From Lebetimonas sp. JH292 (GTDB lineage Bacteria > Campylobacterota > Campylobacteria > Campylobacterales > Nautiliaceae): DNA of 64,000 nucleotides. The position numbers and the translations under genes are program-made. The notes under the pieces are model-generated. The model saw only the letters and a list, made by a program, of their open reading frames with translations, was not told the origin of the DNA and ran no database searches. The stretch lies in assembly GCF_000523275.1 (NCBI RefSeq), contig NZ_ATHQ01000001.1:62001-126000 (forward strand). Reading direction: 5' to 3'. Shown here one piece after another: positions 1 through 64,000 of the stretch; position 1 is the stretch's first letter; the number at the start of each line of letters is the position of its first letter.

Positions 1-264
1 ATGGGTAAATCCTGCAAAAATTACATGTTCAAGCGTTTCAAGCTGTTTTTGAATTTTTTTGTTAATATAATTATTGCTGTGGCCAAAAAGATTAACCCAC
101 CAGCTGCTTATGGCGTCAATATATCTGTTTCCTTCGAAATCCTCCAAATAAACACCCTCACCTTTTTTTATCGGTATTAACGGCAAAAATTCGTGATCTT
201 TCATTTGAGTGCACGGATGCCAGTTGTATTTTAAGTCTTTTTTCATAATTTCTCTGTTTTTCAT
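1..264 (-). CDS. bioA: Adenosylmethionine-8-amino-7-oxononanoate aminotransferase, N-terminal part (cut by window edge)
   Basis: Translating the minus strand from an ATG at 264 gives 88 residues before the window edge. They contain the BioA N-terminal pattern WHPCTQMKDHE (residues 15-25) followed by GEGVYLEDFEGNRYIDAISS and a WWVNLFGH block, which is characteristic of this PLP-dependent enzyme. BioA transfers an amino group from S-adenosylmethionine to 7-keto-8-aminopelargonate in biotin synthesis. An AGGG ribosome site lies about nine bases before ATG 264; a second in-frame ATG at 246 is a weaker alternative. The gene is divergent from the PpiD-like gene, with about 60 bp of shared promoter space. 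Confidence 0.9.
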   Translation of the reverse strand, partial: MKNREIMKKDLKYNWHPCTQMKDHEFLPLIPIKKGEGVYLEDFEGNRYIDAISSWWVNLFGHSNNYINKKIQKQLETLEHVIFAGFTH

Positions 265-325
265 TAAAAATCCCTTTTTTCGGATGTTTTTTTTTATTAT
301 AATATCAAAAAACAAAAGGCAGTTA

Positions 326-1765
326 ATGATTGAATGGATGCAGACACACAGAAAATGGCTGGTAATTACCATCTGGATAGCCACCATTGCTTTTATAGGG
401 GCCGGATTTGTAGGATGGGGACAGTTTAATTTAAGCTCAAAATCTTCTACGGTTGCGGAAATAAACGGAAATACCAAAGTTAACATTCAGGATGTCCAGG
501 AAATTTACAATAATCTTTTTATGGATTTAAATAAACAGCTTGGGGGAAAACTTGATGATGCAACAGCCGAAAAATTGGGTCTGAAACAGCAGGCTTTTAA
601 AATGGCGCTTGAGCAGGGAATTCTGAGGGCGTATGCAAAAAATCTGGGACTTTATGTAACAGATGAAGAAGTGGCAAAAGCGATAATTGATACCTTCAAA
701 AACACCAACACTTATAAAAAATATCTTCAAATTAACGGATTGAAAGCAAAAGAATTTGAAAATAATTTGAGAAAAAAACTTTTAATCCGAAAGCTTATGA
801 GTGCATTACATTTAAAACCTTCAGATACAGAACTGCTGACACTCGCAAGCGCACTTTATAATGCAGACAATATTTCAATACAAATAATAAATAAAAATAA
901 TATAAAAGTGGATATAAGTGAAGATGAGTTAAGAGCTTTTTGGAAAAAAAACAAAGACAAATACAAAACACCCCCAATGTATAAAATTGCAATAGTCAAA
1001 ACGCCTATCACCGGCGAAGTCAGCGAAAAAGAATTAAAAGATTATTATAAAAACAACAAAAATGATTTTAAAAACGAAAAAGGTGAAATATTGCCGTTTG
1101 AAAAAGCAAAAAGCCAGGTCAAACAGGCACTTTTGGCCCAAAAATCCAAAAGAGAAGCTATATTGGCTTATAAAAAACTTAAAGAAGGGGCAAACAATTA
1201 TAAATTATACACATTGGGCATAAATAATAATTTAATTCCCCCGCAAAAAATGCAGGAACTTATTAAAACAGGATATTTAAAACCGTTTATAAAAAATAGT
1301 TTTTATATCAGCGCTTTATTAATAGAAGAAATAAAACCCTCCCCTATGCCGTATATAAAAGCAAGAGCTTATGTTTTAAAAGAATTATTGAACATAAAAA
1401 CAAAAAAAGCACTTCTTCAAACAGCTAAAAACAGACTTAAAAACTTTAAAGGCAGGAATATAGGATATGTTACAAAATACGATGCCGTTAAAATAAAAGG
1501 TTTAAAACCTACTGAAGCTACAGAATTTTTATTTAATCTCTTTTTATCAAAAAAGCCTGAAGGATATTTTTTAATACCGTCCCAAAATCCTAAAAAAGCA
1601 GTTGTTTATAAAATTTTGGAACAAAAGTTGCTGGATAAAATTAAATTTGAAAAAAACAAAGCACAGGTTAAAATATTCGCGGATAATCTGATTAACACTC
1701 AGGCTATTCAGGATTTAATTAACGAATTAATGCAAAAATATCATATAAAAAGCTATGTAAAATAA
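326..1765 (+). CDS. PpiD/SurA-like periplasmic chaperone (peptidyl-prolyl isomerase family), membrane anchored
   Basis: About 479 residues. The frame is open from 209, but the start is set at ATG 326 because it follows an AAAAGG ribosome site and places one hydrophobic anchor at residues 9-30 (WLVITIWIATIAFIGAGFVG), as in PpiD. A SurA/PpiD-type N-terminal domain follows (roughly residues 35-190), rich in charged helices. A canonical parvulin catalytic domain is not obvious to me, so isomerase activity is uncertain and a chaperone role is safer. The gene lies 10 bp upstream of ftsA; the order ppiD-like, ftsA, ftsZ is known from Campylobacter, which supports the call. A TATAAT at 298-303 probably drives the three genes. 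Confidence 0.8.
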   Translation: MIEWMQTHRKWLVITIWIATIAFIGAGFVGWGQFNLSSKSSTVAEINGNTKVNIQDVQEIYNNLFMDLNKQLGGKLDDATAEKLGLKQQAFKMALEQGILRAYAKNLGLYVTDEEVAKAIIDTFKNTNTYKKYLQINGLKAKEFENNLRKKLLIRKLMSALHLKPSDTELLTLASALYNADNISIQIINKNNIKVDISEDELRAFWKKNKDKYKTPPMYKIAIVKTPITGEVSEKELKDYYKNNKNDFKNEKGEILPFEKAKSQVKQALLAQKSKREAILAYKKLKEGANNYKLYTLGINNNLIPPQKMQELIKTGYLKPFIKNSFYISALLIEEIKPSPMPYIKARAYVLKELLNIKTKKALLQTAKNRLKNFKGRNIGYVTKYDAVKIKGLKPTEATEFLFNLFLSKKPEGYFLIPSQNPKKAVVYKILEQKLLDKIKFEKNKAQVKIFADNLINTQAIQDLINELMQKYHIKSYVK

Positions 1766-1775
1766 AGGAATTAAA

Positions 1776-3095
1776 TTGGCGATACTTGCTGTAGATGTGG
1801 GAAGTTCTAAAACAACGGCAATAATAGCTGAAAACAACGGTAATTTAACCGTCAGCGGTGTTGGAATATCTAAATCAAACGGTATAAAAAAAGGTATTAT
1901 CACTAATATTGAAGAAGCCAGTAAAGCAATTAAAAATGCGGTAAACGATGCAAAAAGAGTTGCCGGCATAGAGCTTTCAAGTGCTGTAATATCTATATCC
2001 GGAGCATACACAAAAAGCATAAAAAGTTACGGCATAGTCAATGTTCCAAATAAAGAAGTAACATTAAAAGAAATTAACAGGGCAATCAACAGCGCAATGA
2101 TAAATGCAGCTGTTCCGAGTGATTATGTTCCTATTCAGGCTATTCCGTATAATTTTAAATTGGACGATTCAAGTGAAATAGAAGATCCTATAGGAATGAG
2201 CGGAAGCAGGCTTGAAGTAACCCTTCATATTATAATAGCACAAAAAAGCGGACTTGATAATCTTAAAAAAACATTTAAATTGGCCGGTTTAAAAATTGAT
2301 AAAATTGTTAATTCCGCTTATGCAAGCTCTCTTGCAGTTTTGAAAGAAGACGAAAAAGAACTGGGTGTGGGAGTTATAGATATAGGGGCTGCAACATGTG
2401 ATATAGCCGTATTTGTAAATAAGGCGTTAAGTTACACCGATTATCTTCCGATAGGAAGCCATCATATAACCCACGATTTATCCATCGCACTTCATACAAC
2501 ACTAAAAGATGCGGAAAAAATTAAACTTGATTTTGAAGATTATGTAAATAATTCGGAGGATTTAATAGAAATATCTGTAATAGGAAACGAAAACGAAAAA
2601 CAAAAAGCCTCTATTTCAACCATAACCCAGGTTATTTCCGCAAGGGTGGAAGAAACATTTCTTTTATTAAATAAAAAAATTGATGATTCGAAGCTCAAGG
2701 ACAAAATCGGTACAGGTATTGTTTTAACCGGAGGTTTTACAAATTTTTACAATGTAAAAGAAATTGCTTCAAACTTTTTTGACGGTTTGCCTGTAAGAAT
2801 AGGATATCCTAAAGAAATAGAAGGTCTTGTAAAAAATTTAAAAACACCTGAATTTTCCACAGCTATCGGACTGCTGTTATATGCCAACGGGGGAAATAAC
2901 AAATATGAAAAAGATTCAAATCAAAATTTCAACTCCTTGGATCTCGAAAAAACAAATAAAGTAGAAAGTGAAGAATTGTTTAACAAAAAAAATGAAAAAG
3001 ATGAAAAACAAGAATTAGCCGATATTGTTAAAAAAGTAAACAAAAAAACAAATCCGTTCAAAAAATTTATCAACTGGATAAATAATCTATTTTAA
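1776..3095 (+). CDS. ftsA: Cell division protein FtsA
   Basis: Actin-fold ATPase that tethers FtsZ to the inner membrane and recruits the divisome. The 439-residue product shows the phosphate-1 loop AVDVGSSKTTAII near residue 5, the phosphate-2 motif GVIDIGAATCDIAVF near residue 200 and an adenosine motif GIVLTGGF near residue 320. The last residues (NPFKKFINWINNLF) form the amphipathic helix used for membrane binding, after a charged low-complexity linker. The start is a TTG at 1776, supported by AAAGGA six bases upstream and by the motif following immediately. It is followed 11 bp later by ftsZ, so the two are probably co-translated. Confidence 0.96.
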   Translation: MAILAVDVGSSKTTAIIAENNGNLTVSGVGISKSNGIKKGIITNIEEASKAIKNAVNDAKRVAGIELSSAVISISGAYTKSIKSYGIVNVPNKEVTLKEINRAINSAMINAAVPSDYVPIQAIPYNFKLDDSSEIEDPIGMSGSRLEVTLHIIIAQKSGLDNLKKTFKLAGLKIDKIVNSAYASSLAVLKEDEKELGVGVIDIGAATCDIAVFVNKALSYTDYLPIGSHHITHDLSIALHTTLKDAEKIKLDFEDYVNNSEDLIEISVIGNENEKQKASISTITQVISARVEETFLLLNKKIDDSKLKDKIGTGIVLTGGFTNFYNVKEIASNFFDGLPVRIGYPKEIEGLVKNLKTPEFSTAIGLLLYANGGNNKYEKDSNQNFNSLDLEKTNKVESEELFNKKNEKDEKQELADIVKKVNKKTNPFKKFINWINNLF

Positions 3096-3106
3096 AAGGG
3101 GAAAAA

Positions 3107-4225
3107 ATGGAAAATGCGACTACCAATCTTTTCACAATAAAAGAAGAAATCGACGGGCCAAAAATTAAAGTAATCGGTGTCGGCGGCGGTGGAAACAATA
3201 TGATAAACTATATGGTGAACAAAGGGATAAAAGATGTTGAATTAATAGCTGCCAATACTGATATTCAGGCTTTAAAAACAAGTAAAGCCCATAAAAAAAT
3301 ACAGCTTGGTGTAAAACTTACAAACGGGCTGGGTGCTGGAATGAGGCCTGAAATAGGGGCAAAAGCTGCCGAAGAGAGTTTTGATGAAATAAAAGAAAGC
3401 CTTGAAGGAGCAGATTTAGTATTTATTTCAGCAGGAATGGGAGGCGGAACTGGTACAGGAGCGGCAAGTATTATTGCTAAAGCGGCAAAGGAATTAGGCG
3501 CCTTAACAGTAGGAGTCGTTACCAAACCTTTCAGATTTGAAGGCAGCAGAAGAGGTAAATTGGCTGAAATCGGTACAAATGAGCTTAAAAAAGAGGCAAA
3601 TTCAATAGTTGTAATACCCAATGACAAACTTTTAACAATAATAGACAGAAAGGTAGGAAGAAGAGAAGCATTCTCTCTTGTGGACGATGTATTGTTTAAA
3701 GCTGTTCATGGAATTTCAAATATGGTAATTTCATATGGTGAAAATGACATAAACGTTGACTTTAACGATTTAAAAACAGTAATGTCACATCAGGGATTGG
3801 CCCTTATGGGTGTGGGTGAGGACAAAGGTGAATCAGCCGCATTTAATTCCATAAAAAAAGCAATTGAATCTCCTTTACTTGACAACATTTCAATTGAAGG
3901 GGCTATGGGTGTGCTTGTTCATTTTACTATGCATGAGGATTATTCTCTTGATGAAATTTATGAGGGTATGAATATAATTGAAGAAAAAGCCCATGATGAT
4001 GCCGATATAATTTTCGGTACTTCAACAGATAACTCATTGGCACCTGACGAAATAAAAGTAACTATTGTCGCAACAGGCTTTGAAAAAAATGATGCGGCAA
4101 ATAAAGAAGATATCAAAAAAAATATTGAAACAATGTTGGTGGGAAAAGAAAAAGTAGTCGGCGGAATAGAACTTGATGTGGATGAGCTTGATATTCCGGC
4201 ATATATGAGAAGAATGAAAGATTAA
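3107..4225 (+). CDS. ftsZ: Cell division GTPase FtsZ
   Basis: Bacterial tubulin that polymerises into the Z ring. The 372-residue product has the N-terminal nucleotide motif GVGGGGNNMINYM (about residue 24) and the tubulin signature GGGTGTGAA (about residue 108), a T7-loop region, and the conserved C-terminal peptide LDIPAYMRR that binds FtsA. AAAAGGGG precedes the ATG. Length is normal for Campylobacterota FtsZ. The last four bases overlap the end of the convergent mlaE gene, so no separate terminator fits between them. Confidence 0.98.
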   Translation: MENATTNLFTIKEEIDGPKIKVIGVGGGGNNMINYMVNKGIKDVELIAANTDIQALKTSKAHKKIQLGVKLTNGLGAGMRPEIGAKAAEESFDEIKESLEGADLVFISAGMGGGTGTGAASIIAKAAKELGALTVGVVTKPFRFEGSRRGKLAEIGTNELKKEANSIVVIPNDKLLTIIDRKVGRREAFSLVDDVLFKAVHGISNMVISYGENDINVDFNDLKTVMSHQGLALMGVGEDKGESAAFNSIKKAIESPLLDNISIEGAMGVLVHFTMHEDYSLDEIYEGMNIIEEKAHDDADIIFGTSTDNSLAPDEIKVTIVATGFEKNDAANKEDIKKNIETMLVGKEKVVGGIELDVDELDIPAYMRRMKD

Positions 4226-5001
4226 AAAATTAAATAAAAGGCTGATATCACATAATCAGCCGCAAATACCACAACAGAAGAAACAACAACAGCCCTTGTG
4301 GTACTGATCCCCACTCCTTTGGCACCCCCTCTTGTATGATAACCTATATATGTTGAAATTGCACTTATCAAATAGCCAAATACAATTCCCTTTGTAATAC
4401 CTTCGTTAAAATCACTTAATTCTCCAAACTGTCTTATTTTATCCAGATACGCATAACCGTTTACATCAAGAGAATATATGGAAATCAAATAAGACCCTAC
4501 ATTAGCCACCGCATCAAAAAACAAAATCAATAAAGGAAGTGAAATAATTGTAGCAATAATTCTTGGAACTATCAGGAAATGTCTGGAATCCACAGCCATT
4601 ACATCAAGCGCATCTATCTGTTCGGTTACTCTCATACTTCCAAGTTCCGCTGCATAAGCGCTCATTCCCCTGCTAACCACCATTAATGCGGCGAATACGG
4701 GACCGAGTTCTTTAATCACAGATATAAATATCGTATAACCCATAAAATCATCTATCCCGAATTTATGAAATGCATCGTATAAATTTACAGCTTCAACAAG
4801 ACCTGTAAAAAAACCGGTTAAAAAGATAACACCGATTGAGCCGTAACCGATAAATGTAATCTGATCTAACAAATTTTTAATTCTGTACGGAGGTTTAAAA
4901 AAAAGAAAAAATATTTTTATTTGGAAAATAAAAAAATCGCCCAATATATTGATAAAATTTATTGTGTTTTTCCCGATATTATAAAAGAAGCGGTTTATCA
5001 A
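4222..5001 (-). CDS. mlaE: MlaE-family ABC transporter permease (lipid transport)
   Basis: Integral membrane permease of the Mla/Mce lipid-trafficking type, thought to move phospholipids between outer and inner membrane. The 259 residues carry several hydrophobic segments and the family signature AAELGSMRVTEQIDALDVM near residue 125, which is highly typical of MlaE. The N-terminus (residues 1-45) is an amphipathic leader. Its ATPase and MCE-domain partners are not in this window, so they must lie elsewhere. The gene converges with ftsZ and overlaps it by 4 bp; upstream it is divergent from fliL, with about 40 bp of AT-rich promoter space. Confidence 0.9.
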   Translation of the reverse strand: MINRFFYNIGKNTINFINILGDFFIFQIKIFFLFFKPPYRIKNLLDQITFIGYGSIGVIFLTGFFTGLVEAVNLYDAFHKFGIDDFMGYTIFISVIKELGPVFAALMVVSRGMSAYAAELGSMRVTEQIDALDVMAVDSRHFLIVPRIIATIISLPLLILFFDAVANVGSYLISIYSLDVNGYAYLDKIRQFGELSDFNEGITKGIVFGYLISAISTYIGYHTRGGAKGVGISTTRAVVVSSVVVFAADYVISAFYLIF

Positions 5002-5043
5002 TTAAGCCCTTTTTTGATAAAATTATAACAAAAAAGGAATAAA

Positions 5044-5562
5044 ATGGCGGAAGAAAAAGAAAATCAGGAAATTGGGGAAGAAAAAAAAGAAAAAAGCGGA
5101 AGTAAATTATTATTAATTATTATTATTGCATTATTGCTGATATTATTGATTATAGGTGGATTGGTTGCATATTTTTTACTTACAAACACATCTGAGCAAA
5201 ACACAAATCCGCAGACACAAGAAAAAACGGTAAAAAAGAAAGTCAGTGACATGGCTCAAATTGGTCCGATTTATCCGCTTGATCAGTTTATAGTAAATTT
5301 AGTAAGCAACAATGCAGACAGATATTTAAAATGCAAGGTTTCCCTGGAACTGGATTCACCGGATCTTCAAAACGAAATTGATAAAAAACTGCCCGCTGTA
5401 AGAGACACCATAATAAATATTCTTTCCAGTAAAACAGTAGAAGAAATTCAAACGGCAAAAGGAAAAGAAAAATTAAAAGAGGAAATTAAAAGAAAGCTGA
5501 ATGAAATGCTTACAACAGGCGAAATCAGGCATGTTTATTTTACGGAGTTTGTTATTCAGTGA
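5044..5562 (+). CDS. fliL: Flagellar basal body-associated protein FliL
   Basis: Single-pass inner-membrane protein that associates with the flagellar stator and supports torque. The 172 residues begin with a Lys/Glu-rich cytoplasmic tail (1-22), then one strong transmembrane helix of Leu/Ile (about 23-48), then a periplasmic FliL domain (about 75-172; LDQFIVNL and the C-terminal VYFTEFVIQ are typical). AAAAAGGAA precedes the ATG. The stop overlaps the GTG start of acpS, the fliL-acpS pairing also seen in Campylobacter. The window holds no other flagellar structural genes. Confidence 0.92.
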   Translation: MAEEKENQEIGEEKKEKSGSKLLLIIIIALLLILLIIGGLVAYFLLTNTSEQNTNPQTQEKTVKKKVSDMAQIGPIYPLDQFIVNLVSNNADRYLKCKVSLELDSPDLQNEIDKKLPAVRDTIINILSSKTVEEIQTAKGKEKLKEEIKRKLNEMLTTGEIRHVYFTEFVIQ

Positions 5563-5900
5563 TAGGCATAGATATTGTAGTAATTTCAAGAATTGAAAAT
5601 ATGATTGATAAATTCGGTAAAAAAGCAAAAGATAAATTTTTAAATGAAGAAGAACAGAAATTTTTTTTAACCCCCTCTTCCGTTGCGGGGGCATATGCGG
5701 CCAAAGAAGCATTTTCAAAGGCTATTGGAACGGGTATTGGAAAAGAGTGTAATTTCAAGGATATTATTATTCTAAAAAATTCAAAAAATAAGCCCTATTT
5801 TTCAGAAAAAACAATTAAAAAATTTAATTTAAAAAATGCCGACCTTTCAATTTCCCATGACGGAGGATTCGCCATCGCCGCTGTTATAATTTCCAGATAA
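5559..5900 (+). CDS. acpS: Holo-[acyl-carrier-protein] synthase
   Basis: Transfers 4-phosphopantetheine from CoA to apo-acyl carrier protein, activating it for fatty acid synthesis. The 113 residues start with the family motif IGIDIVVISRIENM (metal-binding Asp near residue 5) and contain the second motif AAKEAFSKAIGTGIG (about residues 45-60, with the catalytic-site Glu). The C-terminal LSISHDGGFAIAAVI is also diagnostic. Translation starts at GTG 5559, overlapping the fliL stop, so expression is probably coupled. A tRNA gene follows 22 bp after the stop codon. Confidence 0.93.
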   Translation: MIGIDIVVISRIENMIDKFGKKAKDKFLNEEEQKFFLTPSSVAGAYAAKEAFSKAIGTGIGKECNFKDIIILKNSKNKPYFSEKTIKKFNLKNADLSISHDGGFAIAAVIISR

Positions 5901-5906
5901 ATTTGA

Positions 5907-5912
5907 TATAAT
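5907..5912 (+). promoter_or_regulatory. Extended -10 promoter of the tRNA-Arg gene
   Basis: TATAAT preceded by TG with one base between (TGATATAAT), ten bases before the first tRNA base. An obvious -35 box is not seen, which is common for Campylobacterota promoters that rely on an extended -10. Placement just after the acpS stop suggests the tRNA is transcribed on its own as well as by read-through. Confidence 0.6.
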
Positions 5913-5921
5913 TTCATTCCT

Positions 5922-5998
5922 GTCCCCGTAGCTCAGCCGGATAGAGCGCCACCCTGCGGAGGTGGAGGCCGTGCGTTCGAATCGCGCCGGGGACGCCA
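5922..5998 (+). tRNA. tRNA-Arg (anticodon GCG)
   Basis: A 77-base cloverleaf can be folded by eye: acceptor GTCCCCG pairs with CGGGGAC; D-arm AGCTC...GAGC; anticodon stem CCACC/GGTGG with loop CTGCGGA, giving anticodon GCG at 5956-5958; T-arm GTGCG-TTCGAAT-CGCGC; discriminator G; and an encoded CCA end. Anticodon GCG reads CGC and CGT arginine codons. The gene is strikingly GC-rich in an AT-rich setting, as expected for stable RNA in a thermophile. Confidence 0.96.
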
Positions 5999-6080
5999 AG
6001 ATTTTAGAATTTTACAAATAAATTATAATAATTAAATTTTTTTTCACAAAATACAAAATAATATTAAACTTTTATAATTT

Positions 6081-7187
6081 TCACAAAAATTTTTTAAAAT
6101 ATATCTCTCCTTCTTTTCCAATAAAATCATAATTTAAATTCATATAAAGTCTCCCGCTTAATGCTAAATGGGGTAATGGGATAAATTTTTTAGATTTTAT
6201 AAATTTTTGATAAATTGGATCAGCAATTATATAATAAAATTCATCATTAAACTTTTTAAAACCCTCTTCAGTTTCTGTGAAACTGAAATTTTTATTTTCA
6301 AAAAAACAGCAGTTATTATTCAATAAATCATTTTTTATTGGGGAAGCGGCAAATGCTTCAATACCTAAATTTTTTTCAAAATATTCTTTTATACTCAAAG
6401 CTATAATTGGCTCGTGAATTATCAATACTTTTTTATTATTTACAGATTTTTTATTAATTAAATTTTTTATTGTTTCTCCCACAGGAAAACCTACAATATA
6501 TGGGATATCAAAATTCTTATGCATATATTCAGCTAATTTTAATCCGCTTGAAGTAATTACAATATTCAGAGCTGCTTTTGAACTTTCAATTAAGTTTTCA
6601 AAATTTTTTTCCATTCCCCAGATACTGATGATTTTATAATTTAAATTTTTCAGTAAATTAATTAATGGATTTAAATGCGTATGATGCCCTATATCGAGAT
6701 GTACAGCCCCGAGAATGTTTACAGTTTTTTCCTCTTTTTTTTGAGGTTTTAAAACAGTTTTAGCCAATTCTAAAAAAGCTCTTGAAGCGCCTTCACTATA
6801 TGTTTCAGTTCCTTTTGTATTAATATAAAAAAGAGGGATATTTAATTCTTTTTGAATAGTTTCAGATAAACCGTTTAAATCAGTTCCTATAATTGCGGAA
6901 ACAGGGGTGCCCATTAATACTAAAAATTTCGGTTTTAAGTTTTTTGCAACATTTATAATTCTATCGATAAATTTAGCATCATTTCCGAATACTGCATCCA
7001 TTTCTAAAAGTCCCGCACCTACTAATTTTGTTTTATTTCTATACCATCTGTATTCATCTCCGATATTTATATGCCATGCACCTCCTGCCGGACCGTATGT
7101 AATCATCAATCCTCCAAGTTCATATAGTGCTGAAGCAACCCCAAAATATCCTGAAGCAAGAGGTAAAAGATTATCTATTAATTTCAT
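6081..7187 (-). CDS. Nitrogenase component 1-like protein, NifK/BchB-type partner (function unknown)
   Basis: 368 residues. The order of conserved blocks follows NifK: a GPAGGAWH segment near residue 33 (NifK has GPxGC), then LLEMDAVFGNDAKFIDRI near residue 61, then MGTPVSAIIGTDLNGL near residue 92 (NifK has TTCxAExIGDD). At every position where NifK has a P-cluster cysteine this protein has Gly or Pro; its only cysteines are a CC pair late in the protein. It is therefore probably a structural partner that does not itself ligate a bridging cluster. A good AGGAG site precedes ATG 7187, and the gene starts 8 bp after the NifD-like gene. It is the last gene of the HydF/HydE operon. Not a nitrogenase; the substrate is unknown. 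Confidence 0.75.
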   Translation of the reverse strand: MKLIDNLLPLASGYFGVASALYELGGLMITYGPAGGAWHINIGDEYRWYRNKTKLVGAGLLEMDAVFGNDAKFIDRIINVAKNLKPKFLVLMGTPVSAIIGTDLNGLSETIQKELNIPLFYINTKGTETYSEGASRAFLELAKTVLKPQKKEEKTVNILGAVHLDIGHHTHLNPLINLLKNLNYKIISIWGMEKNFENLIESSKAALNIVITSSGLKLAEYMHKNFDIPYIVGFPVGETIKNLINKKSVNNKKVLIIHEPIIALSIKEYFEKNLGIEAFAASPIKNDLLNNNCCFFENKNFSFTETEEGFKKFNDEFYYIIADPIYQKFIKSKKFIPLPHLALSGRLYMNLNYDFIGKEGEIYFKKFL

Positions 7188-7195
7188 ATTTACTC

Positions 7196-8482
7196 CTATA
7201 TAAGATAGTTATATTTATATATCCAATCATAATTGCTGATTGGATTTTTAATATTTTCTTGTATTGAATCTAATAAATTTTTTAAATTTTCATATCCGTA
7301 AAAAGAGTGTTGATATCTTGAAAGAGGGATATTGACAGCATTTTGGCAAAATATACCGGCATCAACCCCAAACGCTAATTCTATATCGTTAAAAAAATTT
7401 ATATTTTCATTTAAATATGGATGTGAAACGTTATAAATATAGGTTTCAGGGGATATTTTAGACAATTCATTAATGTATTCTTTTTCATGAAGTTTTGGAG
7501 AATTTCTCAAAAAAACTGCTTTAACATTTCCTCCTAATTTTGTTAAAGCCAGTGCCAATTCCAAAGGATTGCCGTAAACACTGCTTCCAACAGCAATATT
7601 TTTATTTTTTATAAATTTGTTTTTACTTATTAAATTTTCATTATTTTTCTCTTTTATATTAATTTTTTTATTTGTTATTTCTTCAATTTTAGAATATTGT
7701 TTTTTTATTTCCAAAATATCGTAACTTACCGGTGCGAATATATAAGGAATATCTAACTCATTATACATTTTTTTTGCTAAAAGTAAGCCTAAAGGATGAA
7801 TCACGATATTTAATGAAGCAGAAGATAATTTATACAAATCATGGACATTTTTAAGTGTAGGAATTTGATAGATATTTTCATAACCCAACTTTTTAAGAAA
7901 AACCAATAATTCTGAATCTTCTTTCAATGGTATAAAAGTTCCTAAAATATTAACACTGTTTTTATTTATTTCTGTTTTTTTATCTTTTAAAATATCAATT
8001 AAAGATTGATATGCCAATTCAAAAGGGGAAGGTTTTAATCCTATCGTTAAAGGTGCCATTACTGTATATATTATTTCAATATTTAATTTTTTTTTCATAT
8101 TTTCAACTACATCTGTATAATCGCTTTCTAATAAATAATCGCAACATGTTCCCGCCAATATAAGTATTTCTGGCTTTTCTTTTTTTGAAATTTTTAAAAT
8201 AGCTTCTTCCACTTTTGAAAAATGTTTTCCCATTATAATATCTATTTCGTCAATATTCAGCATATAAAAACGCCCGTAAAAGTTTCTTGCATGGGACATA
8301 AAAGAGGAGTGTCTAAGACAGGCCAAAGGTCCCACCATCAGGCAAATACTGTTAGGCAAAAGTAAAGTGGTTTCAACCACTCCCCATCCTGCAAGATTCG
8401 GACCCATGGACTCCAGGGGTGCAAAAGGAAAATTTTTTTCATTTAATTCAGAAATTTTAACTCTTGTCTGTTCAATAAGCAT
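7196..8482 (-). CDS. Nitrogenase component 1-like protein, NifD/BchN-type (function unknown)
   Basis: 428 residues with NifD-like order: [11 protein letters not shown] (about 50-60, Cys55 where NifD has Cys88), [19 protein letters not shown] (about 77-95, NifD DIVFGG region), and [14 protein letters not shown] (about 109-122, Cys113/114 where NifD has Cys154). The first P-cluster cysteine of NifD appears to be missing. A late [16 protein letters not shown] block, His392, resembles the region holding the cofactor His in NifD. The start overlaps the end of the NifH-like gene by 11 bp, so the two are translationally coupled. The family includes nitrogenase, DPOR/COR, CfbCD and methylthio-alkane reductase; which chemistry applies here cannot be told from sequence alone. 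Confidence 0.78.
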
Positions 8483-9221
8483 CTAAAATCCTTTTTGCAA
8501 TTGAATAAAAATTTTTACTTATTTGAGCATTTTTGTCATATTCTATTACAGTTTTTCCTAAAAGTTCCGCCTTATTAATAGATTCATCCCTTGGTAAAAC
8601 TCCCAATATATCAACATTCATTTCTTTTGCAAAATTTTGTACTTTTTCCAATTCATTAGGTATATTTCTTAAATTGACAATAATTCCCAATAAAGATGCA
8701 TATCCTTTGTTTTTAAAATTTCTAACAGCTTTTATAATATTTTCTGCCGCAAAAAGAGACAGTTTTTCTCCGGATGTCACTACAATTACTTTTTCGGCAT
8801 ATCCTTTTCTCATTGGAACCGCAAAACCGCCGCATACAACGTCTCCCAAAACATCATAAAAAACAACTTCGGGTTTATATATTTCATAAGCATTCAATTC
8901 TTTTAAAAGTTCGAGTGCCGTTACAATACCTCTGCCCGCGCATCCTTGGCCGGGTGTTGGACCGCCAACTTCAAAAGTCACAGTATTTGCAAAACCTGTT
9001 TTTACTATTTCTTCGATTGATTTTGGCATACCATTTTCTTCAATATAACTAAGTATTGTTTTAGGAGGCACTCCTCCTAAAAGATTTATTGTAGAATCTG
9101 CTTTTGGATCGCAGCCTATTTGTATGACCCTTTTCCCCATTGTTGCAATAGCAGCGGATAAATTGGATGTAATTGTTGATTTTCCAATACCGCCTTTACC
9201 ATATATTGCTATTTTTTTCAT
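8472..9221 (-). CDS. NifH/BchL-like iron protein (ATP-dependent reductase component)
   Basis: 249 residues with all hallmarks of the nitrogenase iron protein: Walker [10 protein letters not shown] (7-15), switch GCDPKADST (36-44), and the two cluster cysteines, Cys94 in GQGCAGRG and Cys130 in [11 protein letters not shown], that hold a [4Fe-4S] cluster between two subunits. The Arg after Cys94 matches the regulatory Arg of NifH. It is about 40 residues shorter than true NifH, lacking the C-terminal extension, like other nitrogenase-like reductases. The product should deliver electrons, with ATP hydrolysis, to the adjacent NifD/K-like pair. Its ATG lies inside the last codons of hydE (ATGA-type overlap), tying it to [FeFe] hydrogenase maturation. 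Confidence 0.88.
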
Positions 9222-10225
9222 TGGTATTCCTTTATTTTTAATGAATTCCCTTTAGTTCTTGAAATTTTAATACCCGCTTTTGTAATTACATTTGTAGCTT
9301 CATTTATATCTACATAACGTTTTTTAGGTGCACATTGAAATTCAAATTCAATTTTTTTATTTTTACTTTCGAAAGAAGGGTTGCAATTTGGCATCAAAAC
9401 GTTACATCCACCTTTAGTAAAACATAAAAATTGCCCATTTTCAGGATTAAGTGTTGCAACTGTATTTGCGGCTGCAATATGCGTGTTTTTAGTTACAATT
9501 CTTGTTAATGCAAAAACTCTCAACATAAGATTAAAATTTCCGGAAGAAAACTTTTTTAAAGGTGTTTGCGGATGCGGAATAAAAGGACCTATATTTATCA
9601 TATCGGGTTGAAAATCCTGAAAAAACAGGATATCGTCTGCCAAATCATTGAAAGTTTGTTTTGGTAAACCCACAATATTGCCAGCTCCTACCTGGAAACC
9701 TGTTTTTCTTAAAAATTCTAACGCTTTTATTCTGTCTTTTAATTTTCTGCCGGGTCTCATTTTTTCATATAATTTTTCATTCATTGTTTCATGTTTCATT
9801 AAATACCTATCGGCTCCGGCATCTTTGAATGCTTTATAATCATCAAAAGACAACTCTCCCAAGCTCAATGTAATGGCTACATCATATTTTTTTTTGATTT
9901 GTCGGATAATGCTGCAGATTTTTTCTCTTGTAAAAAAAGGGTCTTCCCCTGATTGTAAAACTATGGTTTTTATCCCTTTTTGGGCAATTTCACCGGCTAT
10001 TTTAATTATAGTTTCTTCATCCATCCTAAAACGTTTCATTTCTTTATTACTTTTTCTTAAACCGCAATATAAACAATCACTGATACAATAATTGGAAAAA
10101 TGTATAACTCCCCTTATATGAGCTTCATTACCACAGTGTTTATTTCTGATTTCTGTTGCTCTTTCAAAAATTTTATTATCGTTTTTTATTAACGATAGAA
10201 TAATTTCAGTTTTATTTAACATCAT
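9218..10225 (-). CDS. hydE: [FeFe] hydrogenase maturation radical SAM enzyme HydE
   Basis: 335 residues. The block [20 protein letters not shown] (36-55) carries the radical-SAM cysteines Cys47, Cys51 and Cys54 in the CxxxCxxC spacing and the HydE-specific FSNYC context. Later [16 protein letters not shown] and the C-terminal [10 protein letters not shown] region also fit HydE. The enzyme acts on an organometallic iron precursor during assembly of the H-cluster diiron site with HydF and HydG. It lies between the C-terminal part of hydF (14 bp overlap) and the NifH-like gene (4 bp overlap). HydG, the usual third maturase, is not in this window. This is unrelated to the Wolinella-type HydE at 50298. 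Confidence 0.92.
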
Positions 10226-11478
10226 TTTTCAACTTTTTTCTTTCATTTTCAAACATCATTAAAGCAGCGGGGAAAGGGCTCAAAGTTCTCTTAATAACTC
10301 CCTGTAAAAAAGAAATCGCCATACCATAATTTGTAATAGGAACGTTAACTTCTTTTGCCATTTGTATGCGTGAAAGCATTCCTCTTCTATTTAATACACA
10401 TCCGCCGCAATGGATAATAAGTTTATAATCCGATACATTATCAGGGTAATCTTTTCCGGCATAAACATCAATTTGCAAATCCCCCCCCTACATACTGTTT
10501 AAGCCATCTTGGAATTTTAACCCTTCCTATGTCATCCTCCAAAGCATGATGAGTGCATGCTTCAGCTATTAAAACTTTATCTCCCGGCTTAAGAGCATCT
10601 ATATGTGCGGTGCCCCTGGCTTGTTCCAGTAAATCTCCTTTATAACGGGAGAAAAGTATCGAAAAGGTTGTCGCTTTTATATCTTTTGGAATATCCGCAA
10701 CCATTTTTAATACCCCCTGTGAGTCACATACTACAATATCGGGTTTTTGATTTAAAATAGACATTGCATATGAAAGTTCTCTTTCTTTAACAATCAGTGC
10801 CATGGAATCGTTATCCAAAGTGTCTCTTATAGTTTGAACCTGGGGAAGTATCAATCTGCCTTTAGGAGCTTCTAAATCAATAGGAACAACCAAAACAGCC
10901 AATCCCCCTGAGGGGATTAAATCACCTATTAACGCCGGCGGTTGTAAAAAATCAGATGGGCAAATATCAATAATGTGTTTTTTTAAAGCATTAATATATT
11001 TTTCTTTATTATCACTGTCTAAACTTGAAACTTTAATAATGTTTTTTCCAAAAATTGATTCAAGTTTATTTATAAATTCATCCGAAGGCTTTTGTAAATC
11101 GATTTTATTAATAACAGCAATTAAAGGAATTTTTTTTTCTTTTATTATCTGAATTATATTTTCTTCATAATCAGTCCATTTATCAGGCTCTAAAATTAAT
11201 AAACAAATATCAGTTTTTTTAAGAACATTTAAAGTTTTTTCTATTCTTAAGTTTCCCAAAACTGAATTATCATCAAATCCAGCTGTATCTAAAAAAACAA
11301 CCGGTCCTATTGGCAATAATTCCATTGTTTTTTCGACAATATCTGTTGTAGTTCCGGCAACAGGGGAAACAATCGAAATATTTTGTCCTGTAATCATATT
11401 TAAAAAAGACGATTTTCCGACATTTGTTCTTCCAAAAACACCGATATGTAATCTTAAACCTTTAGGTGTTGATATCAT
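10212..11478 (-). pseudogene. hydF: [FeFe] hydrogenase maturation GTPase HydF, reading frame interrupted at a G8 tract
   Basis: HydF is the scaffold that carries the diiron precursor to the hydrogenase. The first frame (10468-11478, 336 residues) has the GTPase motifs GRTNVGKS (about 15-22), DTAG and NKID, and the CTHH part of the cluster site, but ends at KQYVGGGFAN. The remaining C-terminal domain (10212-10478), with the essential IIHCGGC cluster motif, is in another frame. The junction is a run of eight G on the coding strand (10481-10488); with seven G the frames join to 421 residues, the normal HydF length, reading YVGGDLQIDVYAG. The 1267-bp span equals 422 codons plus one base. Sequencing error, phase variation or real mutation are all possible. 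The start overlaps aspA by 17 bp. Confidence 0.88.
10481..10488. repeat. Homopolymer of eight C (G8 on the coding strand) at the hydF frame break
   Basis: An eight-base C run, which is long for this AT-rich sequence. It sits exactly where the hydF N- and C-terminal frames diverge; a length of seven restores one frame. Poly-G tracts of this length are known contingency loci in Campylobacter, but they are also sites of sequencing error. Confidence 0.9.
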
Positions 11479-12865
11479 TAAACAGCTCCTTTAATTTATT
11501 CTTATCATATCCAAGAGAATTAAGATTTTCAGGAAAAAATAATTCAAGAATTTTTTCGCCAAATCTATTTTTTAAAAATTCTTTTATATTCGTTATGTTT
11601 TTATTTTGTATTTCTTTTACAATTTTTAATGTTTTCTCATAACCTATCAAAGGGAGTAAAACGGTTAAAATTGAAAAGCTTTCTTCAAAATATTTATTAC
11701 ATATTTTTTCATTTGCTTTAATTTCTTTAATATGTTCTTTCAAGTTTACAGTTATATTCAAAAGCAATTTTAAAGATTCTATAAAACTAAATGCTATTAA
11801 AGGCATAAATTCAACAATTTGAAAAGATGACAAAGAAACACAGTCTCTTATTACATTAAAATCGGATTTAACTTTTATTGCTGTTTGCATTGCAGATTCA
11901 AGTATTACGGGATTTATTTTGCCAGGCATTATAGAAGAACCGGCTTGAGCTGGCTTTAATTTTATTTCTTTTAAAAAATTCATAAGACGTATATCATTAG
12001 AAATTTTAAATAAATTTGAAGAATAAGCATCAAGAATACCTACAACTTCCACAATATCATCTGCAAAAGCGGTTACACTTACAGGATTTTCAGCACGGGA
12101 AATATTTAATCTAGTTAAATCTCTTAAAATTTCAATAACCAAAAAAATATACTCCCTAGGGGCGGTTAAACCAGTTCCTATTGCAGTAGAACCAATATTT
12201 AAGACCCTTATTCTCTCTTTGCATTTCCATATTCTCCATCTGTCTCTGGATATAGCTTCGGCAAAAGCCGAAAATTCCCTGCCGAGAGTAAAAGGGACTG
12301 CTTCTTGAAGTTCTGTCCTCCCGATTTTTAAAATGGATGCAAATTCTTTTTCTTTTTTTTGTAGAATATTTTGAAAATCCGCTATAACTTCGCTTAATTT
12401 TTCCAATAAAAAAAGCGCCGCTATTTTTAATGTGCCTGGATATGTGTCATTTGTTGATTGGTGAAGATTTACATGTTCAAGCGGATGTATCGGATAATAT
12501 TTACCTTTTGGATATCCTAATATTTCATTTGCCCTGTTAGCTATCACTTCATTTATATTCATATTTGTTGATGTGCCAGCGCCACCTTGCAATGCGTCCA
12601 CTATAAAATCTTCCTGAAATTTTTCATCGATTATTTCGTCACAGGCATTACATATTGCATTGGCATATTCTTCGCTGAGATAATTTAATTTAGCATTTGT
12701 TGTTGCACATGCTTTTTTAACCAATGCATATGATTTAATCAACTCATTTGGCACTTTATATCCGGATATTTGAAAATTATTATAGGCTCTTGCGGTATGT
12801 ATACCGTAATATCTATCAGATGGAATCTTTACTACACCTAAACTGTCTTTTTCTTCTCTAAACAA
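11462..12865 (-). CDS. aspA: Aspartate ammonia-lyase (aspartase/fumarase superfamily) in the [FeFe] maturation operon
   Basis: 467 residues. GGAGTSTNMNINEVIANRA (94-112), HPLEHVNLHQSTND (127-140) and the superfamily loop GSSIMPGKINP (309-319, with the catalytic Ser) identify an aspartase/fumarase-class lyase; the first two blocks favour aspartase, giving fumarate and ammonia from aspartate. Start is TTG 12865, with GGAGG about a dozen bases upstream. Aspartase genes commonly sit in [FeFe] maturation operons (for example in Bacteroides); why is not settled, and supply of ammonia to the dithiomethylamine bridge is one speculation. The gene is the first after a hairpin terminator and overlaps hydF by 17 bp, so it probably begins the maturation transcript or receives attenuated read-through. 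Confidence 0.85.
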   Translation of the reverse strand: MFREEKDSLGVVKIPSDRYYGIHTARAYNNFQISGYKVPNELIKSYALVKKACATTNAKLNYLSEEYANAICNACDEIIDEKFQEDFIVDALQGGAGTSTNMNINEVIANRANEILGYPKGKYYPIHPLEHVNLHQSTNDTYPGTLKIAALFLLEKLSEVIADFQNILQKKEKEFASILKIGRTELQEAVPFTLGREFSAFAEAISRDRWRIWKCKERIRVLNIGSTAIGTGLTAPREYIFLVIEILRDLTRLNISRAENPVSVTAFADDIVEVVGILDAYSSNLFKISNDIRLMNFLKEIKLKPAQAGSSIMPGKINPVILESAMQTAIKVKSDFNVIRDCVSLSSFQIVEFMPLIAFSFIESLKLLLNITVNLKEHIKEIKANEKICNKYFEESFSILTVLLPLIGYEKTLKIVKEIQNKNITNIKEFLKNRFGEKILELFFPENLNSLGYDKNKLKELFNDINT

Positions 12866-12894
12866 CTAAGTAACCTCCGTGATTTTACTTGAAA

Positions 12895-12920
12895 TAAAAA
12901 GAGCTGAACAGCTCTTTTTA
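12895..12920 (-). terminator. Hairpin terminator/attenuator between [FeFe] structural and maturation genes
   Basis: A near-perfect inverted repeat, AAAAAGAGCT and AGCTCTTTTT around a 4-base loop, ends in a T run on the minus strand and includes the cytochrome b stop codon. It lies between cytochrome b (12918) and aspA (12865). It is symmetrical, so it could work on either strand, but only minus-strand genes are nearby. It probably lowers expression of aspA-hydF-hydE-nif-like genes relative to the hydrogenase itself. Confidence 0.75.
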
Positions 12921-13592
12921 TTGTTTTATTGAGTTAATTTGAACTAAATCGTCTTCAACCCATTTAGGGGAATGATGTTCGGCGGCATCAAAAGGCATAT
13001 AACCGCTGTCCAGTCTCCACATTGCTTTAAAATCTTCTATGTTTATTATTGAAAGAGGCAAATGAACAAACGTTACAAGGGCTGTAGTTATTATAGAACC
13101 CCAAACATGGAAATAAAAGAAATAAAGCATAAGTTCTTTGCCAAGCCCTTGTTTTGCAAAATAAAGCGCCCATCCTGTTACTATCAATCCGAAAATCATA
13201 AATATAAAAATTAAATAAGCGACTTTTTGTCCAGCATTATATTTTCCTTGAGGAGCAGTTTTTTCAGGACCGAAAGGAATACCGAACATTCTGGGATATC
13301 CGCCTAAATTTTTAAACCATGCAAATGTGTCTTTATCCCATTGTAATAAATTTTTCATTATAATATAAAACCTGTCCGGTACTATTAAAATAAAAGAAAT
13401 AAAATTCAAAGTAAAAACAATTGCCGTCCAGATGTGAACTTCCATTAAAAACTTAGCACTTTCACCTGATGCCCATTTAAAATATACAGCCATTCCGGTA
13501 AAGGCTAATATATACCATGTAATTGCATTGATGTTATGAAACATTTTTTCATAAACAGGAAATCTCAATACCCTTTCATTTTCAGCAAGCAT
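12918..13592 (-). CDS. Membrane cytochrome b subunit of the [FeFe] hydrogenase
   Basis: 224 residues with four hydrophobic spans (about 22-42, 52-75, 125-145, 160-185) and histidines in or beside them (HNINAITWY, HIWTAIVF, FHVWGSII, FVHLPL) suited to bind two b hemes, as in the FdnI/HydC-type di-heme cytochromes. It should take electrons from the periplasmic hydrogenase and reduce menaquinone. It overlaps the small-subunit gene by 11 bp, so the three genes form one unit. The ATG has a GGAGG site inside the end of that gene. Confidence 0.87.
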   Translation of the reverse strand: MLAENERVLRFPVYEKMFHNINAITWYILAFTGMAVYFKWASGESAKFLMEVHIWTAIVFTLNFISFILIVPDRFYIIMKNLLQWDKDTFAWFKNLGGYPRMFGIPFGPEKTAPQGKYNAGQKVAYLIFIFMIFGLIVTGWALYFAKQGLGKELMLYFFYFHVWGSIITTALVTFVHLPLSIINIEDFKAMWRLDSGYMPFDAAEHHSPKWVEDDLVQINSIKQ

Positions 13593-13944
13593 GTTTTCCT
13601 CCTTTTAAATTTAAGTTGGTTCTAACAACATATACTTTTGTATGTAAAAGTTCTTCTGATATTTCACTCATCGGATGGTTCGCAAATTTTTTATAAAATT
13701 CCTGAACAGCAGGATTTTCATACGAAGCTGCCAATCCTTTTTGCTGTAATCTTATATCATCTTTATATAAACCAGCTTGTCTCATTTTAATGTATTTATT
13801 TCTTTTTTTGAAAAGATCTGTAATCACATAACCTCCAACAGCAATAACCGATACTATAACCCCTGTAACTTTAAGAAAAGTTCTTCTGTCTATTAAAGTG
13901 GTGGCAGGTTTTTCTTCATATTGATAAGGTAATTTTTCATTCAT
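13582..13944 (-). CDS. Periplasmic [FeFe] hydrogenase small subunit with Tat signal
   Basis: The frame is open further upstream, but ATG 13944 is chosen because AGGAGG lies 6 bases before it. The 120-residue product has a Tat signal, DRRTFLKVTG followed by a hydrophobic stretch (about 20-45), and then the small-subunit domain (AVQEFYKKFANHPMSEISEELLHT) typical of Desulfovibrio-type HydB. It wraps around the catalytic subunit and, through its Tat signal, takes that subunit across the membrane as one folded complex. The large subunit has no signal of its own. The enzyme is therefore predicted to be periplasmic, oxidising H2 rather than producing it in the cytosol. Confidence 0.88.
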   Translation of the reverse strand: MNEKLPYQYEEKPATTLIDRRTFLKVTGVIVSVIAVGGYVITDLFKKRNKYIKMRQAGLYKDDIRLQQKGLAASYENPAVQEFYKKFANHPMSEISEELLHTKVYVVRTNLNLKGGKHAC

Positions 13945-13964
13945 TTTTATCCTCCTTTTATATT

Positions 13965-15305
13965 TTAAGCATTTAATCTTAAAGGTAATAACGGGTCTAT
14001 CCATGAAGTTCCCATTGGATTAACCGGCTGCCCTCCTCCGTCAATACAACCTCCGGGACAATTCATTACTTCAATTATGTGGTAAGGTGAAGTGCCTTTT
14101 ATTACATCTTTAACAATTTTATCAAGATGGTTTTTTATCCCGTTAACTACAGCGGCTTTTACCACAATTGTTTTTCCGGATTTAAGAGTAATAGGAATTT
14201 CTGCTTCTCTTAATCCGTCAGTATGTCCCCTTACTGCATAAAAATCCCATTTAGGCGGTTCTTTTTCAGAAAGAATATAATAAACTGTTCTAAGAGCAGC
14301 TTCCATAACGCCTCCACTGTTACCAAATATTGTGCCAGCTCCCGTGTAAATTTCCGTTTCCGTTTCATTTTCTTTTTCCGGTAACTCAAGAGGATTAATT
14401 CCTTTCATTTTAAGTAATGTGGCTAAATCCCTTGTTGTAAGCACTACATCTGTATCAGGGAATGGAGGGGTGTCTTCTGGAATATAACCTTTTTCTTTTA
14501 AAAATTTCCAAGAAGATTTGAATTCCGGTCTGCTTGCTTCAAATATTTTAGCGGTACACGGCATTATTCCGACAGTGTAAACGTTTCTCGGATCCACTTT
14601 CCAAATGTCTAAAGCAGCCCAAGTTTTTGCTGAAGGACCTGCTATTTGCATAGGGGATTTGGTGCCTGATATATGCGGAATCAACCCCGGATAATAAATT
14701 TCTGCATATCTAACCCAACCGGGACAGCAAGATGTAAAATGTGGTAAAGGATGATTTGCCATTTTATTTAATTCTTCGCTTCTTTCTCCTAACAGCCAGT
14801 ATTTTACTTTTGCTATAAATTCGCTTCCTTCTTCCATAATTGTTTGATCGGCCGCTAAATTGTTTTCATAAATTTTAAAACCCGCTTTTTTTAATGCATT
14901 ATGAAGTTTTCCAACTGTTAAAGTACCGGGAGGTGCTCCAAATTCTTCGGCTATTGCCACACGGACCGCAGGGGCTATTACCGCCACAACAGTTTTTTCT
15001 TTATTTTCCAGATTTTTCATTACCTCTTCTACAAAACTTAATTGTTCTATTGCACCGAATGGGCAGTTAATTAAACATTGTCCACAAGCAATGCATTTCA
15101 TTTCATCAATTGAGTGGGCAACACCAATAGCACCGTTTATCGCATCTGCTGGACATACATGTCTGCAGGTGTCGCAGCCTACACAGCTTTGAGAATTTAT
15201 TTTAATAATACCTTTTAATTCTCCCGCTCTGTATGTACCCGTTGCTATATTTACATAATTTTTCTCTGTAGGAGAAAAAGTTTTAACCTTGGCTGTTTTT
15301 TTCAT
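13965..15305 (-). CDS. hydA: Periplasmic [FeFe] hydrogenase catalytic (large) subunit
   Basis: 446 residues. Two [4Fe-4S] ferredoxin motifs, Cys41/44/47/51 and Cys71/74/77/81, feed the H-cluster domain. The three H-cluster signatures are intact: TSCCPGW (191-197), MPCTAKIFEA (249-258) and EVMNCPGGCIDGGGQP (412-427), giving cluster ligands Cys193, Cys250, Cys416 and Cys420. The two-ferredoxin layout with a separate Tat small subunit matches the Desulfovibrio HydAB group A enzyme. AAAGGAG lies before ATG 15305. It is first in an operon with the small subunit and cytochrome b. The short form without extra N-terminal cluster domains is normal for this class. Confidence 0.95.
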   Translation of the reverse strand: MKKTAKVKTFSPTEKNYVNIATGTYRAGELKGIIKINSQSCVGCDTCRHVCPADAINGAIGVAHSIDEMKCIACGQCLINCPFGAIEQLSFVEEVMKNLENKEKTVVAVIAPAVRVAIAEEFGAPPGTLTVGKLHNALKKAGFKIYENNLAADQTIMEEGSEFIAKVKYWLLGERSEELNKMANHPLPHFTSCCPGWVRYAEIYYPGLIPHISGTKSPMQIAGPSAKTWAALDIWKVDPRNVYTVGIMPCTAKIFEASRPEFKSSWKFLKEKGYIPEDTPPFPDTDVVLTTRDLATLLKMKGINPLELPEKENETETEIYTGAGTIFGNSGGVMEAALRTVYYILSEKEPPKWDFYAVRGHTDGLREAEIPITLKSGKTIVVKAAVVNGIKNHLDKIVKDVIKGTSPYHIIEVMNCPGGCIDGGGQPVNPMGTSWIDPLLPLRLNA

Positions 15306-15708
15306 TAAAAACTCCTTTCATAAAAATTTTTAAGATTAATTTTCGTTAAATTATAATATTAATTCTTAAAAATAACTTAAAATTTAATTTTTCTTATATA
15401 AATTTAGGACTAAATTAAATTTTAATAGATAAATTCATATATAAAATGTGATTACAGAATAAATTAATGACTTTTAATTAAGGATTTTTTATATTTTTTC
15501 ATATGTAGAAAATTGTTTTTTATTTAAGAAGTTATAATATAAGATTATATTTAAGATATTAATAAAAATTATTATAAAAAAAATTAGCAAATAAAATCAA
15601 AGCTAAAATAATCAATTTAAAAAATTTAGATTATTCTCAAAATTATGATTTATAAGTGTCTGTCACTTATTATACTAAAATTATTATTAATTGTAAATAC
15701 TTTTTTCA
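15306..15708. other. AT-rich non-coding spacer upstream of [FeFe] hydrogenase
   Basis: About 400 bp without a plausible gene on either strand. A TATAAT on the minus strand at 15350-15355, some 45 bases before hydA, could be its -10 box; no good -35 box is visible. The rest is A/T-rich with many short A and T runs and holds nothing else I can support. Its size, unusual for this compact sequence, suggests room for regulation of the hydrogenase operon. Confidence 0.6.
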
Positions 15709-15750
15709 TTTATTCATTCTACATTATACATTTTAAATTTTTCATTATTT
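15709..15750. repeat. Degenerate 7-nt tandem tract next to ncRNA 3' end
   Basis: From 15716 the plus strand reads as consecutive heptamers ATTCTAC, ATTATAC, ATTTTAA, ATTTTTC, ATTATTT. The tract touches the 3' end of the GC-rich RNA gene. It belongs to the same family of period-7 tracts seen at 16650, 38795, 40299, 41966, 49630, 51650 and 63378. Confidence 0.65.
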
Positions 15751-15920
15751 TGCCCGAGAGGGCGTTCACGTAGTGACTTTGGGCTCCGCCAAGTCACAGT
15801 GTGGGGATGGGAGCATCGGTTTAGGGGCGAGTCCATCTCGCCGCACACCCCGAAGCTACCGTCTCCCCTAAAAAAAAGGTTGTAGGGCCCCAAAATGTAC
15901 GGGTAGCGCTCCTCCCAGGC
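15751..15920 (-). ncRNA. ssrS: GC-rich structured RNA gene, candidate 6S RNA
   Basis: About 170 bases of high G+C stand out from an AT-rich background. The minus strand starts just after a perfect sigma-70 promoter. The transcript ends pair: GCCTGGGAGG-A-GCG at the start with CGCCCTCTCGGGC at the end, a closing stem of about 13 bp with one bulge. Inside the 3' half is a strong hairpin (15773-15797, GTGACTT...AAGTCAC), and UUUAGGGG can pair with CCCCUAAA. A long rod with an open middle and a small hairpin on the 3' strand, of this length, is the plan of 6S RNA, which binds sigma-70 RNA polymerase. The family identity is inference. A run of eight U within it is unusual. Confidence 0.6.
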
Positions 15921-15926
15921 ATTAAA

Positions 15927-15955
15927 ATTATAACAAAAACTTGAGCTTTTGTCAA
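15927..15955 (-). promoter_or_regulatory. Consensus sigma-70 promoter of the GC-rich ncRNA
   Basis: On the minus strand TTGACA (15950-15955) and TATAAT (15927-15932) are separated by exactly 17 bases, and the -10 is extended (TGTTATAAT). The predicted start is a G at 15920, seven bases downstream, which is the first base of the closing stem. It is the best promoter match I found in the window, as expected for an abundant stable RNA. Confidence 0.88.
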
Positions 15956-16007
15956 TCAAGATTTTTAAAGAACACTTTATAAGCAAAAAAGAAGTTATAT
16001 TATAATT

Positions 16008-16697
16008 TTACCGTAATTTTACATTTTTTGCAAGCAGGACGCATTCTTTAATATAAGGATTTTGCGGAGTTAAAATAGAATTTTTGGTAAATTCCAAAAG
16101 AGCATTTTTCGTTTTATTTCCTATTGCAATCGGTAAAATATTTTCAAAATCATTGATTTTTGAAAAACATTTAACAGTGGAAGGCGAAGTAAAAATTACA
16201 ATAGCCGGTTTTTTAATAAATTTATCAAGTTTAGCGCAAACAGTTTCATACACTATAATTTCTCTTAAAGAATTATCAGATTTATCAAAAATTTCTTTTA
16301 TATTTGATATTATTTCTTTTGCCCTTAAAAAAAGAAATTTTTTATTTTTATATTTTTTATTTATTTCTTTTGCAAATTCATCCCCATAGGCATTAGATGA
16401 AACAAATTCAACAATTCCTCCTAATTTTTCTATTTCTTTTGCAGTTGCTTTTCCTATTGCCAGACTTGGAAAATTTTTCCATTTATCAGTTAATTTATTT
16501 ATCGCCCTAACCCCGTTTTTAGAAGTAAAAATCAGATAATCAATTCCATCAAAAGAAATAGAAGGGGATAGAAAATTTATTTTTATAACAGGATAATTTA
16601 TTACCCCTTCATATTTATCGTTATTTAATAAATAAATAGGTAACCTTAAATTTTTCACTTTTAACTTTTCATTTTTAATTTTTGATTTTACTCCCAC
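16008..16697 (-). CDS. hemD: Uroporphyrinogen-III synthase
   Basis: 229 residues resembling HemD: a [22 protein letters not shown]-type segment (about 47-68), [18 protein letters not shown] near 100, and [13 protein letters not shown] near 170, the pattern of the two alternating domains. HemD closes and inverts ring D of hydroxymethylbilane for heme, siroheme and corrinoids. The frame starts at GTG 16697, overlapping guaA by 10 bp. Its first 16 codons ([11 protein letters not shown]) come from a 7-nt periodic tract, so the true start could lie a little further in. Sequence similarity in this family is low, hence moderate confidence. Confidence 0.78.
16650..16691. repeat. Degenerate 7-nt tandem tract at guaA/hemD junction
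   Basis: Six consecutive plus-strand heptamers: ATTTTTC, ACTTTTA, ACTTTTC, ATTTTTA, ATTTTTG, ATTTTAC. The tract spans the guaA stop codon and encodes the Lys/Glu-rich N-terminus of HemD. Three units make 21 bases, seven codons, hence the repeating peptide. Confidence 0.75.
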
Positions 16698-18223
16698 TCA
16701 ATTGTTGCAGGAGGTTTGCTTGAAATGTCATAAACCACTCTGTTGATACCGTCGACTTCATTGATAATTCTTGTTGAAACCTTTTCTAAAAATTCATGCG
16801 GCAAATGGGAAAAAGTTGCCGTCATACCGTCAGTTGAGCTGACACATCTTATTGCAACCGTATTGTCATATGTCCTGTTATCCCCCATTACCCCAACGCT
16901 TTTTACATTAAGAAGTACCGCAAAGGCCTGCCAAACTTCATTATAAAGCCCCCACGCTTTAAGCTCTTGAATTAAAATGTAATCAGCTTCTCTTAAAATA
17001 TCTAAATCTTTTTCATTAACTTCACCCATAATTCTAATAGCAAGTCCTGGTCCCGGAAATGGGTGACGATAAACCAAGTCTTCTGGAAGACCAAGTTCAA
17101 GTCCGAGTTTTCTGACTTCATCCTTAAAAAGCTCTCTTAAAGGCTCAATCAATTCAAATTTCATCCATTCAGGCAAACCTCCTACATTATGATGTGATTT
17201 TATTGTTTTAGAAGGACCTTTTACCGAAACGGATTCAATTACGTCAGGATACAGAGTCCCCTGCGCTAAAAATTTTGCGTCTTTATGTTTTTTGGCCGCT
17301 TCTTCAAAAACCTCAATAAAAGTATGCCCTATTATTTTTCTTTTTTCTTCAGGATCGGTTACACCTTTGAGCCTTCCTAAAAACTTTTCCCTTGCATCAA
17401 TAGTAATTAAAGGCACGTGCAACACATTTTTAAAAGCATGCTCGACTTCTTCTCTTTCGTTTTTTCTAAGAAGACCTGTGTCTACAAAAATAGGAATTAA
17501 TTTATCTCTAATGGCTTCATGTAAAAGTGCCGCGGTAACCGAACTGTCAACTCCGCCGCTTAATGCACATATTACTTTGTTTTCCCCTACCTGCTCTTTA
17601 ATCTTTTTGATTTGTTCTTTTGCAAAATGAGCCATATCCCATTTACTTGTTACAGAGCAGACTTCTTTTGCAAAATTTCTAAGAATTTTACTTCCTTCAA
17701 CTGAATGGGCTACTTCCGAGTGAAACTGAATTGCATAAATTTCTTTTTCTTCATTTACAATTGCAGCATATGGAGCATTTGAGGTATGGGCTATTCTTTT
17801 AAATCCGTTAGGCAGTTTTTCAACCCTGTCTGAGTGGCTCATCCAAACTATTGTAGGATTGCTTACATCTTTAAAAATTTTATGAGGTTCGTCTATAAAA
17901 AGCTCTGCTTTACCATATTCGTGATGGTCGGCCCTAACTACCTCACCTCCGAAATCAACGGTTATAAGCTGCATACCATAACAAATTCCTAAAATAGGAA
18001 GTCCTAAATCATATATTTCTTTATCTGCCCTGTAAGCGTCTTTATCATAAACACTTGCGGGCCCGCCGCTAAAAATTATACCTTTTGGTTTTTTTTCTTT
18101 TGCTGCTTTTAATCCGTCAAAATAAGGAACTATTTCGCTGTATATTCCATCTTCTCTCAGTCTTCTGGCTATTAACTGGGTATATTGACTTCCAAAATCA
18201 AGTATCAGTATTTCTACTTGCAT
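16688..18223 (-). CDS. guaA: GMP synthase (glutamine-hydrolysing)
   Basis: 511 residues, the usual length. The N-terminal glutamine amidotransferase domain has the nucleophile motif GICYGMQ (about 79-85) and the FHSEV His/Glu; the middle ATP-pyrophosphatase P-loop is ALSGGVDSS (about 222-230); the C-terminal dimerisation domain ends with KPPATIEWE, nearly universal in GuaA. It converts XMP to GMP. ATG 18223 has a AAAAAGGAT site. The 3' end overlaps hemD, so the pair is probably one operon. Confidence 0.97.
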
Positions 18224-18266
18224 TTATATCCTTTTTAATGAAATTGTAACAAAAAGAAAGGGAAAA

Positions 18267-19574
18267 TTAATACCAGTGTAGAATTTCGAATTGAACATAC
18301 CAGATGGCACAGCTTAGGAGATATCCGATTAATACAGCCCAAGCATATTTTATATGTGTATTAAATGTATAAATCCCTCTCATTCTACCCATAACCCCAA
18401 CACCGGCGGCACTTCCAAAGCTGATTAAGCTTCCACCAATTCCGGCTGTCATAGTAACAAGCATCCACTGGGCTGCATCCATTGGAGGGTCGGCTTTTAA
18501 GATAGCCGCCATTACAGGAACGTTATCTATAATAGAACTTATAAACCCAACACCGATATTTCCCCATGTTGGACCTATTATTTCATAAAGTTTAGTAACA
18601 TAAAAAAGCCATCCAAGAAAATAGAGTGCCCCTACCGCCGAAAGAATACCAAAAAAGAAAAGCAGTGTATCATGTTCTATTTTGGCCATATTAACAAACA
18701 CATCTATTTTTTCTTTATATTTTCTTTTATGATAAAAACTGTAAAGTTCCAATAATGCCAAACCAAACATCATCCCCCACATTGCCGGAAAATGCATTAC
18801 AATATGCCCGAATACCGCAATAGCAATAGTAAGAGCACCTAAAAATATAATAACCTTTCCACCGTTTTTCATTTCAACTTTAGGGGTAGTCAAAGCATCA
18901 AAATGAGGCTTGCCTTTTGGTACAAAAAGACTTAAAAGCCATGCGCTTAAAAGCCATCCTATAAATACAGCCGGAAACAATGCTAAAAAGTCTATTATTT
19001 CGCCTTTCCCGGAAGTCCATGCCATAAGTGTTGTAATATCACCAAAAGGAGACCATGCACCCCCGGCATTTGCAGCCACCACTATATTTATGGCTCCAGG
19101 AACCAAAAAATTGATATTATGTTTATCTATAGTAATCAGTACTGTTGAAAGAATAAGCGCTGTAGTCAAATTATCGGCAAAAGGGCTTATCCAAAATGAA
19201 AGTGTCCCTGTTATCCAAAATATTTTTTTATAAGTATAGCCTCTTGAAATTAAACGGTATTTCAAAGCGTCAAACACACCTCTTTCTATCAGACTTTCTA
19301 TATATGTCATGGCAACCATTAAGAAAAAGAAAATCTCCGCTATTTCTTCAATCAGGTGTTTAAGCTCTTCGTGCAGCGGTGAAGGGTCAAGATGGTTTAA
19401 CCAAAAATATGTGCCTATTAGCAAAAATGAAAAAGTACCTATAAAAAGTGCCGGTTTTGATTTATTTATTTCAAATTTTTCTTCTGTTGCAATAAAATAA
19501 TATCCGACAACAAAAATAGCCAAAACAGCTATTCCGACCCATGTATGAGTGTAATTTACAATTTCTTCATGCAT
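18267..19574 (-). CDS. nhaD: Sodium/proton antiporter NhaD
   Basis: 435 residues with about eleven to twelve hydrophobic segments. Conserved family blocks include SFWISPFADNLTTALIL (about 124-140), GAINIVVAANAGGAWSPFGD (about 157-176), and the C-terminal IIDNVPVMAA and GGSLISFGSAAGVG. It exchanges Na+ or Li+ for protons across the inner membrane, fitting a marine organism. It overlaps nadB by 8 bp at its start, which implies shared transcription, though no functional link is evident. Confidence 0.9.
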   Translation of the reverse strand: MHEEIVNYTHTWVGIAVLAIFVVGYYFIATEEKFEINKSKPALFIGTFSFLLIGTYFWLNHLDPSPLHEELKHLIEEIAEIFFFLMVAMTYIESLIERGVFDALKYRLISRGYTYKKIFWITGTLSFWISPFADNLTTALILSTVLITIDKHNINFLVPGAINIVVAANAGGAWSPFGDITTLMAWTSGKGEIIDFLALFPAVFIGWLLSAWLLSLFVPKGKPHFDALTTPKVEMKNGGKVIIFLGALTIAIAVFGHIVMHFPAMWGMMFGLALLELYSFYHKRKYKEKIDVFVNMAKIEHDTLLFFFGILSAVGALYFLGWLFYVTKLYEIIGPTWGNIGVGFISSIIDNVPVMAAILKADPPMDAAQWMLVTMTAGIGGSLISFGSAAGVGVMGRMRGIYTFNTHIKYAWAVLIGYLLSCAIWYVQFEILHWY

Positions 19575-20994
19575 TTTTATCCTTTCTGTAATGAGCCCCG
19601 AGAGACTCTTTTCTTTTAATAGCCGCTTTTATTATTTCCCTTGCCGTTAGAAATCTCAACTTTGTAAGCCGCCCGAGCTTATCAATATGTTTTTCAACGA
19701 AATCCAACGCCTCACTTAAACCGTTTTTTGTTCTAATTATACCAACATTTTTCCACATTATTTCCCTTAACATATTTTTATATTTTTTATCATTTTCTTT
19801 AAATAATATTTCATCATTTATATCGAATATTCTTTCATCAGTTTTAAATCTGTTTTTTAATATATCCCTTGCGGCTTTTCTGCCGAATACAAAACATTCA
19901 AGCGTAGAATTGCTTGCAAGCCTGTTAGCACCGTGAACTCCCGTATTTGCCACTTCCCCGGCAGCATAAAGGTTTTTAAAATTTTTTATTTTAGCATTCA
20001 CATCAACCACAATTCCACCCATAAAATAATGAAATGCAGGAGATATTGGAATTTTTTCAAAAGGCACCTTTATATCATAATCCCTCAGTTTGTTAAAAAT
20101 TGTAGGAAAACGGTTTTTAAAATATTCCTCCTCAAACATACTTACGTCCAAAAACACTTTATGGCCTTTTTGCTGATGCATAAAAATAGCTCTGCTTACA
20201 ATATCTCTGCTTGCAAGCTCCCCTCTTTCATCATATTCAAACAAAAACCTTTTTCCTTCTTCGTCAACCACCCATGCACCTTCCCCTCGCAAGGCTTCAG
20301 TCAACAATAATTTTTGAGAAAATTTACTTTGAATAAATACAGTGGGATGAAACTGTGTAAATTCCATATCGTTTATTTCCATTCCCTTTTCTATTGCAAT
20401 TCCCTGAATATCCCCCGAAATAGTTCTTGCGTTTGTGTCATATTTATATAAAGCGCCTATTCCCCCGCTTGCAAGTATTATATTATTTGCATAAACATTA
20501 TATTTTTTATTGTTTTTAAGCAGACTCACACCGTAACAGACACCACCTTCTATTAATAAATCAAAAACTACTGCATTATCTAATAAATAACTTTTGTCTT
20601 TTTTTATTAAAAACCTGTGAAGTTCCCTTCCTGTAGCGTCTCCCCCGGCATGATAAACCCTCGGGACTGAATGTGCCGCTTCTCTTGTAACACCTTCGAA
20701 TTTAAATCCGTAATTTTTTAAATCTTCTTTTAATTTAAGAGACGAGCGCGATAAAATTTCAACCATTTCTTTATTGTTGTGAAAACCCCCCGCCCTGATA
20801 GTATCTTCTATATGAGCAGGCACATCCTCTTTATCAAGAGCCATTGTAACTCCGCCTTGTGCATAGAAACTGTTTGCATCCCACACTTCTTTTTTTGTAA
20901 TTATTAAAGTTGACAAATCAGAATTGTCATTTATATATTTTGCTGCCCAAAGTCCGGCGATTCCGCTTCCTATTATAACTACGTCAAATTTCAT
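19567..20994 (-). CDS. nadB: L-aspartate oxidase
   Basis: 475 residues. FAD-binding GSGIAGLWAA at the N-terminus, the active-site region FYAQGGVTMAL (about 44-54), RAGGFHNNKEMV, the substrate-loop HPTVF, and ELASRDIV with HYFMGGI later match NadB of the succinate dehydrogenase flavoprotein family. It oxidises aspartate to iminoaspartate, the first step to NAD; in anaerobes fumarate can accept the electrons. It is somewhat shorter than E. coli NadB, with a reduced C-terminal helical domain. ATG 20994 overlaps the stop of a small lipoprotein gene (ATGA). Confidence 0.93.
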   Translation of the reverse strand: MKFDVVIIGSGIAGLWAAKYINDNSDLSTLIITKKEVWDANSFYAQGGVTMALDKEDVPAHIEDTIRAGGFHNNKEMVEILSRSSLKLKEDLKNYGFKFEGVTREAAHSVPRVYHAGGDATGRELHRFLIKKDKSYLLDNAVVFDLLIEGGVCYGVSLLKNNKKYNVYANNIILASGGIGALYKYDTNARTISGDIQGIAIEKGMEINDMEFTQFHPTVFIQSKFSQKLLLTEALRGEGAWVVDEEGKRFLFEYDERGELASRDIVSRAIFMHQQKGHKVFLDVSMFEEEYFKNRFPTIFNKLRDYDIKVPFEKIPISPAFHYFMGGIVVDVNAKIKNFKNLYAAGEVANTGVHGANRLASNSTLECFVFGRKAARDILKNRFKTDERIFDINDEILFKENDKKYKNMLREIMWKNVGIIRTKNGLSEALDFVEKHIDKLGRLTKLRFLTAREIIKAAIKRKESLGAHYRKDKNA

Positions 20995-21161
20995 TTTATC
21001 TCCATAGTATTGTTTATTTCTATAATTTTAAGTTCACTTGAATTAATTTCTTTGGTTATATTTTGTTCTTTACCTGGCCAAACAGGGTCTGCCTTATAGC
21101 CACATCCTAAAAAAACAGATATAATTATAATATGAAAAAAGCAAAAGATATACTTAAACAT
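20991..21161 (-). CDS. Small predicted lipoprotein upstream of nadB
   Basis: A 56-residue reading frame. ATG 21161 has an AAAGGG site about nine bases upstream, and the TGA stop overlaps the nadB ATG (ATGA), the coupling used by real genes here. The product begins with a hydrophobic signal (residues 4-19) and the lipobox VFLGC, followed by GYKADPVWPG, which resembles small LptM-like or Campylobacterota lipoproteins with a GCGYK(A/P)DP start. The 5' end overlaps the divergent DUF721 gene by about 30 bp. Function is unknown; membrane anchoring of the mature peptide is the only safe prediction. Confidence 0.72.
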   Translation of the reverse strand: MFKYIFCFFHIIIISVFLGCGYKADPVWPGKEQNITKEINSSELKIIEINNTMEIK

Positions 21162-21560
21162 TTATTTAATCCCTTTAATGATAAATTACAAGAAAAACGT
21201 TGTTTAAAAAAAATTATAGCACTAATGCCCCGTAAATACAATAAATATATAACTTCTTATTCTTTAAAAGGAGAGATTTTGTATATAAACGTATCACATC
21301 CAGCACTCAGGCAGGAGATTTTTTATAATAAAAATATAATTTTTTCTATTATAAAAACACTCCACAAGGCAAATCAGTGCAACAGTATAAATCCAAAAAA
21401 AATAGTTACATTTTATAAATACCAAAAACCTTTAGCACCGCCAAAAGAAATAAAATTTTATATTAAAGAAGCTGGAAAATTTGAAATAAAAACAAAAAAA
21501 GAAAATTTAAGAAAAAAATTTGAAGAAATAAAAAATTTAATAAACTCTAAACCCGGTTAA
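21132..21560 (+). CDS. DUF721-type (DciA-like) protein
   Basis: 142 residues, basic. The central part (MPRKYNKYI...ILYINVSHPALRQEIFYNK, about 32-75) matches the short DUF721 domain, whose DciA members load the replicative helicase in bacteria without DnaC; Campylobacterota carry such proteins. No ribosome site precedes ATG 21132; instead TATAATTATAAT abuts it, so the message may be almost leaderless or the start may differ. The 5' end overlaps the divergent lipoprotein gene, and the 3' end overlaps the ACT protein gene by 24 bp. Identification as DciA is tentative. Confidence 0.65.
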   Translation: MKKAKDILKHLFNPFNDKLQEKRCLKKIIALMPRKYNKYITSYSLKGEILYINVSHPALRQEIFYNKNIIFSIIKTLHKANQCNSINPKKIVTFYKYQKPLAPPKEIKFYIKEAGKFEIKTKKENLRKKFEEIKNLINSKPG

Positions 21561-21926
21561 AGCTTTTTTTGCTTTGTTTATATCTGAAACTTTAAATGCA
21601 AAAGAACCTTTTCTATCCGAATTAACTGTATAACAATAATTTATATCAATACCGTTTTCATTTAATGTTGAAACAATTTTGTTTAGAACCCCTATTTCAT
21701 CATCAACTTCAACTATTAACACATCGCTAAGAGTTAGAGAAAAACCGCTTTTTTCTATTGCTTCGGTAGCTTTTACAACATCTTTTGTCAAAATTCTGAG
21801 TATTCCAAAATCACTTGCTTCAACCAGTGTAATAGCCTTAATACTGACATTCTCTTTTGCCAAAGCCTCGGTAATTTCTTTAAGCCTTCCTGTTTTCCTT
21901 TCCAAAAACACTGAAATCTGTTTCAT
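21537..21926 (-). CDS. Tandem ACT-domain protein
   Basis: 129 residues made of two ACT domains: QISVFLERKTGRLKEITEAL (about 3-22) and LIVEVDDEIGVLNKIVSTL (about 70-90). ACT domains bind amino acids. Such stand-alone proteins commonly travel with phenylacetate-CoA ligase and indolepyruvate ferredoxin oxidoreductase, as here, so it may sense an aromatic amino acid. It begins 1 bp after the end of paaK (21928) in the same direction, making it the last gene of the iorA-iorB-thioesterase-paaK-ACT operon. Confidence 0.85.
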   Translation of the reverse strand: MKQISVFLERKTGRLKEITEALAKENVSIKAITLVEASDFGILRILTKDVVKATEAIEKSGFSLTLSDVLIVEVDDEIGVLNKIVSTLNENGIDINYCYTVNSDRKGSFAFKVSDINKAKKALTGFRVY

Positions 21927-21927
21927 T

Positions 21928-23223
21928 TTATTTCCTTTTATCTACTATTCTTTTTGCTTTACCCATACTTCTTTCTATACTTTTTGGCTCAACCAGATGA
22001 ACAATGGCATTAATGTATAAATTATTCAAAAGTGCCTGTTGCAGTTCTTTTTTGATTTTTTCAAGTTTTGCAACATCATCAAACATAATACGCTCATCAA
22101 CTTCAACCATTAATTCCAATTTATCCAAATAACCTTTTTTATCCACAACTATCTGATAATTTAAACTGACCCCCTCTGTATTCGCAATAACATGTTCCAC
22201 CTGGGAAGGAAATACATTTACGCCGTTTACTATCAGCATATCGTCTGCCCTTCCCCTTACACTCTCCATCCTTACAAACGTTCTGCCGCATGCGCAAGGA
22301 GTTCTATCAAGTCTTGTAATATCACCCGTTCTGTATCTTATTATCGGAAGCGCATGTTTGGTAAGAGTGGTTAAAACAAGTTCCCCTTCTTCGCCCTCAG
22401 ATAAGACTTCACCTGTTTTTGGGTCTATTATTTCAGGATAAAAATGGTCTTCATTTATATGAAGCCCCTCTCCCATGTTGCAGCTGCAGCTGACCCCGGG
22501 CCCGATTATTTCACTGAGACCGTAAACCTCGTAATAATCTATCTGCCACGCTTTTGCAACTTCTTCCCTAAGCCCTTTACTTGTCGGCTCGGCTCCGAAA
22601 AAACCGGCTCTAAGCTTATAATTTTTCCTAAATTCAGGGCCTTCTTTTTTTGCCTCTTCTGCCAAATGCAAGGCAAAACTAGGAGTGGCACACAAAATTG
22701 TAGCCCCAAAATCACGCATTAGCATTAACTGTCTTTGGGTAAATCCACCGCTTGCAGGCACTATTGCAGCCCCGATTTTTTGAGCCGCTTCGTGAAATCC
22801 GAGTCCGCCTGTAAAAAGTCCGTATCCGTATGCGTTATGAACTATATCTTTACTTGTGACATTCGCCATATAATAGCATCTTATCATCACTTCATTCCAT
22901 ACATCCATATCATGTGCGGTATAACCCACAACAGTAGGTTTTCCGGTAGTTCCTGAAGATGAATGAATTCTCACAACCTCACTCATAGGCACAGTAAAAA
23001 GTCCGAACGGATAATTGTCCCTTAAATCCTGTTTTTTAGTAAACGGAAGTTTTTGTATATCCTCAAGTGATTTTATATCATCAGGAGTTATATTTAATTC
23101 ATCAAATTTTTTCTTATAAAAAGGGCTTAGATAATAAACCCTGCTTACCACCTCTTTTAATCTTTTAAGCTGCACTTTTTCAATTTCTTCCCTGCCTGCA
23201 CTTTCTATTTTATTATAAATCAT
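21928..23223 (-). CDS. paaK: Phenylacetate-CoA ligase (AMP-forming)
   Basis: 431 residues of the adenylate-forming family. The P-loop RIHSSSGTTGKPTVVGYT (about 85-102), YGLSEIIGPG (about 237) and the C-terminal RADDMLIVNGVNVFPSQVE are diagnostic of PaaK. It activates aryl acids such as phenylacetate with ATP and CoA. With iorAB it could interconvert aryl-CoA and aryl-pyruvates, either degrading aromatic amino acids or making them from aryl acids; direction cannot be told. It overlaps the thioesterase gene by 4 bp. Confidence 0.92.
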   Translation of the reverse strand: MIYNKIESAGREEIEKVQLKRLKEVVSRVYYLSPFYKKKFDELNITPDDIKSLEDIQKLPFTKKQDLRDNYPFGLFTVPMSEVVRIHSSSGTTGKPTVVGYTAHDMDVWNEVMIRCYYMANVTSKDIVHNAYGYGLFTGGLGFHEAAQKIGAAIVPASGGFTQRQLMLMRDFGATILCATPSFALHLAEEAKKEGPEFRKNYKLRAGFFGAEPTSKGLREEVAKAWQIDYYEVYGLSEIIGPGVSCSCNMGEGLHINEDHFYPEIIDPKTGEVLSEGEEGELVLTTLTKHALPIIRYRTGDITRLDRTPCACGRTFVRMESVRGRADDMLIVNGVNVFPSQVEHVIANTEGVSLNYQIVVDKKGYLDKLELMVEVDERIMFDDVAKLEKIKKELQQALLNNLYINAIVHLVEPKSIERSMGKAKRIVDKRK

Positions 23224-23627
23224 TTTATCTCCTTTAAATCTTTTTTTGTTTTATAAACAGTTCCTTTAAAAAAAGCAATAATTTTATCTTTATGAGTTAT
23301 TTTAACTTCATATGTGCCTAAACGGTTACTTTCTCCTATAAGTTTTGCCTCTGCAATTAATTCATCACCCTCTTTTGCAGCATTTATAAAAGATATGCTC
23401 GTATCGATTGCCAAGGCAATTTTCCCAAAAGAGTTGCTTGCAACGGCAAACGCAAAATCAGCCAGTGTAAAAATAGCTCCACCATGACAAACCCCGGCAA
23501 GATTTAAATGAAATTTTGTAACCTTCATTTTTGCTTTTGCATATCCGTATTTAACCTCAAGAAGTTTAATACCTATATTTTTTCCAAATTCAGCATTTTC
23601 ACTGAAAAAAAGTTTAATATCTTTCAT
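23220..23627 (-). CDS. Hotdog-fold PaaI-type thioesterase
   Basis: About 135 residues from ATG 23627 (the frame is open further upstream but lies inside iorB). KFHLNLAGVCHGGAIFTLADFAFAVASNS is the PaaI signature, with the HGG turn and the catalytic Asp following. Hotdog thioesterases of this type hydrolyse aryl-CoA esters and are thought to release CoA from dead-end products. Its place between iorB and paaK supports action on aryl-CoA. It overlaps iorB by 14 bp and paaK by 4 bp. Confidence 0.87.
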   Translation of the reverse strand: MKDIKLFFSENAEFGKNIGIKLLEVKYGYAKAKMKVTKFHLNLAGVCHGGAIFTLADFAFAVASNSFGKIALAIDTSISFINAAKEGDELIAEAKLIGESNRLGTYEVKITHKDKIIAFFKGTVYKTKKDLKEIK

Positions 23628-24138
23628 AATTAAGTGCTTTATCCAAAATTTCAAAATTAGCCTCAGCAAATTTTGGATTAATCTCTTTTATAGCTTCTTT
23701 TACCTCATCTACGCTGAAAGGAAAATTTTTAACATTTTTTAATGCAACTCCCAGCATAAACACATTAAGCCCTTTAACATCAAACAGACCCTCTTCTGCC
23801 AGTCTGTTTGCATCTACAATATACTCATTTGCATCAATTTCAGGAAAATTATCTGCATTTACAACCAAATCCCCGCCTTTTTTTAAATATGGAAGATTTA
23901 TAAGTGCTTCATCCCGATCAAGCCCAATTAATAAATCAGCCTGTCCGTAATCAATCAATGGATTATAAAATTCGCCTATTTTAATATGAGAACTCACACT
24001 TCCGCCTCTCTGACTCATCCCGTGATTTTCCGTTCCTAAAAATTTATACCCTTTTTTAGCGGCACAAATGCTGAGTACCTTTACTAAAAATACAACGCCC
24101 TGCCCGCCAAATCCTGCTAAAAGTATCTGATATTTCAT
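23614..24138 (-). CDS. iorB: Indolepyruvate ferredoxin oxidoreductase, beta subunit
   Basis: 174 residues. LLAGFGGQGVVFLVKVLS at the N-terminus and GTENHGMSQRGGSVSSHIKIG (about 36-56) are the typical gamma/beta-domain motifs of 2-oxoacid:ferredoxin oxidoreductases, matching IorB. It pairs with IorA to oxidise aryl-pyruvates to aryl-acetyl-CoA with ferredoxin reduction, or the reverse. Its ATG overlaps the iorA stop by 4 bp. Confidence 0.92.
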   Translation of the reverse strand: MKYQILLAGFGGQGVVFLVKVLSICAAKKGYKFLGTENHGMSQRGGSVSSHIKIGEFYNPLIDYGQADLLIGLDRDEALINLPYLKKGGDLVVNADNFPEIDANEYIVDANRLAEEGLFDVKGLNVFMLGVALKNVKNFPFSVDEVKEAIKEINPKFAEANFEILDKALNYERY

Positions 24139-25936
24139 TTATCTCTCCTTATGAATGCGTCCGTAGGACAGACCCCGCTGATACACACACCGCATCCGAC
24201 ACATAAAAGCGGGTCAATTTCTATTTTTCCCCTTTCATTATATGCCATTGGAGGACATACAAACTGGGTGGTGCATACATCACACGCAACACATTTTTCT
24301 TCGTCCACTGTAGCAAAAATACCTTTTAAGTTTTCTTTTGCTTTTTCTTTATCCAACACACAGAATTGTCTGCTAATTACAACCAAAGGGACTTCAACAT
24401 TTTCAAATTTTTTCTTTACATCTTTAAAAAAGTTTATGGTTTTATTAATATCAGGCTCGTAAAAATACTCCATTACCTCAGCACCACATCCCTCAGCAAC
24501 TTTTTTTAAATCTACTTTCCCGGGGACAGCCCTCTCAGGCGTAGCTTGTCTTCCCGTCATTGCAACGGTTGAATTATCCAAAATCACAAGTATAAATTTA
24601 GCTTTTTGATAAACTGCATTAATTAATGGCGCTACACCTGAGTGAAAAAACGTTGAATCACCTATTGTGGCAATTACCGTTTTTTCTTTATCGGCAATAC
24701 TGAAGCCGTGCGCCATTGACACACTGGCCCCCATACATAAAACTGTGTCGATTGCTTTTTGATTGATTCCAAGTGTATAACACCCTATGTCTGAAGGATA
24801 TATCGATTTTTTAGGCCGAAACACTTTTTTTATTGCAAAAAAGATATCTCTGTGAGGACATCCGGGACACAAATTCGGTTTTCTATGCTTCACTTCAAAA
24901 TTCTGGGTAAATATAGGTTTATAAATATTTTCCCCATTATATAAACCTATATTTTTTAAAGCCTTTAAAACCCTCTCTTTTGTCATCTCGTCAATTGAAT
25001 GCACATCATTTGTCATTTTTCCGTAAACATTATGGCTTCTAATTTCTTCTTCAATTACCGGATAGGTCTCTTCAATTACCAATACTTTTTCATATTTTTT
25101 AATTAAATCTTTAAGCTGATTTAACGGCAGAGGATAAGGCATATCAATTTTTAATATATCGATATCTAAATTTAATTCATCAATTACCTCTTTTACATAT
25201 CCAAAAGCCGCTCCGCTAGAGATGATTAAATTTTTTGTACCTTTGAGCTTATTGATTTTTGGTTTTATAAATACCTCATAATTATATTTTTTAATTTTTT
25301 CTAATTTTTCTTCCCTCTCATATGCCTGAGCCAGTCTTCCAGCCCTTGGAACAGCAGCCCATCTTGGAATATTCCTTTCAAAATTTCCTTCTTTTGCTTC
25401 AAATTTATGCTCTTTAAGTTCTACAATTTCTCTTGAATGCGAAACTCTCATTACACTTCTTAGCATTACAGGAATTTCAAACTTTTTAGAAATTCGCTTG
25501 CCTTTATTGTAAATTCATAAGCCTCAGCAGGAGTTGCTGGGTCTAAAACAGGAATTCTTGCGAATCTTGCAAACTCACGGCTGTCCTGTTCTGTCTGGGA
25601 TGAATGAAAACCCGGATCATCAGCTACAATTAAAACAAATCCTCCCTTGTTTCCAATAAAACTTGCGCTCATTAAGGCATCACTTGCCACATTAAGCCCT
25701 ACCTGTTTCATTGTGACAGCACTGTTCAGTCCTGCTATTGCACCGGAAAAAGCCACTTCAAATCCCACTTTTTCATTAGTCGCCCACTTTGCATAAACAG
25801 GCAGATTTTTAGAAATTTTTTCAAAAGTCGTTAATATTTCACTCGAGGGGGTACCTGGATATCCGCTTAGAATTTGAGTATTGCTGTGCATTAGTCCATA
25901 TGCAATTGCCTCATTACCCATTAATGTCTGTTTCAT
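24135..25936 (-). pseudogene. iorA: Indolepyruvate ferredoxin oxidoreductase alpha subunit, single-base frameshift
   Basis: The N-terminal frame starts at ATG 25936 (AAAGGG upstream), carries GNEAIAYGL and SGYPGTPSSE, and stops at 25466 after ASEFLKSLKFL. The rest, from LRSVMRVSHSRE through the thiamine-binding region (GDSTFFHSG) to two C-terminal [4Fe-4S] motifs (CVACDVC...CP and CVGCGVC...CP), is in the next frame. One extra A in the five-A run near 25483-25487 would read EFLKKFEIPVMLRSVM and give one 600-residue IorA; the 1802-bp span is one base short of 601 codons. Everything else is intact, so this is either a recent mutation or a base missed in sequencing. Confidence 0.9.
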
Positions 25937-26030
25937 TTTTTCCCTTTTATTTATCAATTTTTATAATAATATCAAAAAAGTTTAAATATTAATTAATTTT
26001 ATATTAAAATTCTAAAAAAAAGGAAAAAAA

Positions 26031-26204
26031 ATGAGCCATTTTGATATAGGCGTCTGTTCAGCTTTTTGGCTGACAATACTAAGCGCCCTGCTTTGTGTGA
26101 TTTACGGTTTGATTAATTGGAACAAAGGTGATGAGGAAAGCAATGAAATTCTTTTAAAAAAATGGGCCGATGAAGAAAAAGAGCTTAACGAGGAGTTACT
26201 ATGA
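26031..26204 (+). CDS. Small membrane protein of the symporter (symporter small accessory protein)
   Basis: 57 residues: a short N-terminus, one transmembrane helix (about 10-30, FWLTILSALLCVIYGLINW) and an acidic C-terminal tail. AAAAAAGG lies before ATG 26031, and the TGA overlaps the ATG of the symporter (ATGA). Small proteins of this shape directly precede sodium:solute symporters of the acetate/ActP class in many bacteria and are thought to be accessory subunits. The upstream gene iorA is divergent, so this is the first gene of its own transcript. Confidence 0.8.
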   Translation: MSHFDIGVCSAFWLTILSALLCVIYGLINWNKGDEESNEILLKKWADEEKELNEELL

Positions 26205-27846
26205 GCTTTTGGGAAATTGCACTAATTATCCTTTATCTGTTTGCTTTGGCATATCTTGGATGGATGGGTTATTCAAAAACAAAAAATTCAACAGATTATC
26301 TTTTAGCGGGACGTGAGGCACATCCGTTTGTAATGTCTCTTAGTTACGGTGCCACATTTATTTCAACCGCTGCAATCGTCGGATTCGGTGGAGTGGCGGC
26401 ATGGCTTGGAAATTCGCTTTTGTGGCTTACCTTTTTAAATATTTTTGTGGGGATTTTTATTGCATTTGTTTTTATAGGTGATCCGACAAGAAAAATGGGA
26501 TTAAGGCTTGACGCCCACACGTTTCCTGAGTTTTTGGGCAAAAGATATGATTCAAAATTTATTCAGATTTTTGCAGCGCTTATAATTTTATTTTTTATGC
26601 CTTTGTATGCCACGGCTGTACTAATCGGAGGTGTTCAGTTTATCAGTGTCTATTTTCATGTGGATTATCACATAGCATTATTAATATTTTCACTGATAAT
26701 CACTGCTTATGTTTTAGCAGGCGGGCTCAAAGGGGTTATGTATACCGATGCACTTCAGGGTTCAATAATGTTTTTAGCTATGATTGTTTTAATAGTAATG
26801 GTGTTTTATTCACTGGGGGGAATAAACGAAGCGTTTGCAAAACTTGATAACGTTTGGCAAATTACGGTAATAGACAAGCTTTCAAATACCGATTTAAAAG
26901 ATTTAGTTCCAAGAAGCGGTGATTTTATGATGAAATTATCTCAGATATGGGGATTTCAGGGCTGGAATAAAATGCCGTCATTTTTATCTCCGGGTTGGCT
27001 TTTTGTAATAACCACAATTACCTTGGAGTTGGAATTGGGGTTCTGGCCCAGCCACAGCTTATAGTTAGGTTTATGACGGTAAAAAGTAAAAAAGAACTAA
27101 ACCGTGCAGTTTTAATAGGAGGGATTTTTATTTTGGCAATGACTGGTGTTATTTTTATTGTGGGAAGCTTAAGCAATGCATGGTATTTTGAAAATTACGG
27201 AGGTAAAAACGCCCTTGAAGCGGCGGGGGCAATTGGAAAAGTAATCCCCCATTTTATAAATACGGCAATGCCGCACTGGTTTGGATTTATTTTCCTTTTT
27301 GCTCTTATCTCAGCAGCAATGTCCACTTTATCAAGTCAGTTTCACACAATGGGGACGGCTGTCGGCAGGGACATTTTTGAAACACTCGGGGCTGATAAAA
27401 ACAAAACTACTTTATGGACAAAAATCGGAATTGTCATTGTAATTCTGTTTTCAGTATTTTTAGCTTTTAAATTTCAAAAGGCCCCGGCAATTATTGCGAG
27501 AAGTACGGCTATTTTCTTTGCACTTTGCGCATCTGTATTTTTACCTTCTTTTATTTTTGGGCTTTTTTCAAAAAGAATCACTAAAACAGCGGCAATTTCA
27601 AGTATGTTTGCCGGATTTTTTGTATCGCTTTTTTGGCTTTTATTTTGTCATTTTAAAGAAGCAAAAGCTTTGGGCGTTGCCAAGGCGCTTTTTGGTGTAA
27701 ATTCTATTTTGGGCCACAGCAAATGGGCTTTTGTAGATGCCATGGTTATCGCCCTTCCTCTTTCAACAATAACTTTAATAATAGTTACAATGATTACAAA
27801 ACCTGACACAAAAACGATAAAAAAAGCTTTTGGCATTAGAGGATAA
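26201..27846 (+). pseudogene. Sodium:solute symporter (SSS family), single-base frameshift
   Basis: Two frames make one transporter. The first (26201-27064) has the SSS start, STDYLLAGR (about 29-37), GATFISTAAIVG and ALQGSIMFLAM, and ends after FVITTITL. The second resumes at LGVGIGVLAQPQLIVRFM and runs to 27846 through MSTLSSQFHTMGTAVGRD. One more G in the GG near 27024 joins them (TLGVGIGV); the 1646-bp span is one base short of 549 codons, giving a 548-residue protein of normal size with about 13 helices. The QPQLIVRFM and STLSSQ motifs suggest a monocarboxylate/acetate-type substrate, which is inference. The 3' end overlaps the convergent antiporter by 11 bp. Confidence 0.87.
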
Positions 27847-28975
27847 AATCTTCCAGCTCTTCCTCTGTAATTTCACTCGGCATTCTTTTCATTAAAACAG
27901 AGGCGGCCAAAGATGTTGAAATTATAATTAATAACAGAGAAACATAAGTATTTACATCAATAATTTTAAATTCAAGTCCAAAAACACTCGCCACTATTCC
28001 AAATGTAAGTCTCATATTAAAAAAAAGCCCCGCAATTTTATATACAGTTTTTTTAAAAAAAGGTTTTGTCGCAATTACGGTCGCCAGATATTTTGTGCCA
28101 AACGCTATAATTCCAAGTATTATACTCAAAAATAAAATCTTAAAATTAATAACGTCAAGTTTAATTGAATATCCCGCTTTAAAAAAGAAAAAAGGAGCCA
28201 CAAAACCAAAAATTATAGCCCTTAATTTTTTTTCTATCATTTCATTTTCTTTTAAAAATTCAGAAAAAAATATTCCCAAGGCAAACGCTAAAACAGCTTC
28301 GTTAATATGTATCTCTTTTGAGAGAAAACCGATTGAAATTAAAATTGCAATAATAAACCTTATAGGAAATTCTATATGATTGCCTGTGTATCTGGCAAAT
28401 AATTTTTCACCTAATTTAGGCAAAACAAACATTACTATTAACAGTACGCCTAAAAAAAGAATATTCTGATAATTTATTCCTTCAAACAAAAAGCTCAGTG
28501 AAAACATACTGATTATATCCACAATCATAGCCCCGGTCAGAAGCGTCTGACCGGAATTAAGATGAAGCATATTTTTATCTTTTAAAAGCGGATACACGAG
28601 CGCCAGAGACGTGGTGGAAAGCGCTATGCTTATTAGCAAAGACGCTTTAAGGGAATAAAGTAAAATAAATTTACCAATCAGAAATATTGAAACAAACGGC
28701 AATAAAAAAGAAGACACCCCTATAAAAACGGCTTTTATAAAATTTTTCTTAAGAAGTTTTAAATCACTCTCTATACCCGCAAAAAACATAAGCCCCAAAA
28801 GTCCCACATTTGCCAGAAATTCCGCCCATTTTAAATCACCCATATGGAAAAAATTAGCGGCTATACTTCCCGCTATAATTTCAAAAATAGCAGGGGAAAA
28901 ACTAATCTCAAGTGCAATAATTCCGGCAATTATTATTAATGCCACTACTACCAGACTCTCTATTTCAAGTTTCAT
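27836..28975 (-). CDS. Kef-type cation:proton antiporter (CPA2 family)
   Basis: 379 residues from ATG 28975, chosen because upstream codons overlap uvrC and MKLEIESL starts the first helix. About twelve hydrophobic segments; LGLMFFAGIESDLKLLKKN (about 62-80), STTSLALVYPLL and NEAVLAFALGIFF are typical of the Na+/H+ or K+/H+ exchanger family. No C-terminal TrkA-N domain is present, so it is a membrane-domain-only member. Ion specificity is not predictable. Divergent from uvrC with about 40 bp between starts. Confidence 0.85.
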   Translation of the reverse strand: MKLEIESLVVVALIIIAGIIALEISFSPAIFEIIAGSIAANFFHMGDLKWAEFLANVGLLGLMFFAGIESDLKLLKKNFIKAVFIGVSSFLLPFVSIFLIGKFILLYSLKASLLISIALSTTSLALVYPLLKDKNMLHLNSGQTLLTGAMIVDIISMFSLSFLFEGINYQNILFLGVLLIVMFVLPKLGEKLFARYTGNHIEFPIRFIIAILISIGFLSKEIHINEAVLAFALGIFFSEFLKENEMIEKKLRAIIFGFVAPFFFFKAGYSIKLDVINFKILFLSIILGIIAFGTKYLATVIATKPFFKKTVYKIAGLFFNMRLTFGIVASVFGLEFKIIDVNTYVSLLLIIISTSLAASVLMKRMPSEITEEELEDFIL

Positions 28976-29015
28976 TTTAACCTTTTTTAGTATAATTTTA
29001 TCAAAAAGGAGAATA

Positions 29016-30836
29016 TTGCAAAAAAAAATAAAAAATTTACCGCCCAAACCGGGAGTTTATCAGTATTTTGACAAAAACGGCAAACTGTTGTATGTGGGAA
29101 AAGCAAAAAACCTGAAAAAAAGAGTAAAAAGCTATTTTAGATTTAATCCTTTCAGAGCGGCGGATAATTTAGCCCCGAGAATATATAAAATGATAAATGA
29201 GGCAAAAGAGCTAAATTATATAGTCGTCGAAAGTGAAAGTGACGCACTTATACTTGAAAATTCTTTAATTAAACAGTTAAAACCCAAATATAATATTCTT
29301 TTAAGGGATGATAAAACATATCCTTATATTTATGTGGATATGGATGAGCTTTTCCCGAGACTTGAAATAACAAGAAAAATAATAAAAGGCAAAAATATAA
29401 AATATTTCGGACCCTTCAGCAGCGGTGCGGGTGCAATTTTAAAAACAATATACGAAGATATTCCCCTTGTTCAGTCAAAAAACTGCATAAAAGGAAAAAA
29501 AGCATGCCTTTATTATCAGATAGGAAAATGTTTAGCGCCATGCGTTGGTAAGATTACCCCGGAAGAATATAAAAAATATATAAATAAAGCAATTGAACTA
29601 ATCCTTGACAAAGAAAAAATTCTAAATATTCTTTATAAAAAAATGGAAAAATTTGCCAAAAACCTTCAATTCGAAGAAGCAGCTGAAATCAGAGACAGAA
29701 TAAAATCTATCGAAAATGCCGAAATTTATTCTAATGTGGATTTGGCAAAACTTGAAGATTTGGACATTTTTGTTGTAGAAACATTTAATAATAAGGCTGT
29801 AATAATCAGAATATTTGTAAGGGAAGGAAAAGTAGTCTCCGGCACTCATAATATAATAAATGCTCAAACTGAAATAGATAAAAATGAAACCTATAAAAGA
29901 GCTATTTTAGAATTTTATAACAGAGAAACTCCTTTTACATCCTCAAAAATTTTAGTGGGTGAAGATTTTGAGGAAAGAACTGCTTTAAGCAAATTTTTAA
30001 GTGAAAAATTCAAAAGAAAAATTTCAATAGTTACACCGACCACAAAAGAGAGAAAAAATTTAATAAATTTGGCTAAAATTAATGCAAATGAAATTATGAA
30101 AAACCAAAAAGAAAACAATATTCTATTTGAAATAAAAAAGCTGTTTAATTTACAAAACATACCATATAAAATAGAAGTATTCGACACTTCCCATATGCAT
30201 GGAGAGGCAACAGTCGGGGCAATGGTGGTTTGGGAAAATGAAGAATTCAAAAAGTCTGAATACAGACACTATCATCTTGAGGGAAAAGACGAATATTCCC
30301 AAATGAAAGAGCTTTTGACAAGAAGGGCAAAAAGTTTTGACAAAACACCCCCGCCGGAGCTTTGGCTCATTGACGGGGGGCCTGCCCAGATAAATATAGC
30401 AAAGGAAATAATTGACTCAACAGGAGCAAATGTTGATATTTTAGGCATTGCAAAAGAAAAAATAGACGCTAAAGCCCACAGGGCCAAAGGAAAAGCAAAA
30501 GACAAAATTTATTTTAATTGGAAAATGGATAACGGAGAATACAAAATCGAAAAAATAGAACTTAATGAAAATGATAAAAGACTTATGTTTCTTCAAAAAT
30601 TAAGGGATGAAGCACACAGATTCGCAATTGAATTTCATCGTAAAACAAAAAGAAAAAACGACACTCAAATTGAACTTTTAAACATCAAAGGCATAGGAAA
30701 AGCAAAAATGACAAAACTGATAAACTATTTTGGAACATTTGAAAATATTAAAAACGCATCTTTAAAAGATTTGGAAAAGGTTTTAAATAAAAAAGATGCA
30801 TTGATTTTATATAATTTTTATAAAGAAAAAAAATGA
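29016..30836 (+). CDS. uvrC: Excinuclease ABC subunit C
   Basis: 606 residues. The GIY-YIG nuclease begins at once (KPGVYQYFDKNGKLLYVGKA, about 9-28), a UVR motif lies near 210 (NLQFEEAAEIRDRI), the RNase H-like second nuclease domain near 390-470 (EVFDTSHMHG, LWLIDGGPAQ), and a helix-hairpin-helix near 560 (IKGIGKAKMTKLINYFG). It makes the two incisions around lesions marked by UvrAB. Start is TTG 29016 with AAGGAG four bases away. It overlaps ribF by 4 bp. Confidence 0.96.
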   Translation: MQKKIKNLPPKPGVYQYFDKNGKLLYVGKAKNLKKRVKSYFRFNPFRAADNLAPRIYKMINEAKELNYIVVESESDALILENSLIKQLKPKYNILLRDDKTYPYIYVDMDELFPRLEITRKIIKGKNIKYFGPFSSGAGAILKTIYEDIPLVQSKNCIKGKKACLYYQIGKCLAPCVGKITPEEYKKYINKAIELILDKEKILNILYKKMEKFAKNLQFEEAAEIRDRIKSIENAEIYSNVDLAKLEDLDIFVVETFNNKAVIIRIFVREGKVVSGTHNIINAQTEIDKNETYKRAILEFYNRETPFTSSKILVGEDFEERTALSKFLSEKFKRKISIVTPTTKERKNLINLAKINANEIMKNQKENNILFEIKKLFNLQNIPYKIEVFDTSHMHGEATVGAMVVWENEEFKKSEYRHYHLEGKDEYSQMKELLTRRAKSFDKTPPPELWLIDGGPAQINIAKEIIDSTGANVDILGIAKEKIDAKAHRAKGKAKDKIYFNWKMDNGEYKIEKIELNENDKRLMFLQKLRDEAHRFAIEFHRKTKRKNDTQIELLNIKGIGKAKMTKLINYFGTFENIKNASLKDLEKVLNKKDALILYNFYKEKK

Positions 30837-31603
30837 AAACAGTGGCAATTGGTGGATTTGACGGAATGCACATCGCACATCAGAAAATTTTAAAAAAAGT
30901 GGATTTTTTTATTGTTATAGAAAAAGGAAGCTCAATCACACCGGGGTTTGACAGATGCGAATATACTAATTTAGGGTGTGAATTTATGTTTTTGGAAAAA
31001 ATAAAACATTTAAAACCTGTTGAATTTATAAAAATATTAAAAAAAATGAATGTAAAAAAAATTGTGGTTGGTGATGATTTTAAATTCGGCAAAAACAGAA
31101 GTGGAGATATTAATTTATTAAAAAAATATTTTGAAGTTGAGGTAATAAAAGAGATTAAAATAGAAGAAATCGGGGTGCATGCCCATATCATCAGAAACTT
31201 TATAAAAAACGATATAAAAAAAGCAAATAAATTTTTAGGAAGAAGTTATAAAATCAAAGGAACACCAATAAAAGGTCAGGGGCTTGGAAAAAAAGAGTTG
31301 GTCCCAACAATTAATATAGAACTCTTTAAGCCGTATGTAATTCCTAAAGAAGGGGTTTACATAACCAAAACAAATAATTTTCAATCGCTTACTTTTATTG
31401 GAAAGCGCTCAACCGATGGAAATTTTTCAATTGAGACGCACATAATAAGTGACAATGTAAAAATGGTGAGTAGTGAAAATGGATTTATAGAAATTGAATT
31501 TATTGATTTTTTAAGGGAAAACAAAAAATTTGATACTTTATCTGATTTAAAAAGACAGATTTTAGAAGATATTGAAAATTTAAACGGCAGCTATTGCCAA
31601 TGA
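30833..31603 (+). CDS. ribF: Bifunctional riboflavin kinase/FMN adenylyltransferase (short form)
   Basis: 256 residues, shorter than the usual about 310. The adenylyltransferase half has GGFDGMHIAHQKIL (about 6-19) and VVGDDFKFGKNRSGD (about 75-90); the kinase half has IKGQGLGKKELVPTINIEL (about 145-163). It makes FMN and FAD from riboflavin. ATG lies inside the uvrC stop region (4 bp overlap). The flavin product serves NadB and many oxidoreductases here. The 3' end overlaps a tiny gene on the other strand. Confidence 0.87.
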   Translation: MKTVAIGGFDGMHIAHQKILKKVDFFIVIEKGSSITPGFDRCEYTNLGCEFMFLEKIKHLKPVEFIKILKKMNVKKIVVGDDFKFGKNRSGDINLLKKYFEVEVIKEIKIEEIGVHAHIIRNFIKNDIKKANKFLGRSYKIKGTPIKGQGLGKKELVPTINIELFKPYVIPKEGVYITKTNNFQSLTFIGKRSTDGNFSIETHIISDNVKMVSSENGFIEIEFIDFLRENKKFDTLSDLKRQILEDIENLNGSYCQ

Positions 31604-31654
31604 AGTAGCAATAAGCAAAAATGTTGCTATTAACACCAAAATATCTACTTTCAT
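31580..31654 (-). CDS. 24-residue hydrophobic peptide (putative small membrane protein)
   Basis: A frame far below usual annotation size but with an excellent ribosome site: AGGAGG, then TGAAA, then ATG at 31654. The product is one transmembrane-like helix, MKVDILVLIATFLLIATSL plus a short AIAAV tail. It ends inside the 3' end of ribF on the opposite strand. Size and design resemble regulatory or assembly peptides such as CydX/KdpF-type subunits, but I do not recognise the family. The region between ribF and the ABC-F gene is otherwise unexplained. Confidence 0.55.
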   Translation of the reverse strand: MKVDILVLIATFLLIATSLAIAAV

Positions 31655-31726
31655 TTTCACCTCCTTTGTTATTTTGCAATAAAAGGATAACAAGGTAAAA
31701 TTACAAAAAGATAACAAAGGGCAAAA

Positions 31727-33661
31727 TTGGCACTAATAGATTTATTAAATATAAGCAAAAAATTTGAAGCTCAAAAAATATTATGCAATATAGAATTTCA
31801 TCTTGACGAGGGCGAAAGAGTAGCGCTTATAGGTAAGAACGGAAGCGGTAAATCTACTTTAATGAAAATAATTGACGCCACTATAGAAGCCGATGAGGGA
31901 GAAATAATTACAAAAAACGGCATAAAAATAAAAAGATTAAAACAAACCCCAACATTTCCCATAGGTCTTAGTGTAAGAGAGGCTATTGAAAATGAACTTA
32001 CCGAATTCAAAGAAGCTTATCAAAAATACATGCATTTTGCGGAAGCATATGCAAAAAATCCGGACAATGCTCAAATTCAAATGGAAATGGACAAAATTTC
32101 AAAATTCCTTGATTTCCACAATGCCTGGAATTTGGATGACAGGATTGAGAGAATTTTACACGAATTTGATTTAAAAAAATATGAATTTAAAGATATATCA
32201 CTTCTTAGCGGAGGAGAACAAAGAAGAGTTGCTCTTGCAAGTCTTTTGCTTCAAAAACCGGATGTTTTGCTTTTGGATGAACCGACCAACCATCTTGATG
32301 TGTATATGACTGAATTTTTGGAAGAAATGCTGCTTAAAGAAAAATATACCTTTTTAGTGGTAAGCCACGACAGATATTTTATAGACAGAGTCGCCTCAAG
32401 GGTAATAGAACTTGAAAACTGCCGCCTCAGAAGTTTCAAAGGCGGATATGCAAGTTATTTAAAGCAAAAAGAAGAACTTCTAAAAGCAAAAGAAAAAGAA
32501 TTTGAAAACGAAATAAGACTTCTTAAAAGAGAAGAAGAATGGCTGAGCAGAGGGGTTAAAGCCAGACTTAAAAGAAACGAAGGCAGAAAAAAAAGGGTAT
32601 TGGAACTTAAAGAAAAAGTAAAATACGACAAAATGGAAATAAAACAGATTGAAATGCAGCTAAAGCGGGAACTTTTGGCAAAAGAAGAAGATAAAATCAA
32701 TAAAAAAAAGGTTATGTTCGAAATTGAAAATTTAAGCAAAAGCCTTGGAAATAAATTATTAATAAAAGATTTTAGCACAAGAATTTTACAAAAAGACAAA
32801 ATTGCAATAGTCGGTAAAAACGGGAGCGGAAAATCTACGTTTTTAAAGCTTCTAACAAAAGAGGAAACACCCGATGAGGGAATAATAAAAATCGGGGAAA
32901 ATGTAAAAATAGGTTATCTAGACCAGAGAAAATCAATGCTTAATGACAGCAAAGATTTAATAGAAACTTTTTGCCCAAAAGGAGGAGACAGGGTAAATGT
33001 CAGAGGCAGAAATATGCATGTCTACGGATATTTGAGAGAATTTTTATTTCCTCCGGAATATCTAACAAAAAAAATAGGTGTTTTAAGCGGGGGTGAGAAA
33101 ACAAGAGTTGCGCTTGCACTTCTTTTTACCAAAGATTTTAATGTATTAATTTTAGACGAACCGACAAACGATTTGGATATTCCGACTATTAATATTTTGG
33201 AAGAATACCTAATGAATTATGAAGGAAGTGTAATTTTTGTAAGCCACGACAGATATTTTGTGGATAAAATTGCAAAAAAACTGTTTGTTTTCAAAGGAAA
33301 CGGAATTGTGGAAGAGAGTTTCATACCTTATACGGAATTTCTCGAAATTGAAAAAGAGCTAAAATTAATCGAAAACGAAAAATTAAAAATAGAAAATAAA
33401 AAAAAAGAAAGGCCAAAAAGAAAACAGACAAAACTTTCTTACAAAGAACAGCGTGAGCTTGAAGAACTGCCTGTACTTTTAGAAGAACTTGAAGCAAGCA
33501 TTGCGGAAATTGAAGAATGTTTAAGCAATCCTGATTGCTATAATGAAAAAGGTCTTGTTAACCTAACCGGGGAATTGGAAGAGATTAAAAAACTTTATGA
33601 TGAAAAAGTGGAAAGATATCTTGAACTAGAAGAAAAAAAAGAATCCCTTATACAAGGATAA
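31727..33661 (+). CDS. ABC-F family ATPase (Uup/EttA type, translation factor)
   Basis: 644 residues, no membrane spans. Two ATPase cassettes: Walker A GKNGSGKST near 38 and again near 365, signature LSGGEQRR and LSGGEKTR, and Walker B LLLDEPTNHLD and LILDEPTND. The linker between them is a charged coiled helix (about 240-330), and a C-terminal coiled coil (about 550-644) resembles Uup. ABC-F proteins act on the ribosome, not in transport. Start is TTG 31727 with AAAGGG upstream. Residues about 549-560 (NEKLKIENKKK) come from a period-7 DNA tract. Confidence 0.92.
   Translation: MALIDLLNISKKFEAQKILCNIEFHLDEGERVALIGKNGSGKSTLMKIIDATIEADEGEIITKNGIKIKRLKQTPTFPIGLSVREAIENELTEFKEAYQKYMHFAEAYAKNPDNAQIQMEMDKISKFLDFHNAWNLDDRIERILHEFDLKKYEFKDISLLSGGEQRRVALASLLLQKPDVLLLDEPTNHLDVYMTEFLEEMLLKEKYTFLVVSHDRYFIDRVASRVIELENCRLRSFKGGYASYLKQKEELLKAKEKEFENEIRLLKREEEWLSRGVKARLKRNEGRKKRVLELKEKVKYDKMEIKQIEMQLKRELLAKEEDKINKKKVMFEIENLSKSLGNKLLIKDFSTRILQKDKIAIVGKNGSGKSTFLKLLTKEETPDEGIIKIGENVKIGYLDQRKSMLNDSKDLIETFCPKGGDRVNVRGRNMHVYGYLREFLFPPEYLTKKIGVLSGGEKTRVALALLFTKDFNVLILDEPTNDLDIPTINILEEYLMNYEGSVIFVSHDRYFVDKIAKKLFVFKGNGIVEESFIPYTEFLEIEKELKLIENEKLKIENKKKERPKRKQTKLSYKEQRELEELPVLLEELEASIAEIEECLSNPDCYNEKGLVNLTGELEEIKKLYDEKVERYLELEEKKESLIQG
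33371..33398. repeat. Degenerate 7-nt tract inside the ABC-F gene
   Basis: Coding-strand units GAAAACG, AAAAATT, AAAAATA, GAAAATA. The tract is on the plus strand, so the purine-rich strand is again the sense strand, as at the minus-strand sites. It encodes the start of the Lys/Glu-rich C-terminal coil. Confidence 0.5.
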
Positions 33662-33665
33662 AAAA

Positions 33666-34523
33666 ATGGATACAAAAAAAACTATTAAAAATTCTTATAT
33701 TTTTCTTAAACATTTAAAAGAAGATATTTTGGATGAAATTACACTATATGCCGCAGCTATGAGTTTTTATACAATTTTTTCTCTTGTCCCTATTCTTCTT
33801 ATCATTCTTTCTTTTATAGCAGGCTCTCCTTTTTTTTCGGATATATATGATAAATTGGAAGGTTTTATATCTTCAAACCTGCTTCCTACAAATAAAGAAA
33901 TAATCTCATCTTATCTTCAAAATTTTTTGACAAATTCATCCAAAATGGGAATAATCGGAGGTATTTATATAGTGGTGACATCTATTCTGTTTTTTAATAA
34001 CTTCGAAGAAATAGTCTCAAGAATTTTTAAACAGGATAAAAGGAATATCTGGGAGAGAATAAAACTTTACTGGACAATGATTACGCTTTTTCCGATTCTT
34101 TTCGGAGTTGCTATGTATCTGTCTATAAAATTTCAGTTTTTTCTTGACAAATCCACTTTGACATCATGGATAAAATTCGGGAAAATTCTTCCTTTTTTAC
34201 TTATTTGGATAACATTTTTTTTATCGTATAAAATAGTTTTAATAAACGAAAAAACAACATCAACGCTAATTTCTTCATTTATTGTAACAATCTCCTTTTT
34301 TATAGCTAAAAACACATTTATTTATTATGTGTTGATCAATAAAACATATACATCTATTTACGGTTCCATTGCCACTTTAATGTTTGTGTTTTTATGGATT
34401 TATATTAACTGGATAATCTATATAGGCGGAATTTACTTAATTAAATATTTGGATATAATTACAGAAAAAAAGGAGAAATTATGGATATTTCAAAAATTAA
34501 ACCAACCGAAGATGAAGCAGTAA
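33666..34523 (+). CDS. YihY/virulence factor BrkB family membrane protein
   Basis: 285 residues with six predicted transmembrane segments (first near 35-60: AAAMSFYTIFSLVPILLIILSF, the typical family start). The family (UPF0761) has no firmly established function; some members were once annotated as RNase BN in error. It starts 5 bp after the ABC-F gene with weak AAGGAT, and its 3' end overlaps ppa by 43 bp, an unusually long same-strand overlap that suggests the C-terminal tail is dispensable. Confidence 0.85.
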   Translation: MDTKKTIKNSYIFLKHLKEDILDEITLYAAAMSFYTIFSLVPILLIILSFIAGSPFFSDIYDKLEGFISSNLLPTNKEIISSYLQNFLTNSSKMGIIGGIYIVVTSILFFNNFEEIVSRIFKQDKRNIWERIKLYWTMITLFPILFGVAMYLSIKFQFFLDKSTLTSWIKFGKILPFLLIWITFFLSYKIVLINEKTTSTLISSFIVTISFFIAKNTFIYYVLINKTYTSIYGSIATLMFVFLWIYINWIIYIGGIYLIKYLDIITEKKEKLWIFQKLNQPKMKQ

Positions 34524-34999
34524 ACGCTGTTATAGAAATTCCACAAAGAAGCAATATAAAATATGAAATAGATAAAGTTAGCGGTGCCGTATGTTTAGAC
34601 AGAATTCTTTACGGAAGCCAGTTTTATCCTGCAAATTACGGTTTTATCCCAAATACTCTCGCAGATGACGGAGACCCGATTGATATATTGGTTCTTTCAA
34701 CCGAAAGCGTTGTTCCGGGATGCGTTATTAAATCAAGGGTAATTGGTGTTTTAATAATGGAAGACGAAAACGGGCAGGATGAAAAAATAGTAGCCGTTCC
34801 TGTTACTAAACTGGACCCTCAAATGGCAAAAATTAATTCTTTGGAAGATTTACCTGAAATTAAACTAAATCAAATCAAACATTTTTTTGAAACATATAAA
34901 GACCTTGAGCCAGGCAAATGGGTTAAAGTTACAGGCTTTGAAGGAAAAGAAAAAGCGATGGAACTTATAAATAAAGCTATCCAAAACTATAACAAATAA
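34481..34999 (+). CDS. ppa: Inorganic pyrophosphatase
   Basis: 172 residues, family I. NIKYEIDKVSGAVCLDRIL (about 24-42), YPANYGFIPNTLADDGDPIDILVL (about 52-75, with the DxDPxD metal site) and KIVAVP identify Ppa. It pulls biosynthetic reactions forward by hydrolysing pyrophosphate, including that made by the neighbouring acetyl-CoA synthetase. AAAGGAG lies 5 bases before ATG 34481, inside the preceding gene. Confidence 0.96.
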   Translation: MDISKIKPTEDEAVNAVIEIPQRSNIKYEIDKVSGAVCLDRILYGSQFYPANYGFIPNTLADDGDPIDILVLSTESVVPGCVIKSRVIGVLIMEDENGQDEKIVAVPVTKLDPQMAKINSLEDLPEIKLNQIKHFFETYKDLEPGKWVKVTGFEGKEKAMELINKAIQNYNK

Positions 35000-35120
35000 A
35001 CTCTTTTTTTCTTTTTTTGTTACCAATCTTCACAATATTTAATTGACTTGTCTATTCTTTTTTTTATTTTAACATCATTGATTTACATTTGCATTACAAT
35101 AAACAAAAAAAGGAGTTTCA

Positions 35121-37073
35121 ATGACAAGTGAAATTTATTATCCTCATAAAGAATTATTCAAAAATCCTGTGTTTAAAAGTATGGATGATTACAAAGAAAT
35201 GTTGGAAAAATTTGAAAAAGATTTCGAAGGGACATGGGCAAAACTTGCAAAAGAAAAAATTACATGGTTTAAAGAGTTTGAACAGGTTCTGGATGAAAGC
35301 AACGCACCCTTTTACAAATGGTTTGTCGGAGGAAAATTAAATGTTACTTATCAGTGCATAGACAGACATCTTGAAGATAAAAAAAATAAAGCCGCTATTA
35401 TCTGGGAAGGCGATAACGGAGAAAATAAAACAATCACATATCTTCAGCTTTATAAAGAAGTTAATAAATTTGCAAATCTGTTAAAAAATTTCGGTGTTCA
35501 AAAAGGGGACAGAGTCGTAATTTATATGCCTATGATTCCGGAAGCCGCATATGCAATGCTTGCATGTGCAAGAATAGGAGCAATTCACAGCGTAGTGTTC
35601 GGAGGGTTTTCCGCAGAGGCATTGAAAGACAGAATCATAGACGCAAATGCCAAAATAGTGATAACAGCCGACGGGGCATTTAGAAAAGGCGCTCCTTATA
35701 TGTTAAAACCCACCGTTGACAAGGCTCTTGAAGGAATTGATTTTGTAGAAAAAGTAATTGTTGTGGAAAGAAACAATGAAGATATAGAATGGATAGAGGG
35801 AAGAGATGTAAGCTATAATGAGCTTATTCAAAATCAATCAAGCAAATGCGATCCGGAAGTGATGGACAGCGAAGATCCGTTGTTTTTACTTTATACATCA
35901 GGCTCAACTGGTAAACCGAAAGGTGTACAACACTCCCAGGCCGGATACCTTCTCTGGTCTCAGCTTACAATGGAATGGGTATTTGACATCAAAGATAATG
36001 ACACTTTCTGGTGCACAGCCGATATAGGATGGATTACAGGTCATACATATATAGTTTACGGACCTCTTGCAGCCGGGGCAACAACGGTTATGTTTGAGGG
36101 AGTTGCCACTTATCCGGATGCAGGAAGAGCCTGGAAAATGGTTGAAAATTATAAAATCAACCAGTTTTATACTGCTCCTACGGCAATAAGACTTCTTCAT
36201 AAAATCGGTCCTGATGAACCAAAAAAATACGATTTAAGTTCACTACGAATATTGGGTACCGTAGGCGAACCGATAGACCCTGCTGCGTGGAAATGGTATT
36301 ATGACAGAGTAGGGGGAGGAAGATGTTCAATTGTTGATACATGGTGGCAAACAGAAACAGGAGGTCATATGATTTCCCCTCTTCCTGCGGCAACACCTAT
36401 TAAGCCGGGAAGTGCAACATTTCCTCTTCCTGGAATTTTTGCCGAAATTATAGATGAAAACGGTAATAAAATGCCTGAAAACGAAAAAGGTCTTTTATGT
36501 ATAACCAAACCGTGGCCGAGTATGATAAGAACTATCTGGGGTGATCCTGAGAGATTTGTAAAAAGTTATTTCTCCACTGCAAAAAAGAACGGAAAAGCTG
36601 TATATTTCTCCGGAGACGGTGCAATTTATGATAAAGACGGTTATATCTGGATTACAGGAAGGGTGGACGATGTTATCAATGTCTCAGGACACAGACTTGG
36701 AACCGCAGAAATAGAAGATGCCGTTAAATTCCATCCTGAAGTTGCCGAAGTTGCGGTTGTAGGAAAACCTGACGAAATAAAAGGTGAAAGTGTATTCGCA
36801 TATATTGTACTTAAAAATCCTGAAAATATTGCAGAAGAGCTTGAATTCATTAAAGAAGTAAATGAAATTATCAAAAGAGAAATAGGAGCCATTGCAACAG
36901 TTGACAATTTTGCATTTGTTCCGGGACTTCCAAAAACAAGAAGCGGTAAAGTTATGAGAAGAATTTTAAGAGCCATTGCAAAAGGCGAAGAAATTACGCA
37001 GGATACTTCAACTCTTGAAAATCCTCAGGTTGTTGAAGAAATTATCGCAATAGTTAACACCTGCGAACTTTAA
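35121..37073 (+). CDS. acs: Acetyl-CoA synthetase (AMP-forming)
   Basis: 650 residues, the usual length. [19 protein letters not shown] (about 253-271) is the ATP loop, [13 protein letters not shown] (about 408) the acetate-specific motif, and [12 protein letters not shown] plus the C-terminal [15 protein letters not shown] holds the acetylatable Lys. It activates acetate. Its pyrophosphate is removed by Ppa, encoded just upstream; the 120-bp gap includes TTGACT at 35045 and AAAAAAGGAG before the ATG, so acs may have its own promoter. The 3' end overlaps the convergent ubiE gene by 4 bp. Confidence 0.97.
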
Positions 37074-37777
37074 TTGGCAGGTTTTCCTGCTTTCTCAGCA
37101 ATAATCATGGCAACCTGTGAAAAATTAAACAGTTTAACTTTTTCAACCTCAAAACCTGCTTTTTTTAATAAATCTCTCAGTTCATTTACCGTATAAAAAT
37201 TTTCAATGGATTTAGGCAGATATTCATACGCCTCTTTGTTTTTTGTAATAATTCCCCCTATTTTAGGTAAAAACTTATTTGTATAAAAATCTATACATTT
37301 TCTAAATTTTTTCTCTTTATTCGATTTTACAAATTCCAAAATTAAAAGTTTGCCGTTTTCTTTTAAAATTCTGTTAAATTCTCTCAGGGCTTTTTCAATT
37401 TCCAAAACATTTCTTATACCAAAAGATATAGAAACAGCATCAACTGAATTGTCTTCGCAGGGAATTTCAGTCGCATATGAGTTATAAAAATTAATTTCCG
37501 GAAACCTTTTTTTTGCTACTTCAAGCATTCCTTTGCTTGGGTCCAAACCGCATATTTTAAGTTTTTTATTTTTAATCGTATTTTTCCATATATCAATCAT
37601 ATCACCCGTACCGCAGGCGACATCCAGTATTTTTAAATCATCTTTATCTATTTTGCCAACAGCTTCCTGTACAGCCTCTTTTCTCCATTTTTTATCAATC
37701 CCCAAACTTAATATTCTGTTTGCAACATCATATTTGGGAGCAATGGAATCAAACATTTCAACTATTTTTTTCTGCAT
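37070..37777 (-). CDS. ubiE: Demethylmenaquinone methyltransferase
   Basis: About 235 residues from ATG 37777 ([17 protein letters not shown], the usual MenG/UbiE start). The SAM motif [13 protein letters not shown] (about 60-72) and [10 protein letters not shown] (about 125) with [10 protein letters not shown] are family signatures. It methylates demethylmenaquinone to menaquinone, the electron acceptor for the hydrogenases in this window; a methylmenaquinone role is also possible. The start lies 7 bp after the hypE stop, so it ends the nickel/hyp operon. Confidence 0.9.
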
Positions 37778-37784
37778 TTCTGCA

Positions 37785-38765
37785 TTAGCATATCCTCGGC
37801 AGCAATTCACCTTTTGGAAGTTCAATATACCTGCTTGAACCCCATGGTGATTTTAATACAACTTTATTTCCCTGCGTTACTTTTCCTATAACAGAAGCGT
37901 TCGGATTAAATTTTTTTAATATTTCCTCAGCTTTTTTGGCATCTTTTTCACTTACGGCCACAATAAAGGTTCCTTCATTTGCCAAATCCATAGGTTCAAA
38001 TCCAAAAATTTCACAAAGACCCACGACATCATTACTAACAGGGACTTTTTCCTCATTTATTTCAATACCAATATTACTTGCATTTGCCCATTCATTCAAA
38101 ACGGCGCTTAATCCGCCTCTTGTTGCATCACGCAAAGCTTTTATATCTATACCTTCATTTATAAGAGCTTCTATTTCATTCCATAATATTTTACAATCGG
38201 TTTTTGCTTCGGTATCCACACCGTATCTGTGGGCCATAATGATACTGCCGTGTTTTCCAATATCTCTGCTAACCAATACAATATCTCCGGGTGTAAGATT
38301 ATGGGCTGAAATGTTTTCTTTTTGTATATGCCCCACTCCGCTGGTATTTATAAAAATTTTATCAACACTTCCAGCAGGAACGACTTTTGTATCACCGCAG
38401 ACTATTTTCGCCCCTATTTTGTTCAACTCTTCACTCATTGTTTTTACAATTTTTTCAAGTGTTTCAAAATCTAAACCTTCTTCTATCATAAAACCGCAGC
38501 TTAAATATTCAGGTTTCGCACCCATCATAGCCAAGTCGTTACAGGTTCCGGCAACTGCAAGTTTTCCTATATTTCCTCCGTTGAAAAAAAGCGGGCTGAC
38601 GGTAAAAGAATCAGTCGTAAAAGCTATTTTTCCGTTTGCATTCAAAACAGCTGCGTCTTCGGCACTTGTTAAAATATCGTTATTGAAATATTTATAAAAA
38701 AGTTCATTTATCAGTTTATTGGTTTCTTCTCCTCCTCCGCCGTATGCGAGAGTTATTTTATTCAT
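37785..38765 (-). CDS. hypE: [NiFe] hydrogenase maturation protein HypE
   Basis: 326 residues with the AIR-synthase/PurM fold. The start LAYGGGGEETNKLI, the ATP-binding DAAVLNANGKIAFTTDSF and FNGGNIGKLAVAGTCNDLAMMGAKP regions, and the C-terminal LLPRIC, whose Cys is carbamoylated by HypF and dehydrated to thiocyanate, are all intact. It supplies cyanide ligands to iron on HypCD. It follows hypD after a spacer containing a period-7 tract. Confidence 0.96.
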   Translation of the reverse strand: MNKITLAYGGGGEETNKLINELFYKYFNNDILTSAEDAAVLNANGKIAFTTDSFTVSPLFFNGGNIGKLAVAGTCNDLAMMGAKPEYLSCGFMIEEGLDFETLEKIVKTMSEELNKIGAKIVCGDTKVVPAGSVDKIFINTSGVGHIQKENISAHNLTPGDIVLVSRDIGKHGSIIMAHRYGVDTEAKTDCKILWNEIEALINEGIDIKALRDATRGGLSAVLNEWANASNIGIEINEEKVPVSNDVVGLCEIFGFEPMDLANEGTFIVAVSEKDAKKAEEILKKFNPNASVIGKVTQGNKVVLKSPWGSSRYIELPKGELLPRIC

Positions 38766-38794
38766 TTTTATCCTTTATACTAATATTACAACCC

Positions 38795-38844
38795 ACTGCT
38801 CACCACTCACTACTCACTACTCACCATTCACTATTTTCACCATT
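38795..38844. repeat. Degenerate 7-nt tandem tract between hypD and hypE
   Basis: Clean 7-base periodicity on the plus strand: ACTGCTC, ACCACTC, ACTACTC, ACTACTC, ACCATTC, ACTATTT, then a fading end. On the transcribed (minus) strand it reads GAGTAGT repeats. It fills most of the 84-bp gap between hypE and hypD, and is the least degenerate member of the family in the window. Confidence 0.85.
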
Positions 38845-38849
38845 TTTAA

Positions 38850-39968
38850 TTATCTTGCATATCTGTAATAAGCATTGCATGCACCCTCATCACTTACCAT
38901 ACAGCTTCCGTAAGGGGTTGAAGGAGTACAGGCCTTGCCGAAAAGTTTACAGTCGGTTGGATTTGCAAGACCTCTTAAAATTTTTCCACAAATACATAAT
39001 TTATGGTCGTCAATAGGTTCATTTGGCAATACATCCGCATATATTTTTTCAGCATCAAACTCGGCATATTCATCTTTTAATTTAAGGGCGGAAAAAGGTA
39101 TGTCTCCAAGCCCCCTCCATCTAAAAGTTTCCCTCACTTCCATAAACTCATCAATCATTTTTTGAGCCAGCACATTTCCATCCCAGGTAGTTACTCTTTT
39201 ATACTGATTTTCAACACGGGGTTTTTTTTCAAGTTTTTGTTTTAACAACATTAAAATACTTTCCATAACATCAACCGGTTCAAACCCGGCAACAACAACA
39301 GGTGTGTTATATTCATCCACTAAAAACTGATAACTTTTAGCCCCTATTATAACACTTACGTGACTGGGACCGATAAAAGCGTTAATTCTTGCTTCCCCGC
39401 TGTCCATAATAGCCCTCATCGGAGGCGGAACCAAAACATGATTTATATGATAATAAATATTTTTAACTCCCTCATCAAAAGCTCTTTTCATAAGTGCGGC
39501 GGTCATAGGAGTTGTTGTCTCAAACCCTATTGCGAAAAAAACAACCTTTTTATCAGGATTTTCTTTTGCAATATTTAAAACATCAAAAGTGGAATGGAGT
39601 GCTCTTATATCATAACCTTCAGCCCTTGTTTTTGCAAGGCTTGATTTGCTTCCCGGAACCCTTATCATATCCCCGAGAGTTGCAAGTATGACGTCCGGCT
39701 GTTTTGCCAAGGTAATGGCATGGTCTATTCTTTCTTTTGGCATTACACATACAGGGCATCCGGGACCGTGAATAAATTCAATATTTTCAGGCATAAGTTG
39801 TTTGATACCGTACTTCATGATGGTATGAGTATGTCCTCCGCAAATTTCCATAACCCTCATAGGCTCGTCAAGATCTTTGGCAAGCCTGTGGATTTCCTTA
39901 CTTAAAGCTTTTATGGTGTTTGGGTCTCTGAATTTAAAATATAAATCTTTTAAACTGAGTTCACTCAT
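38850..39968 (-). CDS. hypD: [NiFe] hydrogenase maturation protein HypD
   Basis: 372 residues. Conserved motifs: MEICGGHTHTIMKYG (about 41-55), FIHGPGCPVCVMP (about 65-77), FFAIGFETTTPMTA, and the C-terminal cysteines CICGKILRG and GKACTPSTPYGSCMVSDEGAC that bind a [4Fe-4S] cluster. HypD with HypC forms the scaffold where iron receives CN and CO. It overlaps hypC by 8 bp. Confidence 0.96.
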   Translation of the reverse strand: MSELSLKDLYFKFRDPNTIKALSKEIHRLAKDLDEPMRVMEICGGHTHTIMKYGIKQLMPENIEFIHGPGCPVCVMPKERIDHAITLAKQPDVILATLGDMIRVPGSKSSLAKTRAEGYDIRALHSTFDVLNIAKENPDKKVVFFAIGFETTTPMTAALMKRAFDEGVKNIYYHINHVLVPPPMRAIMDSGEARINAFIGPSHVSVIIGAKSYQFLVDEYNTPVVVAGFEPVDVMESILMLLKQKLEKKPRVENQYKRVTTWDGNVLAQKMIDEFMEVRETFRWRGLGDIPFSALKLKDEYAEFDAEKIYADVLPNEPIDDHKLCICGKILRGLANPTDCKLFGKACTPSTPYGSCMVSDEGACNAYYRYAR

Positions 39969-40269
39969 TCTCAGCCTCCGGTTTATATAAAAGCGGACCT
40001 TCTTCTTTTACCAAATCTTCAGGTGCAATCGGATTTTCATCCTCCATCGAAGCTTCCGCCAGCTGTTTATACACTTCAATACTTTCGAGTGCAAATTTTT
40101 CATCAATTTTACTCATAGCATATCCGACATGAATTAATACATAGTCGCCCGGTTTTACCTCTTCCTGGATTAAATCAAGGCTTACTTTTCTTTTAACCCC
40201 CAATGTATCAACTTCGGCCATATTTTTTTCATCAACTTTTAAAACTTTACTCGGTATTGCCAAACACAT
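39961..40269 (-). CDS. hypC: [NiFe] hydrogenase maturation chaperone HypC
   Basis: 102 residues beginning MCLAIPSKV; Cys2 is the essential iron-binding residue. GDYVLIHVGYAMSKID (about 42-57) is the second family motif. The acidic C-terminal tail (about 75-102) is longer than in E. coli HypC. It carries the Fe(CN)2CO unit with HypD to the hydrogenase large subunit. It lies between hypB and hypD. Confidence 0.95.
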   Translation of the reverse strand: MCLAIPSKVLKVDEKNMAEVDTLGVKRKVSLDLIQEEVKPGDYVLIHVGYAMSKIDEKFALESIEVYKQLAEASMEDENPIAPEDLVKEEGPLLYKPEAENE

Positions 40270-40298
40270 ATTTACTCCTCATTTTATATTTTTCTCAT

Positions 40299-40333
40299 AT
40301 TCAACATTCATAATTTAACATTCATAATTTACT
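40299..40333. repeat. Degenerate 7-nt tandem tract at the 3' end of hypB
   Basis: Heptamers ATTCAAC, ATTCATA, ATTTAAC, ATTCATA, ATTTACT; the hypB stop codon lies inside. The first 17 bases (ATTCAACATTCATAATT) also occur at 63378, some 23 kb away. Confidence 0.75.
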
Positions 40334-41110
40334 TAAGTGCTCTTTTCTTTTTTCACTAATCCAGTTAATAATTTCATCAAGACCTTCACCTGTTTTATTG
40401 TTAAGCAGCACTACAGGCACTCCCGGTTTGAGTTTATCAGCGGCAACTTTTGCCTTTTCTATATCAAAATCAAAAAAATCAAGCATATCACATTTTGTAA
40501 TTACTACAATATCGGCCCTTCTGAACATAACAGGGTATTTTTCAATTTTATCGTCGCCTTCCGGAACGCTGACAAATACCATATTATAATGTGCTCCCAC
40601 ATCATAACTCGCCGGACAGACTAAATTCCCCACATTTTCAATAAAAGCGACTTCTGTGTCTTCATATGGAAAATGGGGCATAGCGTTTTTTACCATACCA
40701 GCGTCCAAATGGCAGGCTCTTCCTGTTTGTAATTGGAAAGACCAGATACCTTTGTTTCTAATTCTGTCGGCATCCCTGCTTGTTTCCAAATCCCCTTCAA
40801 TTACGGCAAATTTAAAAGGAAGTTTATCGGAAAGATTTTCAAGTGTCGTTGTTTTACCGCTTCCCGGGGAGCTCATCATATTAAAACATGTAATTTTGTG
40901 TTCATTGAATTTTTCCCTGATTTCATCAGCCATTGCATTATTTTTACTTAAAATTTTTTCTATAACTTTAACTTTATGATTCAACTGAGGATTGTTTTTA
41001 ATATCTTCATTTATTAATTCCTCGTTATGATCATGCCTATGTTCATGATTATGTTCATGCTTATGATGATGCTCATGTCCATGTGTTCCGCATCCGCATT
41101 CTGTACACAT
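40322..41110 (-). CDS. hypB: Nickel-handling GTPase HypB
   Basis: 262 residues. N-terminal metal site MCTECGCGTHG (CxxCGC) followed by a His-rich stretch of alternating His (about 9-29) that can store nickel. GTPase motifs: P-loop SSPGSGKTT (about 79-87), ENVGNLVCPASYDVG (about 154-168) with the dimer-interface nickel Cys, and VITKCD. With HypA it inserts nickel after HypCDEF have built the iron site. ATG 41110 has an AAAGGAG site. It follows the nickel transporter operon by about 100 bp, in the same direction. Confidence 0.96.
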   Translation of the reverse strand: MCTECGCGTHGHEHHHKHEHNHEHRHDHNEELINEDIKNNPQLNHKVKVIEKILSKNNAMADEIREKFNEHKITCFNMMSSPGSGKTTTLENLSDKLPFKFAVIEGDLETSRDADRIRNKGIWSFQLQTGRACHLDAGMVKNAMPHFPYEDTEVAFIENVGNLVCPASYDVGAHYNMVFVSVPEGDDKIEKYPVMFRRADIVVITKCDMLDFFDFDIEKAKVAADKLKPGVPVVLLNNKTGEGLDEIINWISEKRKEHLSKL

Positions 41111-41211
41111 ATTTACTCCTTTATAAATAATAATTCATTTTATTTTGTTGTATTATATCTTATATTTATTAAAAAAAAGTAAAAATAAACTTTTCTTATA
41201 CAAAAAAGAGA

Positions 41212-41967
41212 CTAAAAATGTAAATGATAATGGGAATGTGCAAAATTTTTGTGTTTGTGTTTATGCTTGTGAATAAGATTGGCTTTTAATAAAACATCCA
41301 AATCTTTCATAAGCTCTTCCATATCTCCGTCATAAATAATTTTATGTCCTTCATTCATAACCACGGCCCTCTCGGTTGTTTCATAAGCCACACTTAAATC
41401 ATGTGTAGCCAAAACAACAGTTTTATCAATTTCAAGCAAAAAATCTATAAACCAGCCTGTTGTTTTTGGATCCATGGCAGTTGTAGGCTCATCCAAAAGT
41501 AAAATTTCGGGTTCGTAAGCCAAAATGGAAGCCAACATTACTTTTTGTTTTTCACCTCCGCTTAAATTAATAGGGGATTTTTTAAGATATTTTTCTATTC
41601 CAAATTCTTTTGAAATATTAACCACCCTCTCTTCAATATCTTCAAATCCGAATTCTTTGAGTGAAAATGAAATTTCGTCAAATACAGTAGGGTTAAAAAT
41701 CATCGAATCCGGATTTTGAAAAAGTATACCTATTTTTTTTCTTAATTGTTTGGATAATTTTTTATTTACTTTCTTACCTTCAAAAAAATAATCGCCTTTT
41801 TTGGGGAAATAAAGAGCAGCCAAAATTCTAAGAAGTGTGGATTTGCCGCTTCCGTTGCATCCAAGTAAAGAAATTTTTTCATTTTTTTTAATTTTTAAAT
41901 TTATATTATCAAGTACTTTTTCATCATAAAAAAATTCCACATTTTCAAGTTCAATAATATTTTCCAT
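41212..41967 (-). CDS. cbiO: ECF-type nickel (cobalt) transporter ATPase CbiO/NikO
   Basis: About 251 residues from ATG 41967 (GGAG eight bases upstream; an earlier in-frame ATG lies in a repeat tract). Walker A LLGCNGSGKST (about 33-43), signature NLSGGEKQK, Walker B LLLDEPTTAMD. The C-terminus is a run of alternating His/Lys (HKHKHKHKNFAHSHYHLHF), unusual for an ATPase and suited to bind nickel. It powers CbiMNQ. Nickel rather than cobalt is inferred from the adjacent hyp genes. Confidence 0.9.
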   Translation of the reverse strand: MENIIELENVEFFYDEKVLDNINLKIKKNEKISLLGCNGSGKSTLLRILAALYFPKKGDYFFEGKKVNKKLSKQLRKKIGILFQNPDSMIFNPTVFDEISFSLKEFGFEDIEERVVNISKEFGIEKYLKKSPINLSGGEKQKVMLASILAYEPEILLLDEPTTAMDPKTTGWFIDFLLEIDKTVVLATHDLSVAYETTERAVVMNEGHKIIYDGDMEELMKDLDVLLKANLIHKHKHKHKNFAHSHYHLHF

Positions 41968-41993
41968 TTTACATTCTCCGTTATCCATTATCA
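41966..41993. repeat. Degenerate 7-nt tract at cbiQ/cbiO junction
   Basis: Units ATTTTAC, ATTCTCC, GTTATCC, ATTATCA on the plus strand. It overlaps the end of cbiQ and supplies the ribosome site for cbiO on the transcribed strand, and a spurious earlier ATG. Confidence 0.55.
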
Positions 41994-42535
41994 AAAAATC
42001 CCCTTGCTTTCATAGCCAACGTCCTTTCATTTGCATCATGTAATGCTTTATTTAAAAAAAATTCAAATGTTCTTGTTATAAATTTCGGATCTTTGTCTGT
42101 GAGTTTTAAAACCCTGCTTTTAAATGCCAATTTAAAATCTTCGAATGTTTTTTTATAAGAAAAAATCTGAGAGAGTGTAATTGTCGTTAAATATCCCAAA
42201 TCTTTTGAAAAAGCCATAAACTGTACGGGAGAAATTATAGCAAAAAACCAGAAGACAAAATATGTAAGGGAATAAACTTTAAGATTGATATACAAAATAT
42301 AGTGCCATGGAGAAAGATGTTTAATAAAAGCCATTATAATATAACCCAAACTGACACCTAAATTAAAAACAATAATTGATTTTATCACTCTTATATTAAG
42401 TTTTAAAATTTTTTTGAAAGAAACAATCCATAAGAACAGTATACCAACTGATATAAATTCAATATGCTTTAAACTAAGTAAAAGAAAAAAAGTCAGAATA
42501 AAAAATATTCTAACTATGAGTATTTTTTTTGGCAA
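41981..42535 (-). CDS. cbiQ: ECF-type nickel transporter permease CbiQ
   Basis: 184 residues with about four hydrophobic segments in the first 130 residues, then the coupling-helix part (FEDFKLAFKSRVLKLTDKDP, ALHDANERTLAMKARGFF) typical of CbiQ/EcfT, where the Ala-Arg-Gly motif contacts the ATPase. It is shorter than usual (about 250) and may lack a helix. It overlaps cbiO's upstream frame and the PDGLE gene by 26 bp. Confidence 0.85.
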   Translation of the reverse strand: MPKKILIVRIFFILTFFLLLSLKHIEFISVGILFLWIVSFKKILKLNIRVIKSIIVFNLGVSLGYIIMAFIKHLSPWHYILYINLKVYSLTYFVFWFFAIISPVQFMAFSKDLGYLTTITLSQIFSYKKTFEDFKLAFKSRVLKLTDKDPKFITRTFEFFLNKALHDANERTLAMKARGFFDNG

Positions 42536-42821
42536 AAAATTTTCCTATCAAATATAAGATTATAAAAACTACTGCGCTTCCAACTACCGCACTGACATAA
42601 TATCCCAAAACATCATTTGTCCCCGGAAGAGAATAATCCGGAAGCAGAGGATGGGCCAACTGTGGAAAATTAGCCAGTCCTTTTGGAATAAATCCTAATA
42701 CTTTTTGATAATAATCATTGTCCCATTCTCCAAAAGCGGGTGCACTTGTTAATAAGCCAACTGGAACAGCCGCAATCATAATAACCATTATAATCAAAGC
42801 AGTTTTAACTTTCTTATTCAT
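42510..42821 (-). CDS. PDGLE-type CbiN/NikN component of the nickel transporter
   Basis: 103 residues with two transmembrane helices (about 7-27 and 75-95) around a short periplasmic loop ending in PDYSLPGTNDVLGYYVSAVVGSAVVF, the PDGLE-domain pattern. Such proteins replace CbiN as the small subunit of CbiM-type transporters. It overlaps cbiM by 4 bp and cbiQ by 26 bp, so the order M-N-Q-O is complete. Confidence 0.85.
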   Translation of the reverse strand: MNKKVKTALIIMVIMIAAVPVGLLTSAPAFGEWDNDYYQKVLGFIPKGLANFPQLAHPLLPDYSLPGTNDVLGYYVSAVVGSAVVFIILYLIGKFFAKKNTHS

Positions 42822-43474
42822 GCCGCAACCTCCTGAGAATTTTTTTCTCTTCTTTTAAGAAAACTGTATACTATTTGAGTAAATACACCGTCAACTACAC
42901 CGAAAACTCCCAAATGTGCTGCCATCATAGCTGGAATAGCCACACTTAATCCAAATGGAAAATATAAAGGATGTCCGTTCGCAGTATGCCAGAAAATTGG
43001 CTGAATCCCAAGAATTATTGCATCAGATAAAGCCGCCACATTTATAGAAATATATCCTGCTAAAAACGGAGCAAATCTTGTTTTGTCTTTCAACCATTGA
43101 AAAACATAATAACCGACAAATGCGGCAATAAACGCCATATCAAACGAATTTACAGCCCAGGTGCTTATTCCCCCGTCTCCAAACACTACCGCCTGAGTCA
43201 ACAAAACAAACGATACAGAAATAAAGGCAATCCACGGGTCAAACATAATGGCAATCAGGGCCGTTCCTATTGCGTGGCCGCTTGTTCCCCCCGGCACAGG
43301 AACATTAAACATCATAATTAAAAAACTAAGTGCACTTAATGTTCCAAGCAGAGGAAGAGTTTTTTCATCCAGTCTTTCTTTTAATTTTTTAAATCCGTAT
43401 GCCCACAAAGGCACCATTACCGCATAACTCACAGCAACAGTTGTTGGTGAAAGATAACCATCAGGTATATGCAT
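42818..43474 (-). CDS. cbiM: ECF-type nickel (cobalt) substrate-binding protein CbiM
   Basis: 218 residues, seven helices. It begins MHIPDGYLSP: Met1, His2 and a later His form the metal site of CbiM/NikM. GGTSGHAIGTALIAIMFDPW (about 61-80) is the second signature. AAAGGAG precedes ATG 43474. First gene of the cbiMNQO-hypBCDE-ubiE series, which reads in one direction for about 6 kb and supplies nickel to the hydrogenases. Confidence 0.93.
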   Translation of the reverse strand: MHIPDGYLSPTTVAVSYAVMVPLWAYGFKKLKERLDEKTLPLLGTLSALSFLIMMFNVPVPGGTSGHAIGTALIAIMFDPWIAFISVSFVLLTQAVVFGDGGISTWAVNSFDMAFIAAFVGYYVFQWLKDKTRFAPFLAGYISINVAALSDAIILGIQPIFWHTANGHPLYFPFGLSVAIPAMMAAHLGVFGVVDGVFTQIVYSFLKRREKNSQEVAA

Positions 43475-43570
43475 TTTAATCTCCTTTTAATTTTTTACAG
43501 TGAATTATAACTCATTATCTTAAAAAAAACTTAAATTATACTGATTCTTGTATTATTTCAGAACTAAAAT

Positions 43571-44428
43571 TTATAAGTATTTATCCAGACAAATTTCTGT
43601 GCTCATTGCTTTTGAAACATCATAATCTATATATAAATCAATTTCATTTGCTTTTTTATTTTGAAAATCAATATGGCCATAATTTGCTAATAAAGATAAT
43701 TTGTCATTAACAGGGACTGAAATATTGGAATAAATTGTTTTTGCATCCTTATCAAAAATATGATTTCCCTCTTCTAATGGATTCATATTGTCATATACGT
43801 TTCTGTCTATTTTCATAGAGCCAAGCCCACCTTTTTTATCAGTTTTTATAAACCCTATATTTAAAGCAGCAACTTCAAAATCAACCCCGCCTTCAATTTT
43901 GCTTTTTTTATCATTTCCTTACTTTTGGAAAATACTAATTTGCCACTGTAAATATCTTTATCGGCATTTAAAGTAACGCCATACCAGTTAGCCAATGTAG
44001 GAGCATTATAAAAATAAACATTTGTATTTAAAAAATCCTGTTTACATTCTACATCCAATAAATTCAACCCTTTTCCGTTATTTAAAGTGCTAAATGCTTT
44101 CAGTTCCTCATGATTGTTTGCCCTGCCGTGTCTGAATTCATGCATTTCCGCTTAGTTTCAATTCTTCCTGAAACCCGTGTATCCATTGGTAAGTTTCTTT
44201 GTTTCTACCGTAGAATTGTCAAAATCTCCGTCATGCAATTCGTTTATTTTGTCATTTGCCCTGAAACCTAAATTAATATTAAAATTATCAAATTTTGCGC
44301 TTCTATACATATCTTTCATAATGCAAAGCAAAATCACCTTTAAACTTCCCGTTTTTAAGCGCATTATCAAATTCATTAGCGCATAATAATGTAGATAAAA
44401 TCAGTGAACATGTTAAAATTTTTTTCAC
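43571..44428 (-). pseudogene. Decayed Opr-family outer-membrane porin
   Basis: Starts at GTG 44428 behind AAAGGAG with a signal peptide (KKILTCSLILSTLLCANE) and the Campylobacterota porin start FDNALKNGKFKGDFALHYERY. The frame is then broken at least three times: pieces at 44158-44376 (RSAKFDNFNINLGFRAND), 43861-44145 (NNGKGLNLLDVE...ANWYGVTLNADKDI) and 43571-43816 (NISVPVNDKLSLLANYGHID) continue a beta-barrel pattern in order. Total length is well below a normal 400-residue porin, so internal parts are also lost. Unlike the one-base breaks elsewhere, this is true decay. It sits between cbiM and an ABC transporter. Confidence 0.8.
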
Positions 44429-44490
44429 TAATACTCCTTTCATATTTGTAATATAATACATAATAAATTATAATATTTTCAAGACAGAAT

Positions 44491-45240
44491 TCAACAGATA
44501 ATTACAGGAGTATTGTTATAAAAAAATATATTTAAATTAATTTCATAAATATCTTTTAAAATATTTTTATTAATTTCATTCTTTTTACACTGATATTTAA
44601 TTATTCCGTTTTTCATAAATATCAGCTTATCCGAATATTTCAAAGAAAGATTTATATCATGTATAATAATTATAGTTATTAATTCTTTTTCTTTTGTAAT
44701 TTTTTTTATAAAATTAAGAATTTCCAACTGATTTTTTAAATCAAGATTATTTGTGGGCTCGTCAAGCAATAATATTTTGCTCTCCTGTACAATAGCTCTC
44801 GCTATTGCAATTTTTTGAAATTCCCCTCCGCTTATTTCATTTATCTGTTTATTTTTTAATTCATTTAAATTCAGTTTTTCTATTATTTCATTTACTTTAT
44901 CAATATCTTCTTTTTTGGGAAAGAACTTAAAATAAGGCTTTCTTCCAAGCATTAAATAATCATATGTATTCAAATCGGTAATATCGTTTTTTTGTGATAC
45001 ATAACCGATTGTTTTGGCAAACTCGTTTATTTTTAATTTGTTTAAGTTTTTCTCATTTAAATAAACAGTGCCTTTTAAAGGTTTTAATATTTTTGCTATA
45101 TTTTTAAGCAATGTGGATTTCCCTGCTCCGTTCTTTCCTGAAATAGAAACAATTTCCCCTTTTTTAGCCTCAAAAGTAATATCTTGTAATATTTTTGAAC
45201 TTTTATAAGAAAATTCAAGATTATTTATTTTTAATTTCAT
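44491..45240 (-). CDS. Iron-siderophore/corrinoid-type ABC transporter ATPase
   Basis: 249 residues from ATG 45240 (AGGGG upstream; the longer open frame is inside the permease gene). Walker A SGKNGAGKSTLL (about 34-45), signature EISGGEFQK, Walker B LLLDEPTNNLD. FepC/BtuD/FecE type. It follows the permease by 1 bp. The substrate is iron chelate, heme or corrinoid; sequence cannot decide. Confidence 0.88.
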   Translation of the reverse strand: MKLKINNLEFSYKSSKILQDITFEAKKGEIVSISGKNGAGKSTLLKNIAKILKPLKGTVYLNEKNLNKLKINEFAKTIGYVSQKNDITDLNTYDYLMLGRKPYFKFFPKKEDIDKVNEIIEKLNLNELKNKQINEISGGEFQKIAIARAIVQESKILLLDEPTNNLDLKNQLEILNFIKKITKEKELITIIIIHDINLSLKYSDKLIFMKNGIIKYQCKKNEINKNILKDIYEINLNIFFYNNTPVIIC

Positions 45241-45241
45241 T

Positions 45242-46186
45242 TTAACCCCTGTGAAGTTTAAAGAGCAAATATAAAAACATAGGGGCACCTATAAAAGAAG
45301 TAAAAATTCCCACCGGAATAATCACAGGAGAAAGAACTGTTCTTGAAACATCATCCGCAATAAGCAATAAAACAGCACCTATAACGGCACTCAAAGGAAA
45401 AATATATTTAAAATTCGAATTATTTAATATTATTTTTGAAATATGGGGAGCTATTAAACCTATAAAACCTATAATTCCAAAATATGCCACACATATTGAA
45501 GTCAAGATTGTTACCAAAATTAAAGAAACAAACAATATTTTATTTTTATTAACCCCTATATTTTCTGATTCTTTTATATTAAGAGCATTAAAATCCCACG
45601 ATTTTAAATAAAAAAATATAAAAAAAATTAAAAACACAGTTCCTAAAACAATTAATTCTTGAAAATTAGCTCTTCCCAAATCCCCGAAACTCCAGTTAAT
45701 TATTGCAGAAAGCTGGGTTTCATCGGAAAAATACTGCAAAAACATACTACCTGAAGAAAAAAGGGCACTAAAGGCAACACCGGCCAAAATAAGCGATTCG
45801 GCTGCAAAATTTTTCATTATTCCAAAAAGCAGTATAAAAACCATAACACTCAGTGCGCCCAAAAAAGCACTTTCAATTAAAAACATATTATTAAAGAAAA
45901 CAACCGCTATACTAACCCCAAACAGCGCCCCGTGGGAAATACCCAAAGTAAACGGAGACGCCAAAGGGTTTTTTAAAACTGTTTGCATAACAGTACCGGC
46001 AATTCCCAAACTTGCACCGCAAAGCAAGGCACTTAAAATTCTCGGAAGTCTTATATTAAAAAGGATAAAATGATTTTGATTATTTAAGAATAAATCTTTT
46101 AAAGATATACTGAAATCTCCTATTTTCAGGGATATAAAAGCTATCCCCAATAAAAGGAGAAAAAAGAAAAAAATTTTACTTTTCAT
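45242..46186 (-). CDS. FecCD-family ABC transporter permease
   Basis: 314 residues, about nine to ten helices. LPRILSALLCGASLGIAGTVMQTVLKNPLASPFTLGIS (about 47-85) and FIGLIAPHISKII (about 235) are the FecCD signatures; GIFTSFIGAPMFLYLL ends it. It forms a homodimeric channel for substrate passed on by the binding protein encoded upstream. It overlaps that gene by 11 bp. Confidence 0.93.
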   Translation of the reverse strand: MKSKIFFFFLLLLGIAFISLKIGDFSISLKDLFLNNQNHFILFNIRLPRILSALLCGASLGIAGTVMQTVLKNPLASPFTLGISHGALFGVSIAVVFFNNMFLIESAFLGALSVMVFILLFGIMKNFAAESLILAGVAFSALFSSGSMFLQYFSDETQLSAIINWSFGDLGRANFQELIVLGTVFLIFFIFFYLKSWDFNALNIKESENIGVNKNKILFVSLILVTILTSICVAYFGIIGFIGLIAPHISKIILNNSNFKYIFPLSAVIGAVLLLIADDVSRTVLSPVIIPVGIFTSFIGAPMFLYLLFKLHRG

Positions 46187-47207
46187 TCATCTCCAATTTT
46201 TTAAATCCGCCAAAAAATTTAGCCATTTGTTTGTAGCACGCTTTTCCAAGTAAAAATTTATATAATTCGTCTGCTTTTTTTACAGGATTTACATCTTTAA
46301 ATTTATCCGGAAATACGACTTTTCCTATATAATAAGTATCTGCATATGCAGTTGCTATGTTTGTCATATATAAATTATACGGAAGTATGCCATAAACCTC
46401 GTTATTTTTTACAGCCTTTAAATTTTTAAAATTACTCATTTCTTTTTTTACAATTTTAAAACCTGATTCGTCTAAGAATATAATATCCGGATTTGCTTTA
46501 TATAAAGCCTCTTTAGAAATAAAAACCTGAGATTTTGCATTGGATTTAATTACATTATTTATTCCGATTAACTCAAAAGGAGGAAATTTTGGCATTGTAG
46601 AGGTTATACCGTGAATTCCTTTAAATGCAACAGCTCCGATATAAATTTTTTTATCTGTTTTTGACGCCCTTTTTCTCAAATCTTTGTCTGTTTCAGTTAA
46701 AAATTCTTTTAACTTCTCGGCTCTTTTTTCATTATGAATAATTTTTCCGATAAGATTTAAAGAATAAAACAGTTTATCATTTGCGAATGTTCCTATTTTT
46801 CCGTAACTTAATACAACTACCGGAATATTTGTTTTGTTTTGAATGTTATCAGCCTGAGAAGCGTTAATATATCCTGCAAAAATAACATCGGGTTTTAAAG
46901 CAATAATTTTTTCCAAATCAGGATTAGGATTTGGCCCGCCCATTCCGATTACCGGAAGTTTTAAAAGATTAGGATGTGTTAACATATAAGGTTTTTTAGA
47001 ATAAAAAGGAGATTTTTCTTTTTTTTCAATACCAACAACTTTATCTCCGCCCTGCATATAAACAACCAGTCTCAAAGCACCGGGGCCTATGGCAATAACC
47101 CTTTTCACATTATCTGAAACGTTTACAACCCTACCCAGTGAATCTTTAACACTCAAAGCAAAAACTGATACAAAACAAACAGCAATTAATAAAATTTTTT
47201 TTAACAT
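46176..47207 (-). CDS. Periplasmic substrate-binding protein, iron/corrinoid ABC transporter
   Basis: 343 residues. Signal peptide MLKKILLIAVCFVSVFALS, then the TroA/BtuF-like domain: SLGRVVNVSDNVKRVIAIGPG (about 24-44), KPDVIFAGYINASQADNI (about 103) and KANPDIIFLDESGF (about 238). No lipobox Cys, so it is probably soluble in the periplasm. First gene of the binding protein-permease-ATPase operon; with the adjacent decayed porin the cluster may once have formed a complete outer-to-inner uptake path. Confidence 0.88.
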   Translation of the reverse strand: MLKKILLIAVCFVSVFALSVKDSLGRVVNVSDNVKRVIAIGPGALRLVVYMQGGDKVVGIEKKEKSPFYSKKPYMLTHPNLLKLPVIGMGGPNPNPDLEKIIALKPDVIFAGYINASQADNIQNKTNIPVVVLSYGKIGTFANDKLFYSLNLIGKIIHNEKRAEKLKEFLTETDKDLRKRASKTDKKIYIGAVAFKGIHGITSTMPKFPPFELIGINNVIKSNAKSQVFISKEALYKANPDIIFLDESGFKIVKKEMSNFKNLKAVKNNEVYGILPYNLYMTNIATAYADTYYIGKVVFPDKFKDVNPVKKADELYKFLLGKACYKQMAKFFGGFKKLEMNEK

Positions 47208-47244
47208 AACAAATCCTTTAAATAAATTGAACCAAAAAAAAGGA

Positions 47245-47386
47245 GGAATTTTCTAAGATGGTCAAAGAAATTATATAATACAAACTTAAAAATTACTTAA
47301 AAAAACTTTTTTCTTGTATAATTATAGAACAGATTTTTAAAAAGAAGAAAAAGAAGGAACTTTCTAAAAGGTTCAAGTGAATTATA
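47245..47386. repeat. Imperfect direct repeat (47245-47274 and 47356-47386) in a divergent promoter region
   Basis: GGAATTTTCTAAGATGGTCA... and GGAACTTTCTAAAAGGTTCA..., each about 31 bases with most positions shared and both ending in AATTATA-like sequence. The copies flank a TATAAT-rich segment between the ABC transporter (minus) and the zinc-ribbon protein (plus). They could be operators or remnants of an insertion. Confidence 0.45.
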
Positions 47387-47424
47387 ATTCATTTTTATTA
47401 AATAAGAGTTAAAAGGTCTAAAAA

Positions 47425-48057
47425 ATGAGCTGCATCTATTGTAATCATTATATTTTATACAAATTAAAAAACGGATATTACAAATGCGCAAAATGCAAAA
47501 GAAAATTTTCACCGAAAAAAATTGAGCGGAAAGCAAAAATATTAAAAGGATTTTTAGATGAATTAAATCCCACGGAAATTGCTGAAAAATATAATATTTC
47601 ATACGCAACGGTGGTAAAAGAAATACAAAACATAAGAAAAATAGTTGTAAATATTTGTGAAGAGGAATTTTTAAAAAAGCAGGATTTAAAAGAGTTTAAT
47701 GAATATTTATATATACCCAAAACAAACAGAAAAAATAAAAATTCCATTTATAAAGCGCAAAATTTTTTAACTATCGATTATGGAGGGAAAATATACAATA
47801 TACTGCTAAGCGATATGCAAAAATACAAAAATTTAAGTTATGAGGAAATTAAATCTCTTCTAAGGCAATCGCAGTTGATTAAAATACAAAAACAGATTTT
47901 AATATATCAGTTTTGGGAATATTTTGAAACATTTATTACCAAATATAAAGGTATCAAGGAAAAAAATTTTATATATTATTTAAAAGAAGCCGAATTCAGA
48001 TTTAACAATTTTAAACTAAGCGTAAGTGAACTCGTAAATTATGAGATTCATCTATAA
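47425..48057 (+). CDS. Zinc-ribbon/HTH protein related to IS1595-type transposases (possibly domesticated)
   Basis: 210 residues. A C4 zinc ribbon (MSCIYCNHYI...YYKCAKCKRKF, cysteines near 3, 6, 23, 26), then a helix-turn-helix (LNPTEIAEKYNISYATVVKEI, about 46-66), like the N-terminus of IS1595-type transposases; the end KEAEFRFNN resembles their C-terminal NEFxFRFNR. I cannot find a DDE catalytic triad, and no terminal inverted repeats are visible, so it is probably no longer a transposase and may act as a DNA-binding regulator. It converges with hypF, overlapping by 6 bp. Confidence 0.6.
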   Translation: MSCIYCNHYILYKLKNGYYKCAKCKRKFSPKKIERKAKILKGFLDELNPTEIAEKYNISYATVVKEIQNIRKIVVNICEEEFLKKQDLKEFNEYLYIPKTNRKNKNSIYKAQNFLTIDYGGKIYNILLSDMQKYKNLSYEEIKSLLRQSQLIKIQKQILIYQFWEYFETFITKYKGIKEKNFIYYLKEAEFRFNNFKLSVSELVNYEIHL

Positions 48058-50207
48058 ATTCCAAACTCCGTATGCTGCCTGCCCAACGCTGATACCCCCG
48101 TCGTTAACGGGAATTTTCTGATTAAAATAAAAACCATCTACTAAAGATAACATGGTTTTATTTTGAAAAACACCGCCTGTCAATAATACAGGCAGATTAT
48201 AATTTTTTGAAATCTTTTTTATTAAATTGGCAAGGGAATTTAAAAAAACAGAAGAAATTAATTCAAAATTTCCCCTGTTTTTTGCCAAAAATTCAATTAA
48301 AGGATAAAAATTAATTCTTTTATTAATTTTTAAATCAATATATTCTTTTATTAAAGGATTGTAATATCTTTCAATCAGCATTCCGGAAAACCCCTCATAT
48401 TCATTTCTTTCTATCATTCCGCCTAAAAATGCGACCATATCAAATATTCTTCCTACAGATGAAGTTAGAGGAAAATTTCCGTTTTTTAAGGAAGAGGCCA
48501 ATTTATAATTTGAATATTTTTTTCCAATTTCATCATTTAAAAGACTGACCGCCATATTAGCAGGATATTTAACAGCTTTTTCTCCCCCTATTAATTTAAA
48601 ATATTTAAAATGATGTACTCTTTCAAAATTTTTTCTGTTTGCTATAAAAACTTCACCTCCCCAAATAGCCCCGTCGTCTCCGTATCCGGTCCCGTCCCAT
48701 GCAAACACCAAAGCTTCATTTAAATCAAATTCAAAAAGCCCGCTTAATGCATGTGCGAAGTGATGTTGAATTTGAATAATTTCTTTTTTTTGATTTTTTG
48801 CCCATTTTGTAGATTCATAATACGGATGTTTATCACAGATTATAATATCTTCTTTAAAATCATAAAGTCTTCTAAAAGTCTCAATTGTCCTTTCAAAATA
48901 CTCAATACTGTCAATTGTGCCTAAATCCCCAATATGAGGCGATAGTATCATTTTATTATTAAAGGCAAGGGTTATAGTATTTTTCTGATTAGCTCCAACT
49001 GCAAGTATATTTGGTTTTATATTTTGTTTAATACTAAATGATTTTGGAGCATATCCACGTGAGAGTCTCATAGTGATAAACTTATTTTTAACACTTTGTA
49101 CAACCGAATCATCGCATGCGTTTACAATATCCCTGTTATAATCAAGTATATAATCTACAACATTTCCAAGTTTTTTAATTAACTCATCACTATCTCTTAT
49201 AATTGGATCGTTGCTTATATTAGCGCTTGTAGCAACTATAGGAAAATCTAAAAAGTTAAAAAGTAAAAAATGCACGGGGGTATAAGGCAAAAACACGCCG
49301 TATTTTCCGATACCGGGAGCAATGCCGGTTAGCTCTTTTTTCTTTTTTACAATAACTATCGGTTTTTCTTTTGAAAGAATTAATTTTTCATCATTTTCAT
49401 TTATTTCACAGTATTTTTTTATATTTTCAATATTTTTAAACATAATTGCAAAAGGTTTGGAAGGTCTTCTTTTTCTTTCTCTCAATTCCAAAACCGCTTT
49501 TTCGTTTGTAGCATCACATACTAAATGAAAACCTCCCAGTCCTTTGATAGATACAATTTTACCCTTCTTTTATTTTTTCAGCAATAAATTCAATCTTTTC
49601 AATTTCTTCATTAAATTCAATAGTTCTATATTTTTCACTTTCAACTTTACATTTAACACTGAGTTTCGGCCCGCAGTCATAACAGCTTATCGGCTGGGCA
49701 TGATATCTTCTGTCCATCGGATTAGTATATTCCCTGTAACATTTTTCACACATTTTAAATTTTTTCATTGAAGTATTAATTCTATCATAAGGAATATTTT
49801 TTATAATCGTATATCTAGGACCGCAGTTTGTGCAGTTAATAAACGGATACAAAAACCTTCTGTTATTTTTATCATACATTTCTTTCAAACACTCCTCACA
49901 TACACAGATATCAGGAGATATTGAAGTGGTTTTTGTAGTTTCTTTTGATTCTTTTATTATAAAATTTTTATATCCCTTAAAAGATAAAACTTCTTTTTTA
50001 ATAGAATCAATTCTTGCGAGAGGAGGAAGATTTTGTTTTTAAAACATCGATAAATTTATCTATATTTTCACCCTCTATTTCAACAATCACACCGTCAGAA
50101 CTGTTTAAAACATATCCTCTGAGATTTAATTTTTTAGCAATTTTGTATACAGTGGGTCTAAAACCTACACCCTGGACTATTCCGTTTATTTTATATCTTA
50201 TTCTCAT
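48052..50207 (-). pseudogene. hypF: Carbamoyltransferase HypF, frame broken twice by single extra bases
   Basis: Three consecutive frames make one HypF. The acylphosphatase part (MRIRYKINGIVQGVGFRPTV) breaks near 50030 in KTKSSSSRKN; removing one A in AAAA reads TNLPPLARID. The zinc-finger part (CEECLKEMYD...INCTNCGPRYT; KMCEKC...ISCYDCGPKL) breaks at 49559 after AEKIKEG; removing one G of GGG reads EGKIVSIKGLGGF. The last part (48052 on) holds the YrdC and Kae1-like domains. The span is 718 codons plus two bases, giving 717 residues, near the usual 750. HypF makes the carbamoyl group for cyanide ligands, so loss would disable [NiFe] hydrogenases; error or very recent mutation is likely. Confidence 0.9.
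49630..49664. repeat. Degenerate 7-nt tract inside hypF
   Basis: Heptamers ATTTTTC, ACTTTCA, ACTTTAC, ATTTAAC, ACTGAGT on the plus strand. It encodes LSVKCKVESEKYR just after the second zinc-finger CYDCGPK block, where HypF proteins usually have a short variable segment, so the tract looks inserted in a tolerated site. Confidence 0.65.
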
Positions 50208-50297
50208 AAAATACCTTATTTAAAAGAAGTAAAAAGGAGAAAAAATGAAAAAAGCGACTTACAAATAAAATTATACAAAAAAGGTATTAAACTATCG

Positions 50298-52046
50298 TTA
50301 AGATTTTGAGTTAATAACTGCATTTCCATATGCTTCTATTGCACCGCTTAGAGGAAGCGCCTTTGGCACAAAAACAGAATAGTTTTTAGAAATATAAGTA
50401 TAAATTTTATTTAAAAATTCACCTTCAAACATGTCTCCCGCTAAAACAGCTCCGCTTAATACCATTTCTTTATTTAGAGTTTCATAAATATTATTTAAAA
50501 ATTCCGCAAAACTCTCAACTATCCCGTAACTTAACAGATAATCATCAACACCGGCAAGCCTGAAGCTCATAGCCGTTCTGATTGCCCAGAGAGGATCTAA
50601 ATTCCGCTCATTCATTTTATAATCAATTCTTGGACCTTTTTTAGTCATTGCAGAACTTGAAAATTCCATTATTTTTTCGGCAGCTTCGTCAATATTATCA
50701 CTAAATCCCAAAACTATACCTATAAGGCCCCACAAATAATAAACCCCTTTTTTATCGGTGTTTAAATTTGCTTTCATTGCATTCAAAAACAAATCATTTC
50801 TTTTTTCCGAAAAATTCTTTACAAGTTTTTTGCCTGTATCGTTCATTGCGGCAATTGATGCAAAAATTTCTTCAAAAGAATTAAATTTAAACTCAAACGA
50901 AATATATTCAACAAGTCCGAATTTTGGAGAATTTAATAAAATTTTACTTTCATCGCTTTTATACAAAATATATCCAAGCGTAATTTTATCTTCTAAATTC
51001 CACATATCGACAACACCGTAAAAACCGGCAAGATATTTAGGATTTTCTTTTGCCTTAATTTCCGGAAAATTTTCTTTTAAATCTAAAACAGTTTTTTCTT
51101 CTGTGGAATAAGCGGCATATTTATCATTAATTCCTGCAGAATTACCAAGTGATTTTTCAAATTTGGGAATCAATCCCCTGTCACCTTTTACGGGAATAAT
51201 TACATGTTCTTTTGTATCTGTGACAACAGCCAATATTTCTTCATCTTTTTTAATATCAAAATTAAAAAATTCAGCTTCCCCCGCTCCTTTTAATCCTATA
51301 AGTTTAATATCGTTTTTAATTTCTTCGCATAAAAGTTCAAGTATCATATCATCAGGCAGCTTTACATAATATGCAGGAGTTGAAAGTCCAAACGTTTTTT
51401 TAAAATCTATATTGGTTTTTAATTTAATAAAAGGTTTTTCAATACTTGCCAAAGCCTTCGCATCTCCATCAAAGCTCATAAAATAAGAGGCAACAGCACT
51501 CAAATCAACCGCCAAAATTGCATCAACATTTTCTAAATTTGTTGTTAATTTATATTTACCGTTAAACGTACCAATACAAACCTCACCGTCTTTTTTCAGT
51601 TTCTCGGCAATTTCTTCAAAATATTTTTTTCTTTCGTTTTTATCATTTAATTTTTCATTATCAATTTTCAATTCTTCATTTAACTGATATCCGCATATTT
51701 CACAATGATGCATTGGATTATAATAATTTTTATTATTTACATCTTTTACCTCACTTAAACATCTCGGGCACGGAGGCAGGTTTCTTTTGGGAAAGTCATT
51801 TGATAAAAATTCACTAAATTCTTCTGTAACTTCAGCATTTAAAGAATTTAAAAAAATAGACATCGGAAGTTCATGAGCTAATTTTGAGGAATATTGCTCA
51901 ATTTCTTTTTCATTACCTTTTACATATACATATAAATATTCGTTTTCTTTTTTAATGCCAATTGGTAAATTCATCTCTTTTGCAACTCTTATAAAAAATC
52001 TCTCCAGCAAATCTCCACTGTATTTTAAAACAAATTTAATTATCAT
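50298..52046 (-). CDS. hydE: Wolinella-type hydrogenase protein HydE (HypF-like maturation factor)
   Basis: 582 residues. An acylphosphatase-like N-terminus (FVLKYSGDLLERFFIRV...) is followed by a zinc-ribbon, CPRCLSEVKD...HHCEICGYQL (about 93-123), laid out like HypF zinc fingers, then a long domain resembling the HypF C-terminus with an AGDMFEGEF block near the end. The fifth gene of the hydABCDE operon in Wolinella and Helicobacter encodes such a protein, needed for active hydrogenase although its exact step is not known. It is a different family from the radical-SAM HydE at 9218, despite the name. It overlaps hydD by 4 bp. Confidence 0.78.
   Translation of the reverse strand: MIIKFVLKYSGDLLERFFIRVAKEMNLPIGIKKENEYLYVYVKGNEKEIEQYSSKLAHELPMSIFLNSLNAEVTEEFSEFLSNDFPKRNLPPCPRCLSEVKDVNNKNYYNPMHHCEICGYQLNEELKIDNEKLNDKNERKKYFEEIAEKLKKDGEVCIGTFNGKYKLTTNLENVDAILAVDLSAVASYFMSFDGDAKALASIEKPFIKLKTNIDFKKTFGLSTPAYYVKLPDDMILELLCEEIKNDIKLIGLKGAGEAEFFNFDIKKDEEILAVVTDTKEHVIIPVKGDRGLIPKFEKSLGNSAGINDKYAAYSTEEKTVLDLKENFPEIKAKENPKYLAGFYGVVDMWNLEDKITLGYILYKSDESKILLNSPKFGLVEYISFEFKFNSFEEIFASIAAMNDTGKKLVKNFSEKRNDLFLNAMKANLNTDKKGVYYLWGLIGIVLGFSDNIDEAAEKIMEFSSSAMTKKGPRIDYKMNERNLDPLWAIRTAMSFRLAGVDDYLLSYGIVESFAEFLNNIYETLNKEMVLSGAVLAGDMFEGEFLNKIYTYISKNYSVFVPKALPLSGAIEAYGNAVINSKS
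51650..51684. repeat. Degenerate 7-nt tract inside Wolinella-type hydE
   Basis: Heptamers ATTTTTC, ATTATCA, ATTTTCA, ATTCTTC, ATTTAAC on the plus strand, encoding NEELKIDNEKL in the linker just after the zinc ribbon. It is the same kind of insertion site as in hypF. Confidence 0.7.
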
Positions 52047-52615
52047 ACTTCTAATCCTTTTAATGATTCTTCCGGAACACCCCTTTTAAAAGATTCTTTA
52101 GCAACTTCTGTAAGTTTTACATCAGGATTTTTAATTTTTGCTTCAATCCCTAATTTATTGAGTTCTGTAATTAAAATCTTTTCCATTAATTTTGCGGCTT
52201 CCTGAACCTCGGGGGTTATACTAAAAGTAGTATCTTCACCTATTACATATGGCACTACTCCTATAATTTTTGTTTCAGGCAAATCACCCATCATATCAAT
52301 CATTTGAAGGGTTTGAAGCATTTCAACTTCATGTGCACTACCTTGCCAACTAACGCACTCAGGCACATTTCTAAAATCAAAAAAATAGACATCTCCTATT
52401 TTTGCCTCGTCAACATCCACACAGTCAAATACAAAAACCCTGTCGTATTCAACAATTATAGGTATCAGTCTCTGAGCAAGAGTACCTCCGTCAATTATGT
52501 CAATTTCATGAGGACCCATGAAGTCATATTTTTCATCAATATAATTTGCAAGATGGACTCCGATTCCCTCATCACCAAATAATATATTACCTATTCCCAA
52601 AATTAATATTTTCAT
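52043..52615 (-). CDS. hydD: [NiFe] hydrogenase maturation endopeptidase HydD (HyaD/HybD type)
   Basis: 190 residues. ILGIGNILFGDEGIGVHLANYI (about 4-25) holds the conserved Glu/Asp metal site, and VDVDEAKIGDVYFFDF (about 66-81) follows. It removes the C-terminal extension of the large subunit HydB after nickel insertion, which closes the active site. HydB here has such an extension. Longer than HybD (about 164) by a C-terminal helical part. Located between hydC and hydE. Confidence 0.93.
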   Translation of the reverse strand: MKILILGIGNILFGDEGIGVHLANYIDEKYDFMGPHEIDIIDGGTLAQRLIPIIVEYDRVFVFDCVDVDEAKIGDVYFFDFRNVPECVSWQGSAHEVEMLQTLQMIDMMGDLPETKIIGVVPYVIGEDTTFSITPEVQEAAKLMEKILITELNKLGIEAKIKNPDVKLTEVAKESFKRGVPEESLKGLEV

Positions 52616-52637
52616 TTTTTACCTTTGATTTTAAGAT

Positions 52638-52683
52638 TATATAGTAGGTAGAAAACAGGGCTCTGTTCACTACTTACTATATA
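52638..52683. repeat. Long inverted repeat (21-bp arms) between hydC and hydD
   Basis: TATATAGTAGGTAGAAAACA(G) and its near-perfect reverse complement are separated by GGCT, forming a 21-bp hairpin with few mismatches. There is no clear T run after it on the minus strand, so a role in mRNA processing or stability between structural (hydABC) and maturation (hydDE) genes is as likely as termination. Confidence 0.7.
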
Positions 52684-52699
52684 AAAGAGAAAAAGAAGA

Positions 52700-53416
52700 T
52701 TATTCTTCTTCTTTTTCCCATTTCATACCTGAGAATATTGCATCCATTGAACCGTTTTTGTTAAATACACCGTTAAATACAGCCATATAAATGTGAATAA
52801 ATACAATAATTATAATCAGCCACATAAATATATGATGCCAAAGTCTTACATAAGCAAGTCCTCCGAAAAATGTTTCAACAGCTTTTGCGAACGGATAAAA
52901 AAAGGCACCCATTCCGTTATGATAAACTTCGGCATATAAAGCAAGACCAGTAATAATAATACCGTAAAAAAACAGATAAAGTGCAAAATATGCCCAAAAT
53001 TGCAACGGATTGTAAACACCTTTAGTGTGTGGATGTTTAGAAACAAATAAATAATATCCAACTTGTTGGAGAGCCACTTTTATATTAAACGCATCTTTTA
53101 ATGAAGCTCTTTCATATTTTCCTTCCCTAAAAAAGAAGAAATAAAAAGTTTTATACAAAACTGCGCCAATCATTGCAAAACCGAAAATAATATGCAATTC
53201 CCTAAAATATCCCTGTGTAAACCTGGTTGGATCTACAGAAACATTTGCATATGTCACATAAGGATTGGCAATATAAAACCCGGTTGCAATAAGAGCAAAA
53301 ATAGAAATGGCTCTAATCCAGTGCTGCCATCTATAACCGGCGGAAAATTCTATTCCGCCTAAATAATTTCCCATTACTTTTAAAAATTTCATTTGTGCCT
53401 CCTTAGCATGCACCAT
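52700..53416 (-). CDS. hydC: [NiFe] hydrogenase cytochrome b subunit HydC
   Basis: 238 residues with four transmembrane segments (about 32-52, 75-95, 143-163, 195-220) and heme-ligand histidines in the HydC/HyaC pattern (RWQHWIRAISIFALI, LHIIFGFAM, RLWHHIFMWLIIIIVFIHIYM). It carries two b hemes and passes electrons from periplasmic HydAB to menaquinone. It overlaps hydB by 14 bp. Confidence 0.94.
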   Translation of the reverse strand: MVHAKEAQMKFLKVMGNYLGGIEFSAGYRWQHWIRAISIFALIATGFYIANPYVTYANVSVDPTRFTQGYFRELHIIFGFAMIGAVLYKTFYFFFFREGKYERASLKDAFNIKVALQQVGYYLFVSKHPHTKGVYNPLQFWAYFALYLFFYGIIITGLALYAEVYHNGMGAFFYPFAKAVETFFGGLAYVRLWHHIFMWLIIIIVFIHIYMAVFNGVFNKNGSMDAIFSGMKWEKEEE

Positions 53417-55139
53417 ATAGTGGGTCTACTTTAAATTCACCTAATTTTTTACCTTTAACATCCATAACATGAACTGCACATGCAATACATGGGTCATAGC
53501 TGTGAATACTTCTGATAACTTCTAAAGGTTTGCTTGGATCAGCCAATTTCATACCAATTAAGTTTGCTTCGTAAGCGCCTTTTTCACCGTTTCCGTCCAC
53601 TGGACCGGCATTCCAGGTTGACGGAACAACTGCTTGCCAGTTTTCGATTTTTCCGTCTTTAATTCTACACCAGTGGCTCAACATTCCTCTTGGGACATCC
53701 CCGATGTATCTTCCCTTATATTCTTTATTAGTGTCAATTTTATATGGTGTGACTGTTGATTTGTCAGATTTTAAATTTTCAACCAAATTATTAAATGCTG
53801 CAATTCCATAATCTGCAATAACTTTAGTTTGAAGCATTCTAGCAGCAGTTCTTCCAAGAACAGTAAACAATGCTTTTGCAGGAAGTCCTGTTTGAGCCAA
53901 AAATTCATCAACGACTTTTTTAACCCTTGGATTTCCTTTTGCATAATTAACTGCCATACATGCAAGAGGTCCCACTTCCATAGGTTTTTTATTATATCTT
54001 GGTGATTTAACCCATGAATATTTTCCTTGTGGATTTACAACTTTTGCATTAACTTCATTACCTTTACCGTCAACTGATTTACCGTCAACATATCCTGTAT
54101 AATTAGGAACAGTTTCTCCGTTATATGGATGTCTGAATCCTGTATCTTTATACCAGCTGTGAGTTACGTCTTCTTCTATTTTGCTTTCGTCAATTTCATA
54201 AAATTTACTCAAATCATGATTTAAAATATATCCGCTTGCATCAAACAGCCATTCATTTGCACCTATTTGATGCTCTTTGTATGTTAAGAAATTACCAAGG
54301 TTTGTAAGCTGAACAACACTTGGTTCATTTCCAAATGCAGCAGCAGCCATTACTATATCTGCATAATATGCCCTGTTTGCATAATCAGCCAAAATTTGGA
54401 ATTTTTGCAAATATTCTCCAAGTCTGCTTGGATCTTCCAAATCCATAGCACATGTAACACCGCCGACTGTTAAACTTTGCGGATGAGGGTTTTTACCACC
54501 GAAAATTGCCATTGCCTGAGCCGCAATTCTTTGAATTTCAAGTGTTTTTAAATAATGGCTAAGTGCAATTAAATTTTGCTCAGGTGTAAATCTCATTGTT
54601 TTGTGACCCCAATACGCATTTTTAAATGGGCCTAAATCACCTTTTTCGGCAAATTTTGCCACTCTTTTTTGAACTTCTCTCAATTCATCTTCACCTGTTG
54701 CTATTGGATTATATCCTTTTGGTACATATTTAAACGCTTCTTCGCTCGCTTTTTTAGGGTCGGCTTTAAGTGCGCTTATAATATCTACCCAGTCAAGCCC
54801 GTGCAATTGATAAAAATGGACCATATGGTCATGAAAAAACAGTGCCATATTCATTAATTCTCTTGTAAGTTTTGCATTTAGAGGGGGTTCTATCCCCAAA
54901 GCATCTTCTACAGCCATAATTCCGGCTTTATAATGAGAATATGTACAAACACCGCATATTCTTTGTGTCATAAATCCTGCGTCTCTTGGATCTCTTCCTT
55001 TTAAAATTACTTCAATACCTCTCCATAGAGTTGCAGAAGAATAAGCATCTTTAATTATATTATTATCATCCAATACAACTTCTACCCTTAAATGCCCTTC
55101 AATTCTTGTAATCGGGTCTATTACTACTCTTTTTGCCAT
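53403..55139 (-). CDS. hydB: Periplasmic [NiFe] hydrogenase large subunit HydB
   Basis: 578 residues. N-terminal nickel motif RICGVCTYSHYKAG (about 61-74) and C-terminal DPCIACAVH supply the four cysteines for nickel. After the His a 15-20-residue extension (VMDVKGKKLGEF...) remains to be cut by HydD. Sequence and operon order match the membrane-bound group 1 uptake enzyme of Wolinella/Campylobacter. ATG lies 3 bp after hydA. Confidence 0.97.
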   Translation of the reverse strand: MAKRVVIDPITRIEGHLRVEVVLDDNNIIKDAYSSATLWRGIEVILKGRDPRDAGFMTQRICGVCTYSHYKAGIMAVEDALGIEPPLNAKLTRELMNMALFFHDHMVHFYQLHGLDWVDIISALKADPKKASEEAFKYVPKGYNPIATGEDELREVQKRVAKFAEKGDLGPFKNAYWGHKTMRFTPEQNLIALSHYLKTLEIQRIAAQAMAIFGGKNPHPQSLTVGGVTCAMDLEDPSRLGEYLQKFQILADYANRAYYADIVMAAAAFGNEPSVVQLTNLGNFLTYKEHQIGANEWLFDASGYILNHDLSKFYEIDESKIEEDVTHSWYKDTGFRHPYNGETVPNYTGYVDGKSVDGKGNEVNAKVVNPQGKYSWVKSPRYNKKPMEVGPLACMAVNYAKGNPRVKKVVDEFLAQTGLPAKALFTVLGRTAARMLQTKVIADYGIAAFNNLVENLKSDKSTVTPYKIDTNKEYKGRYIGDVPRGMLSHWCRIKDGKIENWQAVVPSTWNAGPVDGNGEKGAYEANLIGMKLADPSKPLEVIRSIHSYDPCIACAVHVMDVKGKKLGEFKVDPLYGAC

Positions 55140-55142
55140 TCT

Positions 55143-56276
55143 CTACTCCTTAGGATTTTTAATTGCACTAAGTGCTGCATGAGCTACAATTGCGACACCT
55201 GCCACCACTAAAATAGTTGCACCGATTTTATCTGCTGTAGCATCTACTGTAGCTGAAGCAAATTTATGATTTGCAAGCGGTTCTTCATATGGAGCCATAG
55301 AATCCCAGAAATCTGGTTCAGAACATCCTATACAACCGTGTCCCGCCTGAACCGGCCAAGATGTATGTTGGTTAAATCTTTCTCTTGAACAGTTATTAAA
55401 TGTATAAGGTCCTTTACAACCTACTTTATATAAACAAAATCCGTTTTCTGCACCGTGATCACCGAACTCTTCAACAAATTCACCGGCATCAAAATGCCCT
55501 CTTCTTTCACATAAATCGTGAATTCTAAGTCCGTATGCAAATTTAGGTCTGTTGAAATTATCAACTGCAGGAAGTGCACCGAATAATATTACATATAATA
55601 CAGTTCCAACAATATTTTTTGCACTTGGAGGACAGCCTGGTACATTTATTACTGGTTTATTGATTACCTGATAAACACCTTTTACACCAGTTGGGTTTGG
55701 TGCTGCTGCCTGAATACCTCCAAAACTGCTACAAGTACCGACACTTATAACTGCAGCCGCTTTATCGGCAGTTCTTTTTAATTTTTCAAGCCCTGTTTCA
55801 GCATGCGGGCCTATTGTTAAAAATTCACCGCCATCTTTTGTAGGTACACCGCCTTCAACACATAATACAAATCTACCTGCAAATTTTTCCATAGCTTCTT
55901 CAAAATTTTCTTCTGCCTGCCATCCGGCTGCAGCCATGATTGTATCATGGTATTGAAGATTGATGAAATTAAAAAGAATATTGTCAATTGTAGGAGAGTC
56001 GTTTCTGATTAAACTTTCACTACATCCTGTACATTCAGCCAAATGAAGCCAAACAACTGGCAATCTATCACTGACTTCTGCCGCTTCGGCAATTAACGGA
56101 GAAAATTTTGTTGGAAGTCCAAGCATTACAGCCATAGCCGCAGACCATTTTAGAAAATCCCTTCTTGTAAATCCATGTTCTTCCAAAACCTCAGCTACAC
56201 TTTTTTGTCCAATTCCTGGAAGTTTTTTGAGAGTTGCTAATCTCTCTTTAATTTTTTGGATAGTTGCTTCATTCAT
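55143..56276 (-). CDS. hydA: Periplasmic [NiFe] hydrogenase small subunit HydA
   Basis: About 377 residues from ATG 56276, chosen for GGAGG six bases before it. A Tat signal (TRRDFLKWSAAM, with a hydrophobic stretch to about residue 60) exports the folded complex. Iron-sulphur ligands: LAECTGCSESLIR, GTCSSFGG, NVPGCPP, and the later HDLCERRGHF, CLYKVGCKGPYT and GHGCIGCSEPDF, giving proximal, distal and medial clusters. The C-terminal hydrophobic helix anchors it to the membrane near HydC. Confidence 0.96.
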   Translation of the reverse strand: MNEATIQKIKERLATLKKLPGIGQKSVAEVLEEHGFTRRDFLKWSAAMAVMLGLPTKFSPLIAEAAEVSDRLPVVWLHLAECTGCSESLIRNDSPTIDNILFNFINLQYHDTIMAAAGWQAEENFEEAMEKFAGRFVLCVEGGVPTKDGGEFLTIGPHAETGLEKLKRTADKAAAVISVGTCSSFGGIQAAAPNPTGVKGVYQVINKPVINVPGCPPSAKNIVGTVLYVILFGALPAVDNFNRPKFAYGLRIHDLCERRGHFDAGEFVEEFGDHGAENGFCLYKVGCKGPYTFNNCSRERFNQHTSWPVQAGHGCIGCSEPDFWDSMAPYEEPLANHKFASATVDATADKIGATILVVAGVAIVAHAALSAIKNPKE

Positions 56277-56306
56277 TTTATCCCTCCAATTTTTTTGTTC
56301 AACATT

Positions 56307-56336
56307 ATTATATACTAAATAAATGTTCATTTTCAA
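56307..56336 (-). promoter_or_regulatory. Sigma-70 promoter with operator-like inverted repeat, upstream of hydABCDE
   Basis: On the minus strand TTGAAA (56331-56336) and TATAAT (56307-56312) are 18 bases apart, about 30 bases before the hydA start. AACATT (56301-56306) and AATGTT (56322-56327) form an inverted repeat that overlaps the -10/-35 spacer, a classic place for a repressor. Confidence 0.65.
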
Positions 56337-56381
56337 TAGTTATAAGCAAAATTTATCAAATTTTATTAAAATTTTATTAAT

Positions 56382-57548
56382 TTAATGGCTGACACAGACA
56401 GCACATATATCAAAACATTTAAAAATTGAATCAATATATTCTTTTTTTTCGTTTATCATTGCAGACTGGGCGGCGGATAATTTGTTTTTATCCTTTGAAG
56501 AGGAAAGGTTAAACTGTGTGGGAACTATAATATTGTAATAAGCGATTTTTCCGTTTTTTATTTCTATCTCATGAATCAGGCTTCCTCTGGGCGCTTCGAC
56601 AGCGGCAATCCCTTTTGAATTACTCATTCCACATTTTATATATGAAGGCTCGCATATATCTATTTCTTTTATTTTATTAATTAAATATTCTAAAATGAGT
56701 AAACCTTCATATACCCTTGTAAGAATTCTCGTAAATATACTGTTTTTGTAATTATTATAAATTTTTCTTATATTTTCATTGTTTATATTTCTTGCAAGAG
56801 GACCTACTTCCACAAACTCCCCGTTATATAAAACATTTTTGCTTAAAGACGAATTTTCAACTTCTTTAACCAAATTGACATCACCGTTTTTTTTAAAAAA
56901 AAGATTATCTCCCAAAACCAAAAACCTGTTAATACTTTTACCAATATCTTTAGGCAGATTTTCAAAAAAAAGCTCAATATCCTCTGAATTTAAGTTCAAA
57001 TCCATAATTTTCTCTTGATATTTTTCATAAATTTTATTTAATAAATCTTTTAATTTTATTATTTCCAAATTTGTGGGGTCTGAGGTAACACCTCCGGGAA
57101 CCATATAGGAATTATGTGGATACTGCCCCGCAATAAGAGCTATTGCCTTTGAAATCAACGCGGCAAATTCGCCTGCTTTAAAAATATATTTTTTATCTTT
57201 TATCTGTGTTGGGAAAAGTGTAATATAAAACCATTTGATATGATTTTCCACAATTTCAAGCCCAACAGTAATATCTCTTAAAATTTCAGCTTTCTTTGAA
57301 ACTTTTGCATTTACAGCATTCTCAATTGCTTTTACGGTGGCAAACAGATGGGAATGGCCGCAAATACCGCAAATTCTCGGGTTAATAACCAAAGCATCCA
57401 TTACGGGCCTGTTTATTAAATAACTTTCAACACCCCTGTATTGCCAAAATTCTATTTCAACAAAATCCACTTTTTCTTCACCGTAAATTTTTAAGCTTGC
57501 TTCACCTTCTATTTTGTTAACAATTTTTTTTGTTATTTTCATTCTCAC
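56382..57548 (-). CDS. Cytosolic [NiFe] hydrogenase large subunit, sensor/group 2-like
   Basis: 388 residues, shorter than HydB by 190. RICGICGHSH (about 58-67) and C-terminal DICAVCVSH hold the nickel cysteines (the usual Pro of DPC is Ile). The protein ends right after the His, with no extension for an endopeptidase, as in regulatory HupV/HoxC hydrogenases. It has no export signal. It may sense H2 or act as a small cytosolic uptake enzyme. The start overlaps the end of the small-subunit gene by 32 bp; the TetR gene is upstream in the same run. Confidence 0.88.
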   Translation of the reverse strand: MRMKITKKIVNKIEGEASLKIYGEEKVDFVEIEFWQYRGVESYLINRPVMDALVINPRICGICGHSHLFATVKAIENAVNAKVSKKAEILRDITVGLEIVENHIKWFYITLFPTQIKDKKYIFKAGEFAALISKAIALIAGQYPHNSYMVPGGVTSDPTNLEIIKLKDLLNKIYEKYQEKIMDLNLNSEDIELFFENLPKDIGKSINRFLVLGDNLFFKKNGDVNLVKEVENSSLSKNVLYNGEFVEVGPLARNINNENIRKIYNNYKNSIFTRILTRVYEGLLILEYLINKIKEIDICEPSYIKCGMSNSKGIAAVEAPRGSLIHEIEIKNGKIAYYNIIVPTQFNLSSSKDKNKLSAAQSAMINEKKEYIDSIFKCFDICAVCVSH

Positions 57549-58386
57549 ATCCGTCTATTAATTTTTTTGAAAGTCTTTCGTTTTTTAAACTCTTTGCCAT
57601 TCCGCTGATAGTAAGATATGCCCTTTTACTAACTCCAAGAGGAATTTTTGCAGGAATTCCCATAAAAGTTTCTGTTTTAAAAAGCCCTGTTTTTGGAAAA
57701 TTTTTTTCTGTACAGCCAAAACATGGAGTTCCGGCTCTCGGTTTTGAATTTACTTCATTCCATAAAATTTTATTACAGTTACTGTGGGTATACGGCCCCT
57801 GACATCCCTGTTCGTAAAAAAGACACCCTTCTTTTGTTCCGAAAGCCTCAGCATCTATTTTCCATTCAAAATATTCATTCCTGCTGCATCCGCTGTGGGA
57901 AGTGTATGAGAAAATTTCTTTTGGCCTGTTTTCTTCGTCCAATAAAATTTTTTTATTTTCATACAACATATTCAACACATAAGCAAGCCATTCATAATGA
58001 GCGGGGCATCCGGGAATATTGATTATTTTGTCTCTGCATTTATAAAAAGCCCCTTTTTGTTCTTTATTAAACATTAGACCTTCCCCAAATACTCCGCCGT
58101 ATACGGCACAGGTTCCAAGTGCAATTATTTTGTCTGCTTTAAAAAAGAGTTTTCTTATTAAATCGTTAAGATTAAACCCGAGTCTTGGAAAATTATTTTT
58201 TAAAGCACCTTCTACAATTAATATGTCACTTTTTTGTAATTCAAACGGAGGAGAATCAAAAACCGGATGGTATAAAAAATCAAATTTTTTATAAATTTCA
58301 TTTAAAAACGGATAATTTATAAAAGAATGTGTACAGCCGTTACACCCTACAGCGTCTATCCATATTATTTTAAGCTTTGAGCGCAT
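57517..58386 (-). CDS. Cytosolic [NiFe] hydrogenase small subunit, sensor/group 2-like
   Basis: About 289 residues from ATG 58386 (GTG 58401 is a possible longer start). No Tat signal and no membrane anchor. Cluster ligands: DAVGCNGCTHSF at the start, GTCAVYGGV (about 98), NIPGCPAHYEW (about 130), HSGCSRNEYFEWK, CLFYEQGCQGPYTHSNCNK and CFGCTEKNFP. All three clusters appear retained, so electrons can leave the site. The gene overlaps the end of the TetR gene and the start of the large-subunit gene, implying strict coupling. Compare HupU/HoxB. Confidence 0.87.
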   Translation of the reverse strand: MRSKLKIIWIDAVGCNGCTHSFINYPFLNEIYKKFDFLYHPVFDSPPFELQKSDILIVEGALKNNFPRLGFNLNDLIRKLFFKADKIIALGTCAVYGGVFGEGLMFNKEQKGAFYKCRDKIINIPGCPAHYEWLAYVLNMLYENKKILLDEENRPKEIFSYTSHSGCSRNEYFEWKIDAEAFGTKEGCLFYEQGCQGPYTHSNCNKILWNEVNSKPRAGTPCFGCTEKNFPKTGLFKTETFMGIPAKIPLGVSKRAYLTISGMAKSLKNERLSKKLIDGCENENNKKNC

Positions 58387-58951
58387 TGTAAATATTCTCA
58401 CTTACACTTTCAACATATTCTTTTAAAGGTTTGGGTAAAATTCTTTCTTTGCTTAAAAACACAAGACCGCCTAAATATCCCATAAAAAGACCGAATGCTG
58501 AGAAAAAATCCTGGTTTTTAAGTTCTTTTTTTCTTACACCCTCTTCTAAAAATATCATAATTTCCGTTACAAATGCACTAACACAAAGCATCCCTTCACA
58601 CCCGTTTGCAAATATTTCTTTATTGGAAAGATAAACTCTCATAAAATAATCCACTAATTCCGGTTCACTCTCGGCCATGTCAAAATAGAGCTCGGTGATT
58701 TTTTTTATTTTTTCTTTGCTTGGAATATTCATTTCGTTAATTTCTTTCAATTTTTCTCCGAATCTGTTTGAGGTATAAATAAGAAGTTCTTTTGCCAGTG
58801 ATTCTTTAGAGGGAAAATAATTATACATATTCCCCACGCTCATCCCCATCTCTTTTGCAATATCTGCAATAGTTGTATTATAAAAACCGTGTTCAGCAAA
58901 AAGTTTTAAAGCTGTTTTCATTATTTGAGTTTTTTTAGTCTCTTTTGCCAC
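58370..58951 (-). CDS. TetR-family transcriptional regulator
   Basis: 193 residues. The helix-turn-helix lies near residues 26-48 (TTIADIAKEMGMSVGNMYNYFPSK), the TetR hallmark, and the C-terminal ligand-binding part is all helical and different, as usual. Its end overlaps the start of the cytosolic hydrogenase small subunit, so the regulator and putative sensor are made together. It is divergent from hypA. It is the only dedicated transcription regulator of the hydrogenase region in this window. Possible targets are the hypA/tetR and hydABCDE promoters. Confidence 0.9.
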   Translation of the reverse strand: MAKETKKTQIMKTALKLFAEHGFYNTTIADIAKEMGMSVGNMYNYFPSKESLAKELLIYTSNRFGEKLKEINEMNIPSKEKIKKITELYFDMAESEPELVDYFMRVYLSNKEIFANGCEGMLCVSAFVTEIMIFLEEGVRKKELKNQDFFSAFGLFMGYLGGLVFLSKERILPKPLKEYVESVSENIYNALKA

Positions 58952-59002
58952 TTTTTAGCCTTTTTTTATAATTATAATATAATTTCACAAAAAAGGTAAA
59001 AA
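58952..59002. promoter_or_regulatory. Divergent tetR/hypA promoter region
   Basis: 51 bp holding overlapping TATAATTATAATATAAT sequence, usable as a -10 in both directions, followed on the plus strand by TTTCACAAAAAAGGTAAA and the hypA ATG. The same 22-base leader precedes argH. The A+T palindrome could also bind the TetR protein. Confidence 0.55.
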
Positions 59003-59350
59003 ATGCACGAATATTCAATTGTAGATTCTCTTTTACAGCTTGCTGACGAACACGCAAGAAAAAACAACGCAAAAAAAGTTACAAAACTTGAAATTAAAAT
59101 AGGAGTTTTAAGCGGGGTTGAGCCGGATTTATTACAAACGGCATTCGAAACATTCAAAGAAGGAACTATCTGTGAAGAAGCCGAATTTATTATGAAAATC
59201 CAGCCTGTAATAATTCGGTGCAGGAACTGTGGATACGAAGCGGAGCTTAAAAAAGATGAATACCGCTGCCCAAAATGCAACAGTGGAAATTTAGAAATAA
59301 TAGACGGAGAAGATATGTATTTGATGAGCCTTGAACTTGAGAAAGATTAA
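59003..59350 (+). CDS. hypA: Hydrogenase nickel insertion protein HypA
   Basis: 115 residues. It starts MHEYSIV; His2 binds nickel. A C4 zinc site is in CRNCGYE (about 73-79) and YRCPKCNS (about 90-97). HypA works with HypB to place nickel in the large subunit. AAAAAAGG precedes the ATG. It is the only hyp gene on the plus strand here; with hypB, C, D, E, F it completes the maturation set. The stop overlaps the end of the convergent decayed GGDEF gene by 4 bp. Confidence 0.96.
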   Translation: MHEYSIVDSLLQLADEHARKNNAKKVTKLEIKIGVLSGVEPDLLQTAFETFKEGTICEEAEFIMKIQPVIIRCRNCGYEAELKKDEYRCPKCNSGNLEIIDGEDMYLMSLELEKD

Positions 59351-60495
59351 ATTTTCTCTTTTATTTCCTTAATAATTTCAAGCTGTTTTTGGGCAATAAA
59401 ATGTGATAATTTAATTCCAAATAAAATTTAATTCCGTCAACAATTCTTTTTACAAATTGTTATTATAGCTTTTAAATCAAATTTTTCATTTAAATCAAAT
59501 TCGATATTTATTTCCATCTCCATTTTATATTCATATATAAAAGTAGTCTGAATTGTGGCATTTATTATATTATCCCATGTTAAAAAACTTTTTAACGGAG
59601 GGTTTAATTCTAAAGTATAGTATTGTTTTCAATATCAAAATCTTTTACAACACCCCTTATTAAAATATTTTCAAATTCTATATCTATAAAATTTCCAATT
59701 TCAACTATTTTTATTTTTTAACTTCTATAATATTTTTTTCATAATCAATCTTATAAATGACCGCTTTGTCACTGATTGATAATTTATTATAATACGCCCT
59801 TATTGTTAATTTTTCTTTTACGGCGATAAACTAAACAAACTTTTTTACAATTTTTTCTCTCTTTTCTTCAAAATAAATATATTCCTGTCTCTTTTTATTG
59901 TTACAATTTTTTCTTTAAAAGAGATAAGTTCATTTTCATAAAAAAATTTATTGTTTTTTAAAATATTTTTTCTTTAATAGCAAAATCAACTTTCGACCTT
60001 CCGTAAATATAATTTAATAAGAGTAAATTTTCAAGTTCAACACAAACAATAAAAAATTTTTTATTCAAAGATATATATTCTTCTACTTTATTTTTAAATA
60101 ATGTATCAGTATACAAATTGGTAAGAGCATCATAAAAATTATTTTCTTTAACTTTTTCATTAATGCCTTAAACCACTCTTTTTTATCTTTTTTGAATAAA
60201 TCCTCAAAACAATTAGCTTTTCAATATCCACTTTTTCAAAATTATCTAATAACTGTTCATAAAAATTTGTTTTTCTTTTATATAATTCGTGTAAATAAGA
60301 GCATTTTCTTACATCATTTTCTATTAAATCTATAAAATTGTTTACAAAACCTAATGCGAATCCTTTTTTAAATTTTGTTAAACTTAAATTGTTTTTATCA
60401 AAAAATTCTTTTACTTCTTTATCCTCAAGCCACAATTTAATTATTTCTTTTTTTGAATGTTTTAATTTTAATGCTATTTTTTTTCTAAGTTCCAT
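59347..60495 (-). pseudogene. Decayed GGDEF-type signalling protein
   Basis: The N-terminus (60160-60495, MELRKKIALKLKHSKKEII...) is intact for 111 residues and helical, resembling a sensor domain. After a frameshift the GGDEF start DALTNLYTDTLFKNKVEEY appears near 60085-60140. Further pieces run on in changing frames to 59347 (YYNKLSISDKAVIYKIDYEK; FDIENNTILL), with a PilZ-like look at the end, as in some Campylobacterota cyclic-di-GMP proteins. Large parts of GGDEF are missing, including the active-site loop. The start is 1 bp after the EAL pseudogene, so the two were one operon. Confidence 0.7.
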
Positions 60496-60496
60496 A

Positions 60497-61926
60497 TTAT
60501 ATCACCTCTCTTGGCTCTTCAATATAATATCCCTGAAAACCGTCTATTCCGAGTTCTACCAATACATCATAAACTTCCTTATTGTGTACAAACTCGGCTA
60601 TAGTTTTTATGCCGAGGTCGTGTGCGAAATAATTCACATGTTTTACAATAGTATAGTATCTTTTGTTTTTATTAATCGTTTTTATCAAACTTCCGTCTAT
60701 TTTTATGTAATCTGGATGAATATCTGCTAAATAACTAAAATTACTGTAACCTGTGCCAAAATCATCAATTGCTGTTTTAATACCATCTCTTTTATAAATT
60801 TGATAACTTCTTTGAAATCTTCCATTGCCTCTGTTTCAAGAACCCTGCCTTGCAGGTTTTAATATTTCAATATGTTCTTTTAAATACCGTTTAATTTTAT
60901 CGTTATGTAAATCTTTGTATGAAAAATTAATTGAAAAATCTTCTCTTCTGTTTTTAAAATATAATGCGGTATTTTTAACATTATCCAAAAAGAAAAACGG
61001 ACTTATTAACCTATCTTATTTTAACAGCTTTAATTTTTTGTTTTCCTGTCTTCAGTTAAAGCTTTTTTAACCATTTCTATTGATTCAAATTTTTTAATTA
61101 CTTTTTCTTCAATATCCATTTTTTCATTATAAAAAACTATATTTCAATCATTGTTTTTAGCATATAATAAAGCTAAATGAAGTTTTTTAATTATATTTTC
61201 TTTGTTGCCATCCTTAATTATTGCCATAATTAATTCTATATTAAAAATAAAAAAATATTTTCTCAACCAATTCTTTACATAAAATCTCCCCAAAATTTAA
61301 TACTATAAATTCGTCCGCGCTGTATCTGTATAATTCAATTATCAGGCAGCAAATTTTTTAAATTTTTAGCTAAATTTTTTAATACCATATCACCAACTTC
61401 TATTGAATAATAATTGTTTATCAAAGAAAAATTTTTAATATCTACAATCATTTAAATCTTTTTCAAGTATATTCAATACTTTTTAAAAATTATTTTTATA
61501 TATTTTTCCTTTTTTTACAAATTTTTCAAAAACAGTTAAATCATTTTTCAATTTATTTTCAATATTTTTCAATAAAACATAAAAGAGAGCTGTTAATAAT
61601 AAAATTAACAATGAAATAAAAACTCATTTAAATAAAAACTTTCTATTTGATTTTTGATTATATAAATATCATTTCCCAAAAGTTTACTGTCTGGATAAAC
61701 TAAAATCCCTCCTTTTTCACTGTCTATAAAAATATATTTGTCCAAATGATGTTTATTGTAATTTTCTATGATTTTCTTAAAAGATTTACTTATTTCAAAT
61801 ATATTCAAACTTAAATTAATTTTGTCTTTTATTTTACTTTTTTATATATATCTCTGTCTCTATACAACTATTACAAATACAGAAATAGCCATATGTCACT
61901 ATTTTAAATTGTTTGGACAGTTTCAT
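60497..61926 (-). pseudogene. Decayed sensor-GGDEF-EAL cyclic-di-GMP protein
   Basis: Start at ATG 61926 behind AAAAAAGG; a TM and cache-like sensor follow (EISKSFKKIIENYNKHHLDK at 61750-61808), then a worn GGDEF (RYSADEFIVLNFGE in place of the active-site loop, near 61270-61330) and an EAL remainder, AIDDFGTGYSNFSYLADIHP near 60710-60760 and IAEFVHNKEVYDVLVELGID to 60497. Many frameshifts and stops lie between the pieces, so no single product can be made. Domain order is still clear. Together with the next pseudogene it marks loss of a local cyclic-di-GMP circuit. Confidence 0.75.
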
Positions 61927-62011
61927 AAAAAACCTTTTTTCAGTAATATTAGCAAAAAAACTTTTTTTTACTAAGAGTGATTATTCATTTATTTAAAAAT
62001 AAAATATTTAA

Positions 62012-63160
62012 TTAATCAAAAAAATTTTTATTAAAATATTTTCCTAAATTAATTTCGTAAATTTTTTTATTTTTATACATTTTCTCAAGTTCTGTTATTG
62101 CAATTTCAAGCTCATGAGATTTTATACCATAATGAATACTCATATAACTTTCCACAAAAGCTCCGAAATGATCGGCCGCTTTAATAAAATTTCCATCCAC
62201 TGAATTTGCAATATTTTTAATTTCTTCAATATTTTCAACAATTTTATAACATCCGTCTTGAATAATTTTATTTTTAAATTCATCTTTTAAATAGATATTC
62301 ATTATTTTTTGCATATTTTTAGGAAGCAGGGGTAAAATTTTCTCATCAATTAAAAAATGCTCATAACTTTTAAGTATTTCATCAAGACCTTTTACCTTAT
62401 GTTTAACGGGGGCGATAATATCTCTCGTAAGGGCTTCCGGCAGGTCATGAAAAAGGGCTGTAAAAAAATTGTTAATTATCTTTTCTTTAATAAGCCCGGC
62501 CTCTTTTGATAGAAAATATGTAACCACTGCCACAAAAAGCATATGCCCAAGAACTGAAGTTTCAGGAACTCTCGGAGTATTTGCCCATCTTTTTTGAAAT
62601 CTCATATTTCCGCATAAAGAGATAAAATCATAACTTTTTCTTTTAAGACTAAGTATCCTCACACCCTCTAAGTCATAAAAATCCTCAAGTTCGTTTTCTA
62701 TATTGTTTTTAATCTCATCCATTCCATATATAAAAGGGGCTGTGTTGTAAATAATGTCAAATTCCCATTTTGTGGCGATAAAACTTGCTGCTGAATGGAG
62801 TCTGTTTTCTATTGAATCATCTTTTTTTAAAATTTTTATATATTCTATCAGTTCATCACTGATTTTTCCCCTAAGCTGATTTATTACAAACTCGTCAAGT
62901 TCTTTTCCTCTTTTTTTTCTTAAAAAATGATAAACGGGAGACTTTAAATCGGTAAGAACCGCCCTGTATAAAAGATTGGCAATTCCCAGATTTATAAATT
63001 TGTAATAATCTATATCTTTTTCAAAAAAACTGATTAAATAAGCTATTATAAATTTGTGTGCCTGTTTGTCAAGTTCAATAAATTTGACAGGACGTGGCAA
63101 ATCGTTCCATCTTTCAATTGTAAATGCGGTAAAAATAAGTCTAATAATTTCGGCATTCAT
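62012..63160 (-). CDS. HD-domain hydrolase (YfbR-like)
   Basis: 382 residues. The HD motif is in the middle: ETSVLGHMLFVAVVTYFLSK (about 200-219, metal His) and FFTALFHDLPEALTRDIIAPVK (about 240-261, the HD pair and later Asp), as in YfbR-type 5'-nucleotidases/HD_3 hydrolases. The N- and C-terminal parts are helical and unfamiliar to me. Phosphohydrolase activity on nucleotides is likely, the substrate unknown. It follows the small 66-residue gene by 1 bp. Confidence 0.83.
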   Translation of the reverse strand: MNAEIIRLIFTAFTIERWNDLPRPVKFIELDKQAHKFIIAYLISFFEKDIDYYKFINLGIANLLYRAVLTDLKSPVYHFLRKKRGKELDEFVINQLRGKISDELIEYIKILKKDDSIENRLHSAASFIATKWEFDIIYNTAPFIYGMDEIKNNIENELEDFYDLEGVRILSLKRKSYDFISLCGNMRFQKRWANTPRVPETSVLGHMLFVAVVTYFLSKEAGLIKEKIINNFFTALFHDLPEALTRDIIAPVKHKVKGLDEILKSYEHFLIDEKILPLLPKNMQKIMNIYLKDEFKNKIIQDGCYKIVENIEEIKNIANSVDGNFIKAADHFGAFVESYMSIHYGIKSHELEIAITELEKMYKNKKIYEINLGKYFNKNFFD

Positions 63161-63161
63161 T

Positions 63162-63362
63162 TTATGCCTTTATATCAAGCAGACTTTTAAACATTTCATC
63201 CTCTGTTTTTATGGGTTTACTCTGGGCTTCAAAAGCTTTTGCATTTACATTTTCTTCTATTAAATTTTTGGCTAAATCTTTATTTTTGGCAATATTTTCA
63301 GCATTTTTATTAAATTTATCTGCATAATAATTCATGGCACTTATATTTGCATTTATTCTCAT
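63162..63362 (-). CDS. Small conserved-looking protein, function unknown
   Basis: 66 residues from ATG 63362, which has AAGGA five bases upstream. The start MRINANISAMNYYADKFNKN recalls the N-terminal helix of flagellar axial proteins, but the rest (KDLAKNLIEENVNAKAFEAQ) has no motif I can name. It is acidic/basic mixed and likely helical, with no signal peptide. It is directly followed by the HD-domain gene, and divergent from argH. Confidence 0.6.
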   Translation of the reverse strand: MRINANISAMNYYADKFNKNAENIAKNKDLAKNLIEENVNAKAFEAQSKPIKTEDEMFKSLLDIKA

Positions 63363-63377
63363 AATATTCCTTTTTGT

Positions 63378-63405
63378 ATTCAACATTCATAATTCATAAT
63401 TTTAT
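63378..63405. repeat. Degenerate 7-nt tandem tract between the small gene and argH
   Basis: ATTCAAC, ATTCATA, ATTCATA, ATTTTAT on the plus strand. The first 17 bases match the tract at 40299. Confidence 0.7.
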
Positions 63406-63419
63406 TATACCACTTTTGT

Positions 63420-63425
63420 TATAAT
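63420..63425 (+). promoter_or_regulatory. Extended -10 promoter of argH
   Basis: TGTTATAAT, followed after about 18 bases by the ATG with AAAAAAGG between. No -35 box is seen. The leader (ATAATTTCACAAAAAAGGTA) is identical to that of hypA, so it may be a common promoter/ribosome-site layout here. Confidence 0.6.
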
Positions 63426-63443
63426 TTCACAAAAAAGGTAAAT

Positions 63444-64000
63444 AATGAAACTTTGGGGCGGAAGATTTTCCAAACAGGCTGCAAAAATACTTGATGAATT
63501 TAACGCATCACTTCCTTTTGATAAAAAGCTTTATCTCGAAGATATAGAAGGCTCAATAGCACATTCTCAAATGCTGGCAAGTCAGGGAATTATTACACAA
63601 GATGAAGCTGAAAAAATAAAAAAAGGTTTACTTCAGATAAAAAAAGAAATAGAAGAAGGTAAATTTCACTGGGATATATCCGATGAAGATATACATATGG
63701 CTATTGAAAAAAGACTTATTGAATTAATTGGGGATACAGGAAAAAAACTGCATACTGCAAGAAGCAGAAACGACCAGGTGGCGGTTGATTTTAGAAGATG
63801 GGTATTAAAAAGAAACATAGAATTTTCTGAAAAAATAAAAGAGCTTATTGAAGTTTTTATTAAATTAGCAAAAGAAAATACTGACACAATAATGCCCGGG
63901 ATGACACACCTTCAACACGCACAGCCAATTAGCTTTGCTTATCATATGCTGGCATACGCCTCTATGTTTAAAAGAGATTATGAAAGATTTATTGATAGTT
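63444..64000 (+). CDS. argH: Argininosuccinate lyase, N-terminal part (cut by window edge)
   Basis: 185 residues before the window edge. The start [42 protein letters not shown] (about 24-45), [15 protein letters not shown] and [16 protein letters not shown] (about 107-122) are classic ArgH. It splits argininosuccinate to arginine and fumarate, the last step of arginine synthesis. It belongs to the same superfamily as the aspartase at 11462. Confidence 0.96.

Follow-up and report, generated by a model that had tools for sequence, protein, structure and literature searches.

The window, i.e. the whole stretch of Lebetimonas sp. JH292 DNA that was analysed (64 kb), carries on its (-) strand a run of genes in the order aspA, hydF, hydE, nflH, nflD and nflK, as it appeared from a check of open reading frames and protein families. 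Together with the adjacent hydrogenase genes they are as follows.

13965-15305, (-) strand: hydA, large subunit of [FeFe] hydrogenase, the client of maturation (TIGR02512, 405 bits)
13582-14004, (-) strand: hydB, small subunit of [FeFe] hydrogenase (PF02256, 58 bits)
12918-13592, (-) strand: cytochrome b subunit, directly downstream of hydB (PF01292)
11462-12865, (-) strand: aspA, aspartate ammonia-lyase (NF008909, 516 bits with a cut-off of 510)
10212-11478, (-) strand: hydF, GTPase scaffold (TIGR03918, 438 bits with a cut-off of 325.6, scored on 10468-11478)
9218-10225, (-) strand: hydE, radical SAM maturase (TIGR03956, 297.5 bits with a cut-off of 254.6)
8472-9221, (-) strand: nflH, NifH-like ATP-dependent reductase of 249 aa (PF00142, 293 bits)
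7196-8482, (-) strand: nflD, first subunit resembling nitrogenase component 1, 428 aa (PF00148, 102.3 bits)
6081-7187, (-) strand: nflK, second subunit of the same type, 368 aa (PF00148, 104.7 bits)

The spacing reported in the preliminary description was reproduced exactly, with overlaps of 17, 14, 4 and 11 bp followed by a gap of 8 bp. The 14-bp overlap of hydF and hydE has the size claimed there, but it presupposes read-through of a broken hydF frame: the break falls at eight consecutive G residues (10481-10488), and the last 88 residues of the protein, including the HCGGC cluster motif, sit in the next frame (10212-10478). HydE of the window retains CxxxCxxC, and the H-cluster motifs of HydA (TSCCPGW, MPC and CPGGC) are intact in the alignment to periplasmic [Fe] hydrogenase (8ru6). 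The cytochrome b subunit is probably the membrane partner of this hydrogenase, and AspA, whose role in hyd operons has been considered (PMC11736057), is a likely source of ammonia for the bridging dithiomethylamine.

The absence of HydG from the window, pointed out in the preliminary description, extends to the whole genome (99.68% complete), in which the best match of the HydG model is HydE itself, with 64 bits and a cut-off of 312. Thus, a normal hydG gene elsewhere, anticipated there as a counterargument, was not found in this genome. Among 50 genomes with NflH relatives, many of the genomes examined being drafts or MAGs, HydG reached the cut-off in one and HydF in 48. Matches near 200 bits might have been taken for divergent HydG, but the three that were tested turned out to be ThiH. 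Since the model still picks up HydE at about 60 bits and ThiH at about 200 bits, a genuine HydG would exceed this noise. In Blautia massiliensis (L032), represented by a 3.5-Mb contig of a 3.7-Mb genome, the same model gave nothing above the ThiH level.

The nfl products combine the NifH-type ATPase with two PF00148 subunits and the NifDK/NifEN-like fold of NflD, which places them in the nitrogenase-like superfamily. NflH scores below all curated cut-offs for NifH, CfbC, BchL and BchX: 305.6 bits with the NifH equivalog (cut-off 394), 289 with CfbC (402), 202 with the DPOR reductase (345) and 196 with the COR reductase (331). Its Walker A motif and the two [4Fe-4S] cysteines, C94 and C130, are preserved, and in the tree NflH groups with the copies from Thermodesulfobacteriota and then with those of set A (SH-aLRT 95 and 99). 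In the alignment C55 and C113 of NflD match two of NifD's three P-cluster cysteines, and no cysteine occupies the FeMoco ligand position; the predicted structure (pLDDT 81.7) has its best PDB matches in NifDK, NifEN, DPOR and methylthio-alkane reductase. None of the three aligned P-cluster cysteines of NifK is retained in NflK, and its DE.RW motif (D44, E45, R47, W48) is invariant across 23 relatives. A NifB-like radical SAM partner, typical of Mar and Isr, was found neither in the window operon nor among the identified genes of related clusters. In view of scores, residues and the absence of such partners, a role in nitrogen fixation or in sulfur salvage of the Mar type was rejected.

A role in H-cluster assembly, which the preliminary description had proposed for this complex, gained support, but the cyanide machinery HypCDEF was overlooked there, although it is encoded in the nfl clusters of relatives and elsewhere in the window:

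37785-38765, (-) strand: hypE (285 bits in blastp against a relative's HypE; C-terminus PRIC)
38850-39968, (-) strand: hypD (307 bits in blastp against a relative's HypD)
39961-40269, (-) strand: hypC, with the start motif MC[LIV]..P, adjoining hypD and hypB
48052-50207, (-) strand: hypF, split into three pieces that lie in different frames (TIGR00143 matches, in order, at 48076-50192)

The best piece of hypF scores 498 bits with TIGR00143 (cut-off 466), and the frame breaks in this gene and in hydF may be due to sequencing error or decay. In relatives HypE invariably ends in LPRIC (53/53), HypD carries GPGCPxC (63/63) and HypF keeps its zinc fingers (66/66), while HypC was recognised by its motif in 20 loci. 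Of the 50 genomes carrying the Nfl clade, 38 lack the large subunit of [NiFe] hydrogenase, and on this ground a [NiFe] enzyme was rejected as the client of HypFCDE in most of the Firmicutes. The window organism does possess this subunit, and Thermodesulfobacteriota with the operon also have [NiFe] hydrogenases, so that the Hyp proteins have another client there.

The same operon recurs in four Thermodesulfobacteriota. The order aspA-hydF-hydE-nflHDK is identical in three of these loci (L007, L008 and L011), and the short contig L009 carries hydE-nflHDK. In L007 a single run extends from hydA to hypD, which in Ca. Desulfofervidaceae reads hydA-hydB-hypE-hypC-aspA-hydF-hydE-nflHDK-hypF-hypD. The sister clade is found in gut Firmicutes, Coriobacteria and Lentisphaerota with the layout nflHDK-hypF-(hypC)-hypD-hypE-nflHDK, often accompanied by hydF/hydE; most Firmicutes with the clade have two Nfl sets, whereas the window genome has one. 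Among the best 80 NflH loci hypF was registered in 69, hypD in 65, hypE in 58 and hydE/hydF in 20. The nearest relatives adjoin hydE/hydF or belong to hypFCDE clusters of HydF-positive genomes lacking hydG, so the preliminary description's other possible objection, that relatives would lie mostly away from hydE/hydF, did not materialise either.

Co-occurrence points in the same direction. In the sample of Clostridia the Nfl clade was present in none of 137 genomes with both HydF and HydG versus 7 of 14 with HydF and no HydG (Fisher p=1.1e-8, kinship uncorrected), and in Negativicutes 15 genomes with the clade and 124 with HydG did not overlap (Fisher p=5.7e-9, kinship uncorrected); pooled over both class samples, HydG occurs in 0 of 22 genomes with the NflD clade. 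Four Clostridia (G535, G593, G626 and G629) have HydF with neither HydG nor an Nfl match, which implies another route or missing sequence. Distant Nfl relatives stand beside ABC transporters of the iron/B12 type, free of hyd genes and also in HydG-positive genomes. Only such distant copies, with iron ABC transporters, were retrieved from plasmids, and the idea suggested by their neighbours, that the hyd linkage is a local accident, was overturned by the genome scan. Viral contigs gave no Nfl relatives in scans with a single protein and a small alignment. Blautia luti produces H2 and shows H2:MV activity, its only hydrogenases being hydABC and hydM, both [FeFe] (PMC12773636). The genome of this species encodes HydE, HydF, two Nfl sets and HypFDE; HydG and the NiFe enzyme are absent.

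HydG is, to our knowledge, the only known source of CO and cyanide for the H-cluster, and being regarded as their sole origin in [FeFe] hydrogenases it is considered indispensable. The genomes themselves show that the genes are linked, that HydG has been lost, that HydE and HydF are kept and that there is coupling to HypCDEF, with intact motifs in HypE, HypD, HypF, NflH and HydA. On this basis it is very probable that NflHDK and HypCDEF replace HydG. The replacement as such is strongly supported by genomics, while its chemistry, including the supply of a ligand by the nitrogenase-like complex, is what we infer. The guess of the preliminary description, that this complex acts in H-cluster assembly instead of HydG and perhaps provides a diatomic ligand, is, as regards the part in assembly, thereby sustained by the missing hydG and the gene neighbourhoods of relatives. 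Many anaerobic bacteria, including H2-making gut species, thus appear to build the [FeFe] active site in the absence of HydG; in the literature searched no such system with NflHDK and HypCDEF is described.

The pathway might proceed as follows. HypF and HypE would convert carbamoyl phosphate into the cyanide ligand, and the derivation of cyanide from HypEF is likely. HypC and HypD would carry the iron, and NflH-NflDK, driven by ATP, would deliver electrons of low potential to form the CO ligands, most likely via reduction of CO2 on iron, or alternatively complete the Fe-CO-CN unit. This unit would pass to HydE as the maker of the two-iron species, and HydF would take up the bridging amine, with ammonia from AspA, before loading HydA. 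Free Fe proteins are able to reduce CO2 to CO (PMC9571451), and HypC binds Fe and CO2, HypD by itself being too weak as reductant (PMC6886295). The normal product of HypCD is Fe(CN)2CO rather than Fe(CO)2CN, which leaves one step unaccounted for. Assignment of the Nfl step to CO formation is tentative, with a chance slightly short of even. That nature has a second route to the H-cluster, with cyanide coming from carbamoyl phosphate via HypEF and CO from an ATP-driven nitrogenase-like enzyme, is an evenly balanced proposition; CO would in this case probably originate from CO2 held on the HypC/HypD iron. Equally balanced is its corollary, that several bacterial phyla, gut H2 producers among them, use this route and that cofactor assembly for a hydrogenase is a new function of the nitrogenase superfamily.

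Formation of CO by Nfl competes with a less probable reading, according to which HypCDEF alone provide both CN and CO, while NflHDK is a NifEN-like scaffold or insertase, where NflDK, drawing ATP-driven electrons from NflH, would put the Fe-CO-CN unit together or reduce it ahead of HydE. HydG is replaced in this case too, and only the chemistry differs. In favour of this reading, HypCD of anaerobes is believed to generate the CO of [NiFe] enzymes on its own (PMC6886295), NifEN and NifDK are about equally good matches of the NflD model, a cysteine is missing at the FeMoco position, and the two Nfl sets of most Firmicutes could mean two steps. However, the single set of the window genome suffices, and in the HydG pathway reduction and dimerisation are already accomplished by HydE.

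It is improbable that the linkage of nfl and HypCDEF genes with hydE/hydF has nothing to do with H-cluster ligands, serving for instance an H2-dependent reduction, with the ligands scavenged from the cell. The transporter-associated distant relatives and the four Clostridia mentioned above fit this view, as does the activation of about 1% by HydE-loaded HydF, i.e. by HydF and HydE alone from stray ligands (quoted in PMC9431212); yet it leaves unexplained why one Nfl clade excludes HydG in two classes, why HypCDEF persist where there is no [NiFe] client and why L007 has its run from hydA to hypD. Less probable still is a HydG that is too divergent or lost to incomplete assembly, the linkage being an added function. 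Draft genomes and MAGs leave room for it, and unusual HydG-like radical SAM proteins have been proposed for HydG-less acetogens (PMC9431212), but the reach of the model down to HydE and ThiH, the completeness of the window genome and the near-whole Blautia massiliensis contig speak against it.

If several phyla dispense with HydG, there are two independent biosynthetic routes to the H-cluster, and the Hyp pathway would be common to two unrelated hydrogenases. Where the CO ligand comes from when hydrogenases mature in anaerobes, a question described as unresolved (PMC6886295), would become directly testable in cultured gut bacteria. A function is also suggested for nitrogenase-like genes that are common in gut genomes and that surveys may count as nitrogenases.

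Comparison with known systems delimits the proposal. Like the group IV nitrogenase-like enzymes (Mar, Isr, Nfa and CfbCD), Nfl has a NifH-type ATPase and a two-subunit component 1 with no adjacent genes of N2 fixation, but it is linked to hydrogenase maturation, and NifB-like radical SAM or sulfur genes do not adjoin it. With DPOR (BchLNB) it shares a component 1 devoid of a FeMoco-type ligand and, judging from the residues, an electron-transfer cluster at the subunit interface, whereas chlorophyll genes are missing and NflH stays far under the DPOR cut-offs. HypF, HypE, HypD and HypC have the catalytic and metal-binding motifs of [NiFe] maturation intact, but here they are encoded with nflHDK and hydE/hydF, mostly in genomes without [NiFe] hydrogenase. 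By description, a similar odd gene content characterises Clostridium ljungdahlii and its relatives, HydG-less acetogens with HypCDEF and no HypAB, a puzzle left unexplained by the authors, who made no connection to nitrogenase-like genes (PMC9431212), and to which the HydG-free route is a possible answer. As in HydEFG maturation, HydE, HydF, AspA and HydA are united in one operon and the same end product is expected; the difference is that HydG is missing and NflHDK with HypCDEF are found in its stead.

The nitrogenase-like genes nflH, nflD and nflK stand at the end of a nine-gene run, and the window also contains genes of the Hyp proteins, known from [NiFe] hydrogenase maturation:

15305 to 6081, minus strand: hydA, hydB, cytochrome b, aspA, hydF, hydE, nflH, nflD, nflK
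Beside a [NiFe] hydrogenase: hypE, hypD, hypC, hypB and hypF, the latter (48052-50207) split over three reading frames in an otherwise normal [NiFe]/hyp region

The overlaps of 17, 14, 4 and 11 bp and the 8-bp gap reported in the preliminary description were exact on re-check. Since alignment with crystallised periplasmic [FeFe] hydrogenases showed that HydA, the large subunit, keeps its H-cluster cysteine motifs, it needs an H-cluster. HydG, the CO/CN enzyme of this cluster, already reported as missing from the window, was not found in the whole genome (1.64 Mb, 5 contigs, 99.68% complete), where the HydG model matched only hydE, with 64 bits versus a cut-off of 312. The hydF frame is broken at a G8 run (10481-10488), the sole G/C run of at least 7 in 64 kb, and the last 88 residues, including the HCGGC cluster motif, sit in the next frame; this is either a sequencing indel or a real slippage site. 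The three frames of hypF suggest assembly indels or decay. An iron/B12-type ABC transporter (44491-47207) adjoins hypF; in other bacteria, more distantly related nflHDK genes come with a transporter of the same type.

NflD was not found in any other of 347 sampled genomes of the phylum, so that the operon was probably acquired. The NflH alignment was scanned against about 85,000 species genomes, and the best 80 loci among the matches listed were retained. The closest of these listed matches belong to two Ca. Desulfofervidaceae, one Desulfobacterales and one Desulfovibrionaceae genome; aspA-hydF-hydE-nflHDK is present in three of these four Thermodesulfobacteriota, the fourth being a short contig with hydE-nflHDK. 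In Ca. Desulfofervidaceae (L007 and L144) hydrogenase, both maturation systems and nitrogenase-like genes share one neighbourhood, in the order hydA, hydB, small ORF, hypE, hypC, aspA, hydF, hydE, nflH, nflD, nflK, hypF, hypD. The Desulfovibrionaceae MAG (L011) has an extra [NiFe]-hydrogenase large-subunit-like gene at 3181-4824, between hydF and hydE. Window HydE keeps all three cysteines of the radical-SAM motif CxxxCxxC, which is changed to CxxxDxxC in four Thermodesulfobacteriota operons:

L007, 8907-9923: HydE with CxxxDxxC
L008, 8907-9923: the same
L009, 3-1007: the same
L011, 4840-5898: the same

In the NflH tree the window groups with the Thermodesulfobacteriota copies (SH-aLRT 95), and together they join set A, their sister clade (SH-aLRT 99), apart from set B, a second Nfl set in the same clusters, and from iron-transporter-linked copies. 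In Firmicutes, Coriobacteria and Lentisphaerota set A directly precedes hypF, hypC, hypD and hypE, usually with set B present too, and with hydF and hydE where the flank extends that far. Among the best 80 listed loci hypF was registered at 69, hypD at 65, hypE at 58, set B at 61 and hydE/hydF at 20; eight had none of these genes, six of them on contigs ending near the match, and L022 and L079 are true exceptions. At several Firmicutes loci NflD-like single frames of 790-904 aa are apparently nflD-nflK fusions.

Fifty genomes were picked from these 80 loci blind to HydG status, favouring good assemblies and hyd-linked loci. HydF scored above cut-off in 48 of them and HydG in one, Christensenella, where hydE, hydG and hydF form a normal run and Nfl is not linked to hyp genes. 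Among matches to the HydG model of about 200 bits, those tested proved to be ThiH; one genome (G362) gave an ambiguous partial match of 139 bits. The Clostridia sample comprised 223 genomes, 151 with HydF, and clade membership was set there at an NflD score >550 bits. Among HydF carriers the clade occurred in 0/137 HydG-positive versus 7/14 HydG-negative genomes (p=1.1e-8, shared ancestry ignored), and in 180 Negativicutes HydG was found in 124, the clade in 15 and both in none (p=5.7e-9, shared ancestry ignored), the centre genomes of both samples carrying the clade by construction. Three further of the 14 (G584, G466, G522; loci L110, L111, L113) have set-B-like nflHDK and no set A, near hydE in G584 and G466; four HydF-positive, HydG-negative Clostridia (G535, G593, G626, G629; L115-L118) gave no Nfl match at 1e-25. 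In G584 an iron/B12-type ABC transporter lies between nflHDK and hydF. The same separation of clade and HydG is seen again and again, in Clostridia, Negativicutes, Coriobacteria and Thermodesulfobacteriota. The neighbour tabulation proposed in the preliminary description upheld the linkage: the closest listed relatives adjoin hydE/hydF or hypFCDE, with zero overlap of clade and HydG in two class samples.

At the best 80 listed loci HypE ends in LPRIC (53/53), HypD keeps GPGCPxC (63/63) and HypF two zinc fingers (66/66), so cyanide synthesis by these proteins should, judging from motifs, work. A [NiFe] large subunit was not found in 38 of the 50 genomes, where linkage suggests [FeFe] hydrogenase as the client of HypFCDE and no other is known. 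Blautia luti produces H2, shows hydrogenase activity in extracts and encodes only [FeFe] hydrogenases, hydABC and hydM (PMC12773636). The genome analysed for this species encodes HydE, HydF, both Nfl sets and HypFDE; HydG and a [NiFe] large subunit were not found in it. It is therefore likely that a cultured species has an active [FeFe] hydrogenase while lacking HydG, paper and genome being matched at species level, not strain.

One study failed to find HydG in several acetogenic Clostridium species, noted that C. ljungdahlii, C. autoethanogenum and their relatives have HypCDEF but not HypAB, and explained neither; it did report a HydG candidate in C. autoethanogenum (PMC9431212). Our search of 5.4 million open-access papers, with subscription papers and bioRxiv outside it, found no description of a HydG-free nflHDK/HypCDEF system, in line with the preliminary description, which knew of none. 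Because HydG is the source of CO and cyanide in every H-cluster route described so far, we rate this proposed route as new, provisionally given that coverage, each of its protein families being already known.

In the standard route HydG converts tyrosine to CO and CN on iron, and the Fe(Cys)(CO)2(CN) unit passes from HydG to HydE to HydF (PMC11736057). HypEF makes cyanide from carbamoyl phosphate, HypC bears iron and CO2, and the CO source was called unresolved; the HypD cluster (-260 mV) is too weak for CO2 reduction (-530 mV) without ATP coupling (PMC6886295). In vitro, proteins of the NifH type convert CO2 to CO (PMC9571451). One can assume that NflHDK with HypCD would drive CO formation, or assembly, of an Fe-CO-CN unit, which would then feed HydE; this entails conversion of a two-cyanide to a one-cyanide unit, for which we offer no explanation. 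In NflH the ATPase motif and both cluster cysteines are intact. NflD retains two P-cluster cysteines but not the FeMoco cysteine; in NflK of the window type no aligned P-cluster cysteine is conserved, but DE.RW is invariant. These residues are consistent with NflHDK passing electrons to a bound substrate at the expense of ATP, as in DPOR or NifEN, rather than with an N2-type cofactor enzyme.
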